Made by a program: the position numbers and the translations under genes. From Basidiobolus meristosporus CBS 931.73 (lineage: Eukaryota > Basidiobolomycota > Basidiobolomycetes > Basidiobolales > Basidiobolaceae): a stretch of DNA of 64,000 nucleotides. Below are positions 1 to 64,000 of this stretch, piece by piece; positions within the stretch are counted from its first letter, which is position 1, and every line of letters starts with the position of its first letter. A model generated the notes under the pieces. The model was not told where the DNA came from. It ran no database searches and worked only from the letters and a program-made list of their open reading frames with translations. The stretch covers positions 1 through 64,000 of the forward strand of contig MCFE01000480.1 in assembly GCA_002104905.1 (NCBI GenBank), written 5' to 3'.

Positions 1-575
1 TGTTCCACTTCTTCGCTTCCTCTCTGGGAAACTTGGTAACTCTTGAGTTTTGTGGAGATTGGTTTACTTCAGCCCTAACAAACTCCCTTGTGCTGCTTAG
101 GGGCCTACAAGGGCAAGACACCCGATGAGGATTGGTTCATCGACGCAGTGTCTGATTTTGTGATTGACTGGCGCTCAAGCTGGGCCGCAGTATTTTTGAA
201 CCAAAAGGACAAGGCACAATATATTGAAAAGGAGCGGCCCAATAATGTGCAAGTGGTTGAAACATTGCTCGGAAGGCACGGTGGCCCTTACTACCTAAAG
301 GATAACGTAAGTTCGTCATATAATCATAGGGCCCCCCTGACATCTGACTTACCTCCTCCCATGTTCGTAGTTCACCTATGCAGATATTCTGGTCTACCAG
401 ATTCTACATGACGAGGGGCTGCTGAACCAACTTCAGGTAATCTGTGAGCCTCCTTCTTACCACAAGATAGTTGTTGATTCCCCTTTCCTCCCAGAAATAC
501 CCCAATCTTTCCCGGCTAAAGACAGCGGTCGAATCACGGCCACGCCTTGCTGAGTACTTCTCCAAACGGGAGTGA
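1..575 (+). CDS. Glutathione S-transferase, 3' part (5' end outside window)
   Basis: Cytosolic GST fold, probably conjugating glutathione to electrophiles. Four exons can be read: 1-35, 101-306, 371-436 and 495-575. Introns 36-100, 307-370 and 437-494 all have GT..AG ends and keep the frame. The product reads through RFLSGKLGAYKGKTPDEDW, then FVIDWRSSW, then YADILVYQIL, and ends in SRPRLAEYFSKRE followed by TGA at 573-575. This is the C-terminal helical domain of fungal sigma-like GSTs, where a tyrosine/aspartate pair (YAD) opens the helix after the linker and the last helix ends near RPRLAEYF. The thioredoxin-like glutathione-binding N-terminal domain lies upstream of position 1, so substrate class cannot be judged. 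The exon structure is inferred from splice signals and family similarity. Confidence 0.8.
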
Positions 576-3012
576 GTTTGTGGAATACATGCTGGGGACG
601 CATCTATCTGTGAGCTACTCGATATGCTGTTGCAATGAATCCTGCGCAAAATGATGTGAATAAACCAGAACCGTTTAGTGCGACATTGAAGACGCTGGCA
701 GGCTCGGTAGCACACAGGCCCTAAGCCCACATTCAGCTAACCCTAATCCTGGATGGCTGTATAGGCTAACATCTTGAGCGTATGGTTTCTGGTATACGAG
801 AATGAAATGGGGTGAATCTAAATCAATATTGACTGCCGCATACCAGGGTTTTGGGACTACATGGAAATACCCCTGTTCTCACCATTTGACAATAGCTGGG
901 TGTCAGTAGACATGTGCATCCAAATACGTTGCAGATAACCTTAAGTGGGATATACAGACCTGGCTAGGCATTGGGTCCTGATTCTCTTTTACTTCAGCAG
1001 AGAGGACTTTTACTTGCGGTGGTAGTTGGGGAGGTAGTTTGGCTCTTGCAGTTAGGACAGAATACAGCATATGCTGGGAGGGCACATCAATTGTTTGCAC
1101 AAATACTCTGTAGGAGCCAACTTCCTGTTGAAGTTTGGCATTGATAGGTTTTGTTCTTCACAGTAATAAGAGGCGCCACTGTTTTGATTACATGGCACCA
1201 ATAGTACACCAAAGAGAGCACCGATGCTTGAAAGTACAATAGCAGCGAAAGTGTCGAAGAAGCGCGCTTGATCTTGGTTAGAAGGATTTATGACAGGACC
1301 TTACTGAGTACTTGCATTAGCTTTGCTTGGGTATTTATAACACCGGCTCGGATGGCTCTTACTGTCACCGCCTGTTTTATTCTTGGGATATGACTCTAAA
1401 TTAACTTTCTCAACAGGTGAATCTTATGTGACGATCAAGAGCGCCGGACAAACTTTGCACTACACTGATGCACACTATCCCTGTCTGGACTAGCCGAAGA
1501 TTGCAGAGTGCCTCCAATAATAGAGCGTACTTGCAAGGTTTTTGGGATTCCAACTATTTTCAGTTCGGAGTTGGGTGATGCAGAACTTGGAGGGCTTGCA
1601 AAAAGCCTACATTGTTACTTTCCTTGGTACAGATAGTTAGGGCTACTTTGGCCGGAGAATCGTATTGGCAATAGGCATTATAAAATTAATGCGCACACCC
1701 TACCAACCAGCATGGACTTCATTGAAATGCGATGTGGCATATCATGACGCGTTTTAATGCATACCATGTCTTTGACCCACCAAATCTGAATCTTCCATTA
1801 TTATTAAGTTTAAATTGACGATCTGCACTGTTTATTAACCCATGTGTTTTGGTTGTGTAGCATTGGTAGCGCACTTTGCTAGATAATGAAAGGATTTAAA
1901 GTCGTTTGGGAGCCCTCACCACGCCCCATTCTACTCTCGATAGCAGCTACGAGGTAAGCTGTCGATCCGCTTGCCTTATTCAACCATAAGGTCGGCTGGG
2001 GGCTTTGCCCAATAAGATCGCCCTCTACCGGTTCAGCCACGTACAACTTCAACATCCGCTCGCCAGAGCGGACAACTAGGTGATGGCGTTCCTTTGTATA
2101 GAAGACCCAGTATGAACCATTTACCCAGAAGGCCCGACAAAAAACTTCAGCACTTACTGATCGTTGGTATAAATAGTGAAATGGACTTTCATAAGTGCTG
2201 TAGGCGGCACAGGGCATCCCTTTCGGTCTTCGCGATTGGATGGCATCTGGAATGACTAGCCTGCTGCTGGCTCTGGTGATAGTATAGCAACAATATACCC
2301 ATATTTATGCATTTATCAATGGTAACTAGCATTGATTCCGAGCGGTATCGCTTACTCTACCGTAACATGACAACGCGTTTAACGATTGATGACACAGCAA
2401 GGAGGACTCGTGGAGATGATGTTGGAGTCAATGCAACTTTATTGGTTCAGGACACACGGGTTGCTCCGAATCTTTAGCCACATTGCTAGCATGAATCCCT
2501 TGTCCATATAGCCAGTCGGCGGCGATAGGTCAATAGGATTGTGTCATGCTGAAGTATGGACTACGTGCATGGCTAACCCGCGGAATTTTGAATATCACAG
2601 GATTCCCCGCGCACATAACCAGTCTTGTCCAAAATAACGAAATCAGGCCAATCCCTCTCAGCTGGCCTGAGGTTATCGGATTTACATCGCACTTGATTAG
2701 TGATGCTCGGTATCATAAGGGGACCATGACAATGCATGGTTCGCAAGTGCCCTGACCATGTTCTTGAGCTCCGCCCAAAATAAATTGTAGCAAGTTTGGC
2801 GTGCAGTTACATTGTTGGTTAAATATATCGAGCCAGTCTCACACAAGGTAGACTAATTATGCAAATCCGCAGTCTCTTGATCCTATCTGCTCCGTTCTTA
2901 TTGTAAAGATTTCATATTAAGTAGTAGATGGTGCTGCATGTGACGTTATACGTGTTTCTTGGATGAGACATTTATTCATCGACTTAGCGCACTCCACCAG
3001 ATCCTGAGAGTC
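576..3012. other. Gene-poor stretch, nothing clearly recognised
   Basis: About 2.4 kb between the GST gene and the alternative oxidase promoter. Reading frames are short, use no recognisable motif and lie in both orientations. No tRNA, terminal inverted repeats or tandem repeats were seen. One 112-codon frame on the minus strand (1879-2217) is listed separately with low confidence. Confidence 0.5.
1879..2217 (-). CDS. Hypothetical protein, 112 aa (doubtful)
   Basis: An uninterrupted minus-strand frame starting MPCAAYSTYESPFHYLYQR and ending TTLNPFII. I do not recognise a family. It has no signal peptide or membrane segment; the middle is rich in aromatic and beta-forming residues (FWVNGSYWVFYTKERHHLVV). 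It could be a small gene or a surviving exon of a decayed one. No splice-linked neighbouring exons were found. Length alone is weak evidence in DNA of this composition. Confidence 0.2.
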   Translation of the reverse strand: MPCAAYSTYESPFHYLYQRSVSAEVFCRAFWVNGSYWVFYTKERHHLVVRSGERMLKLYVAEPVEGDLIGQSPQPTLWLNKASGSTAYLVAAIESRMGRGEGSQTTLNPFII

Positions 3013-3019
3013 TATAAAT
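3013..3019 (+). promoter_or_regulatory. TATA box of the alternative oxidase gene
   Basis: TATAAAT lies 43-49 bases before the chosen ATG at 3062, a usual distance in filamentous fungi. It supports that start codon. Confidence 0.5.
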
Positions 3020-3061
3020 GCTGGTTTAGATGCGAATCACTTTAAGAATTTCCATACCATC

Positions 3062-4393
3062 ATGAATGCAAGCAAGCTCTCGCTACTGGCACCAAAGCAT
3101 CCTATTCGTTGTCCATTTGCAACCCGTGCAAACTCCCCTCTACGCCCTCTCTTGCTGCGTTCCACTTTGGCACATTCACGCATGATAAATTTCAAGCCCC
3201 AAGTGGACGAGGACGATATTGTTAATCCCGAAAGGTATACAATACCTTCAGAACTGCTTCAGGATATTCACCCCAAGGCTATTCGCAATGATTTCATATC
3301 TCGAAAGCTTTCTTCGAAAGAGCTTGAAGATTTGGATATCGGTTTGACCAAACACCGAGTTCCCATCACCATAAGTGACAAGGTGGCTCTCTACATTGTC
3401 AAAGCTCTACGTATCCCCTCCGACCTCTTTTTTCGTAAGAAATACCTGCATCGTGCTGTTGTATGTAAAGGAGCTAGATTGTGAGCTTATGCAAGCACTG
3501 AATTTCAATTGCTATAGGCCCTAGAAACGGTGGCTGCGGTACCTGGCATGGTTGGAGGTTAGTTATCCGAAAAACATAGGCCTTGAATATTATTTGACTA
3601 GATCCCTCTTTAGGCGTGATTCGCCACTTGAGAAGTCTCCGTAAAATGGATCATGACGGAGGTAAGATTCCCGGACAGAAGTTTATAGTAAGGAAAGAAT
3701 ACTTATCGCAAGCCCTTAGGCTGGATCACACATTTGCTTCACGAAGCTGAGAATGAGAGGTAATTGGTGGCTTTCAAATATCCTTGAAAGAACCCGCTAT
3801 TCAGCGACGAGCCTTTTCTCATGCCCAGAATGCATCTGCTCACATGGATGAAAGTGTGCCAACCTACTGTACTCGAACGTTTGTTGGTTACAGCAGTACA
3901 GGTTTGCAAATCGGCCACCTTCTTGAAAAGCCTGAACTCATTAGTGTTCTAATAGGGCGTGTTTTTCAACTGCTTCTTCCTCGTTTATCTGTGTACTCCG
4001 AGGACTGCGCATAGGTGATACTTAATTTGATGCTTGTTTGCCAACGATCAGCTCCGCTTATCTGGTTATTTTAGAGTGGTTGGCTACCTCGAGGAGGAGG
4101 CCGTGATCTCATACACTAGATTCCTACAGGAGATAGACAACGGACACATTAAGAACCAACCAGCACCCAGGATCGCCATTGATTATTGGAACTTAACGCA
4201 AGACGCTACTCTCCGAGACGTTGTGCTTGCCGTTCGCGCTGATGAAGCCCTACATAGAGACACGAATCACCACTTCTCAGACCGGATAGTGTTGGACAAG
4301 CAGGATCTCCGCCAGGAGCTTTCGCAGAAAGAAATATCCAAAATCTCTCGAACCAAAATGACTGGTAAAGACGAAGAGATCTTACAGTCCTGA
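3062..4393 (+). CDS. aox: Mitochondrial alternative oxidase, seven exons
   Basis: Ubiquinol oxidase that passes electrons from ubiquinol to oxygen without proton pumping, bound to the matrix face of the inner mitochondrial membrane. Exons: 3062-3460, 3518-3557, 3614-3661, 3720-3759, 3829-3901, 3956-4014, 4075-4393; all introns are GT..AG and the sum is 978 nt (325 aa plus stop). The N-terminus has many Arg/Lys and no acidic residue for about 45 residues, fitting a targeting peptide. All di-iron ligands are present: E136 in [14 protein letters not shown]175/H178 in NERMHLL, E227 in GYLEEEAV, E277/H280 in [12 protein letters not shown]. Six introns is more than usually reported for fungal AOX genes (from memory). 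The C-terminal tail after NHHFSDRI is Lys/Glu-rich and looks divergent. It could be a second, diverged AOX paralogue. Confidence 0.88.
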
Positions 4394-4734
4394 AGGCCTA
4401 GTGAACTGCAGCCCTGATTTTTAGCAAATATCGTTGAAATTTGCAATAATGCATTAATAAAATAAATTTGAAGCAATCTCCACAATTGGAAAGTGATTTT
4501 TAGTAATTTGGGATCGTACTAATCATTTGTTGGAAATGCTCAGGATTTTCCAGAATCAAGCAAGATTAGCCATAACAACCACGGGCTGAGTCAATCCTCA
4601 TACCACTGAAATGCGGATGCGGACTACGCTGAGCGCCGGCTTTTCTTGCAGCATTGATCATTCCAGATCACTTCTGTACCAGTATCATTTGATAAAGAAT
4701 GCTACATTCGTATTCAGGCTAAGGGTTACATTTA

Positions 4735-4925
4735 GTTTCGACTAGACTACCTCGAATCTTTCAGCGTGGTTGAGGAAACAGCCATTGATTTCCAGCATCT
4801 ATACGAGCAGCTTGCCAAGCTTTTTGGTTCATTGCAAAGCTAGGAATCCATCATTGACTAGTTGCGTTGAGTGTTGCGCACTCAGTGCTGAACGAAAGTG
4901 ATATACGGGAACACCACAAGCCGGC
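4735..4925 (+). pseudogene. Possible decayed copy of the last AOX exon
   Basis: About 340 bases past the AOX stop, short stretches follow the last AOX exon in the same order and nearly the same spacing. CTACCTCGA (as in GYLEE) lies near 4748; GGAATCCATCATTGAC near 4846 matches the segment for RIAIDY; and a stretch ending GAACACCAC near 4917 matches the segment for [12 protein letters not shown]. The frame is broken by stops and small deletions. I compared by eye only; similarity is patchy and could be chance. If real, it is a tandem duplicate that has lost function. Confidence 0.3.
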
Positions 4926-5051
4926 ATACTAATACTACCTCAAACAAACGATAGACAGTCTCTGAAAAAACTATTTTATTGAGATAGGATAGCCTCTAAT
5001 TGAGTATACGCCGACCCAAGTTGTTTACAGAAAGCATTTAGTCGTAGCTCC

Positions 5052-5420
5052 TTAGGCAGAAGCAGGAGTTTGCTTCTGAGCTTGAGTACCCTCACGGAAA
5101 CCATTCTTGAAGCGACGTGAGACATCCTTAAGGTATCTCATACGGCCAGTGCCAGTGGTCTTTCTGCGCTTAGCCTTCTGGCCCCAGTTGAAGCTGCGAA
5201 TCTTGGCAGCAGGATAACCGCAAGAAGCGCAAGTCTTCTTTTGGTTGTGGAAAGAGCGCTTACCACAACGACGGCAGAGAGTGTGCGACTTGGTGTGACG
5301 CTTACCAAAACTTTGGGTACCCTTAGTCTACAGATTCAACGAAGCAGCATATTAGTCATCAGTCAGGGCACTCAGAAGCGTCGAGAAGGTCGCAATGAAT
5401 GGATGAAACATACGTACCAT
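5052..5420 (-). CDS. rpl37: 60S ribosomal protein L37 (eL37)
   Basis: Component of the large cytosolic ribosomal subunit. Two exons: the ATG alone (5420-5418) and 5327-5052, joined over intron 5417-5328, which has donor GTACGT and acceptor CTGTAG. The product is 92 aa, the usual length, and starts [19 protein letters not shown]. The zinc-ribbon cysteines are intact (C..C in [11 protein letters not shown] in [10 protein letters not shown]), followed by the basic tail with [18 protein letters not shown] first exon consisting only of the start codon is common in ribosomal protein genes. It is convergent with the AOX gene upstream. Confidence 0.95.
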
Positions 5421-7326
5421 GATGGATGAAAGTAATCAAAACAACCTCAAACGGGCGTGAAAGAGAGGGAATTTTTCAGAGCAAACATTCATTTTATTAC
5501 TCCCCCCAGCGGGACTGGACACTGACCGCCAATGATTGGATCCCATGGATGATCCTCGATTTTTTTTAGCGTCCTTCGTGATATTTTACCGGATCTAGAT
5601 CTCAAAAAAATCCTGCAGATCAAGGTGCGCAAAATCCCTAAATTTCCTCTCCCAAGGCCTCTCTCACAACGTATTGGGGGTTGCTGGGCAGAGGTTTGCC
5701 GCTGAAGAGTCTACGCCCATGCGCCCCAACGACTCCAATGCCCCCACGGTCTCCCTCGAATTTCTCTGGAAGGAACGCACATCAGCAGACACGCGGTATC
5801 CAGTGCTTTTTATCCTGACAAGTGGTTGGTATCGTGCGCCGAGGATATTACAGATAAGCGTTTATCATTCTCCCAAATTTATCCCGCTGATAGCCAAATC
5901 CGGGCGGCCCTGCTGTCTCGTGCAAGCACGCATTTTAGGCTCCCATCGATATTTAAAAGCAGAGTCCGTCCCACCCAGCCACTACACTAGCAGGTCGGCA
6001 ATGCGCATCCCTGTCTAGGATTGTCCAGGTGTCCAACTACCACAACTTGCTGGCCATACTCAATCCACGGCTCAGTATCAAGCCATCACTCAGTTGGTAT
6101 AACCTTGGCCAACCGGAACCTAATCTAGGTTCGGGCCTTTCATATTTCTCCTGTTGTCACCACCAAGCAGGAAGAATAATGCGCTTACTGAGCTCAAGAC
6201 GTCGGTTGTTTATCTTGCTCGCCACGCTTCCCCGTATCATGAAACCTCTTGGGCCCACAAAGACTTTTTCTATCGAATCAACGATAGGATATTTTGATTC
6301 TGATTTGCAAGCTGTCATCGCTGGGAACGCAACAATGGTCACGGGCAAATCAACGATTGTACAGGTTACGAATCTAACCAAGGTTTCACCACATTTGCCC
6401 GCTGCTGATGCGCAACCACCTCAAGGCCATCTGAGGTGAAACACCCAAGCCGGCGGGTAAACCTCAAATGGTTTTGGAGAGTCGGTTATTGCTCCGTGAG
6501 AGATTGCTCCTCTTCCCATCGAGTCTCACCACACGCGTTTAATTGATATTTCTGTGCTAAGCTTTACTCTAACACTACCCCCGACCTGAGAGTCCATGGA
6601 TGGCTGCCTACTTGTTGCCCATCTGAAATATGCTCAAGGGAAAGAATATTCCCGATATCGCGGCTAGTGGAGGCAGCAGAGATTTGCCTTGTGCCAATCC
6701 CAAGCCAGGTCCATATTCCATTTCGATAGCGTCCAGGTGATGCTGCTAAGAATGGCTGGAATACTAGACAGTCACATCGGTAGGGATGTATGTCAACAAG
6801 TTTCCCCCCTAAGTATTCTGGTTTGTATGACATGGCAGCTCCATTTATGCACCTATGCACCATGGACATGCGTAGTTGTCCGACAATCAAGATAAACAGT
6901 TTCGGCATAGATGAACTGCAACATGTCAGCTGATAGAATTCTAGAAGATTCTACGTATGGGAGGTTGAGGCGGTGGTGAGGTGTGAGCACATTGAAACGG
7001 CTTCGCACGAGCTAACATAGTAACAGCTGCGCTCTTTGGAGAAATACAAATAACCACTTGCCCAAGGCTCGCGATGATACCAGCAGTAGTTGGCTGCAAG
7101 ATTCACCATCACTGGAAGTATGTTCTAGTTCAACTGAATGTTCCCGCGTTAACTGCGATTCAATACTGGGCTTGAGGCGGAAGCGCGGGATGGAAACGAG
7201 GGGTTGACGAATAATTCGAAGTTTATATAATACATGGAATAATAGTGATGAATGGAAGTTTGTTCGTAAATAGGAAAGGCACCAGGCGATGTATGGTGAG
7301 GAAAGTACATCTGAGCAGGTAGACGC
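5421..7326. other. Intergenic, no gene recognised
   Basis: About 1.9 kb between the start of rpl37 and the 3' end of CKS1. The first 150 bases should hold the rpl37 promoter. Several open frames of 100-136 codons occur here on both strands (for example 5674-6018, 6029-6439 and 6564-6908), but none shows a known motif, a plausible intron pattern or a credible protein composition. Confidence 0.5.
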
Positions 7327-7764
7327 TTAGCATCTAGGCTTGCCGTTGGGATACTTGAGCTGGTAGTCCTTCTCTCTCTTGAAGAGGAGAATGTGTGGCT
7401 CAGGGGCTAGAAAAGGTTGGTCAGTACGAACGCACCATCATGACAGACAGTAAGTAGCACACACCATGCACCATGTAATGCTCCCAACCAGGGGATTGGG
7501 TCACACCCAGAGCTCTCCATTCCTCCTCGCTCATCAAATGCTTGGGTACGTATTTTACAAGAGCTTTGGGAAGGGTGACATGTCTGAATTCATACTCATC
7601 ATCTGTCACAACAAGTTAGACTTAACGGAAACAAGCTGTGACAAACACCGATATTTACCAGAGTATCTGTCAGAGTAGTAAATCTGGTCCTGATATTTGG
7701 CGATATCCATCTGCTTCTGCTCCTCTTTGCTGCGAGAAAGAGCCTTTTTGCCAGCGTCCAACAT
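7327..7764 (-). CDS. cks1: Cyclin-dependent kinase regulatory subunit CKS1
   Basis: Small adaptor that binds Cdc28/Cdc2-type kinases and phosphorylated substrates at cell-cycle transitions. Exons 7764-7659, 7602-7465 and 7406-7327 give 107 aa. Intron 7658-7603 starts GTAAAT and intron 7464-7407 starts GTGTGT; both end in AG and keep frame. Family signatures: [20 protein letters not shown] (residues about 28-47), [18 protein letters not shown], and the C-terminal strand [12 protein letters not shown]. The tail is [14 protein letters not shown]. The phosphate-binding arginine and [10 protein letters not shown] core are intact. The start was chosen at the first in-frame ATG ([11 protein letters not shown]); a longer N-terminus from an extra 5' exon is possible. 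Confidence 0.93.
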
Positions 7765-8212
7765 GTTTGGTAAACAGAACAACGAAATCTATGTACGAGA
7801 AATGCGAGAGGCTTCGCCCGGGTCAGCAATGGTAAAGGTTGCTAGGAGAAATTTCCTTCATCCAATGCCAGCCTATCGAAACTTATAAACGATCTTGACG
7901 ATTCCCGCTCAGAAAAAAAATCCCCCTTTGTCAAAACAAACACCTGAAAACATAAACAAACCCAATTTGGTTTCTCCATTAAATGTGGATCCGTCTGACG
8001 ATGCCCAATCAATTCCATGGAAGCGCCCTTTGTGCGTCCTTGATGAATGAATATCAAAGGTGTCACGTGTGATACAAGCCATTCTCCATGACGGCCGATG
8101 TCGTTGAAAACGTCCGTTTTGGCTCACACGCTGGACCTAATGCTAATGATTCCGGAGAACAGTTCTCTGGGAGTGTTTTACTGATTGAATGCATATTCGG
8201 GGGAATTGGGTT
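7765..8212. other. Intergenic between CKS1 start and DUF1749 gene end
   Basis: About 450 bases. It should hold the CKS1 promoter and 5' UTR (reading leftward) and the 3' UTR of the hydrolase gene. An A-rich tract at about 7911-7921 is the only compositional feature. Confidence 0.5.
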
Positions 8213-9165
8213 TTAGCCAAGGTGGTCAATAAATCTGCCAACAAATCGCATAAATTCCTGCTGCGCCTGGGGCTGCGAGACAGCATGATCGGCTCCATCG
8301 AGGATCGTTGTCATGGCCAGCTTTGGGCAGGCGGACTGGATCTTCGCCAACAGGCTGGCTTTGTCGATACCATCGTCCATGTACTCGTCCTTGCCAGACA
8401 GTGCTATAGAAATGGGTGTCGCCACTGCCGTGTATATCTGGGCTAGCTCTAGTTCACTTAGATCGCTGGAAAACATGTCGTCGTCACCACTAGGGCGGAG
8501 ACCGGTTAATGCAGGAAAGAGGCAAGAGGGGAGGGAATACCAACCCGTGAGCGGCAAGTGAATGGAAGCGGTATGCGGAGGTTGGCGTGTCCGGATCTAC
8601 CTCACGCGGCATCAGCTCCTCGCCTTTGCCTTGCTGGACTAGTCTGGAGGCATGGTCCAGGTGTTTTTGAAAGTCAGCCACTGCGTGGACCATGTACTCC
8701 CGATCGGATACTGCGCCCTGTAGAATGCAACCAGCAACATGCTCCCTCAATTTACCGTTGGTCACATACCAGATGGCATCCTGGCATCCTATTTCCCAAA
8801 GATGAATATTCAAGTGGAAAGAAGCGGGTGGCAAGCTATTTACCCGTAGAATGACCCAATAGAACAATCTTCTTTTTGCCCTTTTTGTTCACTAGATACT
8901 CAATCAGCTCGTCAATTTCTGAGGCATCTTTACTCAACGAGCTGACGCCATAGCCATGGTATGAGCTGGATAGAAGCACTTGTACCAAAGAATATCCCAA
9001 GCGGTTGACCGTGTCATTCAGAACAGGCAGGTAGGGCACCGCATGAAAGCCATCAGTCAGACCGGCAATGAAAACAACACAGCCAGGAGAGCTTGCGTCC
9101 CCACTCTCGAAACCAACCAAACGACTGGTGGAACTATACTGGAAAAGCGTACCCGACAACTCCAT
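8213..9165 (-). CDS. DUF1749 alpha/beta hydrolase, siderophore-esterase (SidJ) type
   Basis: Three exons, 9165-8844, 8788-8545 and 8489-8213, give 280 aa; introns 8843-8789 and 8544-8490 are GT..AG with matching phases (1 and 2). The nucleophile elbow GHSTGCQD is rebuilt across intron 1, with Ser106 as the likely nucleophile. Other expected parts are FIAGLTDGF (oxyanion region), SSYHGYG, an Asp in ALSGKDEYMDD and a His in DGADHAV. DUF1749 proteins include Aspergillus fumigatus SidJ, which hydrolyses fusarinine-type siderophores inside the cell; other members are uncharacterised. No siderophore synthetase, transporter or iron-regulated neighbour is visible, so the substrate is open. No signal peptide, so probably cytosolic. 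Confidence 0.82.
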
Positions 9166-10352
9166 ATGAAAATGCTAGCTTACGTACCAACTGCAAAGAG
9201 AACACACACCATATTCCCACGAATGACGGGATTTATGATTCCTCGCAATCTGCCGATCCGAAGCCATGGTGCCTAATACGATTAGCTGAGAATTTTACGA
9301 CTGATGCGGCTGCTCGACTGGCCGATATTTGCGACGCTGCTCAGCTGCCCAGACGATTCAATGAGGAAATTGATCGTAGCAGATTCATCGATTAACCAAG
9401 AATTCATCACCCGGCCCTGCGGCGACGGTTATGGGGAACGTTGGCAAGGTGGATCCTCAAGAAGCAAGTGGATAGGCCGCCATGCCTCCAAGCCTTTATA
9501 GACCCTTTTGTCGACAGGGCGAATGGTCGATGGGGCTCACCCGGAGCGAAATTGCGACTGGCCCTTGATTGGATCGACAGCAGGAATGCCAAGAAATCCT
9601 TGGCAGCACACTAAGAATATAATGGCTTTAATGAGAATGGACCGCAACCTCGCGGCCAATCAGGGGTCGGGAAAATACAGAGAGTTCGGGGGTGTCGAGT
9701 ATTGACGATGGAACTGGTGCTGATTTCGTGCGGTATCACGTCAACGGCGGCCATGAGTGGAGTGCTCACTCGTGGTAACTGAAGGGCCTATGGTGATTAA
9801 TCTTGTTTAAGTTAACCATTGAAACGGCGGGAGATTTGTTAGCTGGCCTTCACCGTACTCCGATTGACTGGTTAGCTGAGCCAATGCTAAATCCAGTTGG
9901 CAAAAGTCTTGGCAGATCTTGGCATCGCTTCCCACCCTAGTCAATTTTGACTAGATTCGTTTGCAATACTAACTGATTTAGATAAGACTAGTTGATTGAT
10001 TTGGACTCGTCCCGGGTGATCCATTATTTTCTTGGCTGTAGGTGCCAGTGGAGGCGGATCCCAAACCTTCTCATCCTCCCTTTAAATTGGCCGGCCTCGC
10101 TCTCAGACGGGGTTTTCTCTTGGAACAAGATTGATTTCTGCTAGTATTAAAGAGACGCCGCAAACTCCATTTCTTTTGACACAGTAGCTCAACTTTATCT
10201 AGAACGTAGTGTAGTGAAAGTCATTTCTCAGTAGGATAAGGGTCAAAGCTTTACATATCAACTTATCTACTCATATACATCCTCACTTGTTACGTGCATG
10301 AATCTTCCCGTTTTGCCAAACCACTACCCCACTAGTGTAAGCTACTTCACCG
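9166..10352. other. Divergent intergenic region, no gene recognised
   Basis: About 1.2 kb between two divergent genes (hydrolase on minus, cyclin on plus), so it must carry both promoters. Short open frames on both strands near 9.1-9.7 kb have no recognisable content. No clear TATA box at a convincing distance was seen for either gene. Confidence 0.45.
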
Positions 10353-11111
10353 ATGACCATGGAGCTGAAACAGAAGAGCATAGCGCGCTCAATTGACAGG
10401 AAAAACGAGTTTCTGGATCTTGCCATTGGTAAGTCTCTCGATGGGAGCCGCTTCGTTTGCTCTCCAGGTATACCCACCCCCTAGTCCTCTAACGCTTTAC
10501 CCGATTCTATTTGCGGTGCGAACGCTCTAGACTTTGCCGTGCTAACTCTACACTCGATATGCTCTGAGCCCAATAACCCACTCTCCCTTAAGAAATTCAT
10601 CCGTCAAATGGTCCTTTATTCCGGGACCACCTACTCGACCCTCCTCACCTCGATACTCTATCTATTCCGACTGAACAGCATGAAGAACGAGTTTAACTAT
10701 TTAACCCACTTTCGAACCAACCACCCCGCCGCCCCGGCCATTTCGCGCGCAGCCAGAGTGTTTCTGGCTTCGCTGATCACCGCCCACAAATACTTGCACG
10801 ACCGCACCACCTCTACCAAGGCCTGGTCCAAACTCTCCAACGTCCCGATCGTGCTGCTGAAAACGGATGAGATAGAGTTCTTGAAGACCATCAAGTTTCA
10901 GCTGTTTGTCACGACGTGTACTTTTGAGAAGTGGTCCATTCTTTTACGAAACACCGTGACAAGCAGACCCACCCCAATTGTACCAGCTCCAGTCCAGCCC
11001 AGCCACTCTCATCCTCCCCTAACCAAGTTAACCAAAGCCCATGTGTCGTTCCACCCATACCTAAGGGCCCCAAAGCAAGACTACTACGAAAAGGTCCCCT
11101 CACTATACTAA
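10353..11111 (+). CDS. Pcl-type (Pho85-like) cyclin
   Basis: Cyclin-box protein likely to activate a Pho85/PHOA-type kinase. Exon 10353-10428 joins 10531-11111 across an intron with GTAAGT donor and CTCTAG acceptor; the split codon restores Asp, giving LAI-D-FAVLTLHSICSEPN and 218 aa. The cyclin box shows KFIRQMVLYSGTTYSTLLTS, then RVFLASLITAHKYLHDRTT, the conserved KAWSKLSNV, and DEIEFLKTIKFQLFV. This pattern (R-S-Y-S-T, FLA.L..A.KYL.D, WSK.S) is typical of Pcl5/Pcl-group cyclins. Start chosen at the first in-frame ATG after a TAA (10338-10340); ATG at 10359 is an alternative. The C-terminus is Pro/Ser-rich and probably disordered. Which Pcl it is cannot be told from this alone. Confidence 0.78.
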
Positions 11112-13170
11112 GTAAATGCTGGTTCTTTCGTCTGGAGGCTTTCCTTCTATTTCCCTTTAGTATCGTGCCCATTTGGCTGGCATTGCTAGGTGTGGCTGCA
11201 TCGATTCTCTGTTGCCCTTGCCACCTGATGTCTGTACATAACTGATCCCCCGTCACATGATATAAATCGGATGATTTCTGTGCATCTCGATGGAGTGTGC
11301 GAGTGTTGGTGGGTGACTTGGTCGTGGATGGTCGGTCCTATATGTTGGTCACGGAGCTCAACAACGTTGCTGGCGAAATCCACCCTGTCTTACCCTCTCC
11401 CGCACCGCACCGCACCGCTCCATCTCTTCCACTTCTCCCACTCCCACTCCTGTGTGTTCCAAGGGCGAAACTCCGGTTCTATTCCCCATCCAATGCGAGC
11501 TGTGCCTCCAAAGACATGTGCGTGGTTTATGACTAGGGTTAAGGCAGGACACAGACGCCTACATCATCAGAATGACGGAGGCGAAGAGCAGGAATCTCCT
11601 GCGCTACTTGGCATTGGCTCTATACACATCCGTATTGCCAACCGATCCCTCCCACGATGGATTCAACCAACACCAAGCCATCTACAAACCAATGCTGTAT
11701 CAATGGACCACTGATTGGCATCAGGGGGTTGATACCGCACATGGTCCTGTACCGCCCTTGTTGGGCCCAACGTTTAGTCAGACTCGAGGGGATACTCTTG
11801 AATTTATTACTTTTTTTTTGGGGGGGGGGCAATCTCAACACTGCTGGTGACCTCCCCGCCATCTCCATTACCTCGTAGCAGGGATGGCCTTGTGTGGTGT
11901 GTCGGTCGGGCTCGAGGCTTGCTCAACCTCCCCACCGTCTTTGGGTCGGGATTCGGCCGATTACGTGGACGGCATGTTAGAGATATTTCGCCACCGTTTC
12001 CCATAGGATTGGGGTGGCTATGAGGGACCACTGCTTGGCGACTAGGGTGCAGGCGTGGAGTGTGTGTAGGTCTGAGGCTTGCTGTAGGTTGCGAAAGATT
12101 CGCTCCAGAAGCTCAGGAGGTGGTTGGAAAGAGGACATGGGTGAGCTCAGGCACAGCTGTCTTGCATATATCCAGGCGGCTCTCCAACGGTGCTCAGCAG
12201 TCGAAGACAGTCACGAAACGGTCGATGTCTCAGGAGGGGAAAGGGTGAGAGACTTCAGAGAATGGGAACAAGTCGATCTTATCTGGTTGGGGGAGGGAGT
12301 GAGGTCATCCATGCTCTCCGGTACACCAAACAAGATGTGCCAGATTCCCTCATAATCTGTGGCATGCTGCATCTTAGCGCATCAACCGGTGTGTGCGTAC
12401 AGTTTCAAGCCGACGAGTTGATTGGAGCGGATTAAATGTATGGTTGGCGAGCAGTTTGCTCCGCTGTGGATGGATGAATGTTCGACTCATCCATACCGCC
12501 TGGGGGAGGGTGGTTTGTTGGGATTGGGAGAGTTCAAGCTTCATCGAATCTCCGTGAAACTCGTCTCCACTTCTGGTCCTAATGACGTCTGTTCCTGGCC
12601 CTAAAGTGGAAGGACGAAATGGATCAGTGCATTATCGCGCTGCGATAGGGAAATTGGTCACGGCCGTGGTCCACTCGCAACTGACTGTTGTGTCGAGTGA
12701 ACATGCGTTTGGGCGAGGGAAGGCTCGTTCAAAGAAGGCAGCCGGCCTCAGCAGAAGAGGAGCGAGCCAGCCAAGCCATCCAACGAGTCCGCTAGTGGCA
12801 AAGCCTTGGTTGGTTAGTGAAACTACGCAACCACGGACACGCTGGATTTGGCTCGTTATGCAAACAACCATCTCCAAGTGAATCCTGTGTTCACTTCTGT
12901 AGCAACCAAATGCTCGTTGTTTCCTCTGTCAAGTACGGATCACATGGTTGGTGACACGATGAATCCCAGCAACCAATTTCCATACCATTTCAATCTCCCA
13001 ACCACCAATCACAGCCCAGCGAAATTTCATGTTCCTCGAGCGGAGCAGTTCATTTATTATCAATCAATCAATCAGGTTCGTGTAATCAGTAATCATATTA
13101 AGTTGGCAAAATCGATGGTATTTCAAGGGCGCGGAGTCGCGCCCGTTGATGACAAAACCTCCGGATCCGT
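11112..13170. other. Intergenic, no gene recognised
   Basis: About 2.1 kb between the cyclin stop and the DPP5 stop. It contains a CACCG-type short repeat (about 11400-11420), a pyrimidine-rich stretch after it, the T9G10 run listed separately, and a short ATCA run before 13080. Open frames up to about 147 codons occur but have no recognisable domain; several are low-complexity. Confidence 0.5.
11811..11829. repeat. Homopolymer junction T9 followed by G10
   Basis: Nine T (11811-11819) directly followed by ten G (11820-11829). It is the only such junction in the gene-bearing half and is prone to length errors in sequencing. Confidence 0.9.
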
Positions 13171-15225
13171 CTACTGAGTCCATTTCTGGATCCAGCCCAA
13201 AACCTCAGAGTGCCAGCGGAGGGAGTTGGCATGCTTCAGTACCCAATGGTTTTCATCGGGGAAGTAGACGAGGCGAGATGGGATATTCTGTCTTTGCAAC
13301 GCTGTGAAGGTGGAGAAGCCCTCGCCGTCAACGAGGCGGTAGTCCTTGCCTCCATGGATAACTAGGGTAGGGGTCTTCCAGTTCTGAACGTAGTTCGCGG
13401 GGGACCATTTCTCGTAGATCTTCTTGGCCTTGGGCTCCCAGGGCTTGCCGCCGAATTCCCATTCTGGGAACCAGAGTTCTTCGGTGGAGTAGTAGGTGCC
13501 CGAGCTGGAGAACATCCCGTCGTGGTTGACGAGGCACTTGAATCGATCGGTGTGTCCATTGAACCAGTTCATCATATAACCACCGTAGCTGGCACCTAGG
13601 GCGCAGATCTTGTTCTTGTCGGCGAACTTGTACTTGCCAAGAGCAAAGTCAAGTCCCTTCATGAGGTCCTCGAATGGAAGACCGCCCCAGTTCTGGGAAA
13701 TCTCGTCGGTGAACTTCTGTCCGTAGCCGGTGGAGCCGCGAGGATTGATGGCAATCACCACGTTACCAGCGGAGGCGTACACCTCGGGATTCCAGCGGGT
13801 GCTCCACGAATCGAGCCATGCGCTCTGGGGTCCACCGTGGACAAGGAACGCAACCGGGTATTTCTTCTTGGGGTCGAAGTTGTTGGGCTTCAAGATCCAT
13901 CCGTGTACCTTGGCTCCCTTGGCGCCGGTGAACCAGAATTCCTCGGGCTCGGGGAGATAGAGGCCCTTGGTTTTGGCTTCATGGATGCGGGACACCTGCT
14001 TAAGCTTCTTCCCATCGGCTTGGATGGTGTAGAATTCGTTGGGGTGGTTCATGGCGCTTTGGGTCAAGAACAGGGTGTCTTCGTTGAGGACGAAGACCGC
14101 TCCGGTGTTGCCCTTCTGGGTAAGAGCCTTGGTTCTGCCGTTCTGGACTTCACCAGCAAACACCTTGACTCGGCCAAACTCCTCTGTGGGAAGGTAGAGC
14201 TTCTTGGAATCCAGGGACCAAGTGATTCCGCTGGGGCTGCGATCCCAGTTCTTATTGAAGTATCTGGACGCCTGCTTCTTGCGGTCGAACAGGATGACGC
14301 GCTTGCGATCCGCCTCAAAGCCGCGGCGTTCCATCTGCAACCAAGCCAAGGTACGACCATCGGGGGAGTAGGTGGGGGAGGAAGTCTGTCCAAGGTTCTT
14401 ATCGGTCAAAGACTTAGGGGGCTTGCTGCCGTCGGAGGGGACAACATACACGTTGATGTCGGTTTCCCAGGCCTGATCTCTTCCGGGCTTCTTGGAGATG
14501 AAGGCGATCTCCTTGCCGTCCGGGGAGATGTCGTAATCCCCGGCGTCTCCGAACGGTGAGACGGGAGATTCGAGTTGGACGTTGGCCATGATATTGACTG
14601 GTTTGCCGGCCACGTTGTACTTGCCATTGGCTTTGTTCAGCTTCACCGAGAAGATGTTCTGCTTCTTGTCGGTGATGAAGTGGTCCCAGTGTCTGACGAA
14701 GAGGCTGTCGTACACCAAGCCAGAGTCGCGCTTGAGTTTGTTGGCTTCGTCGATTTGAACGGCCTTCTCGATGCTGCCGTCGGCGTAGACACCGGTGGAG
14801 AAAGTGAAGAGGTTGGCCTTGGGGTGGTATTTGACATTCCCGATGTCCACGGTGAAGTTGGTCACCTGGACTGGCTGAGCGTTAGCCTTGGTGACGTCGA
14901 CCGACCAAAGCTGGGAGGTTTCGGTGCGAGATGACACGAAGCCAACCGTGGCAGAGTCCAACCAGAGTGGCTCACTGTCGCCAGTTTTTCCGGGGGCGGT
15001 CAAGGGGTTGATCTTCCCGCTCGCGATGTCCAGAAGCCACAAGTTTCTGGTGTTGGAGTTGGTGGCGATGGTGTAGTTCGAGCTGCTGAACACTGCCAAC
15101 TTACCATCAGGGGAGGGAACCGCCACCCCGGGACGGTCCAGCGTGACCAGATCTTGAGGAGTAAAGTTGCGCGCAGCGCTGGCCAAAGGAACTGCGAGGA
15201 GAGAGACGTAGCACAACCACTTCAT
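13171..15225 (-). CDS. dpp5: Secreted dipeptidyl-peptidase V (S9C prolyl oligopeptidase family)
   Basis: Secreted serine peptidase that removes dipeptides from N-termini; in Aspergillus DppV is a known extracellular enzyme and antigen. Intronless, 684 aa, slightly shorter than the roughly 720 aa usual for DppV. Residues 1-18 (MKWLCYVSLLAVPLASA) form a signal peptide. The N-terminal half holds beta-propeller repeats with S-P-D-G-K blades (for example DISPDGKEIAFISKKPGRD, TYSPDGRTLAWLQMERRG). The catalytic alpha/beta-hydrolase domain begins near VAFLVHGGPQ. The triad is visible: Ser546 in GASYGGYMM, Asp628 in HGGKDYRLV and His660 in DENHWVLK. NPRGSTGYG is also present. The frame is undamaged and rich in CpG, unlike the sequence 1.6 kb upstream of it. 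Confidence 0.96.
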   Translation of the reverse strand: MKWLCYVSLLAVPLASAARNFTPQDLVTLDRPGVAVPSPDGKLAVFSSSNYTIATNSNTRNLWLLDIASGKINPLTAPGKTGDSEPLWLDSATVGFVSSRTETSQLWSVDVTKANAQPVQVTNFTVDIGNVKYHPKANLFTFSTGVYADGSIEKAVQIDEANKLKRDSGLVYDSLFVRHWDHFITDKKQNIFSVKLNKANGKYNVAGKPVNIMANVQLESPVSPFGDAGDYDISPDGKEIAFISKKPGRDQAWETDINVYVVPSDGSKPPKSLTDKNLGQTSSPTYSPDGRTLAWLQMERRGFEADRKRVILFDRKKQASRYFNKNWDRSPSGITWSLDSKKLYLPTEEFGRVKVFAGEVQNGRTKALTQKGNTGAVFVLNEDTLFLTQSAMNHPNEFYTIQADGKKLKQVSRIHEAKTKGLYLPEPEEFWFTGAKGAKVHGWILKPNNFDPKKKYPVAFLVHGGPQSAWLDSWSTRWNPEVYASAGNVVIAINPRGSTGYGQKFTDEISQNWGGLPFEDLMKGLDFALGKYKFADKNKICALGASYGGYMMNWFNGHTDRFKCLVNHDGMFSSSGTYYSTEELWFPEWEFGGKPWEPKAKKIYEKWSPANYVQNWKTPTLVIHGGKDYRLVDGEGFSTFTALQRQNIPSRLVYFPDENHWVLKHANSLRWHSEVLGWIQKWTQ

Positions 15226-15268
15226 GTTAATGCGATAGATACTTGTTCCGTGTCGGAGGGTTGGCCGG

Positions 15269-15275
15269 TTTTATA
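15269..15275 (-). promoter_or_regulatory. TATA box of dpp5
   Basis: TATAAAA on the minus strand, about 45-50 bases before the dpp5 ATG (15225-15223), a normal spacing. Confidence 0.55.
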
Positions 15276-16850
15276 CTGTCGGTGCGAACCACTCTCGAGC
15301 GAAATGGCCACGGTGTTGACTAAGCGCTTAGGAGCATCAGCGATGGGAGTGGTTCACGTGCCACCATCTATTCTGTACCTTGTCCAACCTGCCGCGAACC
15401 GCATCTCGTAAGTGTTCTTGCGAATTCCCCTAAATTGGCATCCGGTGAATCTCACTCCCCGGTGATTACTGGCTTCTCCCTCGATAAACATGGAATGAGC
15501 GTGCCCTTGTTCCCTACACCCTGCCCAATATGGCTGCCCAACATTTAACCTACCCATTCCCAAACACGGACCTGGATCTTGGACCGGCCATTGGCTGAGG
15601 AAATCTTGAAATCCGGTAGATCCTAGTGGCTAACCCTAATGGATGAAGTGGTGGATCATGTGAGAAATCCCCACTCGACCAGGCCAAACCTCACCGTGGT
15701 GGTTCGCCTGGAGTTCGCCCACAGCAATCGTCCTGGAGCAAGTGCCACCCGAAGAGGAATCGCTCAATGATCCCCTACCCGTCGCGCTGACCGACCAGCG
15801 GAGCCGTCGAAGTCCCCGATAACACCCAATTGTGGTTAGCGCGTCGTCTTCTGTCGAATGGAATGGCCATTCTCGCCCCGATGCTGCATGATGGGTGCGA
15901 TTGTGACGGATCCTGCTGGGAAGTAGTTGGCTCACCATCGCTACGTTCCACACTATGTTGCTGATTAAAACCCGTGCCACCGAGCCAACCTTGCTGGGAA
16001 CCACTGAGTCAGCATCCTCCGCAGGTGAGAGTGATCCCTGGTCACCTCCCGTAGGCCAGCTGGGTTTCACGAGGATGGCGAGCTAGGACTCTCATCATAA
16101 TGTCCGTAAATTGGCTATTGAGGCTCGATGGCTTGATACTAGGGTGGTGTGCATCGTGTTCAGCTTTGCCAGCATCCAATCCCCCCATGACCGCCTATGC
16201 GACAGCTGGGTGGGAAGCTCTGACGTGGTAAGAATCGTACTATAATTACGCTTATCGCTCCGCGTGCCACCGATCCATCCTAATTCGGGGATTCCTTCTG
16301 GAAGCAGATCCTCGGTGGAATCCTAATCAACTCCCCCCCCCCCCCGGACGACCTGAGGGGAGGTTGCGGTTTGGATTCTATAAGGGCGACTTCCAGGAAC
16401 CGGCAAACTCTTCACACGACACCGCTCCATCCAAAACTCTCCCACCCTCCAGCTCCAGTTACCCTGAATGGTAGCTGGGCAACCCAGCCCGCCAGATGGG
16501 TGACGTCCGACCTGCTCGGATGCTCCCCGAAATGGTTATCCTGGAATCCGTGAAATCCCCCCCACTGGTCATCCTTAAAACATTAACCACGATTACTCAC
16601 CACTCTCCCCGGTCGCACCAAGATCATCCGTTTTTGGGATTTTCCCGTGACACAAGGTGCACCCAGTGAGTCCTGCCCTCCCCCTCACCCCCCGTCGTTC
16701 CCTCGGCTCTCATCGTTGTCCGATTGGGGGTCGGCCGGTCTCGGTCATCGGTTGGGTCCAATGGTTTGTCTGATCGCCCTTCTCCCTGGAAACAATGCCA
16801 ACTGCAGAAATGGTGGGGAGCATCGCAGGCAGGTGATGGAGATATGACAC
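15276..16850. other. dpp5 upstream region, last unique DNA before the repeat block
   Basis: About 1.6 kb with normal CpG content and no recognised gene. Frames such as 15636-16070 (-) have no motif. It contains a C13 run. At its right edge, around 16.84-16.92 kb, CpG nearly disappears and transposon sequence begins. Confidence 0.5.
16333..16345. repeat. C13 homopolymer
   Basis: Thirteen consecutive C on the plus strand, 500 bases before the composition change. Its length may be uncertain. Confidence 0.85.
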
Positions 16851-18165
16851 TCCAATAGGCTCTATACATGGATTCTCCATGTATACAGAAGGCAGCCTGT
16901 GAGGGTAAAGTGAGCGCTGATCAAATCTACTTGGGGAAGCCACAACCTTCAAGGCCAATCTCCATTTAACTTGCCTATATGTTACCCCTCTGTAGCTGGA
17001 AGTGTCCAAGTGTGCTGTGTTTCTGGATCCCACCAAAAAGCTATGAGTGAAGAAGGGTATGGCCACTGTTGGATCATCTGTTGACAGGACATTTTCCCCA
17101 ATCTGCCCCAGAGTGTCCTGCAGAATCATGCTCCAATGGCAGATATCTGGTGTCCCTATGAATTCCTTAAGAATCCATGTAGCTGATACAACATAATCAG
17201 ACACATGATACTGATCTGAATAAATATTCCAAGTGTCTATATATCCATTTGACTGCTGATCTATGATAGTATTTGTAGTTCTGATTATGCTGGCCAATAG
17301 CTTGCACTAAATATGAAATATATGGCCACATTCCTTGCATTGCATACATTAAGCTGCCAAACTGAGACTGATGAGGGGATTTTGGGCTTTTCAAATGTAA
17401 AACTCTGTTGATATGATTGATATTTGACCATGATCAGGTTTGTCTCTGATGCAATGGCTACTTGTTTACAGCTATTCACTTGGTATTCCTAAAGTATGTC
17501 TCAGAGTTGCTTGGGCAGCGTTAAGGCAAATATTAGCTGCTGCATCTAAAATGTTGGAATATGCACTTAATGGCCACAATATGTCCTGATCCATAGTTCT
17601 GATATGCCAGCTGACAACTCCTATCAAGCATGAGCTATATGGTTGTATTCCTAGCACAATATGCATCAATCACTCAACCATTTACTGATAAGAGAAGTCC
17701 AAGCATACAGATGGCCCAAGCTCTCCTGATTGGCTGAATTTTGATCAAGTTAAGGTTTGTTTCCATTGTGGTAGCTGCTTGCTTACAGCCCATTCTGTAT
17801 TACTTCTTAGGTATACCTCAGTAATAGTACCAAACTTGCTTTATTGGGCTTATAGCAGATTTGAAAGGCAGCAATACTTCTATGGAAGCTTATTTTTGTT
17901 GGGGGGGGAGGGATCCTGTAGCTCCAAGTCTTGCCTAATATCTTTCAGTTGTATCACTGGTTTTCAATTGTGTCTCAAGGAACCCATCTGCACATGGTTG
18001 ATTCATAGTTGAATGGCAATTTGACCAAGTGCCAAGTTTGATTTTCAAGCAGGGGTAAATATTCTATAGTCATCACAGATCTCCAAAGCCTTGCCAGCAG
18101 ACAATTGATGGCCACTTTTACACTCTGGGGCCCATCAACATGATCCCAATGGAAATTGGCCAAGT
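16851..18165 (-). mobile_element. Copia-type retroelement remnant: reverse transcriptase to RNase H border
   Basis: Minus-strand peptides show Copia pol in broken frames. Near 18163-17975 is AINCLLARLWRSVMTIEY followed by LLENQTWHLVKLPF and MCRWVP, the start of the Copia RT domain. Near 17394-17197 is SQFGSLMYAMQGMWPYISY plus AVKWIYRHLEYL, matching the family pattern GSLMYAMLGTRPDI..AVKRILRYLKG. A second version of this border, LGIQPYSSCLIGVVSW, lies at 17669-17472. The RxDI motif is damaged (WPYI) and several stops are present. No LTR was found for this copy. From 16851 to about 17190 the DNA has repeat-like composition, but I could not assign it to a domain. Confidence 0.65.
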
Positions 18166-18189
18166 TAAAACACTCATTAGTATAGTCAC

Positions 18190-18344
18190 TTGAGCCATTT
18201 TAAATCTGATTGGATCTTATGCCTTGAGAATGCACTATGAGACTTAATTTTTGCTTACAGGTGGATCTGATCTGGATCAGCTGTCAGGATCTCACATCAA
18301 GGCCAAAGTAATATCAGTAGCTTAGAGCTCATGATTCTCTGAGC
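18190..18344. mobile_element. Terminal fragment of the TNP2-like transposon (gene A side)
   Basis: The stretch around 18240-18300 (TTGCTTACAGGTGGATCTGA, then GGATCAGCTGTCAGGATCTC) resembles the gene-A-side ends found near 22.5, 27.68, 39.3 and 60.73 kb. The Copia A LTR begins right after it. Confidence 0.4.
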
Positions 18345-18691
18345 TGCTGTAAGAATTTGTAATTCAACTTAAATACTCACCTAACTTGGTGACTTGGGTC
18401 ATTAGCTGCAGATCTCAGAGAATACTAACCAAATTTCCTGTTGCAATTTACTTACTTAATATTCTCACCAAAATATCAGGTGCCCAGAGCATGAAAACTC
18501 TCAAAGTTATCCAAACAGCCCCAAGTCTACATACATGCTCTTGGGACCTTCCTAAGCATACTCTGGATGCTTGCCATGCCAAGACCATGAAAGTATAAAT
18601 ACTACTTATACATTCAGTAAATTACTAAGTTAGACCACAAAGTTTACTAATACTCTCAGTCACTTCTTGTATCTCCAAGACTTATACAGCA
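18345..18691 (+). repeat. 5' LTR of Copia element A
   Basis: About 347 bases beginning TGCTGTAAGAATTTG and ending TTATACAGCA, so TG..CA. Related copies lie at 22673-23021 and 51469-51833 in the opposite orientation. The gag sequence starts about 35 bases further on. Confidence 0.7.
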
Positions 18692-18724
18692 GGTGATGAG
18701 TACCAAGCTGTCTCTCTCTGCAAT

Positions 18725-20965
18725 GTTTATTACTGCTACTACAGGAATTTTTCCCTCTGCTGAAAAGTTGGATGGATCTCACTATTAAGCATGGAAAGTG
18801 AAGATAAAGATGTGGCTACCAGAAAAAGACCTTGGGGATATGATTATGGGAAAAGAATGCCCTCATGAAAACAAACTGATGAAGATATGATAGTTACCAT
18901 TCTGAAGAGTCTGACAGACAGGTTTCAGGGCCTAATTTCTGCCCTAGAGTACAGAACTGAAGATTTGGCTGTAAATTACTTGTATAAAAGGCTCCTGGAT
19001 GATAATTTAAGAGAATCAAGGGCTGTTAAGAAGGAAGAAGAGGCTTTAGTAAGCAATTATTACCACTAAAGAAGGCATCCAAAACCCTCCAAAGACAACA
19101 GCCACCTTTCTTGCAGCTACTGCAAAAGCAAAGGACACACATCAGTTCAGCACCTCCAAAAGAGAGATAATTAGCATAAAAAGCCAGAATATGGAAATTC
19201 TGCTACAGTTGAAAACAAACAACTCATATCTGAGTTAGATAAGACCACAAGCAAGGATTCTCAGACTTGGTATACTGACTCTGGAGCATTTCAACCCTCA
19301 ACACACCAAAAAGAACTTTTCACCCAAAATCAAGAAATTCCAATCATCAGGGTTTCACAGGTGAAAATATAACACTTGATGCAATTGGAGAAGGAACTAT
19401 CCAGTTAAACCTAACAAGCAGTAAATAAAGCCCCACACTTACCTTCAGAAAAGTACTTAACACTCACAAAATAGCCAAGGACCTACTTTCTGTATGCAAA
19501 ACTAAAGCAGTAGGACTCAGTTTCAGTTTTGTCAATTTTGGATGCAGGATCATGGTTTAATATGGTACCCAAATTGCTCTGGGTATCAGAGATTGGAATC
19601 TATATCAATTGTGCTATATTGAATCATATCTAGAGACCAATAATAATAATTCAAATGAAGGAACACCAATGCTCTGGCACAGGAGATTTGGACAAATCAA
19701 ATCTGATTATTTGCATAAAACATTCAAAGATTAGCTAATTTCTGGAGCAAAAATTGCTTCCCCAGCTAATTTGAAGCACTATAGAGCCTGCATATATGGA
19801 AAATAAGCCATACAACCACTTGAGAGCTCTGGGTTAATCTGAACCAAGAAAAAATAATCAGCTCTGTATGGACCTATGCAAATTTTATTGCTGGGCAGGA
19901 TGAAGTATTTGTTCACAATTATTGCAGATTATACAAGATAAAGGTGGGTCTACTTCATGGAAAGTAAAGAAGAAGCCCTGTTTAAGCTCAAGGAGTTTAA
20001 AGCCATGGTGGAGAGAGAAACCAGTGAGAAAATTAAGAAAATATGCTATGACAAAGGTGGAGAATATACATTAAAACTCTGCATGAACTTGTGCAAATAC
20101 ATGGGATAATGCAAGAGACTACTGTGCCATACTTGTCACAGCAAAACAGATAGGCACAATGTGCATAAAGATCACTACTGTATCTGACACAATTCATGAT
20201 CCATGATAAAAATTGTCCTGTGATTTTACAGTGCAATCAGTTGCTACAGCTGTATATTTCAAGAATAGGAGTTATAGCAGAATGCTTTGTGATTCTACTC
20301 CATTTGACATATGGTATGAATATAGACCATGTGGAGAACATCTAAGAATACTTGAATACACCGCTCATGCCAAGAAACTGCCCAGAAGTTGATCAAAAGT
20401 TGAGCCAAAAAGAATAAAATGCTTATTTGGAGGCTATTGCAATGACAGTAAAACATACATACCCTACAACACCAAAGCAAAGCATCCAGTCAAGTCTAGG
20501 AATGTGTTGCTTGATCAAAACCCAATTTTTTCACCAAAAATCACATCAGATGATGACAAAAATATGATTTCAAGTCCACCAATGATCAAAATTGAATCAG
20601 AGCAAAATAATAAAAGTTTTTCACCCCAGCAGACTCTAAAGCTGTAGTTCAGCCGGAATCAGTATCCATGAGTATTGAAGATGTGATAATTCCAGTACTA
20701 CCAGGCAGTAGATCCAGCCAGGTCAGAGATATCCCAAGATACTTTATGAATGAGTATCAAAACTTAGCCTATACCTATTCAGTACATATTGATGAGCACC
20801 AGATTCCAATAGAGCCCTCACACAAAGTCTTATGGATCTGCAATGACTGAGGAGTATTAGTCCCTGATGATAAATCAGACTATGGACTTAGTCATATTAC
20901 CAATCAACTAAGAACCAACTGGATGCAGTTAGGTCTTCAAGGCAAAATATAAGGCCAATGGTACA
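18725..20965 (+). mobile_element. Copia element A body: gag, protease, integrase, start of RT (decayed)
   Basis: Domains run in the Copia order. Gag: FPSAEKLDGSHY and later MIVTILKSLTDRF..ALEYRTEDLAVNYLY (18887-19069). Zinc knuckle: CSYCKSKGHTSVQH, with the last Cys changed. Protease: TWYTDSGAF near 19270. Pre-integrase: LWHRRFGQIKSDYLHK near 19680. Integrase core: YLFTIIADYTR then RWVYFMESKEEALFK and CYDKGGEY (the second Asp is kept). RT start: NLAYTYSVHIDEHQIPIE near 20760, where the sequence stops. Stops and frameshifts are frequent, so it is dead. The RT, RNase H and 3' LTR are missing; TNP2-like transposon sequence follows at about 20.97 kb. Confidence 0.8.
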
Positions 20966-22672
20966 ATTGACCTCCTGCTTACTAAGCTCTGTGGATACAT
21001 ACATATGCTGTAGTTGATGCACTTCTATCACCTCAACTTTACAGCTTTTCAGGATAGTACAAACAAAGTTGCCAAATGCATTGTAATGTTCCATGCAAAG
21101 AATAACTGTAATGATCCCATCAAAAGGCCATCATCATATTAAAGTGTAATGACTAAAAGGTATTGGAGCTTTTGGAGCACTGTGAAAGATCCATTGGAGA
21201 AAAGCTGCACCTCAAATTTGAAAAATGATTGTTTAGAATTTTTCATCATATTGCTCTATTGGTTACCTCCATCAATTCTTGGCCATTTCTTGCCTTCTGA
21301 TCCCAGATACTCAGCCATCAGCTATGAGCTAGCTTACTGATTGGCTATTGCTCTGCTTACAATGTTGACTTCTGGATTTGATTGGTGCTTGCACTTCTCA
21401 TGCTTACATATTGATTTACTTCCATTAAATCTCCAACTGTGCTACATTTGCAGATTCTATTGACCTGTACAAACCCTCATTTGTAACACTGAAATTGAGC
21501 ACAACCTCACACTTTACAAGTAACTAGATTAAAATTTACCATCCAACAAGTGTCACTGCTGTAATGACCATTGCCCAGGTCATTGGCCAAAACCCAATGG
21601 CTTTGTGCAATTATTCATGCGCTAATGCCCATATGTCCTGGTCTTGTGCTAGCCCTTAAAGGTCTTGCACCCCACCTGCAAGTTGTGGCACTAAATCCTT
21701 GCAATGGTCAAGTGTATTTTCTTGAATACTGCTCTTGAAAAAGTGATATAGCCTCTTGGTGCACCTGTTATGTTCCAAAACTCACTATGGGCTTTCCCTA
21801 TGAAAAATCTCAAACTTGGAATTCATCTGATTTTGGCTGGTATTCTGCTGGTATTTTAATGGTATTTTGCTGGTATTCAGGTGGTGTTTTGAGTTCAAAA
21901 TTTTAAATGGAATTTTTGATGGAAGTAGTGGGCAGCTAATTACCACATTTGGTATGGATGCTAGTTTGCCTAGTCTCTTCCTGGAGAACTTGTTTGCTTG
22001 CCTGCACATTAGCGCAGAACAGAGATATTGAGAGTTGTCAATTTTGAGAAACCTGGAATTCAGCTGATACTATGATGGTATTTTGCTGACCTTTTCTCAG
22101 TTTTTTTTCTTAGGGCATTGTGATAGTCCTATGATTTCTTGATATTGTTGCTTTGCCTAAGAGTGGGATCTCCACTCTCTTGTCAATAAGGGACATGGAC
22201 ACTATGGTAAATAAAAAGCCTTTCTCTGCAATCTTGTTTACTTCACTGAAGTGCAGCTCAATTGGCTGCACTTCAAGCTCCTGTGTAAACAGCTGCTTGT
22301 TTGTGGGTAATTCTTCTTTGCTAATGCAGATTCAGACTCTTACAGCATGGCAGCATTATCTGGCAAAAACTATAGCTGCTTTTCATACTCCTCTGACCCT
22401 GACAAAAGTGCACTTTTTTCCATTCCCTTTACCTTTACCTTACATCACTGTCAAGTCCTTCATTGCTACTTTGCCTGAGTGCTTCCCCTGTGAAAAGTAA
22501 TTTAGTCCTGTGGGTGAATCCAATCAGGATCAGTAGCTGGGATCCTGTAATGAGGCCATCATATTGCCAGCAGCTTTGAATTATTGAAGCCCTACACAAT
22601 CTTATGATGGGACTATGATAGTATTTTGCTGATCTTACTGCCTGAAAAAGTTAAAAACTTGATGATGTTTAA
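20966..22672 (-). mobile_element. TNP2-like transposon fragments: gene A tail, then gene B 3' half
   Basis: 20968-21045 matches the tail region downstream of gene A (compare 28195-28280). From about 21.07 kb the sequence matches the gene-B-side terminal region found at 31.07-31.47 kb, then the 3' half of gene B on the minus strand (compare 31.47-32.1 kb), up to about 22.5 kb. At 22.49-22.66 kb it turns into a gene-A-side terminus (GTGAAAAGTAATTTAGTCC). Gene B is broken by stops and by an inserted element at 21792-22112. Confidence 0.6.
21792..22112. mobile_element. About 320-bp non-coding insertion inside gene B, GGGC flanks
   Basis: Comparison with the intact gene B copy near 31.72-31.76 kb shows that this segment interrupts otherwise continuous sequence (..CACTATGGGC / GGGCATTGTGATAG..). 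GGGC is repeated at both edges, as a target duplication would be. The insert is non-coding and carries repeated GGTATT/TGCTGG units. It also has two related stretches near its ends (GGAATTCATCTGA and GGAATTCAGCTGA) in direct orientation. No clear terminal inverted repeat, so the class is unknown. Confidence 0.55.
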
Positions 22673-23021
22673 TGATGTATGAGTCTTAGAGATATTGGAA
22701 GTGATTAGGAGGACAAGTTGTCTACATGTTCTTCACTAGATAATTCATTGAGTATAAAAGTAGTATTTATACTTACACATGGTCTTGACATAACAAACAC
22801 ATAAAATAGGTTATAAATGGTCTCAAGAGCATGTGTGCAAAGTTTGGGGCTGTTTGGACAACTTTGAGAATTTTCATGTTCTGGGTACTTGATATTTTGG
22901 TGAAAATATTCCAAGTAAATTGCAACAAAGAATTTGGTCAGTATTTTCTAGGAGTTGAAGGTAATGCTCTAAGTGACTAAGTACAGTGAGTATTTAAGTG
23001 AAATTACAAATTTTTACAACA
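22673..23021 (-). repeat. Solo LTR of the Copia A family
   Basis: About 349 bases, reverse orientation, with TG..CA ends (plus-strand edges TGATGTATGAGTC and TTTTTACAACA). It aligns by eye along its whole length with the LTR at 18345-18691. It sits inside TNP2-like transposon sequence that continues on both sides (compare 60.84-61.0 kb). No convincing target duplication remains. Confidence 0.7.
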
Positions 23022-26000
23022 ATTGTGGTCTTTTGACATGATTTGTGTGGTGTTTTAACAGTGTTGATGCACTCTACATTTATTTGAGTGGACCTTGCTG
23101 GCCAACACATTCTATTGTCTTATATGGCAAGAAACTTGATGGTGTTCTGACAGCCACATTGCAAACCTCTGCTGGCATTATAATGGCAGTATGGTGACCA
23201 ACAGCTGGTTCTGTATAATGCTACCAAACCAATTTATCATATGGAATTTTCTTTTTCAACATCCCCTTGCACCAATTGTCAATTCCATGGTAGAATCACC
23301 CCTCTTTAGTTGCTTACCCACCACTACCTTGGGTATAACATATATAGCTCAAATCAAATAAAACTATGGCCTCCTGCTTACTAATCTCTACATATGCATG
23401 CGCCCACTGCAACTAACATACTTCTATTCCCTCAACTTTATGGCTTTTGAGTGTGAAAATTGCAAAGCTGCTATTAACCTTATACAGCTGGTGGCATACA
23501 CATCTTGTAAACATATGGCTGCTTGCTGCCACTTTTGCCATGAAGACCTCCAGAATATCCACAAAGAACCTCTTGATATTGAGCCAATATATTCCTTCTC
23601 CCTGCTAGATCCTAGTCCCCATTATTGGTGTGCTCTGGCCCTTGTTTGTGTGAGTTTCATATTGAATGGTGTAGAAACTGGCTTGTGACCTAGAGAGCAT
23701 GACATACCTTGGTAAAGTTGTCCTGATAGAAATTAATTGCTTGTTGCACCAAGCCCAAATGTGCATTAGTTAACTGATTACCTACAAATTAGGGCTGCTT
23801 AGCTCCTTGGTGCCAATGGCAGAGGTGTCTCCATATGCACATCTATCCTCAATATTTGGCAACTCTTCCTTACTGTCCTCAGTGTGCCAAAATATCACAT
23901 CCATGACAGACTTGATGGTAATATTCTTGATGAGATTGGGATATGGTGATACCTGCAACTTAACTTGTCTTCCTATCTCCCCATACATCCACTCAATGGA
24001 AAACTCCCAAAAGGTCAAGCAAACCCCAATATTCTCCACATACCAAGCAAGATGGAGCAGAGAATGCATACAGTAGCCACAGAGATCTAAATGTTGAGCT
24101 ATTTGTTGGTAGTGTAGCCACTCAAAGCCCATCACAAGCATGTTGCATAAAAGCTGTAGATGTGTCAAGTTTTCCATGGTGATCTGATCCTGAATCAATA
24201 TTCCTGCACTGTCAACATATGACTCCTAATGGTTCCAATGTACTCTTAAAAGAGATGGCTTCAGAAGTCCACATGAGTAAATATATATTCCATTCATACA
24301 GTCCTTGCATTTGTATTATTGCATATGCATATGAATATTGTTTGGAGCCTGTGAGATATATCTCAGGTAGTGGATACCCAGGAATATCTTGCCAACTGTT
24401 TCAAACTTCTCTGGTATCTCAAGGGGCTCATTTAGCTTGAAATGTCCCATATACAACTTGCTCATTAGTATAGGGATATTGTTGAAAAGAAAATGCATTG
24501 CTCCCAGTATACAGCAATTGCTCCTACCAATACCCTCTATCTTGCATGTATCTAGTTTCTGATTAATTCTATATACTACCCAATGACTTATAGCTTGCCA
24601 ACAATGCTGCAATTGCATATTGACTTTAATAACTTAATCTTCCAACAGAGATAATATACCAATGTTGGTGTCTGGATAAGAATAATGTGTGTGAATTATG
24701 GAGTAAATACCCAAAATCTCACACATTCAACAGTACTACTGTCCATTTTGCCCAGAAAAGCTGGCTATCTTGCTGATGACTAGGGTATCTCCAAAGCAGT
24801 TAATGATATGTGCATTGACATGATGCCCATTTAATAGTATCCTATTGGAAAGCATCCAAAATTCATCCAGCAATGGATACAGGTGGTTGTCAAGGCTAGT
24901 TGGTGATTCAGGTGCTGATACTAGTGAGACCTCCATCAGGTATTGGCTCTAATACTGTAAGAGAGGTAGCAGACTTGGATTTGTGAGAATCAGTAGCCAT
25001 CAGCATTTGTGGGTAGAGTAATTGTTTGATGATAATCCATCAAGTGCCAATGCAAAGGAAAGATCATTAACACCTTCAAAGTAGCTGTGGCTATTTTATG
25101 TTTGTAATGTGTGCCATGAGTGCCAACTGATGCCATAGTGTGCCAGGGAGGCCAAATGAGCCTTTACTTGACCACAGAGTGTGAAATATAGCTCTGCATC
25201 TTCATGCAAAGCAGCCCCTGTGTTTCACCTATTATGCAGGGGAAATCCATTTTTTGGCCTTTTTTTAAGATCAATATTATGCAGGATGTGTAAGAGCATA
25301 AAAGGATTGAAGATATGCATCTGATACTCATTACCCATGGCACTTTGAATCTAGCTCCTGCGGCTTTTAACATGTTTTACTTTAGGGCCAATATTTAGAT
25401 ATAGTGCCAGATCTTACCAGTAGACCAAGTTAGTGCCATGCATTTTTGCAACATGTTACAAGCCACAGGAGCTAGATTCAGAGTGCAATGAGTATTGAAT
25501 ATCAGATACATATCTTCAGTCCTTTTGTGCTCTTATACATCCTGCACAACATTGATCCAAGAAAAAGTTCAAAAAATGGATTTTCTCCTGTATAATAGGT
25601 GAAACATAGGGGCTGCTTTGCATGAAGATGCAGAGCTTTGTTTCACACTCTGTGGCCAGGTATAGGCTCATTTGGCCTCCATGGCACACAATAGCATTGT
25701 TTGGCAATCACGGCTCAATGTAGCACTATCCAATGGAACAAGTCTACGGAGTGTAGTACTTTGTAGCTTCACAATATTTGTTGGACTGCATGAGCTTCCT
25801 TAGATGGGGTATTACTGGAACTTATCCTGAATATGAACAATGTTTTCCTCCTATGGTGGTGGATTCCTGAGAAGTTGGACACTTTGCAATGGTGGCATTT
25901 TCTAATGCAAATACCATGCCACTGTTAACACATACTGGTGTCAGGACAGTCTCTGGGCATATGTTGCCAGCAGCATATCAGTGATCCATTTGTTCCATGT

Positions 26001-26040
26001 ATATGGCAAGTTGCATCCTGGAATGATTTTGGCAAGTAGC
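23022..26040 (-). pseudogene. Gene A (TNP2-like transposase) remnant, interrupted by a foldback element
   Basis: Minus-strand peptides carry the gene A C-terminal half. At 24198-23782 are ENIGVCLTFWEFSIEWMYGE and YPNLIKNITIKSVMDV; at 24618-24316 are NIPILMSKLYMGHFKLNEP and a DNA-level match to the other copies. At 24936-24736 is HLYPLLDEFWML..NCFGDTLVISKIASFSGQ, which keeps the GD expected in this family (IPAAAKLAGF region). A foldback element occupies 25110-25744. After it, 25747-26040 continues gene A and then stops; the N-terminal about 550 bases seen in the copy at 30.3-30.83 kb are missing. Many stops; non-functional. Confidence 0.7.
25110..25744. mobile_element. Foldback element, third copy (internally deleted)
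   Basis: Its right arm ends CAATGGAACAAGTC followed by TA, as in the two 732-bp copies. The left arm lacks about the first 28 bases, and part of the centre is missing, so it is about 635 bp. It still reads as two inverted arms (GCTCTGCATCTTCATGCAAA near 25191 and its inverse near 25620). It sits in gene A of a TNP2-like transposon. Confidence 0.75.
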
Positions 26041-26205
26041 GCTTATGTGAACTTAAGACAGTCTTTTATTTCAGGCTTTGCACCTGCATCAATTATAGAT
26101 TTAATGACAACCTGCCATAGTAAGCATTATCAATAAAGCTGTGGTACCGCATACACACATATATGTAACACTAATTCCCCTAAAGTTTGACTCACTCCTA
26201 CATAT
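26041..26205. other. Shared intergenic centre of the two-gene transposon (partly deleted)
   Basis: From about 26.1 kb this matches 30.95-31.05 kb (GACCTGCCATAG-type stretch, then TTTGACTYACTCCTA before the gene B start). It separates the gene A remnant on the left from gene B on the right. Confidence 0.5.
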
Positions 26206-27415
26206 ATGCTGCCAAAAATTCTAGCAAAGTTGTCTGGTTCCCAACCAAGCCCCACTGTTGACAGCAGCAGAAGAACTGTTGGACAACAGCTTACATTCAC
26301 AATCAGTGCAACATGTAGGACTACATCCAACAAAGGCTATGCTGACAGTGTGCCAACAGTGGGTAACAATGCAGACTCCTCAGGCTCCCAGTCATGTAGG
26401 CTATTACAAATCTCTATGGAGCTGCAGCTGACCATAATGATCAGGCAGATAACAATGTAGCAAATGCAGTACCTTTGGTCAAAGACCAGATAGTGGCTGC
26501 CATAACATTAAACACCACCTATATTGGCAAGTGTATTGTTAGCTCATATCAAAGAATTAATGAGGTAATCAGGTGCAGTGACTGAAAGGATATTCACAAT
26601 GGCACAAAGAAGTCAGAAAATAGTCCAGAAACAGGATGAGTAGATAATACATGGAAATCAGTCAATATTCCAGGTAGAGACTGCAGGATTCTAGCTCCAA
26701 AGAGGGAACTCAAGTAGCTCAATTCCACAGTCAAAAACTGAGCCATTTCCCAGGGTAACAGCAGAGGAACACTGTACAGTCTTTGAAGCACAAAAACAGT
26801 GCCCAAAGATAAAGCCCACAAAAGAATCTATTACAGCATGTGAGAGAGAGACTGGGATGCTTCTACCCAAGCCTAAAAGTCAGAAGACATACAAGATCTG
26901 TAAAGCTGCTGAGTGCAATGATGAAGTGAGGGCTAGTATTCAAGAGGCCAGTAGAAATCTGGCAAGGCATCACTGAAGGCCACCATACCATATGATCACC
27001 AGAGACTCAAGGCCAAACAGAATGTACTTAACCTGTTGCATAAGTATATTCTTGGATTCATGTAAACAAATGGATTCTGAGCCAGCATTGGTATGCAAAG
27101 AATGTATCATGAGAATAGCAGAAACTATCAAAGGCAGAAGAACAAGGGTACCATGGCTAAAAATCAGCAGTTTCTTCAAGAGCTTGTCACAAAAAGGGAT
27201 GAAAGCTCCAAACAAGAGGCAGAGAAATGTCTGGTAGCCCAAAGTGTGTCATTGTGGGACAGGCAAGCAGAAATAGATGCACCAGTGCAGCATATATCAG
27301 GGAGAAAAAATAAATCAACAAATGAAGCACTCAGTCACATTAGCAGTGAAGGACTTGACAGTGATAAAAGCCCATGGCTTTCTCAGGAGTCATTCACAAG
27401 CAGGGCTGACACCGT
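26206..27415 (+). pseudogene. Gene B remnant (unknown second transposon protein)
   Basis: Starts MLPKILAKLSGSQPSP, followed by TVDSSRRTVGQQLTFTISAT, matching the start of gene B at 31048 (+) and 34155 (-). After a broken middle, 27093-27400 gives NSRNYQRQKNKGTMAKNQQF and SLWDRQAEIDAPVQHISGRK, with EALSHISSEGLDSDKSP. The protein is Lys/Gln/Ser-rich with repeated modules, and I do not recognise its family. At about 27.41 kb it switches to a minus-strand gene B piece. Confidence 0.6.
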
Positions 27416-27666
27416 TTTTCTGAGACTTCAACGGAGACCTTATAGCCCTGCACCATTGTTCATTCACTGGTTCCCATATTTCCTGACCTTGAGCCAGCAC
27501 TTCAGGGTCTAGCACATCATATGTCAGTCTCTGCAATGAATCCTTGCAGTATCCAAGTGAGTTTTCTTGAGCACTGTTCTTGAAGAAATGTGCAGCTACT
27601 TAGTGCACCTATTAGTGTTTCAAAGTTTCTCTGCAGGCATTAAAATATTCTTCTGAGCTTTTGACA
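27416..27666 (-). mobile_element. Inverted gene B 3' fragment
   Basis: DNA matches 31.53-31.74 kb (TGTTCATTCACTGG and AGCACTTCAGGGTCTAGCAC), the gene B C-terminal region, here joined head-to-head with the plus-strand gene B remnant. It ends where the next element starts with CCCTATGAGAAATAT at 27667. Confidence 0.5.
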
Positions 27667-28089
27667 CCCTATGAGAAATATCTTGGTCCAGTGGGTTACT
27701 CCAATCTGGATCAGCCATCAGAGTTCTGTCAGCAGACCATTGTAATACTGGCAGCTTAGAATAAATGACCCTCTACAAAATCTGATGACAGAATCTCAAT
27801 GGCATGCGGATAATTTTACCACCAAATAAAGTTAAAAAGCATGACAGTGTCTGGGCAGTGTTTTGCAAGCATAGTATGGCATTGTTGAAGTCTTGAAGAG
27901 CTCTACAGCTGTTTTAGTGGATCTAACCAGGCAATACATCCCATCCCTTATATGGAAAAACTTGATGGTGTCTTGACAGCCTCTTTGCAAGCCTCTGATG
28001 GCATTATCACTGCAGTATGGTGGCCTACAGCTAGTTTGGAACAATGCTGCCACACCAATTTATCAAATGGTATTTCCTTTTCTTACCTT

Positions 28090-30826
28090 CCCTTATGCAA
28101 TTCATATATTCCACTATAGAATCAGCCCTCTTTATTTGCTTAAACACTACTACCTTGGGTATTCCACATATAGTCTGAATCAATAAAAACTATGGCCTCC
28201 TGCTTACTAACCTTTACAAATGTGCATACCTGTTGCAATCAATGTATTTCTATCACCTCAACTTTACAGCTTTTTAGTGTGAGACTTGCATAGTTGCCAT
28301 ATAACTTTTACTTCTAGTGAAATATACATCTTGCAAGCATATTCTTGGTTGCCACCACTTCTGCCATGAGTACCTCCTGAATATCTGCAATGAACTTTTT
28401 AGTATTTAGCCAACATGTTTCTTGGCCATGCAGGATTCTAATCCATCTAATAGGTGCACTCTGGCACTGGTTTGTGAGAGTTTGTATTGAATTGTGTAGA
28501 AATTAGCTTGTGATCAAGAGAAACCCAGCACTCTTTGGTGAAGCTTTTCTGATAAAATTGGTTGCATGTTGCACCCAACCCAATTTTGCATTAGTTTACT
28601 GCTTACCCATGCTTTATGGTAGCTTAGCTTCTTAATGCCATAGGCATAGGTGTCTACATGTGCACATCTATCCTCAGTATTTTCCAGCTCTTCCTTGCTG
28701 TTCTCAATGTGCCAACTCATGACATCCATGGCAGACTTGAAGATGATACTGCTGATAAGATTGGGATATGGTGGTATCTGCAACTTGACTTGACTTCCCA
28801 TCTCCCCACACATCTGCTTCAAAGGAAACTCCCAAAAGGTGAAGCAAGGCGCAATATTCTCCACACACCAAGCAAGATGGAATAAAGAGTGGTTACTGTA
28901 GTGGCGGAGATCTACACATACAGCTTTATGTTTATAGTATTGGCACTCAAATCCCATCACAAACTCCTTGTACAAAAGCTCTAGATGCGTCAAGTTGGCA
29001 TTGATGATCCACTTCTGAATAAATACTCCTACAGAGTCCACATATAACTCCCAGTGCTTCCAATGTACTCCTGGTAGAAATGGCTTCCAAAGGTCACTTG
29101 AATAAATACATATCCAGTTCATCCAGTCCTTGCACTTGCATTGTTGCATATGCAAATGAATGTTGACTGGAGCCTATGAGAAGTACTTAGGACAGCAAAT
29201 ACTTTATGATATATTGCCAATTGTTTGAATTTCTCTGGTCTCTCAAAGGGCTCATTTAAGTTGAGTTGCCCCATGTATAATTTGGTCATCAGTATAGGAA
29301 TATTGTAGAAAAGCAAATGAACTGCTTGCAGTAGAAAGCTTTTTCTTCAACAGAAACCCTCTATCTTAAGTATATCTGGCTTCCAATAAATTCCATATTT
29401 TGGCCAATGGCTTTTAGCTTGCCAAATTTGCTGCAAATGCATGCTGACTTCTGTACAATCTCTCTGCAGGAAAATGATGTTCTTAGTGTTGGTGTTTGGG
29501 TAATAATAATGCGTGTGAGTTAAGAAGTAAATCCCCTGGATCTCACACACATATAGCAGCAATACTGACCATTGTGCCCAGAAAAGCTGGCTATCTTGCT
29601 GATGGCTGGGGTATCTTCAATGCCGATAATAGTATGTGCTCTGATATGACAGACATTTGCTGTTATCATGCTGGAAAGCATAAAAAACTCATCCAGCAAT
29701 GGATATAGGTAGCTATCTAGGTGGGATGGTGATTTAGGCCCAGATACCAGTGAGACTACTATTTGATTCCTGCTCTTATACTGTAAGTAGGCAGCAGATG
29801 CAGGCTATGAGAATCAGTGGCCAGCAGGATTTGCTGGTACACTACTTCTATAATGAGAATCCATCAAGCACCAAGGCAAAGGCATGGTTAAAAAAATCTT
29901 TAAAGTGACCCTTGCTTGTTAGCTGTTTGTATTGTTTGCAATCAAATATATTGGATATGTTTGCATTTGAATGTTACTGAGTACACTACTTTGTAGCTTC
30001 ACAATATTTCTTGGATCTCATAATCTTCTTTAGTCATGGTATTACTGCAATGTATCTGGGGTGTGAACAATGTTTTCCCCCAGTGGTGATGCATTCTTGA
30101 CAAGTTATACGCCTTCCAATGCTGGAGTTTTCTGATGTCACTGCAATGCAACTGTTAACACATGCTGGCATCAGGACAGTCTTTGGGCTATATGTTGCCA
30201 GCCACATAAAGGTTGTCCATTTGTGCTATGTACATGGCAAGTTGCATTGAGGGATGATTTTGGCAAGATGTAGTAGTAAATGCTCAAAGCCCCCATTACT
30301 AGTATTAATGGAAACACACTACTTCTCTAGCTAAACATCTTGCCATTCACCAGTAGATGGATAACTGGGGTCATATGACTCCATAAAGTATCCTTGGCAT
30401 TTTTTCCCACAAATATTATGTCAATCCATATTGAAATTTTGCCAGGCTGATGCAGGATGTTTGTGTTAGGGGAGATAGGCTCACAATTCATCAGTGAGCC
30501 TTCTTCTTCAGAGCTATTACTCTGCATGCCATATTTAGAAGGCTGAGGTGAGCCTAAAGGCTTCACAAACTCACCTGACTCAGTTTGCCCTAGGTGACAG
30601 GAATGGTCAGGTGCCATTATAAAAGTATTGACTTACTGTCAAGATAAAGTTGGTAGAGTGGTGACTGATGAATAGTCAAATATAACTTATGTGGCAAAAC
30701 ACTGGCTTTGATCCTTATTATACTTCTTATGCTGTCAGTGTGCTTCATGGCTAAGAGGCTTGCTACAATAGACACATTGTTTTTTTCTCTTCTCTTCCAA
30801 TGTTGAATCAAAGTGTTCTTGTCCAT
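28090..30826 (-). pseudogene. Gene A of element W: TNP2-like (CMC/EnSpm-type) transposase
   Basis: Cut-and-paste transposase of the TNP2 group, the least truncated copy here. N-terminus at 30826: MDKNTLIQHWKRREKNNVS, then a linker with LGSPQPSKYGMQSNSSEEEG (30617-30327). The middle keeps, in broken frames, an ACVNSC..TCPNC-like zinc site and the GDTPAIS..SFSGHNGQY segment (near 29.6 kb) typical of TNP2. The C-terminal part, 29155-28514, is one clean 213-codon frame: WELYVDSVGVFIQKWIINAN, then CFTFWEFPLKQMCGEMG (family pattern FWxFxFERxNG) and EDRCAHVDTYAYGIKKLS. A tail near 28.2 kb has EVSKQEA-like sequence. Full length would be near 900 aa. Stops and frameshifts make it inactive. Confidence 0.75.
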
Positions 30827-31047
30827 GGGGCAAACAATCTGACATTCAACAACATAACACTATTATATTATTTTTTGCCAATACTCATGTGATCACAAGA
30901 CAGTCTTGTATTTGAGACATTACACCTACATGGATGTAAAATTTAATGATGACCTGCCATAGCAAGCATTATAGATAAAGCTGTGACACTACACATACAT
31001 GTATATGCAACACCATTTACCCATTGGTTTGACTTACTCCTATATAT
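30827..31047. promoter_or_regulatory. Shared centre between divergent genes A and B (element W)
   Basis: About 221 bases between the gene A start codon (30826, minus) and the gene B start codon (31048, plus). A related centre lies at 34156-35113 once the foldback insertion is removed (226 bases). It presumably holds promoters for both genes; no motif was proven. Confidence 0.45.
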
Positions 31048-31063
31048 ATGCTGCCAAAAAATA

Positions 31064-31467
31064 CCCAATGAGAAAATACTGTGAGATCCTGTTAGAATGC
31101 CTTCACAAATTTAAAGTCCTGTGATTAAATGGTACTGATCCTGTCAGGACACCATGCAGAGACCATTGAAAAATAATTGTACCCCAGATGTCACAAAAAA
31201 CCTAGTCAAAACTTCTCATCATAACAATACAAAGTGGCTTTTGATTGGTTCCCTGCTAATTTGCTGACTTTTGAATCCTGGGCACTCAATCACCTCCTAT
31301 AGTTGTGTACATTAGTTGGCTATTGCCTCTTTTTCACACTCCTTACTTCCCAAACCAACCATTTCTCATATTTTTCATGCATACAAATTGATTTATTTCC
31401 ATTGAAACTTCAGTTGTACTTCAATTGCCAATTATTTTGACCTACATAAGTCCCTATACTGTACACA
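31064..31467. repeat. Gene-B-side terminal region of element X
   Basis: About 400 non-coding bases after the gene B stop. Matching regions lie at 21.07-21.5 kb and, inverted, at 51.09-51.46 kb, where the end reads TTACTTTTCATAGGG. Such subterminal DNA usually carries transposase-binding repeats. Confidence 0.6.
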
Positions 31468-34155
31468 TTAAAATCCACCACCCAATAGGTATTTCTGCTG
31501 TAAGGCTATATTTCCATGACTTTGGTGGGGATCCATGGCTTTATGCAACTGTTCATTCACAGGATCCCACATGTCCTGGTCTTTAGCCAGCACTGCAAGG
31601 TCTAGCACCTCATCTGCCAGTCTTTGCAATAAATCCTTGTAATACTCAGGTGCGTTTTCTTGAGCACTGCTCTTGAATAAGTGCTGCAACATCCCAGTGT
31701 GCCTATTAATGTTCCAAAGTTCCACTGATGGCATTGTGATAGTCTTCTAAGGTCTTGATGCTGTAGCCCTATTTGTAGGTTGGATCTTCACTCTATCAAC
31801 AAAGGAGGATGTGGAGGCTGCGGTAGACAAGTTGCCATTTTTGGCAAACTCATCTACCTTGCTGGAGTGCAGCTCAACTGGCTGCACTTTCAACTCTTGG
31901 AAGAACAGCTGTTTTCTTGCTGGTAATTCTTCATGGCTATGATGGCATTCAGTCTATTCCAGGGTTCTGGCATCAATTGGCAAGAACTGCAGTTTTTCTT
32001 GCAAGCTTCCATGTCTCAGGCTTAGCCATTTTTCCCTTTGCCTTTTCCTTTATCACTGCCTGGTCTTTTACTGCTACTTTGTCTGAGTGCTTCTTGTAAT
32101 GAACTATGTTTTCCCCTTGAAGAATTCTGCTCTGACTCACCTGTTTTGGCCTGCTTCTTCCTTGACAGCACTCTCCTGGCAACCTGCTGTTTCTTTTCCA
32201 CTTGCTTTAAGCTCTCACTTGTAGTTGTAGTGGGCTCCTAAGAAAGCTGCTGGTTTTTATCACTGCCAGGCCCTTCACTGCCACTTTGACTGAGTGCTTC
32301 TAGAGTGGCACTACACTTTTTCCTTGATAAATGTTGTGCTGGTGCATCTGTGTCTGCCTGCTTGTCCCCTATAGGCATTCTTCTAGCTACCTGACATCTC
32401 TGCAATGCTTGTTTAGAGATTTCGGCCCTGCTTGTAACAGGCTCTTGAGGAAGCTGCTGGTTTTTAGCCATGGCACCCTTATTCTTCTGCCTTTGATAGT
32501 TTCTGCTATTCATAACATACTTTCTTAGCATACCAATGCTAGCCCAATATCTGTTTTCCTGTTTGAATTCAGGATAATGCTGATGGAACAGGTCAAGCAC
32601 ATTCTGCTTTGCCTTGAGTTTCTGATGGTCCCATGATATGCTGGCCTTAAGGCAATGGCATGCTAGATCTTAGATGGCCTCTTGAATATTAGCCCACTCT
32701 TGATTATTGCTTGCAATAGCTTCACATATATCAGTGTCTTTTGATTTTTAGGCTTTGGTATATGCACCACATTGTCTCCCTCCCATACTGTGATAGGTTA
32801 CTCTGTGAGCTTTATGTTTGGGCTCTGTTGTTGTGCCTCAAATACTGAACAGTGTTCCTCTGCTGTTACCTTGGGAAATGGCTCAACTCTTGGCTGCAGC
32901 ATTAAGCTACTTGAGTTCCTTCTTTGCAGTAAAGATACTGCTTTCTCTACTTGGGATATTCATTGCACTACACCTATTACCCACTCATGCTGCTTCTGGA
33001 CTATTACTGGATTTCTCTTGGCTGTTGCATCCCTCCTATCAGCCACTGCACATAATTGCTTTATCAATGCTTTGGTATGAGCTTACAGCATATTTGCCAA
33101 TATGGGCAGTAGCAATGTTATGACAGCCACTTGCTGGTCTTCAACTGAGGGTACTGCATTGGCTACATTCTCATCTGCCAGAGTTTAATGGTGAGCTTGC
33201 AGCTCTGCAGAGGTTATCAATTGCCTACTTGAGTGGGAGCCTGAGGAGTCTGCATTATTAGACTTGTTCCATTGGATAGTGCCACATTGAGCCATGCATG
33301 CCAAATGATGCCATAGTGTGCCAGGGAGGCTAAGTGAGCCTGTACTTGGCCACAGTGTGTGAAACATAGATCTGCATCTTCATGCAAAGCAGCCCCTGCG
33401 TTTCACCCATTGTGTTGGAGAAAATCCATTTTTTGACCTTTTTTTTTAGGTCAATGTTGTGCAGGATGTGTAAGAGCACAAAAGGATTGAAAATATGCAT
33501 TTGGTACTCAATACCCATGGCACTCTGAATCTAGCTCCTGTGGCTTGTAACAAGTCACAACAATGCATGGCACTATCTTGGTCCACTGGTACTATCTGGC
33601 ACTATAAGTGCTTTGTATAGATCTTACTTTAGGGCTAATAATTAAATATAGTGCCAGATAGTACCAGTGGACCAAGATAGTGCCATGCATTGTTGTGACT
33701 TGTTACAAGCCACAGGAGCTAGATTCAAAGTGCCATGGGTATTGGGTACCTGATGCATGTCTTCAGTTCTTCTGTGCTCTTACACATCCTGCATAACATT
33801 GATCCACAAAAAAACGTCAAAAAATGGATTTTCTCCTGCATCACAGGTAAAACACAGGGGCTGCTTTGCATGAAGATGCAGATACATGTTTCACACTCTG
33901 TGGCCAAGTATAGGCTCACTTGGCCTCTCTGGCACACTATGGCATCATTTGACACTCATGGCTCAATGTGGCACTATCCAATGGAACAAGTCTAGTATGT
34001 TCAGTATGCACACTGTCAAAATGGCCTTTTTTGGATGTAGCCATGCCTGTTGCACTGATTGTCAAAGTAAGCTATTGTCCAACCATTCTTCTGTTGCCAT
34101 CAGTGGTGGGGTTTGGTTGGGAACTAGAAGACTTTACTTTATTTTTTGGCAGCAT
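31468..34155 (-). pseudogene. Gene B of element X, unknown protein with internal repeats
   Basis: Start MLPKNKVKSSSSQPNPTTD at 34155, interrupted by a foldback element (33261-33992). Next come ADENVANAVPSVEDQQVAV, KALIKQLCAVADRRDA and EKAVSLLQRRNSSS. At 32600-32238 is a clean frame beginning MLDLFHQHYPEFKQENRYW. A module of the type QVARR..A..EAL.QS.S.GPGSDK occurs at least twice (around 32400-32250 and 32190-32030). The last frame (31734-31468) has EYYKDLLQRLADEVLDLAVL. Without insert and stops the protein would be roughly 600 aa or more. It is Lys/Gln/Ser-rich with no domain I know. It might be a DNA-binding helper like TNPA, but that is only analogy. Confidence 0.6.
33261..33992. mobile_element. 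732-bp foldback (palindromic) element, copy 1
   Basis: Starts GACTTGTTCCATTGGATAG and ends with its inverse CTATCCAATGGAACAAGTC, flanked by TA on both sides. The whole element is one long inverted repeat: arms of about 340-350 bases run inward to a centre near 33600-33640. The arms share, for example, TGCATCTTCATGCAAAGCAG, inverted in the other arm. It is non-coding. Comparison with undamaged gene B (39.48 and 26.37 kb) shows that one TA was duplicated on insertion. Confidence 0.9.
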
Positions 34156-35113
34156 AAATATGGAAGTGAGTCAAGCAAAAGGGGAAATAATGTTACATAT
34201 ACATGCATATATGGTGCCACAGTTTTATTTATAATAGACTTGTTCCATTGGATTGTGCCACATTGAGCCATGAGTGCCCAATGATGCCATAGTGTGCCAG
34301 GCAGGCTAATTAAACCTACACTTGGCCACAGAGTGTGAAACATAGCTCTGCATCTTCATGCAAAGCCACCCCTGTGTTTCACCCATTGTGTTGGAGAAAA
34401 TCCATTTTTTGACCTTTTTTTTTAGTTCAATGTTTTGCAGGATGTGTAAGAGCACAGAAGAACAGAGGACATGCACCAGGTACTCAATACCCATGGCACT
34501 CTGAGTCTAGCTCCTGTGGCTTGTAACATGTCACAAAAATGCATGGCACTATCTTGGTCCACTGGTACTATCTGGCACTATGAGTTCTTTGTATAGATCT
34601 TACTTTAGGTCTAATAATTAAATATAGTGCCAGATAGTACCAGTGGACCAAGATAGTGCCATGCATTTTTGTGACATGTTACAAGCCACAGGAGCTAGAT
34701 TCAGAGTGCCATGGGTATTGAGTACCCGGTGCATGTTCTCAGTGCTTCTGTGCTCTTACACATCCTGCACAACATTGATCCTCAAAAAAACATCAAATAA
34801 TGAATTTTCTCCTGCATCATAGGTGAAGCACAGGGGCTGCTTTGCATGAAGATGCAGAGCTATGCTTTACACTCTGTGGCCAAGTACAGGTTTACTTAGC
34901 CTCTCTAGCACACTATGGCATCATTTAGCACTCATGGCTCAATGTGGCACTATCCAATGAAACAAGTCTAATGCTTAATATGGTGGGTCACCATTGAATA
35001 TTACATTCATGTTGCTGCAGTGTCTCAAATACAAACTCTCTTGAATTCACATGAGTATTGACCAGTAAGTGATATAATAGTGCCATGTTGCTGAAGGTCA
35101 AACTGTTTGCCCT
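34156..35113. promoter_or_regulatory. Shared centre of element X, carrying a foldback insertion
   Basis: The region between gene B start (34155, minus) and gene A start (35114, plus). Removing the 732-bp foldback element leaves about 226 bases, close to the 221 bases of element W, so the spacing between the two start codons is kept. Confidence 0.45.
34237..34968. mobile_element. 732-bp foldback (palindromic) element, copy 2
   Basis: Same length and organisation as copy 1: GACTTGTTCCATTGGATTG at the left, CTATCCAATGAAACAAGTC at the right, TA on both sides. Arms meet near 34580-34620. The two copies differ at scattered single bases, mostly C/T and G/A differences. Confidence 0.9.
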
Positions 35114-38100
35114 ATGGACAAGACCACTTTGATTCAACACTGTAAGTAAAGAGAAACAAACCATGTGGCTGTTCTAGCAAATCTCTCAGCCATATAGAAA
35201 GCATAGGAAGTACTACAAGGATCATGGCCAGTGTCTTGCCACACAACTAATACTTGACCATTGATCATTCCCAACTGTATCAACATTATCTTATTAACCA
35301 GTTGATACTTCTATACTGGCACCTGGCCATCTTTGTCACCTTGTGCCAACTGAGCCAGGTGAGTTCATGACACCTTTAAGCCCGCCTCAGCCTTCTGAAT
35401 ATGGCATTCAGAGTGATAGCTCTGACAAAGAAGGCTCAATGATGGATTGTGAGCCTATCCCCTGTAACAACATTACCACACATGAGCCTGGTCAAATCTC
35501 AATATGTAATGAGAAAACATCCATTGAAAAAAATGCTCAAGATAGTTTATAGGGCCAAGCAAGCCCAGTAATCAATCCACTGGTGAGTGCTGTAATGTTG
35601 TGGCTAGAGAAGTGGCATGTTTCTACTAATATCAGTAATGACGGCTTTGAGGATCTACTTCTACTTCTTGCCAATATCATCCCTCAATGCAGCTTACCAT
35701 TTATATGGTATAAGTGGACAACCATCATGTGGCTGGCAACAAATGACTCAGAGGCTATCCTGACTCCAGCATGTGTTAACAGTTGCATTTTTTTCACATC
35801 CAAATATGCTACCATTGTAACATGTCCAAATTGTCAGGAATCCATCACCATTGAGGGAAAACATTGCTCATTCTCCAGATATATTCTGGTAACACCCTAT
35901 CAAAAGAAGCTCATATATCGAACAAATATTACAAAGCTACAAAGTATCAAACTCAGTACCAATCAAGCGCAAACATATCCAGTGTATTTGATTGCAAACA
36001 TTACAAACAGCTAAGAAGCACAGGCTACTTTGAAGGTATGTATGACCATGTCTTTGCCTTAGCACTTGATGGATTCTCATTAAACAAGTACTACCAAAAA
36101 ATCCTGCTGGCCACTGATGCTTGTCAACCCAAATTTGCTGCCAATCCTAGATTATCAGAGCCAAGCTCTGATGGTAGTCTCACTTATATCTGAGCCTAAA
36201 TCACCGTTCAACCAGGATAGCCACCTGTATCCATTGCTGGATGAATTCTGTGCACTTTCCTGGAGGATAGCAGTAAATGGCTGTAATGTCAAAGCTCGTA
36301 TTATTATCTGCACTGGAGTCACCCCTGCCTTCAGCAAGATAGCCGGCTTTTCTGGGCAAAACTGATGGTATAGCTGTCAAATGTGTGAGATCCAGGGTAC
36401 GCACTTTGTAGCTCACAAACAGTAATTTTACCCATACGCCAATGCTAAGAACATCAGCTTCCCACCAAGAGAATATACAGAAGTCTGCATGCAATTGTAT
36501 CAAAGTTGGCAAGCTATAAGCCATTAGCAGTGTAGTGGGGTGACAGTGACACCCACTAACAGATGTGCTCATTCCCTTATTTTCTACTTCCATATATCTC
36601 TACTACACTTATTTTAGTTTTATCCCGTTTGTCTTACCCAATCAGAACTATCCCATAAGCCGGTTGACTATCACACCTGCTTACCTTATTGCATAAGTTA
36701 CCTCTCACTTTACGTATGATTACTAGCTATAAGTGCTTCTATATTAGGCAAGTACCCACACCAGTACTAATGACACATGATCAACCAGTGTCACCATCCC
36801 TACCATTTCCATACCATATATGTATCCCTATGTTACACAGGTTTCAGAATACTGATTCCTGATTGGTTGGATGTGCTGTGCCTCTTAGAACCTTCTGGCA
36901 CCTACTTGGAACATTCTTAGGTCATTGTGATGTCATTAAGATTTCTATTGATATCCTGAACCTTCTGGAATACCATGCTTAGTAATCACTTAGCCAGTGA
37001 GAAAAGTATATAAGGGAGGCTATCCCTCAAGAATAAATCATCATCCCTTTTATCAATATTCCAACTTGTTGATTAGTGTGATCACAGCTACCTGCTGCCA
37101 CCTGAACTTCCAACCCCAGACCACAGGACACTCCCAGGAAACCGTGCTGACAGCCAACTGACCTTGGAGGCACTACTTGGGAGGAATACTCAGAGTAGGT
37201 ATCTTTTATTATATTTGATTCTTTCTCAAGTTTGTTCTTGTACAGGCAAAGATACTTTTCTGTCTTTGTAACTATTGACCACAGCTGCATTCTTATCAAG
37301 TCACTGCTAGTGGAGTTTACAGTTGTTTTGACTTTGGAAACTTTAGTACATTGTCATCTCAAAGGATGCTGAACCCAGCACATACTTTGGTTAAGGTGCC
37401 AACTAAGTTGTGGATTGTAGCTTAATAGTATTCCCTTGACAAGCTTGTGGCTTTATTCCCCTTCACATTAGATTAGAGACAGAACCCAAGTATTCCTAGC
37501 AAGCTTTTACCAGAGGTTATTGCACCCAGTGAACACCCCACACACAAAACACTTGAGAAGTGTTGGACGTATCTCACCCTTAGACCTATAAACCACCACA
37601 GTGGGAATATTGAATCAATTGGAAACCAGAGACTCTTAAGATACAGAGTATCTGTTGGGGCAAATGCTTTCCACTGGGAGCAATGCACTTGCTTTTCAAC
37701 AATATCCCTATACTGATGACCAAGTTGTACATGGCACATTTCAAGCTAAATGAGCCCTTCAAGATACCTGAGGAGTATAAAAGAGTTGGCAAGACATTAC
37801 AGAATACCTACTACCCTGAGTACTTCTCACAGACTTCAATTAATATTAATACATATATGCGGCAATACAAATGCAAAGTCTAGATGAACTTGATATGTAT
37901 TTATTCAAGTGGCAGCCTGAAGCCATTCTTATCAAGAGTATCTTGGAAGCATTGGGGGTCATATGTGAACATTGTAGGATTATTTATCCAAAAGCAGATC
38001 ACCAATGCAAACTTAACACATCAACGGCTATTGTGCACGGAGTTTGTAGCAGGATTTGAGCCGCTATACTACAAGCATAAAGCTAAATGCATAGATCTCT

Positions 38101-38990
38101 GCTGCTACTGTATCCATTCTCTACTCCATCTTGCTTGGTATGTGGAGAATATTGGGCCTTGCTTCACCTTTTGGAAGTATCCTATGGAGCAGATGTATGG
38201 GGAGGTAGCAAGATGAATCAAGTTGCAGGTACCACCATATCCCAATCTTGTCAAGAATATTACCTCTAAGTCTGTTGTGGATGTGATATGTTGGCACACT
38301 GAGGACAGTAAGGAAGAGTTGCCCAATATTGAGGACAGATGTGCATATGGAGACACCTATGCCTATGGCATTAAGAAGCTATGCAGCCCCAATGTGTGGG
38401 TAATTAGTTAAGTAATGCAAAGTTGGATGGGGTGCATCAAGCAACTGATTGTTATAAGGAAAACTCTGCTAAGGTATGGTGGATTTCTCTTAGTCAATAG
38501 CCAGCTTCTGCACCATTCCATAAGGAGTTTGCACAAACAAGAGCCAGAGCACACCTTTAAGGGGGACTAGTATCCAGCAGGGTGAAGGAATATATTGGCT
38601 AAGCACCAAAAAGTTCTTTGCAGATATTCAGGAGGTATTAATAGCAGAAGTGGCAGCTACTAAGCATATGTTTGCAAGATGTATGTATTACCAGCGGTAG
38701 AAGGTATATGGCAATTCAGCAAGTATCACACCAAATAGGCATAAAGTTGAGGTGATAGAAGTATATCAATTGGGGCAGGTATGCACATTTGTAGAGGTTA
38801 GTAAGCAGGAGGCCATAGTTTTTTTTGATTCTAGCCACAGGTGGGATACCCAAGGTAGTAGTGGTTAGGCAAGTAAAGAGGAGTGATTCTACAGTGGAAT
38901 ATATGAATGCACAAGGTGAGGAAGAAATACAAAATACCATTTGGTAAATTGGAATGGTGGCACTATACAGAGCTAGCTGTAGGGTGCCAT
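35114..38990 (+). pseudogene. Gene A of element X: TNP2-like transposase with LTR insertion
   Basis: Starts MDKTTLIQHCK at 35114. 35343-35552 gives EPGEFMTPLSPPQPSEYGIQ. 35583-36014 gives GFEDLLLLLANIIPQC and the zinc-site pattern ACVNSC..TCPNCQES typical of TNP2. 36117-36365 gives SPFNQDSHLYPLLDEF, VNGCNVKARIIICTGV and SKIAGFSGQN. A 1070-bp LTR (36531-37600) splits the gene. It resumes at 37683 with LLFNNIPILMTKLYMAHFKL, then CFTFWKYPMEQMYGE and EDRCAYGDTYAYGIKKL (up to 38411). The tail extends to about 38990. The Asp expected before the SKIAGF segment reads V here but D in other copies. Inactive. Confidence 0.75.
36531..37600. repeat. Solo LTR, about 1.07 kb, inside gene A of element X
   Basis: Begins TGTAGTGGGG and ends ACCACCACA, so the ends are inverted (TGTAGTGG / TGTGGTGG). 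CAGTG occurs at both borders (36528-36532, 37599-37603), fitting a 5-bp target duplication that overlaps the last bases of the LTR. Removing the insert restores the continuous gene A DNA seen near 62.4 kb. A TATA sequence (GTATATAAGGGAGG) near 37007 could be the LTR promoter. It holds several CpG, more than its surroundings. No internal retroelement domain is attached. Confidence 0.65.
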
Positions 38991-39344
38991 ACTGCTGTAA
39001 AATGCCATCAGAGACCTGCAATGAGGCTGTCAAAATACCATTATATTTTTTGCCATACAATGCAGTTGGATGTATTAACCAGCTAGATCCATTTGAAATA
39101 GCTGTAGAGTGCATTGAGACTGCAATAATGCCATGCACTTATTGTTGCAGCACCAACTAAACCCCATAGTGTTTTATAACTTTATTTGGCAGTAAAATTA
39201 GCAAAATGCTGTTGGAATCCTGTCATGAGCTTGTCAAGAGGGTCACTAATTCCAAGCTGCTGGTATCATAATGGTCTCCAAACAGGATCCTGATGGCTGG
39301 CCTGGATCAGAGCCACCTGCAGGACCAAATTAGTTTTCATAGGG

Positions 39345-39934
39345 ATAAAGCAAAGTCATCTGGTTCCCAACAAAACCCCACCACTGACAGCAGCAGAAGA
39401 ACGGTTAGACAACAGCTTACCTTGAAAATCAGTGCAACAAGCAGTACTATATTCAAAAGGCCATGCTGACAGTATGCCCACTGAAGGTAATAATGCAGAC
39501 TCCTCAGGTGCTCAGTCAAGTAGGAAATTGAGAACATTTGCAGGACCGCAAGCTGACCATAATGCTCAGGCAGATGAGAATGTACAAAAAGCAGTATCTT
39601 TGGATGAAGGCCAGCAAGTGACCATCATATCATCACCACTGTCTGTATTAGCAAGTTGTTGTCAGCTCATACCAAAGCATTAATGAGGCAATTAGGTGCA
39701 GTGGCTGATAGGATAGATGTCATGGCCCACAGAAATCAGGAAATAGGCCAGAAACAGGCTGTGCAGATAATACCTGTAGAGTAATCAATACCTCATCTGG
39801 AGAAAGCAGTATCTTTACTGCAAAGAAGGAACTGAAGTAGCTCAGTGTCATAGCCAAAAATTGAGCCATTTCCCAAATTAACAGAATAGGAGCACTGTAC
39901 AGTCATTGTAGAACAACAAAAGTGCCCAAAGATA
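39345..39934 (+). pseudogene. Gene B of element W, second part
   Basis: Continues gene B after element X: SSGSQQNPTTDSSRRTVRQQ, then shifted frames including AQADENV (around 39.56 kb) and HTKALMRQLGAVADRIDVMA near 39.67 kb with RNQEIGQKQ. It ends in AAAGTGCCCAAAGATA where the Copia B LTR starts. Confidence 0.6.
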
Positions 39935-41425
39935 TGATGAAATATTGGACTATTTGGTATCATTCAGCAGCTAAAAACTTACTTAACAATTCTAGACTAG
40001 TCTTAGTCACTGTAGGACTCATTTAGTGCCTTAACTTTGCCACTTTCTCCAGATATATGATCTTATGATTATTCCCCTATAGTCAGGATCAAATAAGCAC
40101 TATTACCCAACATTATATAATAACCCTGAAACTGTTACAGAATGCTTTGAAATATTGAGAAACCCTCCATACTTAATGATACAGCTGTATTACTTCTACA
40201 AAGGTATAAATACTGAGCTTCTTTACAAATAAACAACAGTTCAACTATTATCACTATTTCTTGATAAGTTCCTTATATCCAAATCACTTTGTAAATTGCA
40301 ACAGTTTATGAGCTCCAAATGCCTTAATCTATTCTAAAAGATGACTTCTACCAGCAAACAGTGCAATACCAACATCTTCCCTGTAAAGGAGAGGTTTGAT
40401 GGGAAGAACTACACACTTTGGAGAATCAAGATGCAGATCCATCTTGAGGAAAGAAAGCTTTGTAACATGGTAACAGGAAAGGAAGTCAAGCCCAAAGGAA
40501 CAGCAGAAGATGTAGAGAAGTTTCAAGAGAAGGAGAGAAAGGCCTTCAATGCCATATACATCAATGTGCAAGACTCCTTCATTGGACAAATCCATGCCTC
40601 AAATACTGCCAAAGCAGCATGGGAATCCTTAGAGAAGATCTTTAGAGCAAAGTCAATATCAAGCAAGCTTTATTTGAAACAAAAGTTCTTCAACATGAGG
40701 AAGAAGCCAGATGATGAAATGCTACAACTCATTACCAGAATGGAGACACTTGCAGAAGAACTTTGCAGTATTAATGCTGGTGCAGATGATGAAGAAAAGA
40801 TACTGTGTCTGCTTTGCAACCTACCAGACAACTATGGGCCACTCATACCTTCTTTTGAAAGCAGAGAAGACCACTTGACTTCAGACTATGTCAAAGGAAG
40901 ACTTCTCCATGAAGAACTCAGACATAACAATCAAGCAGAGGAAATTGAAGATAATGCTTTATTCAGTTCCGAAAGAGACACAGAAAAGAAGGGAAAGCAA
41001 CACACCAAAGAAAACCTGGCTGCTGTAACTACTGTAAAAAGCCTGAACACTGGGCAAGAGAATTCAAGAAGAAACAAGCAGACAAAAAACAGAAACTAGA
41101 GCAGGCAAGCCATATAACTACTGATGAACAGTTATTTGTAACTGTACAAGAGAGTGCAAGTAACCAAAGTAATGAATGATATATTGACTCTGGAGCATCA
41201 CAGCATATTTGTGGTATAAAGGATTGGTTCAGCAACTTAAAGACTATTCCTGTAAGAAAGGCTTATCTGGGAGATAACTCTGCATTGGAAGCTAATGCCA
41301 GTGGGTCTATACAACTAAATATGAGTGATAACTCAGGGGCAACAACAGCAAAACTGAATGACGTACTCTATGTACCTGGAATAGCTTCTAGTATTGAGCT
41401 AGGTGTTCTCAGTAAATGAGGCACT
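39935..41425 (+). mobile_element. Copia element B', 5' part: LTR, gag, protease
   Basis: LTR 39935-40281 (347 bp, TGATGAAATATTGG..TTATATCCA), the same length as the LTR at 47055-47401. After gag comes a zinc knuckle in another frame, then protease YIDSGASQHICGIKDWFSNL near 41180 with the DSG active site intact, then LYVPGIASSIELGVLS. It ends at about 41.42 kb against element Y sequence, so integrase, RT, RNase H and 3' LTR are gone. Confidence 0.8.
40341..41099 (+). CDS. Copia gag polyprotein, intact 252-codon frame
   Basis: Structural Gag of a Ty1/Copia element, starting MTSTSKQCNTNIFPVKERFD. It contains GKNYTLWRIKMQIHLEERKL, then IGQIHASNTAKAAWESLEKI, and LPDNYGPLIPSFESREDHL, the normal order of the UBN2/retrotransposon gag domain. 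The frame ends in RNKQTKNRN. The zinc knuckle CCNYCKKPEHWAREF lies in the neighbouring frame from about 41010, so a one-base shift separates Gag from its knuckle. This is the best-preserved Copia frame in the window, but the element is truncated. Confidence 0.8.
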   Translation: MTSTSKQCNTNIFPVKERFDGKNYTLWRIKMQIHLEERKLCNMVTGKEVKPKGTAEDVEKFQEKERKAFNAIYINVQDSFIGQIHASNTAKAAWESLEKIFRAKSISSKLYLKQKFFNMRKKPDDEMLQLITRMETLAEELCSINAGADDEEKILCLLCNLPDNYGPLIPSFESREDHLTSDYVKGRLLHEELRHNNQAEEIEDNALFSSERDTEKKGKQHTKENLAAVTTVKSLNTGQENSRRNKQTKNRN

Positions 41426-41429
41426 GGTC

Positions 41430-44400
41430 CATCTATTTTGGCCTGCTTGACAGCTACTGACACTCTTCTAGCAACCTGTCATTTCTTCCCTACATGTTTT
41501 GAGCTTTGTTTCCTGGCAGTGATAAGTTCCTGAGGAAGCCACTGGTGTTTATTGATACCAGGTCCTTCACACTATTCTGGACAGGTACTTCTTTAATGAT
41601 CCTATGCTTTTTGCTTGATAAACAAGGCACTGATGCATCTTTTTCTGCCTGCTTTTTCCTTAAAAGCCCTTCTCTGGCTACTTCATATTTCTTTGCTGCT
41701 TGTGCAAAGCTTTTATACTTGCTTTCAATGGGCTCTTAAGGATGCCATGGGCTTTTAGCTGTGGATCCCTTGTTCTACTTCCTTTAAAGGTTTCCGCTTT
41801 TCACAATATATTTTCTTAACATATCAAAGCTTGGCCTGGAAGTTCTGATGATCCTATAAAATGCCTGTCTTAAGGGTACTATAGTCCACTGCTTAAATGC
41901 TTAGGTGGGGCAGTTTTCAGTTAAGTAGCATTGCATTTAGCCTTTTAGTAAATCAGTATTTACTACTTGATCATGGTGTTTAACAGCAGATAAATCCGCA
42001 TTTACTTATCAAGCAATAATGTGTGTATTAAGTAAGATCCCATTGGGTGAAGATGACACTATTAAATGAGTCAAGAGCCACAGCCTTCATTATAATCTGT
42101 TTCATTCAGCTACTTGAGTTCCTTCTTTGCATCTATGATATTGTATTTTCAACCTCAGATATTGATTGCTCTGTATGCATTATCCACTCATCCTGTCTCA
42201 GGAAATTTCCTGATATCTGCAGCCCACAGGATCCTATTAGTCAGTGAGCCTAATTGTCTTATCAAAGCATTGATAAGAGCTGACAACTTTTATGCTTCCA
42301 CTGGTGGTGGTGATATTGCAACAGTCACTTGCAGGTTGTCCACTGGAGGCACAGTATATGCTCCATTTCATCTGCATCAGCATTTGATCACCTTGCAGCT
42401 CTGCAGAGATTTGCAGCTGCCTATATCACTGCAAGTCTGATGAGCTTTCATTATTACCTTGTATGGGCACATTGCCATTTTGTCCTTTTTTACATGTTAC
42501 TCTGCTTATTGTAAAGAATGTTAATGCAAGTTGTTGTCTAGCTGCTCTTTGGCTATTGTCCACAGTGAGGATTGGTTAGGAACCAGACTTTGTGGTTTTA
42601 TTTCCTGGCTCCATATGTATGGAAGCAGGTCAAGCCAAAGAGTAAAAAGTGTAATATATACGGGTGTATGTAATGCCACAGCTCTACTTATAATAATTAC
42701 TCTAGTAGGTCATTGTTGCGTCTTACATTCATGGATGTAAAGTGTGTCAAACATAAAACTGGTTAAACTCTTATAAGAATTGACAAGAAGATGATAAATT
42801 AGCATTACACTGTTAAGTGTTGTGCTGTTTGCCCAATGGACTAGACTACTATGATTCCAAACCATAAGAGAAAGCAAAAAGATCACATCGCTTTTGTAAC
42901 AAGCCTCTCTGCCATGAAGCATACAAGAAGCATAGGAAATATTACTAGGAACATGGTCTGTGCTTTGTTACCACAGTCATATTTAGGCATTCATTAGGAA
43001 CTGCCAAACCAACAATATTTAGTTGGACACCTGATACCTCTGTAATAGCACCTAGCCACACTGGACACCTTGTGCAAAATCAGTCAGGTGAGTCTGTGAC
43101 ACTTTTTGGCTCACCTTAGCCTTCTGAATATGGCCCATAGAGTGATAGCTCTGACAACCAAGGCTCACTGATAGATTGTGAGCCAATCTGCTCTCAAAAT
43201 AATACTCAGTATCAGCCAGGCAAAATTTTATAATTCAAAGGAGAAAACATACATATAAAAAATTTCAGGGATATCTTATGCAACCAAGTTAGGGCAGCAT
43301 TTCACATACTGGTGAATGATCTGATGTTATGGCTACAGCAGTGATGTGTTTCCACCAAGATCAGCTATGGCCACCACTACTTCTTGCCAAAACCTTACTT
43401 GAATATAACTTACCATATATGTAGTACAAATGAAGTATTAAAATGTGGCTGGCTGCATATGACCCAGAGAATGTCCTGATACCAGCATGTGTTAGCAGTG
43501 GTATTGTATTCACCATAGAGAATGCCACCACTGCAAGGTGTCCAACTTGCTGAAATCCACCACCACCTGAGGAATATGTTATTCATGCTCTGAATATATT
43601 CTGGTAATGAAGCATGTAAGGAAGCACATGCAGTCTAGCAAGATGTAATGCTATGATGTACTGCCCAATATCAATGAAGAGCAAACACTTCCAAAATATA
43701 CTGAAATCCTGCTGACCATTAATTCTCATCAACCTGAACTTGCCACTAGTCTTGTAGTATCTGATTTTTCCCATAACACCACCATTAGGAGAAACATTCT
43801 TCCACTGAGAGAACATACAGAAGTCAGCATGCAACTGCAGCAAAGCTTGCAAGCTATAATCTATTAGACAATAAAATTATGCAAAATTGTCTATACTCAA
43901 AATGGAGGGAATATGTTAGAGCAAAAACTTTCTATTGGGTGCAATGAATTGCTCCTTAGTAGTATCACTGCACTGATGACAAAGTTCTAATTGTGGCATT
44001 CCAAGCTACATGAGCCCTGGAGACACCAGTGAAATGTGAAAAAGATGACAAGATATTACTGGGTATCTACTGCCCAAAGTACCTGTCATAAGCTTGAGTC
44101 AATTGTCATATGCATATGCACTAACACAAATGCAAAGTCTTGATGAGCTAGATATGTGTATTCAAGTAGCCTTCTTAAGCTGCTTTTACCAAGAGAGTTT
44201 TGGAAGCTTAGAGAGTTATATGTCTGCCATGCAGGAGTATTAATGCAGCAGCAGTTCACCAAAGCCAGTTTGGCTCATCTAAAGCTTTGATATAGCAAGT
44301 TTGTGATAGAGTTTTGGTGGTAATACTACAAGCATAAAGTTGAATGCACAGATTGTTGCCACTACTGTTCTGATTCATAACTCTATTTTACTTGGTATAT

Positions 44401-45560
44401 GCAGAGTGTCAGGCCTTGTTTCACCTTATTGGAACTTCCTATAGAGCAGATGCATTGGCATATAACAAGACAAGTCAAATTGCAGGTACCACTGTAGCCC
44501 TATCATAACTAGAATACAGCCTTCAAGACCATAATGAATATGATGAGCAGGCTTATGGAGGACAACAGGGAAGAGTTGGAAAATATAGAGGACCAATGCT
44601 CACATGGAAACACATATGCTTTTGACATTAAAAAGTTAAGCAGCTCCCATTCATGGGTAATCAGTTAAGTAATTCAATGATGGATTGGACAGAATATGTA
44701 ACTAGTTCATAAAAGGACAACTTTACCAAAGTATGCCGGTTTTCTACTGGTAACAAGTCATTTCTACACCACTTAATATAGAATTCACACAATCAAGACG
44801 CAGAGAGCACCTATATGGGGGACCAAAATCTAGTATGTTAAAGAAACATATTGGTTGAGTACCAAGACATACCCTGCAGATATTTAGGAGGTACTAATGG
44901 CAAAAGTGGCAGTAATCAAGCATATCTCACATAATGTATATGTTATCAGCAATACAAGACATATGACAACCATGCAATTGCTATGATGAAACACTACAAA
45001 GTGAGGTGATTGACATGAATCAGTTGCAGTGGGTGTGCACATATTTACAGGTTAGTAAGCAGGTGGTCATATTTTTTTTATGCAAAATATATATGGAATA
45101 CCTGCAGCTGCAGAGGGTAAGCAAAAAATCAGAGGTGATTCCATAGTAGAATACATGATTGGCTCAAGCAGAGGTAGAAAAGGAAATACCATTTGATAAA
45201 TTTGTACAGTAGCACACTACAGTGGTAGCTGTAGGCTGCTACACTGCTATTACAATGCCAACAGAGGTCTGCAAGAAGGCAAATGTACCATTGAGTTTCT
45301 TATTCTATAAGGGTAGGTGCTGAATTACCCATTGGGTTGGCTCAAAAATGTACAATGCGTATCATATGACTATTGCTACACTGCCATATTATTTAATTTG
45401 CTTTGGTAGCCAAACCAACTAAATGCCTCACAAGCCCACCATAAGATCAAGTCAAGGGGCAATAATTCCAAGTTGATGGCAAAATAATGGCTCAAAACAG
45501 GCTCCTGATTGCTGACCTGGACTGAATTCACTTGCAGGGCAAAGTTATGTTATATATGGG
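41430..45560. mobile_element. Element Y: older, more decayed two-gene TNP2-like transposon
   Basis: Gene B lies on minus, from about 42.62 kb (MEPGNKTTKSGS-like start) down to about 41.43 kb. A centre follows at about 42.63-42.83 kb, and gene A on plus from about 42.836 kb. Gene A pieces include SDNQGSLIDCEP-like sequence near 43.15 kb and C-terminal DNA near 44.1-44.65 kb matching 38.0-38.4 kb. The right end reads TTATATATGGG at 45560, a degraded form of TTTTCATAGGG. The order B-centre-A is the same as in element X, but stops are denser. Confidence 0.6.
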
Positions 45561-46110
45561 CATGGCTTTGTTGAAAAGATATTGCCTAAGATTTTTTTCT
45601 AATAGTTCAGTTGGGCAAGTATTAGAGGTAGCATATCTTTAGTGGAAGAGAACATCATTGAATATGAATCAAAGGAAGAGACAAGATCCATAGACTTAGG
45701 CAGATAGATGGAGATGACTTTGCAAGAGCGGTATTGTCTGAGCAAAGAGAGGATATTGTAAAGAGAATGCTGAAGATCTCTGGGGGTAGAATAAGGTCTG
45801 TAGACAACATGTTTGCCAGCAGCAACAACAATGGCCTTGATACCAATGTGAAAATAAAAGTTGTCAGAACTTGAGGATGATGGCTAATTGGATTTGTAAA
45901 ATTGGAGAACAAGATAACTGTGAGAAACAAATGACTTGTCAACATATGTATAAATGGAGAGGCTGCTGATGTTGGTCACCTCAAGGGTGATGTTGCAAGG
46001 GAACCTTTTTTATTGACAATAACAAAGACTTAGTTATGCTTGCACAATGGAGGACAGTATTTTTACATGTAGCCAAGGGGAAGCTAACAATCAGAAGGTG
46101 CAAGTAGTTT
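45561..46110. other. Unassigned AT-rich stretch
   Basis: Between element Y and the Gypsy integrase piece. A 96-codon minus-strand frame (45945-45655) and a competing plus frame with SEQREDIVKRMLKISGGR are both open for a while. Neither matches a family I know. The last part could be Gypsy sequence upstream of the integrase. Confidence 0.3.
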
Positions 46111-47054
46111 TTGCAGGAGAGTATTTTGTTTTTTAGACATAAGCTACACAATGGAGATAGACATCTAGAAATTGAAGGAACCTATGGTCTTGTGAAAGCC
46201 AGAGCATGGTGGCCCAGAATGAAACAAGATATTGAGAAGCTAGAGAAAGCATGCCCAAATTGCCAAGTCAACCAAGGCCAACCACAGAATATTGCTGATC
46301 TCTTTCCCTCAGAGTGTGTAAGACCTTCTGAGAGATGTGGAATTTACTTTATTGGAAGACTACCAACCACCAGCAAATGCAAGTATTGGATCATGGTAGC
46401 AATTGGCCATGCTACTAAATGGCCAGTGGCTAAAGCAGTACCTGTAGCCAGTGAGCAAGAAGTTGCAAGTTTTGTCTATCATGAGATCCGTATGAAGTTT
46501 GGATGCCCTGTAGAGACTCATCCAATAGAAGAGCAAACTCTATGGCAAAGACATTGGAAGCTTCCCCAAATATGCAGCAGAGCAAACATCTGAAAACCTT
46601 ACCATAGCTCCCTGCAACTAATGGAACTACTGAGTGGCTTAATAGATTATATGCAAAAATGCTGACCAAGTTTGCAAATGCAACTGTCAGTAGATAGGAT
46701 GAATACATAGATCAAACACTTTTCCCTGCAGGTTTAGAGTGCCCAACACCACCCAACAATTGCCATTTTACGTAGTTCACAGATGTGAACCAAGGATTCC
46801 AGGGGTCCTCACACAGCCAAAGCTTGTGGACATCTTAGAAGATGAAATCAGTCAGCCAAGTTGACATCAGCAGCTGGAACAAAGAAGTCAAGAGGCACAG
46901 GCCAAGTTATCTCAGAGGGCAGAAAAGATGAAGCAGAGATTTTCAAAAGCTAAATCACCAGAGGCATCAACAGTAGGGAACTTGAATTATAGAGAAACAA
47001 CACATGGCAGAAGCTTGAGCCATAATTGACAGGATCTTTCATGATCATCAGCAT
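46111..47054 (+). pseudogene. Orphan Gypsy integrase fragment
   Basis: A clean frame from 46111 to 46593 reads HLEIEGTYGLVKARAWWPRM, then EKACPNCQVNQG (HHCC zinc domain with its CxxC), FIGRLPTTSKCKYWIMVAIG and HATKWPVAKAVPVASEQEV. This is the start of a Ty3/Gypsy integrase core; the first catalytic Asp position reads Y in YFIGRL. Further on, out of frame, are PRIPG-like and QEAQAKLSQRAEKMKQRF segments up to about 47.05 kb. It is on the strand opposite to the Gypsy element at 54.9-58.6 kb and is cut by the Copia B LTR. Confidence 0.75.
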
Positions 47055-47401
47055 TGGATATATAGAACTAACCAAGAAATAGTGATAATTGTTGAACTGT
47101 TGTTTATTGATAAAATTGCTCAGTATTAATACCTTTCTAGAAGTAATACAGCTGTGGTACTAAGTAAGGAGGGCTTCTCAACGTTCAGGAGCATTCTGTC
47201 ACAGCTTCAAGGTTAGTATACAGTGCTTAGTAAAAAGTGCCAATTTGATCTTGACTATAGGGGAATATCATATAATCATAGATCTCAAGAAACTGGCAAA
47301 GTTAGGGCTGTAAGTTAGTCCTACAGTGACGAAGATTAGTCTAGAGTTATTAAGTAAACATTTAGCTGCGGAATGATTCCATGCAGTCCAATATTTCAAC
47401 A
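47055..47401 (-). repeat. 3' LTR of Copia element B
   Basis: 347 bp. In element orientation it begins TGTTGAAATATTGGACTGC right after the purine tract and ends TATATATCCA. Same length as the LTR of Copia B' (39935-40281). Confidence 0.7.
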
Positions 47402-50346
47402 CTCCCTCTCAGCTAAATAATTTCTTAACCCTAATTTCTCTCTGAGATTCTCAAATTATGGTCTAGCTGGTGGCCTTGTCAACAAATCTGCCACCATTTT
47501 TTCAGTTGGACAGTGAGTTAATTCTATTTGTTATTTTCTTCATTGTCCCTCACAAAGTGGTGTTGTATATCTATGTGCTTAGTTCTGCCATGTTTAGTAG
47601 GATTCCTAGACAATGAGATGCAATTTTGATTATCTTTGTGAATAGATGTTGGTTCATCTGAATTGAGACCTTAGTCTTTGAATAGTATTCTAGACATATA
47701 GCCTCCTTAATTGCTTGACAAGCAGCCATATATTCAGCTTCAGCTGTCAATAGGGCCACATTATGAAGCATCTACAAATGTCCCTGATGAACTTAGAACA
47801 ACTCAGCACGACTCTCTGCATGGATATGTCAAGTTTCACTTCAATTATAAAGAAATAAGTACTTTCACCTCAAGCTTGCTGAAGATCTAACTTTGTCTGT
47901 TTTAGTGCCTCCTGGACACTTGTGGCTTCTATTAGGTTGTCCACATAAAGAAACAGAATGATCACAACCTGTTTGAGCAGTTCCACATTTATATTGCGAT
48001 CTGCAGTGTTGCAAATCAACATAATATCCTCAAAATATGTGTCCATATCAATACACCACTCTATTGGTGCCTGCTTAAGGCCAAACACTGATTTACAAAG
48101 TCTTGTGTCTTATGGGTGTCTGTTGGATTGGTAAAATCTTCTGGTTGCTCCATATATATAGTTTCTTGCAAGTCACCATTTAGAAAGGCTGGTTTGACAT
48201 CCATTTGGTGTAGATCTAGACTTTGGAAAGCTGCCAGGGGTAGATCTGCCCTAATGGAGTTAAACTAGGTAACCAGAGCAAATGTTTCCTTAAAGTCCAG
48301 TCTCTAGATCTGGCAATAGCCTTTAGTCACTAACTCCAGCCAAATACCTATCAAGGGTATCATTTGTAGGTCTGGTTTTTTACTTGTTTATGCTTCAATG
48401 GGTGTAAAATCACAGAGTGCAGTTGTGGGGCATCTATTCTTGATGCTTACTGAGGTGTCAACTGATTAGCCCAGAACTTGTAGTCTAATCTCCTTATCAT
48501 GTGGCATAGATCCTCCCATCTTTGCTATTGTACTACTTGCATGTTCTGCTACACCATTTTACTCCATTTTGCTGTGGAGTATGTGGAAGAGTGGGATGTT
48601 GAAGTATACCAGTAGATGGGCTGTATTTTGCAAACTATTTTGAGCTGTAATCCCCTCTACTGTCACTCAAAGTACCTTCAACTTTCACCCTGTTTGTGCA
48701 TCTGCCATGTCCTTGAAGTGTTTAATTGCTTCTAAAGCCTCATCCTTTGTTTTGAAGAGGTACACCCAAGTATATTTTGTCTTGTCATCAATAACTGTCA
48801 TAAAGTATCTTTTGGCTCCAGAGGACAGTGTTCTGATGTGCTTGCATATGTCTGAGTGTACCATAGCCATTATGTTGGTGGTTTTGATGCCTTCTGAGCT
48901 CCTGAAATGTTGCCTTGCTTGTTTGCCCTATGAACATCCCTTACAGACACTCAATTTGATTGGAATTGAGTATTTTAGGCCTAAAACAAGCCACTTTTTC
49001 ACCAATATGCTCTTTCTTTTCCCCATTGTGTCCCAGCCCTCTTTGTTGCATCTCCCAGTAAGTTTCAATAGTTTCAGCAATGTGTCTATACTCAAGTACA
49101 ATGATCTTCCGTCTGAACTTGTAGATAGTGTGATCTCTGATTCCCAAAGCTAATTTTAGTTCATTTTCACTCAGTATTGAGCAACTCAGCTTAGTAAAAG
49201 CAAACTTCAGTCCCTGAGCAGTTGCTTTACTGACTGAGGGTAGGTTCTTAACTATTCCAGGTACATAGAGTACAACAGTCAGTTTTGCTGTTGTGGCACC
49301 TGAGATATCACTCATTTTTAGTTGCATAGACCCACTGGTGGCAACTTCCAGGCAGCGTTGTCTTTCAGGTAAACCTTTCTTTAGGGAATAGTCTTTGAGC
49401 TGCTGAGCTGCTCCTTTGTACCACAAATATGCTGTGATGCTCTAGAGTCAATATATCACTCATTACTTAGTTTGCTTGCACTTTCTTGTTCAGTTACAGA
49501 TAATTGTTCATCAAGAGTTGTATGGGTTACCTGCTCCAGCTTCTGTTCTTTGTCTGCCTTTTCTTCTTGCATTCTCTTGCCCAGTGCCCTGGTATCTTAC
49601 AGTTGTTACAGTAAACCAATTTCTTTGATTTTGTGGCTTTGCCTTCTTTTTATGTGCCTTTCTGAGCTGAATAATACATTGTCTGCAATATTCTCTGCTT
49701 GATCATTATGTCTTAGTTCTTCATGGAGAAGTTTTCCTTTGACATAGTCTAAAGTCAAAATGTCTTCTCTGCTTTGAAAAGAAAGTGTGAGTGGCTGATA
49801 CTTGTCTGGTAGGCTGCAAAGCAGACAGAGTATCTTTTCTTCATCATCTACACCAGCATTAATACTCTAAAGCTCTTCTGCAAGTATCTCCATTCTGGTA
49901 AAGAGTTGCAGCATGTCATCATCTGGCCTCTTCCTTGTGTTGAAGAGCTATTGTCTCAAATAAAGATTGCATGATACTGACTTGGCTCTAAAGATCTTTT
50001 TTATTGATCCCCATGCTGCTTTGGCAGTATTGGAAGCATGGATTTGTCCAATGAAGAAATCTTGCATATATATACATATGGCATTAAGGACCTTTTTCTC
50101 CTTATCTTAAAACTTCTCTACTTTCTCTACTGTTCCTTTGGGCTCATCTTCTTTTCCTTCTAGTATATCTCAAAGCTTTCTTTCCTCAAGGCAGTAATGC
50201 ATATTTATTCTCCAAAGTCTGTGTTTCCTCCAATCAAACCTTTCCTTTACAGGGAAAATGTTTGTATGGGACTGTTTGCTGGTAGAAGCCATCTTTCAAT
50301 AAATCAAGACAATCAGGGATCATAACTTCTTGCAACTTAAAAAGCA

Positions 50347-50688
50347 ATTTAGAAATAAGAAACTTATCTAGAAATAGTGATAATGGCTGAGCTGTGGTTT
50401 ATTCATAGAGTGGCTCAGTATTTATACCTTTGTAGAAGTATTACAGTTGTGACACCATGTAAGAAAGGTTTCTCAGTATTCAGGAGCATTCTGTAACAAT
50501 TTCAGTGTTAGTACACAACGTTTGGTAAAAGATGCTTGATTGATCTTGACTATAGGGGAATATTTGTAGGATCATAGATCTGAGGAAGCCAGCAAAGTTA
50601 GGGCTGTAAACTAGTCCTATAATGTCTAAGATTAGTCTAGAGTGTTAAGTCAATTTTAAGCTGCAGAATAATACCAAATAGTTCAACA
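50347..50688 (-). repeat. 5' LTR of Copia element B
   Basis: About 342 bp, beginning (minus strand) TGTTGAACTATTTGGTATTA. It differs from the 3' LTR at many positions, so the insertion is old or heavily mutated. The inner edge is uncertain by a few bases. Confidence 0.65.
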
Positions 50689-50725
50689 TATCAGCAGCTA
50701 ATAGGTAAGATTTGGTGGTTATCAG

Positions 50726-50935
50726 TGTTGCAACTCTTGATGTAAGAGTTGTCAAGGAATAGGGAGTTAAGCTAGTATTGTATTCACTAAAACTTGAACT
50801 GATTTTTATTGAGGTTCCAGCAGCTCCTTAAATACATTTTGCCAGATCAATTGCTGACTAATTGTATATCTCATTGTAGGTTGTGGCTGATGACTCATTT
50901 GATTGCATCATCATCTCCCAACAAGCTGGTAAACA
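50726..50935 (-). repeat. Gypsy LTR fragment
   Basis: TGTTGCAACTCTTGATGTAA onward matches the first about 205 bases of the Gypsy LTR at 58263-58630 with scattered differences, then the match ends near CATCTCCCAACA. It is separated from any Gypsy body. Confidence 0.65.
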
Positions 50936-51468
50936 AACAGTTGCACAAAGCCAGAAGGTTCCTGCCAAAGTAATGGAAAAAGGGTGCTACAGCAGGTATA
51001 CTTATTCAATGGTGGATTCAAATGGAGTTACTTGTTCAATGTGGTGTTGGGCTTAATGTTAGTGTGGATATAGGACTTGCATAGGGCAATACAATTGAAA
51101 ACTGAGGTACAACTGAAGTCTCATCAGAAATTAATCAATCTATATGCATGGAAAGTAAGAGAACTGGTAGAGTCAGGAAGTAAGTAATGTGAAAAAGAGG
51201 CAATAGCCAATTAATGTACACAAATGTAGGAGGTGATGGAGTGTCTGGGATTAGAAAGTGACAGAATTGGCAGAGATCAAATCAGGAGCCATCTTTGTAT
51301 TGTTGTGCTGAAAAATTTTGACTAATTTTTTTGTGAAATCTAGGGTGAAATTTTTTTTCAATGGTCTCTGTACAGTGTCCTGATAGGATCAATACCACTT
51401 AATCATAGAACTCTTATTTTGTGTTGGCCTTTTAAAGTGATCACCACAGTTACTTTTCATAGGGAACA
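50936..51468. mobile_element. Gene-B-side end of a TNP2-like transposon, inverted
   Basis: From about 51.09 kb the sequence is the inverse of 31.07-31.47 kb. It ends in TTACTTTTCATAGGG at 51464. Four bases later the Copia A LTR begins. The stretch 50936-51090 (TTGCACAAAGCCAGAAGG onward) is not assigned with confidence. Confidence 0.55.
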
Positions 51469-51833
51469 TGTTGTGGGTGTCTTGGAGATATTGGCAGTGA
51501 TTTGGTGTACAAGTAGATTAGCTGGTTTTCAATTAATGAATTACTGAATGTAAAGTTGTATTGTACTTTGGCATGGTTTTGGCATGAAAAACCCATCAGA
51601 TATGCTTAGAAAGGTACTAAGAGCATGTGTGCAAAGCTTGGGGCTATTTGGACAACTCTGAGAATCTTCATGCTCTGGACACCTGATGTTTAGGTAAAAA
51701 TACTCCAAATGAATCCTAACAAGGAATTTGGCCTCTATAACAAGGAATTTGGCCTCTATTCACTCAGATTAAAAGCCAATATTTTATGCAACTAAGTTAG
51801 GTTGGTATTTACATGGAATTACAAAGCTTTACA
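51469..51833 (-). repeat. 3' LTR of the Copia A-family element
   Basis: 365 bp with edges TGTTGTGGGTGTC and AAAGCTTTACA. It is about 18-20 bases longer than the related LTRs because AACAAGGAATTTGGCCTCTA occurs twice in tandem around 51719-51760. Confidence 0.7.
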
Positions 51834-53660
51834 CTACTTCCACTCAACTAAATGTTCATACTGACTAGTCCTAATGAACATTCAGAAGTTGTCTCTAGCA
51901 AGTGATTTGGTAAATACATCTGCAATCACTTCATCTATGTGACAGTAAACTAAGTTGACTGGGTTAATATCTATAGCTTTATATATGAAATGATGTCTAA
52001 TATCTATCTGCTTAGCTCTAGCATGAAAAGTTGGATAACTGCCTAAATCTATACACCCTTGATTTGCTGAAATAAAGTAATAGGAATTTCTTGACATACA
52101 CCAATTCCTTGAGAACACTCTGAATCAAATTGCTTCTTTTGCTGCTTCACTGAGTGTAACATATACTTCCTTTGTGGTAGTCAGTGCTATGGTTGGTTGC
52201 TCTCTTGAGCTCCATGATAATACTTCCTTACAGTAAAGAAAGGTATATCCAGTGGAAGATCTTCTGTCTTCTAAATTTGTCCCAAATCAGCATCAGAGTA
52301 TCTCACAACCTCCTGTTCTATGTCTTCATAGGTGCTTCTTAAGCAGGTTTCCACAGTTCCTGTTGGGTATCTACTAATTTGCTTAACTGCTGCAAGGTGA
52401 TCAGATTCATAAATCTGATTATGCTAGCTGACAACTCCCACTGAAAATGAGATATAAGCATTTGTTCCCAGCATGATATATATTGGTCTGCCAACCATAG
52501 ATTTGTAACAGCATTCCAGGCTTTCTGATAGCCACAAGCTCTCATGATTTGGTTGTTATTTGACTTAGTTAGGTTTGTGGTCAGTGGGGGTGACAGATGG
52601 TTCACAGTTGTTCATATAGTACTTCTGAAGTATATCCAGCATATTCCATGTCTGGCTGATGCTTGGTACTTCTGTCTATGGAGACCTTTATCTCTAGGTA
52701 GTAGCAGAGCTCTCCCAGAATGGCTATTATAAACTTTTTAGATACAATGGATTTAATTTGTACTGATGTTTCTTGGTTATTGGTGGCTGTGATAAGATCA
52801 TTCATATATATATATATAGCTATTAGAGCTTGATATGCTCTATCTGTCCTGTATTAGATACTCTTGTAAGCAGTACTCTCGAGAAAACTCAATGATCCCA
52901 AATATGAATCTATCTTGCAATTCAGGCACTTGGACATGGGGTCAGCCCATGTGAGGATTTTTAAGCTTGTACACCAAATAGGTGCTATTGTGGTCTGCAA
53001 ATCTATTAAGCTGGCTCATATACATTCCTTATCAAGCTCCCCATTCAAAAATGCAGCTTCACATGCAATTGATATATAAAAAGTTGTATTCAGTTACAAA
53101 AGCCAATATTGATATGAAAGAACTAAACATGGCTACCAATGCAAAGGTCTTGGCATAGTCAAGTCCATTTATTTGGAATGCCACTTAGTGACAAGCCTTC
53201 CATTAGATAATTCACTTGCACCATCAGCCTTGTACTTTGTCTTCAAGAGCCACCTGCACCTTCTTTGTGGGTTATCATGTCCTATTAAAGCATGTTCTTC
53301 TTCCATCCTACACGCACTTTAATTTTTTAAATCTTCATCTGCAAGCCTTTGATATATGTAGTTTAGGGTTGAATCTTCAGTTCTTAACTCCAAGGCTGCT
53401 AAGAGTCCCTAAATCTGTCTGTCAGGCTTTTTAGGAGGGTAACTATTGCATATTCATCTATAACAGGTACACCCTGAGATTCCATCTCATCAACTAGCAG
53501 GGCAATTCTGTTGATCAGATTTTTTGTTTCTTTGCCCAACATCATTGTTGTAGAGAGGCATTTTTTCAAGGTTACATTCTTTTGGCAGCTAAACATGACT
53601 GGTAGGTGTCTTTGAATGCCTTCTGGGCATTCTTTGTTTTTCTTGCACTGGAGCATTGAA
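51469..53660 (-). mobile_element. Copia A-family element with protease-integrase deletion
   Basis: Left (3') LTR is 51469-51833. Right to left: gag ending TTLKSLTDRFRD-like (LINRIALLVDEMESQGVPV and EYAIVTLLKSLTDRF, 53656-53399), then LELRTEDSTLNYIYQRLADE. After about 20 bases comes RT sequence LLKTKYKADGASEL and EAAFLNGELDKE, then LITATNNQETSVQ (52805-52602), IMLGTNAYISFSVGVVS near 52470, and RNase H YPTFHARAKQIDIRHHFIYK..VIADVFTKSLARDNF (52118-51882). Protease and integrase are missing between gag and RT. No 5' LTR found. Confidence 0.78.
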
Positions 53661-53699
53661 TTATCAAGTTAACTCTAACATCAAGGCAATTGCCTCAAA

Positions 53700-54368
53700 A
53701 GGCACTTTACTCTTTCTTCTGGCATTTTGAGGCCTCCACTCCAATGTTTTTAAGTTTTCCTTTTATGATGGCAAGTTCCCAAGTAGTTGGATACCTTGCA
53801 ATGGTGGCATTCTCTGGTGTGAGTGCCATGCAACTGTTAATACATGCTGGTATCAGGATGGTCACTGGGTCATTTGTTGCCAGTTACATGATAGTTTTCT
53901 ATTTGTACCATGTACATGGTAAGTTGCATCCTGGAATGATATGGGCAAGAAGTTGTAGTAAATCCTTAAAGCCCCCACTACTGATATTGGTGAAAACACA
54001 CCACTTTTCTAGCCATAACATCACATCATCAACAGTAAATGGATTACTGGGTGCACTTGACTCTATCAAGTATCCTTGTCATCTTTGTCTTCTAGTGTTA
54101 TCTCATTGCATATTGGTATCTGACTGGGCTTGTGCATGGCACTGTTGATACAGGATATAGGCTCACAATTCATCAGTGAGCCTTCTTCAAAGTTATCACC
54201 TTGCATGCCATATTCCAAAGGCTGAGGTGAGCCTAAAGGCATTACAAACTCACCTGACCCAGTTTGAGCAAGGTCACAAGTGTGGCTAAGTGCCATTACA
54301 CAAGTATTAGGTGGCTGTTAAGATACAGTTAGTAAAGTAGTGACTGGTGATTGCTGAATGATTGTTTA
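53700..54368 (-). pseudogene. Gene A N-terminal fragment (TNP2-like transposon)
   Basis: Matches 30.1-30.65 kb. The minus frame 54296-54066 reads MALSHTCDLAQTGSGEFVMP and LGSPQPLEYGMQ, like MAPDHSCHLGQTESGEF in element W. At about 54.37 kb it abruptly changes to gene A sequence in the opposite orientation. Confidence 0.65.
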
Positions 54369-54920
54369 TGCTTTCCAGCAGGATCTTAGTAGATGGCCTT
54401 CATGTGAAATTGCATATTATTATATGCACAGGATATCTCCTAGCCATCAGCAAGATGGCTGGCTTTTTTGGGTACAGTAGACAGTATTGCTTTCAAATGC
54501 ATTAGATCTCAGTGATTTGCTCTGTAATTCAAGCACATTATTATTGAATACACACAGTCACCAAGAACACTTATTTCCTGCAGCAAAAACATACAAAAGT
54601 CCACATGCAATTGCAGCAAAGTCTGCAAGCTATAAGTAGTTAGACTTGTTCCATCATTCCAGCTGATCATAGTGCCCAATAGTGCCATAGCATGCCGTAT
54701 GGTGCCTGATCATGCCACAGAGTACCAGATGGTGCCATACAGTGCCAATTTGGGATCAAAATTGACATGCATATGACCCTAAAATATCAAATTAATAACA
54801 AAATATACAGCTCTCTCTGGCACTATGATCAATGGCACAATGGAACAAGTCTATTAGCCAGAATATGGGATTAATTGGAAACCAGAGATACTGATGATAG
54901 AGGGAATCTGTTGGAGCAAA
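54369..54920 (+). pseudogene. Gene A middle fragment in plus orientation
   Basis: Reads FHVKLHIIICTGY and AISKMAGFFGYS (GD/AAKLAGF segment), then matches the stretch before NIPILMTKL in other copies. A 209-bp MITE is inserted at 54643-54851, and the Gypsy element begins at about 54921. Confidence 0.6.
54643..54851. mobile_element. 209-bp MITE with GACTTGTTCC ends
   Basis: Starts GACTTGTTCCATCATTCC and ends CACAATGGAACAAGTC, with TA on both sides. The interior is unlike the 732-bp elements but repeats the word ATAGTGCC/GGTGCC. Non-coding. It shares its terminal 13-14 bases with the DDE_4-type transposon at 62671. Confidence 0.8.
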
Positions 54921-54928
54921 ATCAGATA

Positions 54929-55190
54929 AGATCTCCACAGGGCATCCAAACTTCATCAGGATCTCATGGTAAATGAAACTTGCAACTTCTTGTTCACTGG
55001 CTATTGGCACTTCTTTGTGGCTTGCCTTGATTGGTTTGGCAGTTTGGGCATGTTTTCACTAGCTTCTCAGTATCTTGTTTCATTCTGGGCCACCATGCTC
55101 TGGCTTTCACAGGGCTATAGGTTCCTTCAATCCCAAGATGTCCATATCCATTGTGTAGCTTATGTATTAAATCCAGGCAAGCAACATAAG
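54929..55190 (-). pseudogene. Gypsy integrase N-terminal part, truncated
   Basis: In broken frames: HKLHNGYGHLGIEGTYSPVK, WWPRMKQDTEKLVKTCPNCQ (HHCC zinc finger), then after a deletion VPIASEQEVASFIYHEILMK and FGCPVEILSD. Closely related to the orphan fragment at 46111. Confidence 0.7.
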
Positions 55191-55191
55191 G

Positions 55192-56232
55192 TCAATAGGC
55201 AATAGGGCTTCCATCAACAATTTGGTAGAGTGTTTCATCCTGTACAACAAATTTGCTGGCTTCATCCTGGATTATCTTCTTGATATCTTCATCCACCTCA
55301 TTAGGAATGGCTTGGTCCTCCAAGTACTTTGGTAATAGGCTAGGCCAATCTGATTCATGCACCAAGTTGAGTTGTGCAACTTGATCTAATCTTGATAAGG
55401 CATCAGCAACCGTGTTGGTTTTTCCAGGGCAGTAGACAATCTCCAGGTCAAATTGCTGAATGTATTCACTCCATCTTGTCATTCTTCTAGAGAGTACCTT
55501 CTGAGTAAATATATACTTGAGGGAGGCATGATCAGTCTTCACAGTGCATTTGACTCCTCCAATATAACATCTCCATGTCTTCAAACAGTGTATTATAGCA
55601 AGCATCTCCTTCTCATGGACTGGATAGTTTTGTTCTGCTGAGTTCAGTTTCTTGTATTCAAAGGCAACAGGGTATTCCTTTCCCTCATGTTCTTGGCTCA
55701 GCACTCCACCAATTGCATAATCTGAAGCCTCTGTGCACAGAGTGAACTCTTTTCTGAAGTCTGGTATTCTTAAGCTTAGCAGCTTAGCAAGTTCATTCTT
55801 GAGCGTCTGGAAGGCAGTCTCACAAGCTATGTCCCACTTGTAGGCATTGTCTTTCCTGAGGATATCAGTTAATGGGGCCGCAATACTTGCAAACGACTTG
55901 ACAAATCTCCAATAATAGGAAACCATTCCAAGGAATGATCTGAGCTCTGATATGCTATGGGGCTGTTTCAGTTTCTTGATTACTTCCACCTTCTTTGGGT
56001 CTAAGGTTACTGCTGTGCTAGTTGCTATGTGTCCCAGGTATTCAACGTGCTCCTTGAAGAATTCACACTTGGCTAGCTTGCCATATAGCTTGTTCTCTCT
56101 TAGTTTCTTCAAGACCTTTTCAATGTGTACAACGTGATCCTCTTCTGTCTTGCTGTATATCAATATGTCATCCAGGTAGATTATCACAAACTTGTCCAAG
56201 TACTCCTGAAAGACAGTCTGCATCAGCGTCAT
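55192..56232 (-). CDS. Gypsy reverse transcriptase (C-terminal) and RNase H, 346-codon frame
   Basis: RT palm with the catalytic YLDD (residues about 19-22, [18 protein letters not shown]) and [20 protein letters not shown], then the connection [19 protein letters not shown]. RNase H follows: [20 protein letters not shown] (usual catalytic Asp positions read E and D), [19 protein letters not shown] and [11 protein letters not shown]. It ends in [20 protein letters not shown], the usual hinge before integrase. Open throughout; the first RT motifs lie in the upstream broken segment. Confidence 0.85.
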
Positions 56233-56491
56233 GAATGTTGCAGGGGCATTAGTGAGGCCAAACTCATGACTAAATACTTGTAATGTCCATATCTGGTCCT
56301 AAATGCTGTCTTAGAAATATCTTCTGGTTTCACCCTAATTTGGTTGTATCCTGACATGAGGTCAATCTTGCTGAAAATAGTGGCTCCATTAAGTTGGTCC
56401 AAAAGCTCAAGGTATGGGGTACTTATTATTGATGGTAACTGAGTTCAGGGCTCTGTAGTCAATGCACATCCCAAGTGTTCCATCCTTCTTT
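56233..56491 (-). pseudogene. Broken RT segment between the two open frames
   Basis: Frameshifted pieces give [31 protein letters not shown] and [12 protein letters not shown], the fingers and first palm motifs of Gypsy RT. A stop follows SPWGASVLL and a further stop replaces part of NNKYPIP; at least two changes of frame. Confidence 0.75.
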
Positions 56492-57229
56492 TCACAAAAG
56501 CACTGATGCTCCCCAGGGTGACTTGCTGGGCCTGATGTATCCTTGCTCCAATAGCTGATCAATTTGTCTCTTCATTTCCTCAAATTCCAATGGACTCATT
56601 CTGTAAGGTGTCTTGCTCACTGGAGGGCTATTTCCTGTGTCAATGGCATGATCCATGTCTCTGACTGGTGGTAGGCTTACAAGCTCATCTGGGAACACAT
56701 CTGAATATTTCTTCAAGAGAGTCTGGACCTGCTGGGGTGCTGGGGTAGAGGAATCCTCCTGTAATACTGCCATGAGGAACATCTTGGTACCTTTTCTAAG
56801 TGCTCTACAGAACTGGGTCTTGCTAAGTTCACTTGTCTCACACACACTGGAATTGACCAAGTTGAAATCCAGCCTGGCAGGTAATAGCTCATAGGTCTTG
56901 TTGTCTTTTTGGTTCTGAGTAGCATGGGTTCTCCAGTTGATTGATGGATTACAACAAAATAGCCAGGTTTTTCCAAGTACAAGGTCAAACTTGCAGTTCC
57001 CAAATATATAGGCCTGTAGGTCTTCTTCATAGCCATTGATCTTCATTCTTACTGGCTGGGTAATACGGTTGACTATGTGAGAGCTCCCATCAGCTGTGGA
57101 GACTGAAGTTGATTTGGTAGGTTCTGAGTTGATTCCTGCTTTCAGAGTAAATTGCTCTGACATGTACTCATGCAATACTCCTGAGTTAATCATGATCTTG
57201 GCAGGTACTCCATCAATTACTCCATTCAA
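56492..57229 (-). CDS. Gypsy aspartic protease and RT N-terminus, 245-codon frame
   Basis: Starts [20 protein letters not shown]. The protease active-site triplet is NSG where the family has DSG, so the catalytic Asp is lost. It continues with the flap and core ([10 protein letters not shown]), then the linker [20 protein letters not shown] and the RT start [38 protein letters not shown]. The Asp-to-Asn change equals a CpA to TpA change on the plus strand, the commonest repeat-induced mutation. Confidence 0.8.
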
Positions 57230-57250
57230 GCATAATAGCTTTCCTGAGTT

Positions 57251-57706
57251 TTAGGTCATCTGGGATAGGTATTCTTCTGTCATGTGGAAGGTGAGTTCTG
57301 AGTCTTCTTCAAGCTCATCCTTCATGTTACTATGCTCCATGGCCTCAATATGGTTAAAGGTTCTTGATGGCTGGTGTCCATTTCTTCTCTGAGGGCAGTA
57401 CTTTGCAATATGTCCCTGCTGGTGGCAATTGAAGCAAAGTCCTTTCTTCTTGCATTCTTCTGAGGAGGGATTCTTCTGCATAGCATCTATTTCCATTGGT
57501 ACTGCTTCTGATTGTCTTCTTTCATAATGATTGTAGCCTTTCTGATTAGTCACTGTAGGCTTCCCTACTCCAAACATAGCTGAGTCATAGTCAACAACAA
57601 TCTTGATGGCTTCTTCAATAGTCTGAGGTCTTTGGTAATTCACTTCCTTGCAAGTTCTTTCTTTCAACCCATCAATAAAGTATTCAACTTGATCCAAGTG
57701 GTCCAT
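57251..57706 (-). CDS. Gypsy gag C-terminal part with zinc knuckle
   Basis: 151 codons: VEYFIDGLKERTCKEVNYQR, TIEEAIKIVVDYDSAMFG and the CCHC knuckle CFNCHQQGHIAKYCPQR, which is intact. It ends in EEYLSQMT before a stop; protease follows in the same strand. Confidence 0.82.
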   Translation of the reverse strand: MDHLDQVEYFIDGLKERTCKEVNYQRPQTIEEAIKIVVDYDSAMFGVGKPTVTNQKGYNHYERRQSEAVPMEIDAMQKNPSSEECKKKGLCFNCHQQGHIAKYCPQRRNGHQPSRTFNHIEAMEHSNMKDELEEDSELTFHMTEEYLSQMT

Positions 57707-57733
57707 TCTTTCAATTTGTCCAAGTAGACATCT

Positions 57734-58111
57734 TTACTCATAGATGTATTCTTGCACCATTCCTTTCTGTCTGAGTATCTTTAACTTCCTTCTTAGTAGT
57801 GTCTGCTGGTGTGGAGGTTCAACAGCATCCTGAATTTCCGACACAAACTCATCCCAGGTAGAGATTGTAGAGCATCCCATCATAGTGGCTGACCTGATCT
57901 TGTTGTGGTACCACTGTAAGGCTGCATCTGCCAGGTAAGAAGCTGCATAATGCAACTTGCTTTCTGGAGCAATTCCTTTAGCTTTAAAAGCTTCTTCAAT
58001 CTGGAAGAGCCAAGTTCCCAGGTTTTCATTGACTCTGCCATGGTACCGGTTGACCTTCACACTAAAGTTGCTCTTGACAGGGCTTTGCTGGCTCTGAGCC
58101 ATGGTAGTCAT
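57734..58111 (-). CDS. Gypsy gag N-terminal part
   Basis: 125 codons beginning MTTMAQSQQSPVKSNFSVKV. Typical retrotransposon gag segment: GTWLFQIEEAFKAKGI, YAASYLADAALQWYHNKI, WDEFVSEIQDAV and LLRRKLKILRQKGMVQEYI. A stop after YIYE separates it from the next gag frame 28 bases on. Confidence 0.82.
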   Translation of the reverse strand: MTTMAQSQQSPVKSNFSVKVNRYHGRVNENLGTWLFQIEEAFKAKGIAPESKLHYAASYLADAALQWYHNKIRSATMMGCSTISTWDEFVSEIQDAVEPPHQQTLLRRKLKILRQKGMVQEYIYE

Positions 58112-58262
58112 TCCTTGTTGCTATTGGCTGAGGATCTGGAGTAACTGTTGCTGTTGGGCCAGGATTTGCTGCATGGCATCCTTCCATTCTTGATTGTCCG
58201 ACATCTTGAGGGTGGTTTCTTCTTTCTTCAGGAGGGTGGTTTCTGGTTTTTGCTGCTACCAA

Positions 58263-58630
58263 TGTTACAAGTCTTGGTATAAGAGTTGTAGAGGAATAGG
58301 GAGTTTAGCCAGTATTGTATTCACTAAAACTTGAACTGATTTTTATTGAGGTTCCAGCAGCTCCTTCTTTACATTATGCCAGATCAATTGCTGACTAATT
58401 GTATTTCCTAATGTAGGTTGTGGCTGATGACTCATTTGATTGCATCATCATCACCCAATAAGATCCTACTTAATATATCTATTTCTGTCTGATAAGGATC
58501 TGCTGATTCATTTGCTGACTAATGCTACTGATTTCATAGATAATACTGAAATACTGATAACCTAAGCATATACTAATTGATTTGACTAAAAACTGATCTA
58601 ACTTAAGCATTCAAGCGGCAGATCATAACA
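58263..58630 (-). repeat. 5' LTR of the Gypsy element
   Basis: 368 bp with TGTTACAAGTC at one end and CAGATCATAACA at the other (TGTTA/TAACA inverted). Just inside, on the minus strand, TTGGTAGCAGCAAAAACC is placed where a tRNA primer site should be. The flank beyond 58630 is TNP2-like transposon DNA. Confidence 0.75.
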
Positions 58631-58988
58631 CATGATGCTCAACAGTCTTGATGCACTATACATTTATTTGAGCAGACCTAAATAGCCAATGCATCTAATT
58701 TCCTTGTATAGCAAGAAACTTGACAGTGCTCTGACAGCCACATTGCAAGACTTTGCGGGCATTATAATGGCAGTACAGCTGTGTAGTATGGTAATCATAC
58801 ACCCCACAGGCAAGTTTATCCATATATCTATAAAGATGCACTTATTCATGCTTTATCTTACCAGTATCATGCCATTTTTCTTTGCCAGAATTTTTAATAT
58901 TACTTCCATATCATGTTCATCTTGACTAGTTATTGGCATAAGTTATCCTAAATGTTATTCAGCTTTGTAACCACCATATGTAACTACA
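58631..58988. mobile_element. TNP2-like transposon fragment next to the Gypsy LTR
   Basis: CTTGATGCACTATACATTTA and AAGAAACTTGACAGTG match 23.06-23.15 kb, the region downstream of gene A. Gypsy therefore inserted into such a copy. Confidence 0.55.
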
Positions 58989-58991
58989 CTA

Positions 58992-59960
58992 GAATTGATC
59001 CATTGGATAGTGCTACATAGTGCTAGATTGAACTAGAACTCTACAGCACTATCTGGCACTATAACATCTACAATGATGCCAGTTGTAAGATGCAGCTACT
59101 GGTAACTTTACTCACGCTTATTTATGTTGCTCAGAATAGTGCTTTTCTTGCTTTATTCACTCTTCAAAATGCTCCAGACACATTTCTCTCAGTGGATGTC
59201 TTCATATATGAGTATACTACACATGGATAAGTATCTTAACTATTTTACCTACTCTGCTGTTTTTTTCTATATATGACTTTCCACTCTAATTACTTGCTAA
59301 TATGCTGAATCACTTCAAATATCCAAATATATGCTCTACCCTCACTCCAAAATGATTAAGCATCTTATTGTAGGTCATCTGCATCCTGCTAAGCACACCA
59401 TTCCTTGGCTTCCTGTAAGCTGTAACACATCCTAACCTCTGAAAATCCTCTCCCATGTGAGCTAGATCTGCATATACATTTCTCTCCTCTACTGAATTCT
59501 AGAAGACTCTCTACTCAGGGTGCTCAGTCATGCTTACTTCCGGTAAATGGCCCACTGAACCAGATGATGTTACCCTTAATGTCAAACAGTGCTTGAAACT
59601 TTATACAATGTGCCTTATGTTTGCCAGAATAAAAGTGCCTCTGCCCTCTAGAAGGTTTGTTAATCCTGACTGGGAAGGCATCCAAAACACTCCTGATATG
59701 GAACCTGTTGCTGAACTCTCTGGAATATGGAAGTTTATTGAAGCTTCTGAGCCTAGTATTCCCGGCTTATTCTAAGTCATTCTTACCCTTGGCAAGGTGG
59801 TTCTCCATTGCTGTCAGCTGGGAATGAAAGCTTCTAGGACTTTTGTTTCCATGGATGGTAGGATGAGACCTTGTAGAGCAATAGTTCTTATACTAGCAGA
59901 GAAGCTTAACAAGTGATATCTTTTAGTAGATAGGGGCAGATGGTCCACAGTACTTGGAAT
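58992..59960 (-). mobile_element. DDE_4 (Harbinger-like) transposon remnant, copy 0
   Basis: The left end GAATTGATCCATTGGATAG is a mutated GACTTGTTCC end. The first 250 bases follow 62671-62920 closely (GTTGCTCAGAATAGTGCTTT in both). On the minus strand the transposase core is readable at 59775-59530 by comparison with 63502-63056 (the plus strand reads GKWPTEPDDVTLNV, the shadow of SGPFAGSRHD). The sequence is more damaged than copy 1. The right end was not found. Confidence 0.65.
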
Positions 59961-60713
59961 AGATCTTCTCTAATGTATAAAATGGAAATCCAGTGGTAGT
60001 GATAGGATTGATGAGAAAAGACCAATCAAATGAATTAGTCATGTTAAAATTGGTAGGTTATCAAGCAGATGTGGATTAAACTGATTTGTTATGATCAGCC
60101 TAATTTCTCTGATTTTCCATGCATTATGATTAAATCTTCATCAATTGCCATGTATCCAATCATTATGTTGCAAAAATTATCCTCAAACAATGACTTGGTG
60201 ATTTTATTGATGATTTAATCACAAGTCTATAATCAAATAGGAAATTGCTGTTGGTGTACCCTGATCCCTGTCAGTGTCGTTCAAGATGAGTCATGCTTGA
60301 TATGTGGAAAATTCAACAATCACATTAGTTATTATATATATTTCATATAAGACCAAGTTGATGCAATTATACTACTGTGTATGTACCCAAATCCATCACT
60401 ATGGTCCCTATTCCAAGTCTTAATTTGTCATTGGTACAACCCAGACAAAACCCATCCCCCAGCTTGCAGGCATGGCCTGGACTGGAAAAGTCAGTGTTGG
60501 ATCTGTTCAAATTCTTGCCAAATGACTCTGGTATGGCTCAAGTGTCTATGAAGAGCCTTCATAGAGATATTTGGGCACTACTCATTAATCTAGCAGAACG
60601 GGATACATCAAAGAGCCATCAGTGATGGAAGAATTTGAGTAGAAATCTGTGGCTTAAGTTTGCATCATGATGCCAGCAGATGCATGCAAGAAGATATGTA
60701 ACAAGACAAATAC
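59961..60713. other. Unassigned stretch between two transposons
   Basis: A plus-strand frame at 60377-60625 (82 codons, LDLFKFLPNDSGMAQVS) and an adjacent CLICGKFNNHISYY segment near 60.3 kb. I recognise neither; a CxxC pair suggests a broken zinc-binding protein at most. It could be the missing part of the DDE_4 element or another repeat. Confidence 0.3.
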
Positions 60714-62670
60714 CCCATAAAAAATAATTTGGTAATGCAGGTTGATTCTAATATGGATCAGCTGTTGTGATCCCAGCAGGAGACTGCAACAACATCAGCA
60801 GTCTGGAATAATGACCATCTAAACAATCTTACAACAGGATCACAACTGCATTTGGCTAATTTTACAGCCAAATAAAGCTAAAAACATTACGGTGTTTGTA
60901 TGGTATTTTGCCAAGGGTGGCATAGCATTGTTGCAGTCTTAGTGCACTCTACAACTATTTGAGTGGAACTAATCAGCTAGTATGTCCAATTGCCTTACAT
61001 GGCAAAAGCTTGATGGTGTTTTGACAACCTCATTGCAAGCCTTTGATGGCATTATCACCGCAGTATGGAGGCCTACAGCTAGTTTTGTATAATGCTACCT
61101 TACCAATTTACAAAAAAATGGCTTTTTTATTATTTTCTACCTCTCCTTGTGCAATTCAAATGATCCACTGTAGATTCACCCCTCTTTAGTTGCTGACCCA
61201 CTACTACCTTGGGTATCCCACATATAGTTTGATCTAAGAATACTGTGGCCTTCTGCTTACTAACCCCACAAACATGCACATCTGCTGCTATTGAGATGCT
61301 TCTATCAACTCAACTTAATGGCTTTTTAGTATGATACTGGCAAAGTTGTCATAAACCTTGTACTGCCAGTAATATATACATCTTACAAATACATAGTTAG
61401 TTGCCATTACTTCTGCCATAAATACCTCCTGAATATCTGCTAAGTACTTTTTGGTATTTAGCTAATATATTCCTTCTCACTGATGGATTCTGGTCCCCCT
61501 TATAGATGTGCCCTGGCTCTTGTTTGTGTAAATTCCATGTTGAATGGTGTAGAGATTGGCTTGTGACCAAGAGAAATCTGGCTTATCTTGGTAGAGTTTT
61601 CCTAATAAAGATTAGTGGCTTGTTGCACCCACCCCAACTTTGCATTACTAAACTGATTACCCAAACATTGGGGCTGCTTAGCTTCTTAATGCCATAGGCA
61701 TAGATGTCTCCATGTGCATACCTGTCCTCAGTATTTTCCAACTCTTCCTGGCTGTTGTCTGTGTGCCAACCCACCACAATCATGGCAGACTTGAATGTAA
61801 TATTCATTATGAGATTGGGATATGGTAGTACATGCATCTTCCTATCTCCCAACACATCTGCTCCATAGGAAACTCCCAAAAGGTAAAGCAAGGTCCAATA
61901 TTCTCAACATACCAAGCAAGATGGAGTAGCAAGTGAATGTGGTAGCAGCAGATATCTATGCATTCAGCTTTATGTTTGTAGTATATCTGCTCAAATCTAA
62001 TTGCAAACCCTTTGCACAAAAGCTGTATTTGCATCACACTGGCATTGGTGATCCACTTCTGAATAAATAATCCTACAATGCCCATATATGACTTCCAATG
62101 CTTCTAATGTACTCTTGGTAGAAATGGCATCAGAAGTCCACTTGAATAAAAGATATCCAGCTCATCCAGTCCCTGCACTTGTATTGCTTCATACACATAT
62201 GAATTTTGGCTTGAACCCGTGAGAAATACTTATGGTAGCAGACACTCTGTGAAATCTTGACAATTCTTTCAAGTATCTCTGGTATCTCAAAGGGCTCAGT
62301 TAGCTTGAAGTGCCCCATGTACAACTTGGTCATCAGTATAGAGATATTGTTGAAAAGCAAACGCATTGCACCCAGTGGAAAGCTTTTGCTCCAACAGATA
62401 CCCTCTATCTTTAGTATCTCTGGTTTTCAATTAATTCCATGTTCTGGCCAAAGGCCAATAGCTTGCCAACTTTGCTGCAATTGCATGCTGACTTCAGTAC
62501 ATTCTCTCTGCAGAAAGATGATGTTCTTAGTGTTGGTGTATGAATAATAATGTGTGTAAGTTATGGAGTAAATCCCCTGGATCTCACACGTTTGACAGCA
62601 ATACCATCCATTTTGCCCAGAAAAGCCAGCTATCTTGCTGATGGCTGGGGTTTCTCCAATACAGATAATA
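60714..62670 (-). mobile_element. TNP2-like transposon remnant with gene A C-terminal half
   Basis: Left end near CCCATAAAAAATAATTTGG at 60714. Gene A on minus: at 62366-62130 NISILMTKLYMGHFKLTEPF; at 62085-61807 CYHIHLLLHLAWYVENIGP and FTFWEFPMEQMCWEIG; at 61891-61583 EDRYAHGDIYAYGIKKLSS. Upstream DNA to 62.67 kb matches 29.4-29.63 kb. The next transposon (62671) cuts it within the AGATAATA word that is uninterrupted at 29.63 kb. Confidence 0.7.
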
Positions 62671-63649
62671 GACTTGTTCTGTTGGATAGTGCCACATAGT
62701 GCCAGCCTGTTTATAGTGCCAGATCAATCTGGCACTCTATGGCACCATCTGGCACTATATTTTATACCATAATGCCAGTGGTAGAATATAGTTACTGGTA
62801 ATTTTACTCAATCTTACTTATGTTGCTCAGAATAGTGCTTTCCTTGCTTTATTTACTCCTCATAATCCTACAGACACATTTCTCTCAGTGGATATCTTCT
62901 TGTATGAATATACTATGAATTAATAAGTATCTTAACCATTTTACCTATTCTGCTATTTTCTCCTATATATGTCTTTCATCTGTAATTACATGCCAATATG
63001 CTGAATCACTTTGGATATCCAAATGTATGCTCTACCCTCACTCTGAAATGATTAATTATCTCATTGTAGAGCTTCTGCTTTCTGCTAAGCACACCATCCT
63101 TGGTTTCCTATAAGCTGTAATACATTGTAATCTCTGACAATCCTCTCCTGTATAAGCCAAGTCTGCCATACTTTTCTCCCCTCTACTGAATTCTGGATGA
63201 TTCTCTACCCAGAGTGCTTTGTCATGCCTGCTTCCAGCAAATGGCCCACTAAACCAGATGATGTTACCCTCAATGTCAGATGGTGCTTGAAACTTCACAC
63301 AGTGTGCCTTGTTCTTGTCAGAATAAAAGTGCCTCTGCCCTCTTGACGGTCTGTTAATCCTGACTGGGAAGGTATCCAAAATACTCCTTATATGGAACCT
63401 GTTGCTAAACACTCTGGGATATGGGAGTCTATTGAAGCTTCTGAACCTAGTATTCCAAACATGCTCTAAGTCATTAATACCCTCTGCAAGGTGGTTTTCC
63501 ATTGCAGTCAGCTGGGAATAAAAGCTTCTAGGACTTTTGTTGTCATGGATGGTGGGATGAAACCTTGTAGGGCAATAGTTCTTGTAATAGCCAAGAAGCT
63601 TGGCAAGGGATCTCCATGACTAGATTGGGGTAGATGGTCCAAAGTATTT
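62671..63649 (-). mobile_element. DDE_4 (Harbinger-like) transposon, copy 1
   Basis: Left end GACTTGTTCTGTTGGATAGT after TA. Subterminal DNA is built from repeats of ATAGTGCC, GGCACTAT and similar inverted words up to about 62.77 kb. The transposase is on minus. The right part stops at 63649 against copy 2, so the transposase N-terminus and the other end are missing. Confidence 0.7.
63056..63502 (-). pseudogene. DDE superfamily endonuclease (DDE_4 type), partial
   Basis: Catalytic core of a cut-and-paste transposase, 148 open codons: VRINRPSRGQRHFYSDKNKA, HCVKFQAPSDIEGNIIWFSG, PFAGSRHDKALW and MADLAYTGED. The pattern RPS..Q..FYS.K...H..K.Q...D..G.I...SGP..GS.HD...(x)n..D..Y.G is that of DDE_4/Harbinger transposases. 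The first Asp may be the one in ILDTFPVRI; the last Glu lies beyond the stop. Sequence upstream (63.50-63.65 kb) continues the protein in the same region (RFHPTIHDNKSPRSF). Incomplete at both ends. Confidence 0.75.
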
Positions 63650-63651
63650 TA

Positions 63652-64000
63652 GACTTGTTCCGTTGGATAGTTCCACATGGTGCCAGCCTGTTTATAGTGC
63701 CGGATCAACCTGGCACTCTACGGCACTATCTGGCACTATAATTTCTACCATGATGCCAGTGGTATGATACAGTCACTGGTAATTTTACTCAATCTTACTT
63801 ATGTTGCTCAGAATAGTGCTTTCTTTGCTTTATTTACTCTTCATAATGCTCCAGACATATTTCTCTCAGTGGATGTCTTCTTGTATGAACATACTGTGCA
63901 TTAATAAGTATCTTAACTATTTTACCTATTCTGCTGTTTTCACCTATATATGACTTTCCTCTGTATTTAACTGCCAATATGCTGAATCTCTTCAGATATC
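63652..64000. mobile_element. DDE_4 (Harbinger-like) transposon, copy 2, runs out of the window
   Basis: Starts GACTTGTTCCGTTGGATAGT after TA at 63650-63651 and follows copy 1 nearly base for base through TTACTGGTAATTTTACTCAA-like and GTTGCTCAGAATAGTGC sequence to the window end. Same orientation as copies 0 and 1. Confidence 0.75.

Follow-up and report, generated by a model that had tools for sequence, protein, structure and literature searches.

A second gene in an EnSpm/CACTA-type transposon of Basidiobolus meristosporus, divergent to its TNP2-type transposase gene

A gene of at least 634 codons, here called gene B, is part of a multi-copy DNA transposon in Basidiobolus meristosporus CBS 931.73. 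It lies between the terminal repeats of the element, moves with it and shares its line of descent with the transposase gene (gene A) across subfamily splits. This conclusion is strongly supported by divergent pairing with TNP2 genes, by shared ends with target duplications and by co-divergence with gene A, and it upholds the preliminary description of the 64,000-nt stretch of contig MCFE01000480.1 analysed here (the window), which had assigned gene B to the transposon. From the pairing, the ends and the co-divergence, the element is classed on sequence grounds as a two-gene, cut-and-paste member of the EnSpm/CACTA (CMC) group, with CCC ends nearest to those of animal TRC elements.

Structure of the element and its ends

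The transposon is 5.5–5.8 kb in length, is bounded by terminal repeats CCCTATGAAAAATWATT and carries both genes inside. The main copy in the window measures 8281 bp, three insertions included (Table 1); its left terminal repeat reads CCCTATGAAAAATTATT in other copies. It lies nested within another element's gene B, whose sixth codon it interrupts, with duplication of ATA; the insertion is datable. Target duplications of 3 bp were also found at L077 (CCT) and L063 (AAA). The flanks of L076 match only as a 4-bp TAAA, and those of L060, which abuts another broken copy, show no matching duplication. Exact ends occur 153 times (left) and 236 times (right) in the genome, with none in reversed-pattern controls.

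Table 1. Positions of transposon genes, ends and inserted repeats in the window
Feature	Position	Strand	Basis or remark
Gene B tail fragment	21557..22322	-	tblastn
Gene A of third element, divergent to its gene B	23872..26039	-	tblastn
Gene B of third element	26206..27413	+	tblastn
Gene B tail scrap, just behind the (+) gene B copy	27423-27590	-	tblastn
Gene A of older element	28697..30856	-	tblastn
Older element's gene B, first codons	31048..31063	+	main element inserted in sixth codon
Target site duplication ATA, left	31061..31063		ends read directly
Main transposon, with gene B towards the left end and gene A towards the right	31064..39344		boundaries common to L060, L062 and L063
Left terminal inverted repeat, CCCAATGAGAAAATACT	31064..31080	+	ends read directly
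Gene B copy of main element	31468..34155	-	broken: stops, frame breaks, palindromic insertion
Palindromic repeat inserted in gene B	33256..33997		742 bp
Second palindromic repeat, in the stretch separating the two genes	34232..34970		repeat comparison
Gene A, TNP2-type transposase of main element	35084..38309	+	tblastn; interrupted, frame breaks
Repeat of ~1.07 kb inserted in gene A	36531..37603		a copy in L061 is 94% identical
Right terminal inverted repeat, ending TTTTCATAGGG	39328..39344	-	ends read directly
Target site duplication ATA, right	39345..39347		ends read directly
Older gene B, continuation past the duplicated ATA	39348..39934	+	tblastn match from 39341
Gene B of divergent subfamily	41374..42614	-	tblastn
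Gene A of divergent subfamily, divergent to its gene B	42803..44566	+	tblastn

The gene B copy of the main element is a pseudogene, with frame breaks, in-frame stops and the palindromic repeat inside it. The product (P0001) of the long copy L013 nevertheless covers window positions 31534-34155 (-) at 67–75% identity (tblastn), with residues 1–52, 52–229, 227–457 and 466–630 aligned. The start MLPKN given in the preliminary description is correct for the window copies; the long copy begins MPPKNK.

The inserted repeat of ~740 bp is palindromic end to end and is present a third time in the window at ~25110-25746. The first two window copies have TA on either side. The repeat matches dozens of places in the genome, many of them on both strands, and looks like a very long foldback MITE.

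Copies in the genome and pairing with the transposase gene

The 89-Mb genome (1311 contigs) was searched for gene B and for the TNP2 domain (PF02992). At least 150 places encode gene B, this being the best 150 of 4398 candidates that were scored, and at least 150 PF02992 matches exceed the cut-off; for the relatives L059 and L060 the PF02992 E-values are 9e-15 and 1.7e-16. Pairing was assessed from these two separate searches, with 150 scored matches each. Gene B and TNP2 matches lie within 10 kb of each other in 46 pairs, and in 37 of these TNP2 is less than 4 kb upstream of gene B. The orientation is divergent in 36 of the 37 close pairs, one being same-strand, and the spacing is 2186–2355 bp in 27 of them. 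In the other nine of the 46 pairs the TNP2 match is farther away or on the opposite side.

The reverse view was taken at the 20 best PF02992 loci, a sample that favours one subfamily because it consists of the best scorers. A divergent gene B start lies within 1.5 kb at 14 of them, and L058 retains a tail scrap of gene B alone. Gene B is absent from the 1.5 kb read at five loci: at L046, L049 and L055 the best gene A pieces are without the 5′ part, at L057 the gene A pieces are set apart, and at L043 other sequence lies directly upstream.

The ends lead to the same arrangement. The ends compared were 63 on the left and 97 on the right, drawn from listings of 100 out of the 153 and 100 out of the 236. 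Ten pairs of exact ends among them face each other within 20 kb. These span 5482–12563 bp, with no shortened copies among the ten, and gene B was seen in the five that were read (L063, L076, L077, C2 and C419). A scored gene B match lies within 4 kb inside at least 9 of the 63 left ends, and a scored TNP2 match within 5 kb of at least 23 of the 97 right ends; all 32 of these matches are in the expected orientation.

Across 11 elements, distances between gene A copies and between gene B copies are closely correlated (r = 0.982; none of 2000 permutations as high). The pair at 41.4–44.6 kb of the window differs from the rest by ~30% in both genes, with the divergent layout kept.

Coding potential and selection

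The L013 copy has 647 open codons and runs to the end of its contig, so the 3′ end of gene B is uncertain. Of 33 aligned copies it alone has neither a stop nor a frame gap in 634 codons. A consensus formed from the column majority of all 33 copies was translated and contains no stop in the same 634 codons. Gene B had been put forward as a real gene kept in several copies, and the open frame of L013 together with the number of genomic places bears this out.

Variants found in a single copy resemble neutral change, 71.3% being non-synonymous and 23.6% synonymous (expected 68–71% and 24–27%); within the recent burst, evolution is close to neutral. Variants common to two copies are 32.9% synonymous with 6.0% stops. 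Those common to three or more copies are 34.7% synonymous with 2.6% stops, against 24–27% and 4.4–4.7% expected, a within-burst selection signal that is modest, given that the two other forward frames yield 31.1% and 25.3% synonymous changes and 5.8% and 10.5% stops for the same class of variants. Between subfamilies dN/dS is 0.49–0.77 for gene B (<1 in 5 of 5 comparisons) and 0.41–0.61 for gene A (<1 in 10 of 10), values that lean low because the pieces were chosen by protein similarity. Together these results depict a gene that selection maintains in the active lineage, while inserted copies decay.

It is very improbable that gene B is merely a chance open frame in repeated DNA, a reading that would suit the 32 broken copies, the +1 frame, which is also open over 170 aa in L010, L013 and L059, and the near match of this +1 frame (31.1% synonymous among variants common to three or more copies) to the gene B frame, but that is countered by the stop-free majority, by the synonymous and stop proportions of the shared variants and by dN/dS below 1 throughout, even if biased downwards by the choice of pieces.

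The gene B product and the N-terminus of gene A

The product is ~640 aa long with a pI of 9.1; Ser, Ala, Gln and Lys are abundant, and most of the chain is predicted to be disordered. A helix is predicted at residues 105–169, with a hydrophobic periodicity of 3.5–3.6 that 0.65–1.9% of shuffles equal in strength. Three further predicted helices at 239–321 are followed by two basic tandem modules of ~69 aa and then by a more acidic C-terminal part. The repeated module of the preliminary description thus corresponds to a tandem duplication of ~69 aa (~210 bp), in which off-register matches have 65–75% identity (majority 70–75%). The conserved tail motif described with it is likewise present, and the helical region (71/90) and the tail (48/60) are the parts best kept relative to the main window copy. 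Structure models are of low confidence, with a mean pLDDT of 39.6 for the whole protein and 50.8 for the helical region, and a fold search with such a low-confidence model gave no matches at E ≤0.001.

The N-terminus of gene A is Cys/His-rich (CGYCGKPLSHEARRQHRK in L063), which we take to be finger-like. Gene A may therefore bind the element ends alone.

Homologue searches

No partner matching gene B was found within Pfam, NCBIfam, PDB, viral contigs and 5.8 billion proteins, in keeping with the initial impression that none was known. The single long copy gave no matches among 7499 candidates from the 5.8 billion proteins, and a 22-row alignment searched against the same set gave none among 7995 scored. 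A control search with the transposase returned two proteins among 2446 candidates, one with 52% identity (on a 5233-bp contig) and one from Rhizoctonia solani with 32%; since the control found only these two, fungal coverage or sensitivity is limited and the absence of a gene B homologue is weak evidence. Viral contigs yielded no relative of gene B or gene A, and bacterial and archaeal genomes no relative of gene A.

Known DNA-binding, enzymatic or chromatin domains were not detected in gene B with Pfam or NCBIfam, the latter giving no match at all. The Pfam matches of P0001 at E ≤10 include no dioxygenase, Pfam gives no Myb/SANT match, and no plant transposon family appears for P0001 (E ≤10) or for 25 helical-region members (E ≤1). 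Profile searches and structure prediction, which had been suggested as a check, thus yielded no clear similarity to a known transposon or host protein.

Several marginal hits were set aside. The REV1 C-terminal domain (PDB) at the tail (E 0.26) and polyhedrin (PDB) at the helical region (E 0.56) were judged to be chance, and YecR (0.38) and SKA2 (0.66) in Pfam were unconvincing for P0001. The Pfam family 'Bubble protein' matched 7 of the 25 helical-region members (best E 0.016, below its cut-off where shown) and was also judged to be chance.

Classification and comparison with known systems

The element has the Transposase_21 (tnp2, PF02992) domain of CMC transposons and a target duplication of 3 bp, within the 2–3 bp of that group. 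The CACTA core of plant elements is missing from its ends, which have instead the CCC core of TRC elements. CCC ends with 2-bp duplications are reported for animal TRC elements by DeMarco et al. (2006, PMC1636069), whereas the three copies with matching flanks found here have 3 bp. According to the same text, the ends of fungal TRC-type elements could not be characterised.

As described in that source, the TRC elements (SmTRC1 of Schistosoma and animal relatives in the CACTA superfamily) share with the present element a Transposase_21 domain, CCC-starting repeats (CCCTA... in Tribolium), short target duplications, a 5-kb class size (Tribolium) and an extra protein suspected of TNPA-like DNA binding. 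However, the extra SmTRC1 proteins are described there as products of alternative splicing, whereas gene B forms a gene of its own, in divergent orientation. The same paper gives plant En/Spm a TNP2-type transposase (TNPD) and a second protein without transposase domain (TNPA), both essential for transposition in maize. There a single transcription unit is spliced into both, whereas two divergent genes are present here (PMC1636069).

For fungal EnSpm and Plavaka families with TET/JBP genes, Kojima (2025, PMC12730594) indicates CMC membership, an extra gene beside the transposase and, for EnSpm families, 3-bp target duplications as here. Their ends are CAC..GTG, TGT..ACA or CATCA..TGATG rather than CCC..GGG, and their extra gene is a dioxygenase, to which gene B has no such match (PMC12730594). 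Nuwa/Harbinger elements also combine a transposase with a separate gene for a DNA-binding (Myb/SANT) protein (PMC12730594). They differ in transposase superfamily, and gene B is without a Myb/SANT match.

Plant En/Spm ends are CACTA and not CCC, and TNPA binds arrays of subterminal repeats in En/Spm. No strong array of this style was seen in four elements. The one thing to stand out is an internal copy of the end motif ATGAAAAAT, at three per element in these four, with a maximum of two in 49 of 50 shuffles.

Possible roles of gene B

Our tentative proposal, to which we give a little less than an even chance, is that the gene B product may help or regulate transposition in the manner of TNPA. 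Gene B and the TNP2-type transposase gene point in opposite directions, and their start codons are ~220 bp apart if gene A begins at the first Met of the L060 frame. The basic, largely disordered product with its coiled-coil-like helix, probably self-associating, would bind the element ends or the transposase and would thereby promote or regulate transposition. It would work like plant TNPA; homology with TNPA is no part of the proposal. The Cys/His-rich N-terminus of gene A and the missing strong subterminal array make a straightforward repeat of the En/Spm scheme less likely. Also counting against the proposal are the lack of a detected DNA-binding domain, the poor models, the neutral-like burst variants, the TNP2 loci without gene B and the one same-strand pair.

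A wider formulation, possible though we would sooner doubt it, is that gene B founds an unrelated family of disordered, basic, coiled-coil accessory proteins, either needed by the transposase or shielding from silencing, that evolved independently of plant TNPA, of the Harbinger Myb partners and of TET/JBP cargo.

Taken by itself, shielding of the element from silencing by host chromatin or DNA methylation, with gene B dispensable for the transposition reaction, is an unlikely but serious competitor. TET/JBP dioxygenase genes, carried by fungal transposons that include EnSpm and Plavaka, probably counter methylation (PMC12730594). Chromatin is a conceivable target for a basic disordered protein, and gene A may be self-sufficient in binding the ends, but an enzymatic or chromatin domain was not detected in gene B with Pfam or NCBIfam.

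We regard as rather improbable a role as repressor or copy-number regulator of the transposase, exerted via the common intergenic stretch. The divergent layout with its ~220 bp suits control of both promoters, and in plants TNPA is reported to act on its promoter both as activator and as repressor (PMC1636069). The element is, however, at high copy number, and positions 2700–3300 of L077 show no operator-like repeats beyond imperfect inverted repeats.

A cargo role is more improbable still: gene B would then be a passenger captured from the host that plays no part in transposition. Transposons do capture genes, and protein searches found no gene B homologue in other elements. However, gene B has been kept beside gene A through subfamilies ~30% apart with correlated divergence, its dN/dS is below 1, and no intact host counterpart was recognised among the best 150 of the 4398 candidates.

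The helper proposal bears on a wider gap. In animal and fungal CACTA relatives the transposase has been recognised and a TNPA equivalent is not established. One was proposed for Schistosoma, with no counterpart found elsewhere (PMC1636069). Extra proteins beside CMC transposases are already known (maize TNPA, Schistosoma splice products, fungal TET/JBP); what is new, within the literature searched and as far as its excerpts go, is a separate divergent gene with such a product, no fungal TNP2 element in that material, PMC9674265 included, being described with a second, divergent gene. With the ends and target duplications of this multi-copy family mapped and its second gene holding a constant place, it can be tested directly whether such elements need a second protein. 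Repeat annotators also gain a gene that might otherwise be mistaken for a family of host genes.

Other features of the window

Besides the main copy, the window holds four further gene B regions and one tail scrap (tblastn); the scrap at 27423-27590 is a sign of rearrangement. From ~17 kb onward the G+C content is 36–44%, versus 50–56% at ~8–17 kb. An open frame at 63056-63619 matches DDE_Tnp_4 (E 1.1e-12), and the stretch that holds it is repeated at 59017-59316 and 62713-63993. Two open frames are pieces of retroelements, one at 55192-56298 with reverse transcriptase and RNase H matches and one at 48941-49441 with a Pol_BBD match (E 8.1e-7). In the part of higher G+C, an intact 684-aa frame of the prolyl oligopeptidase family (13171-15225; PF00326, E 1.2e-58) is an apparent host gene.
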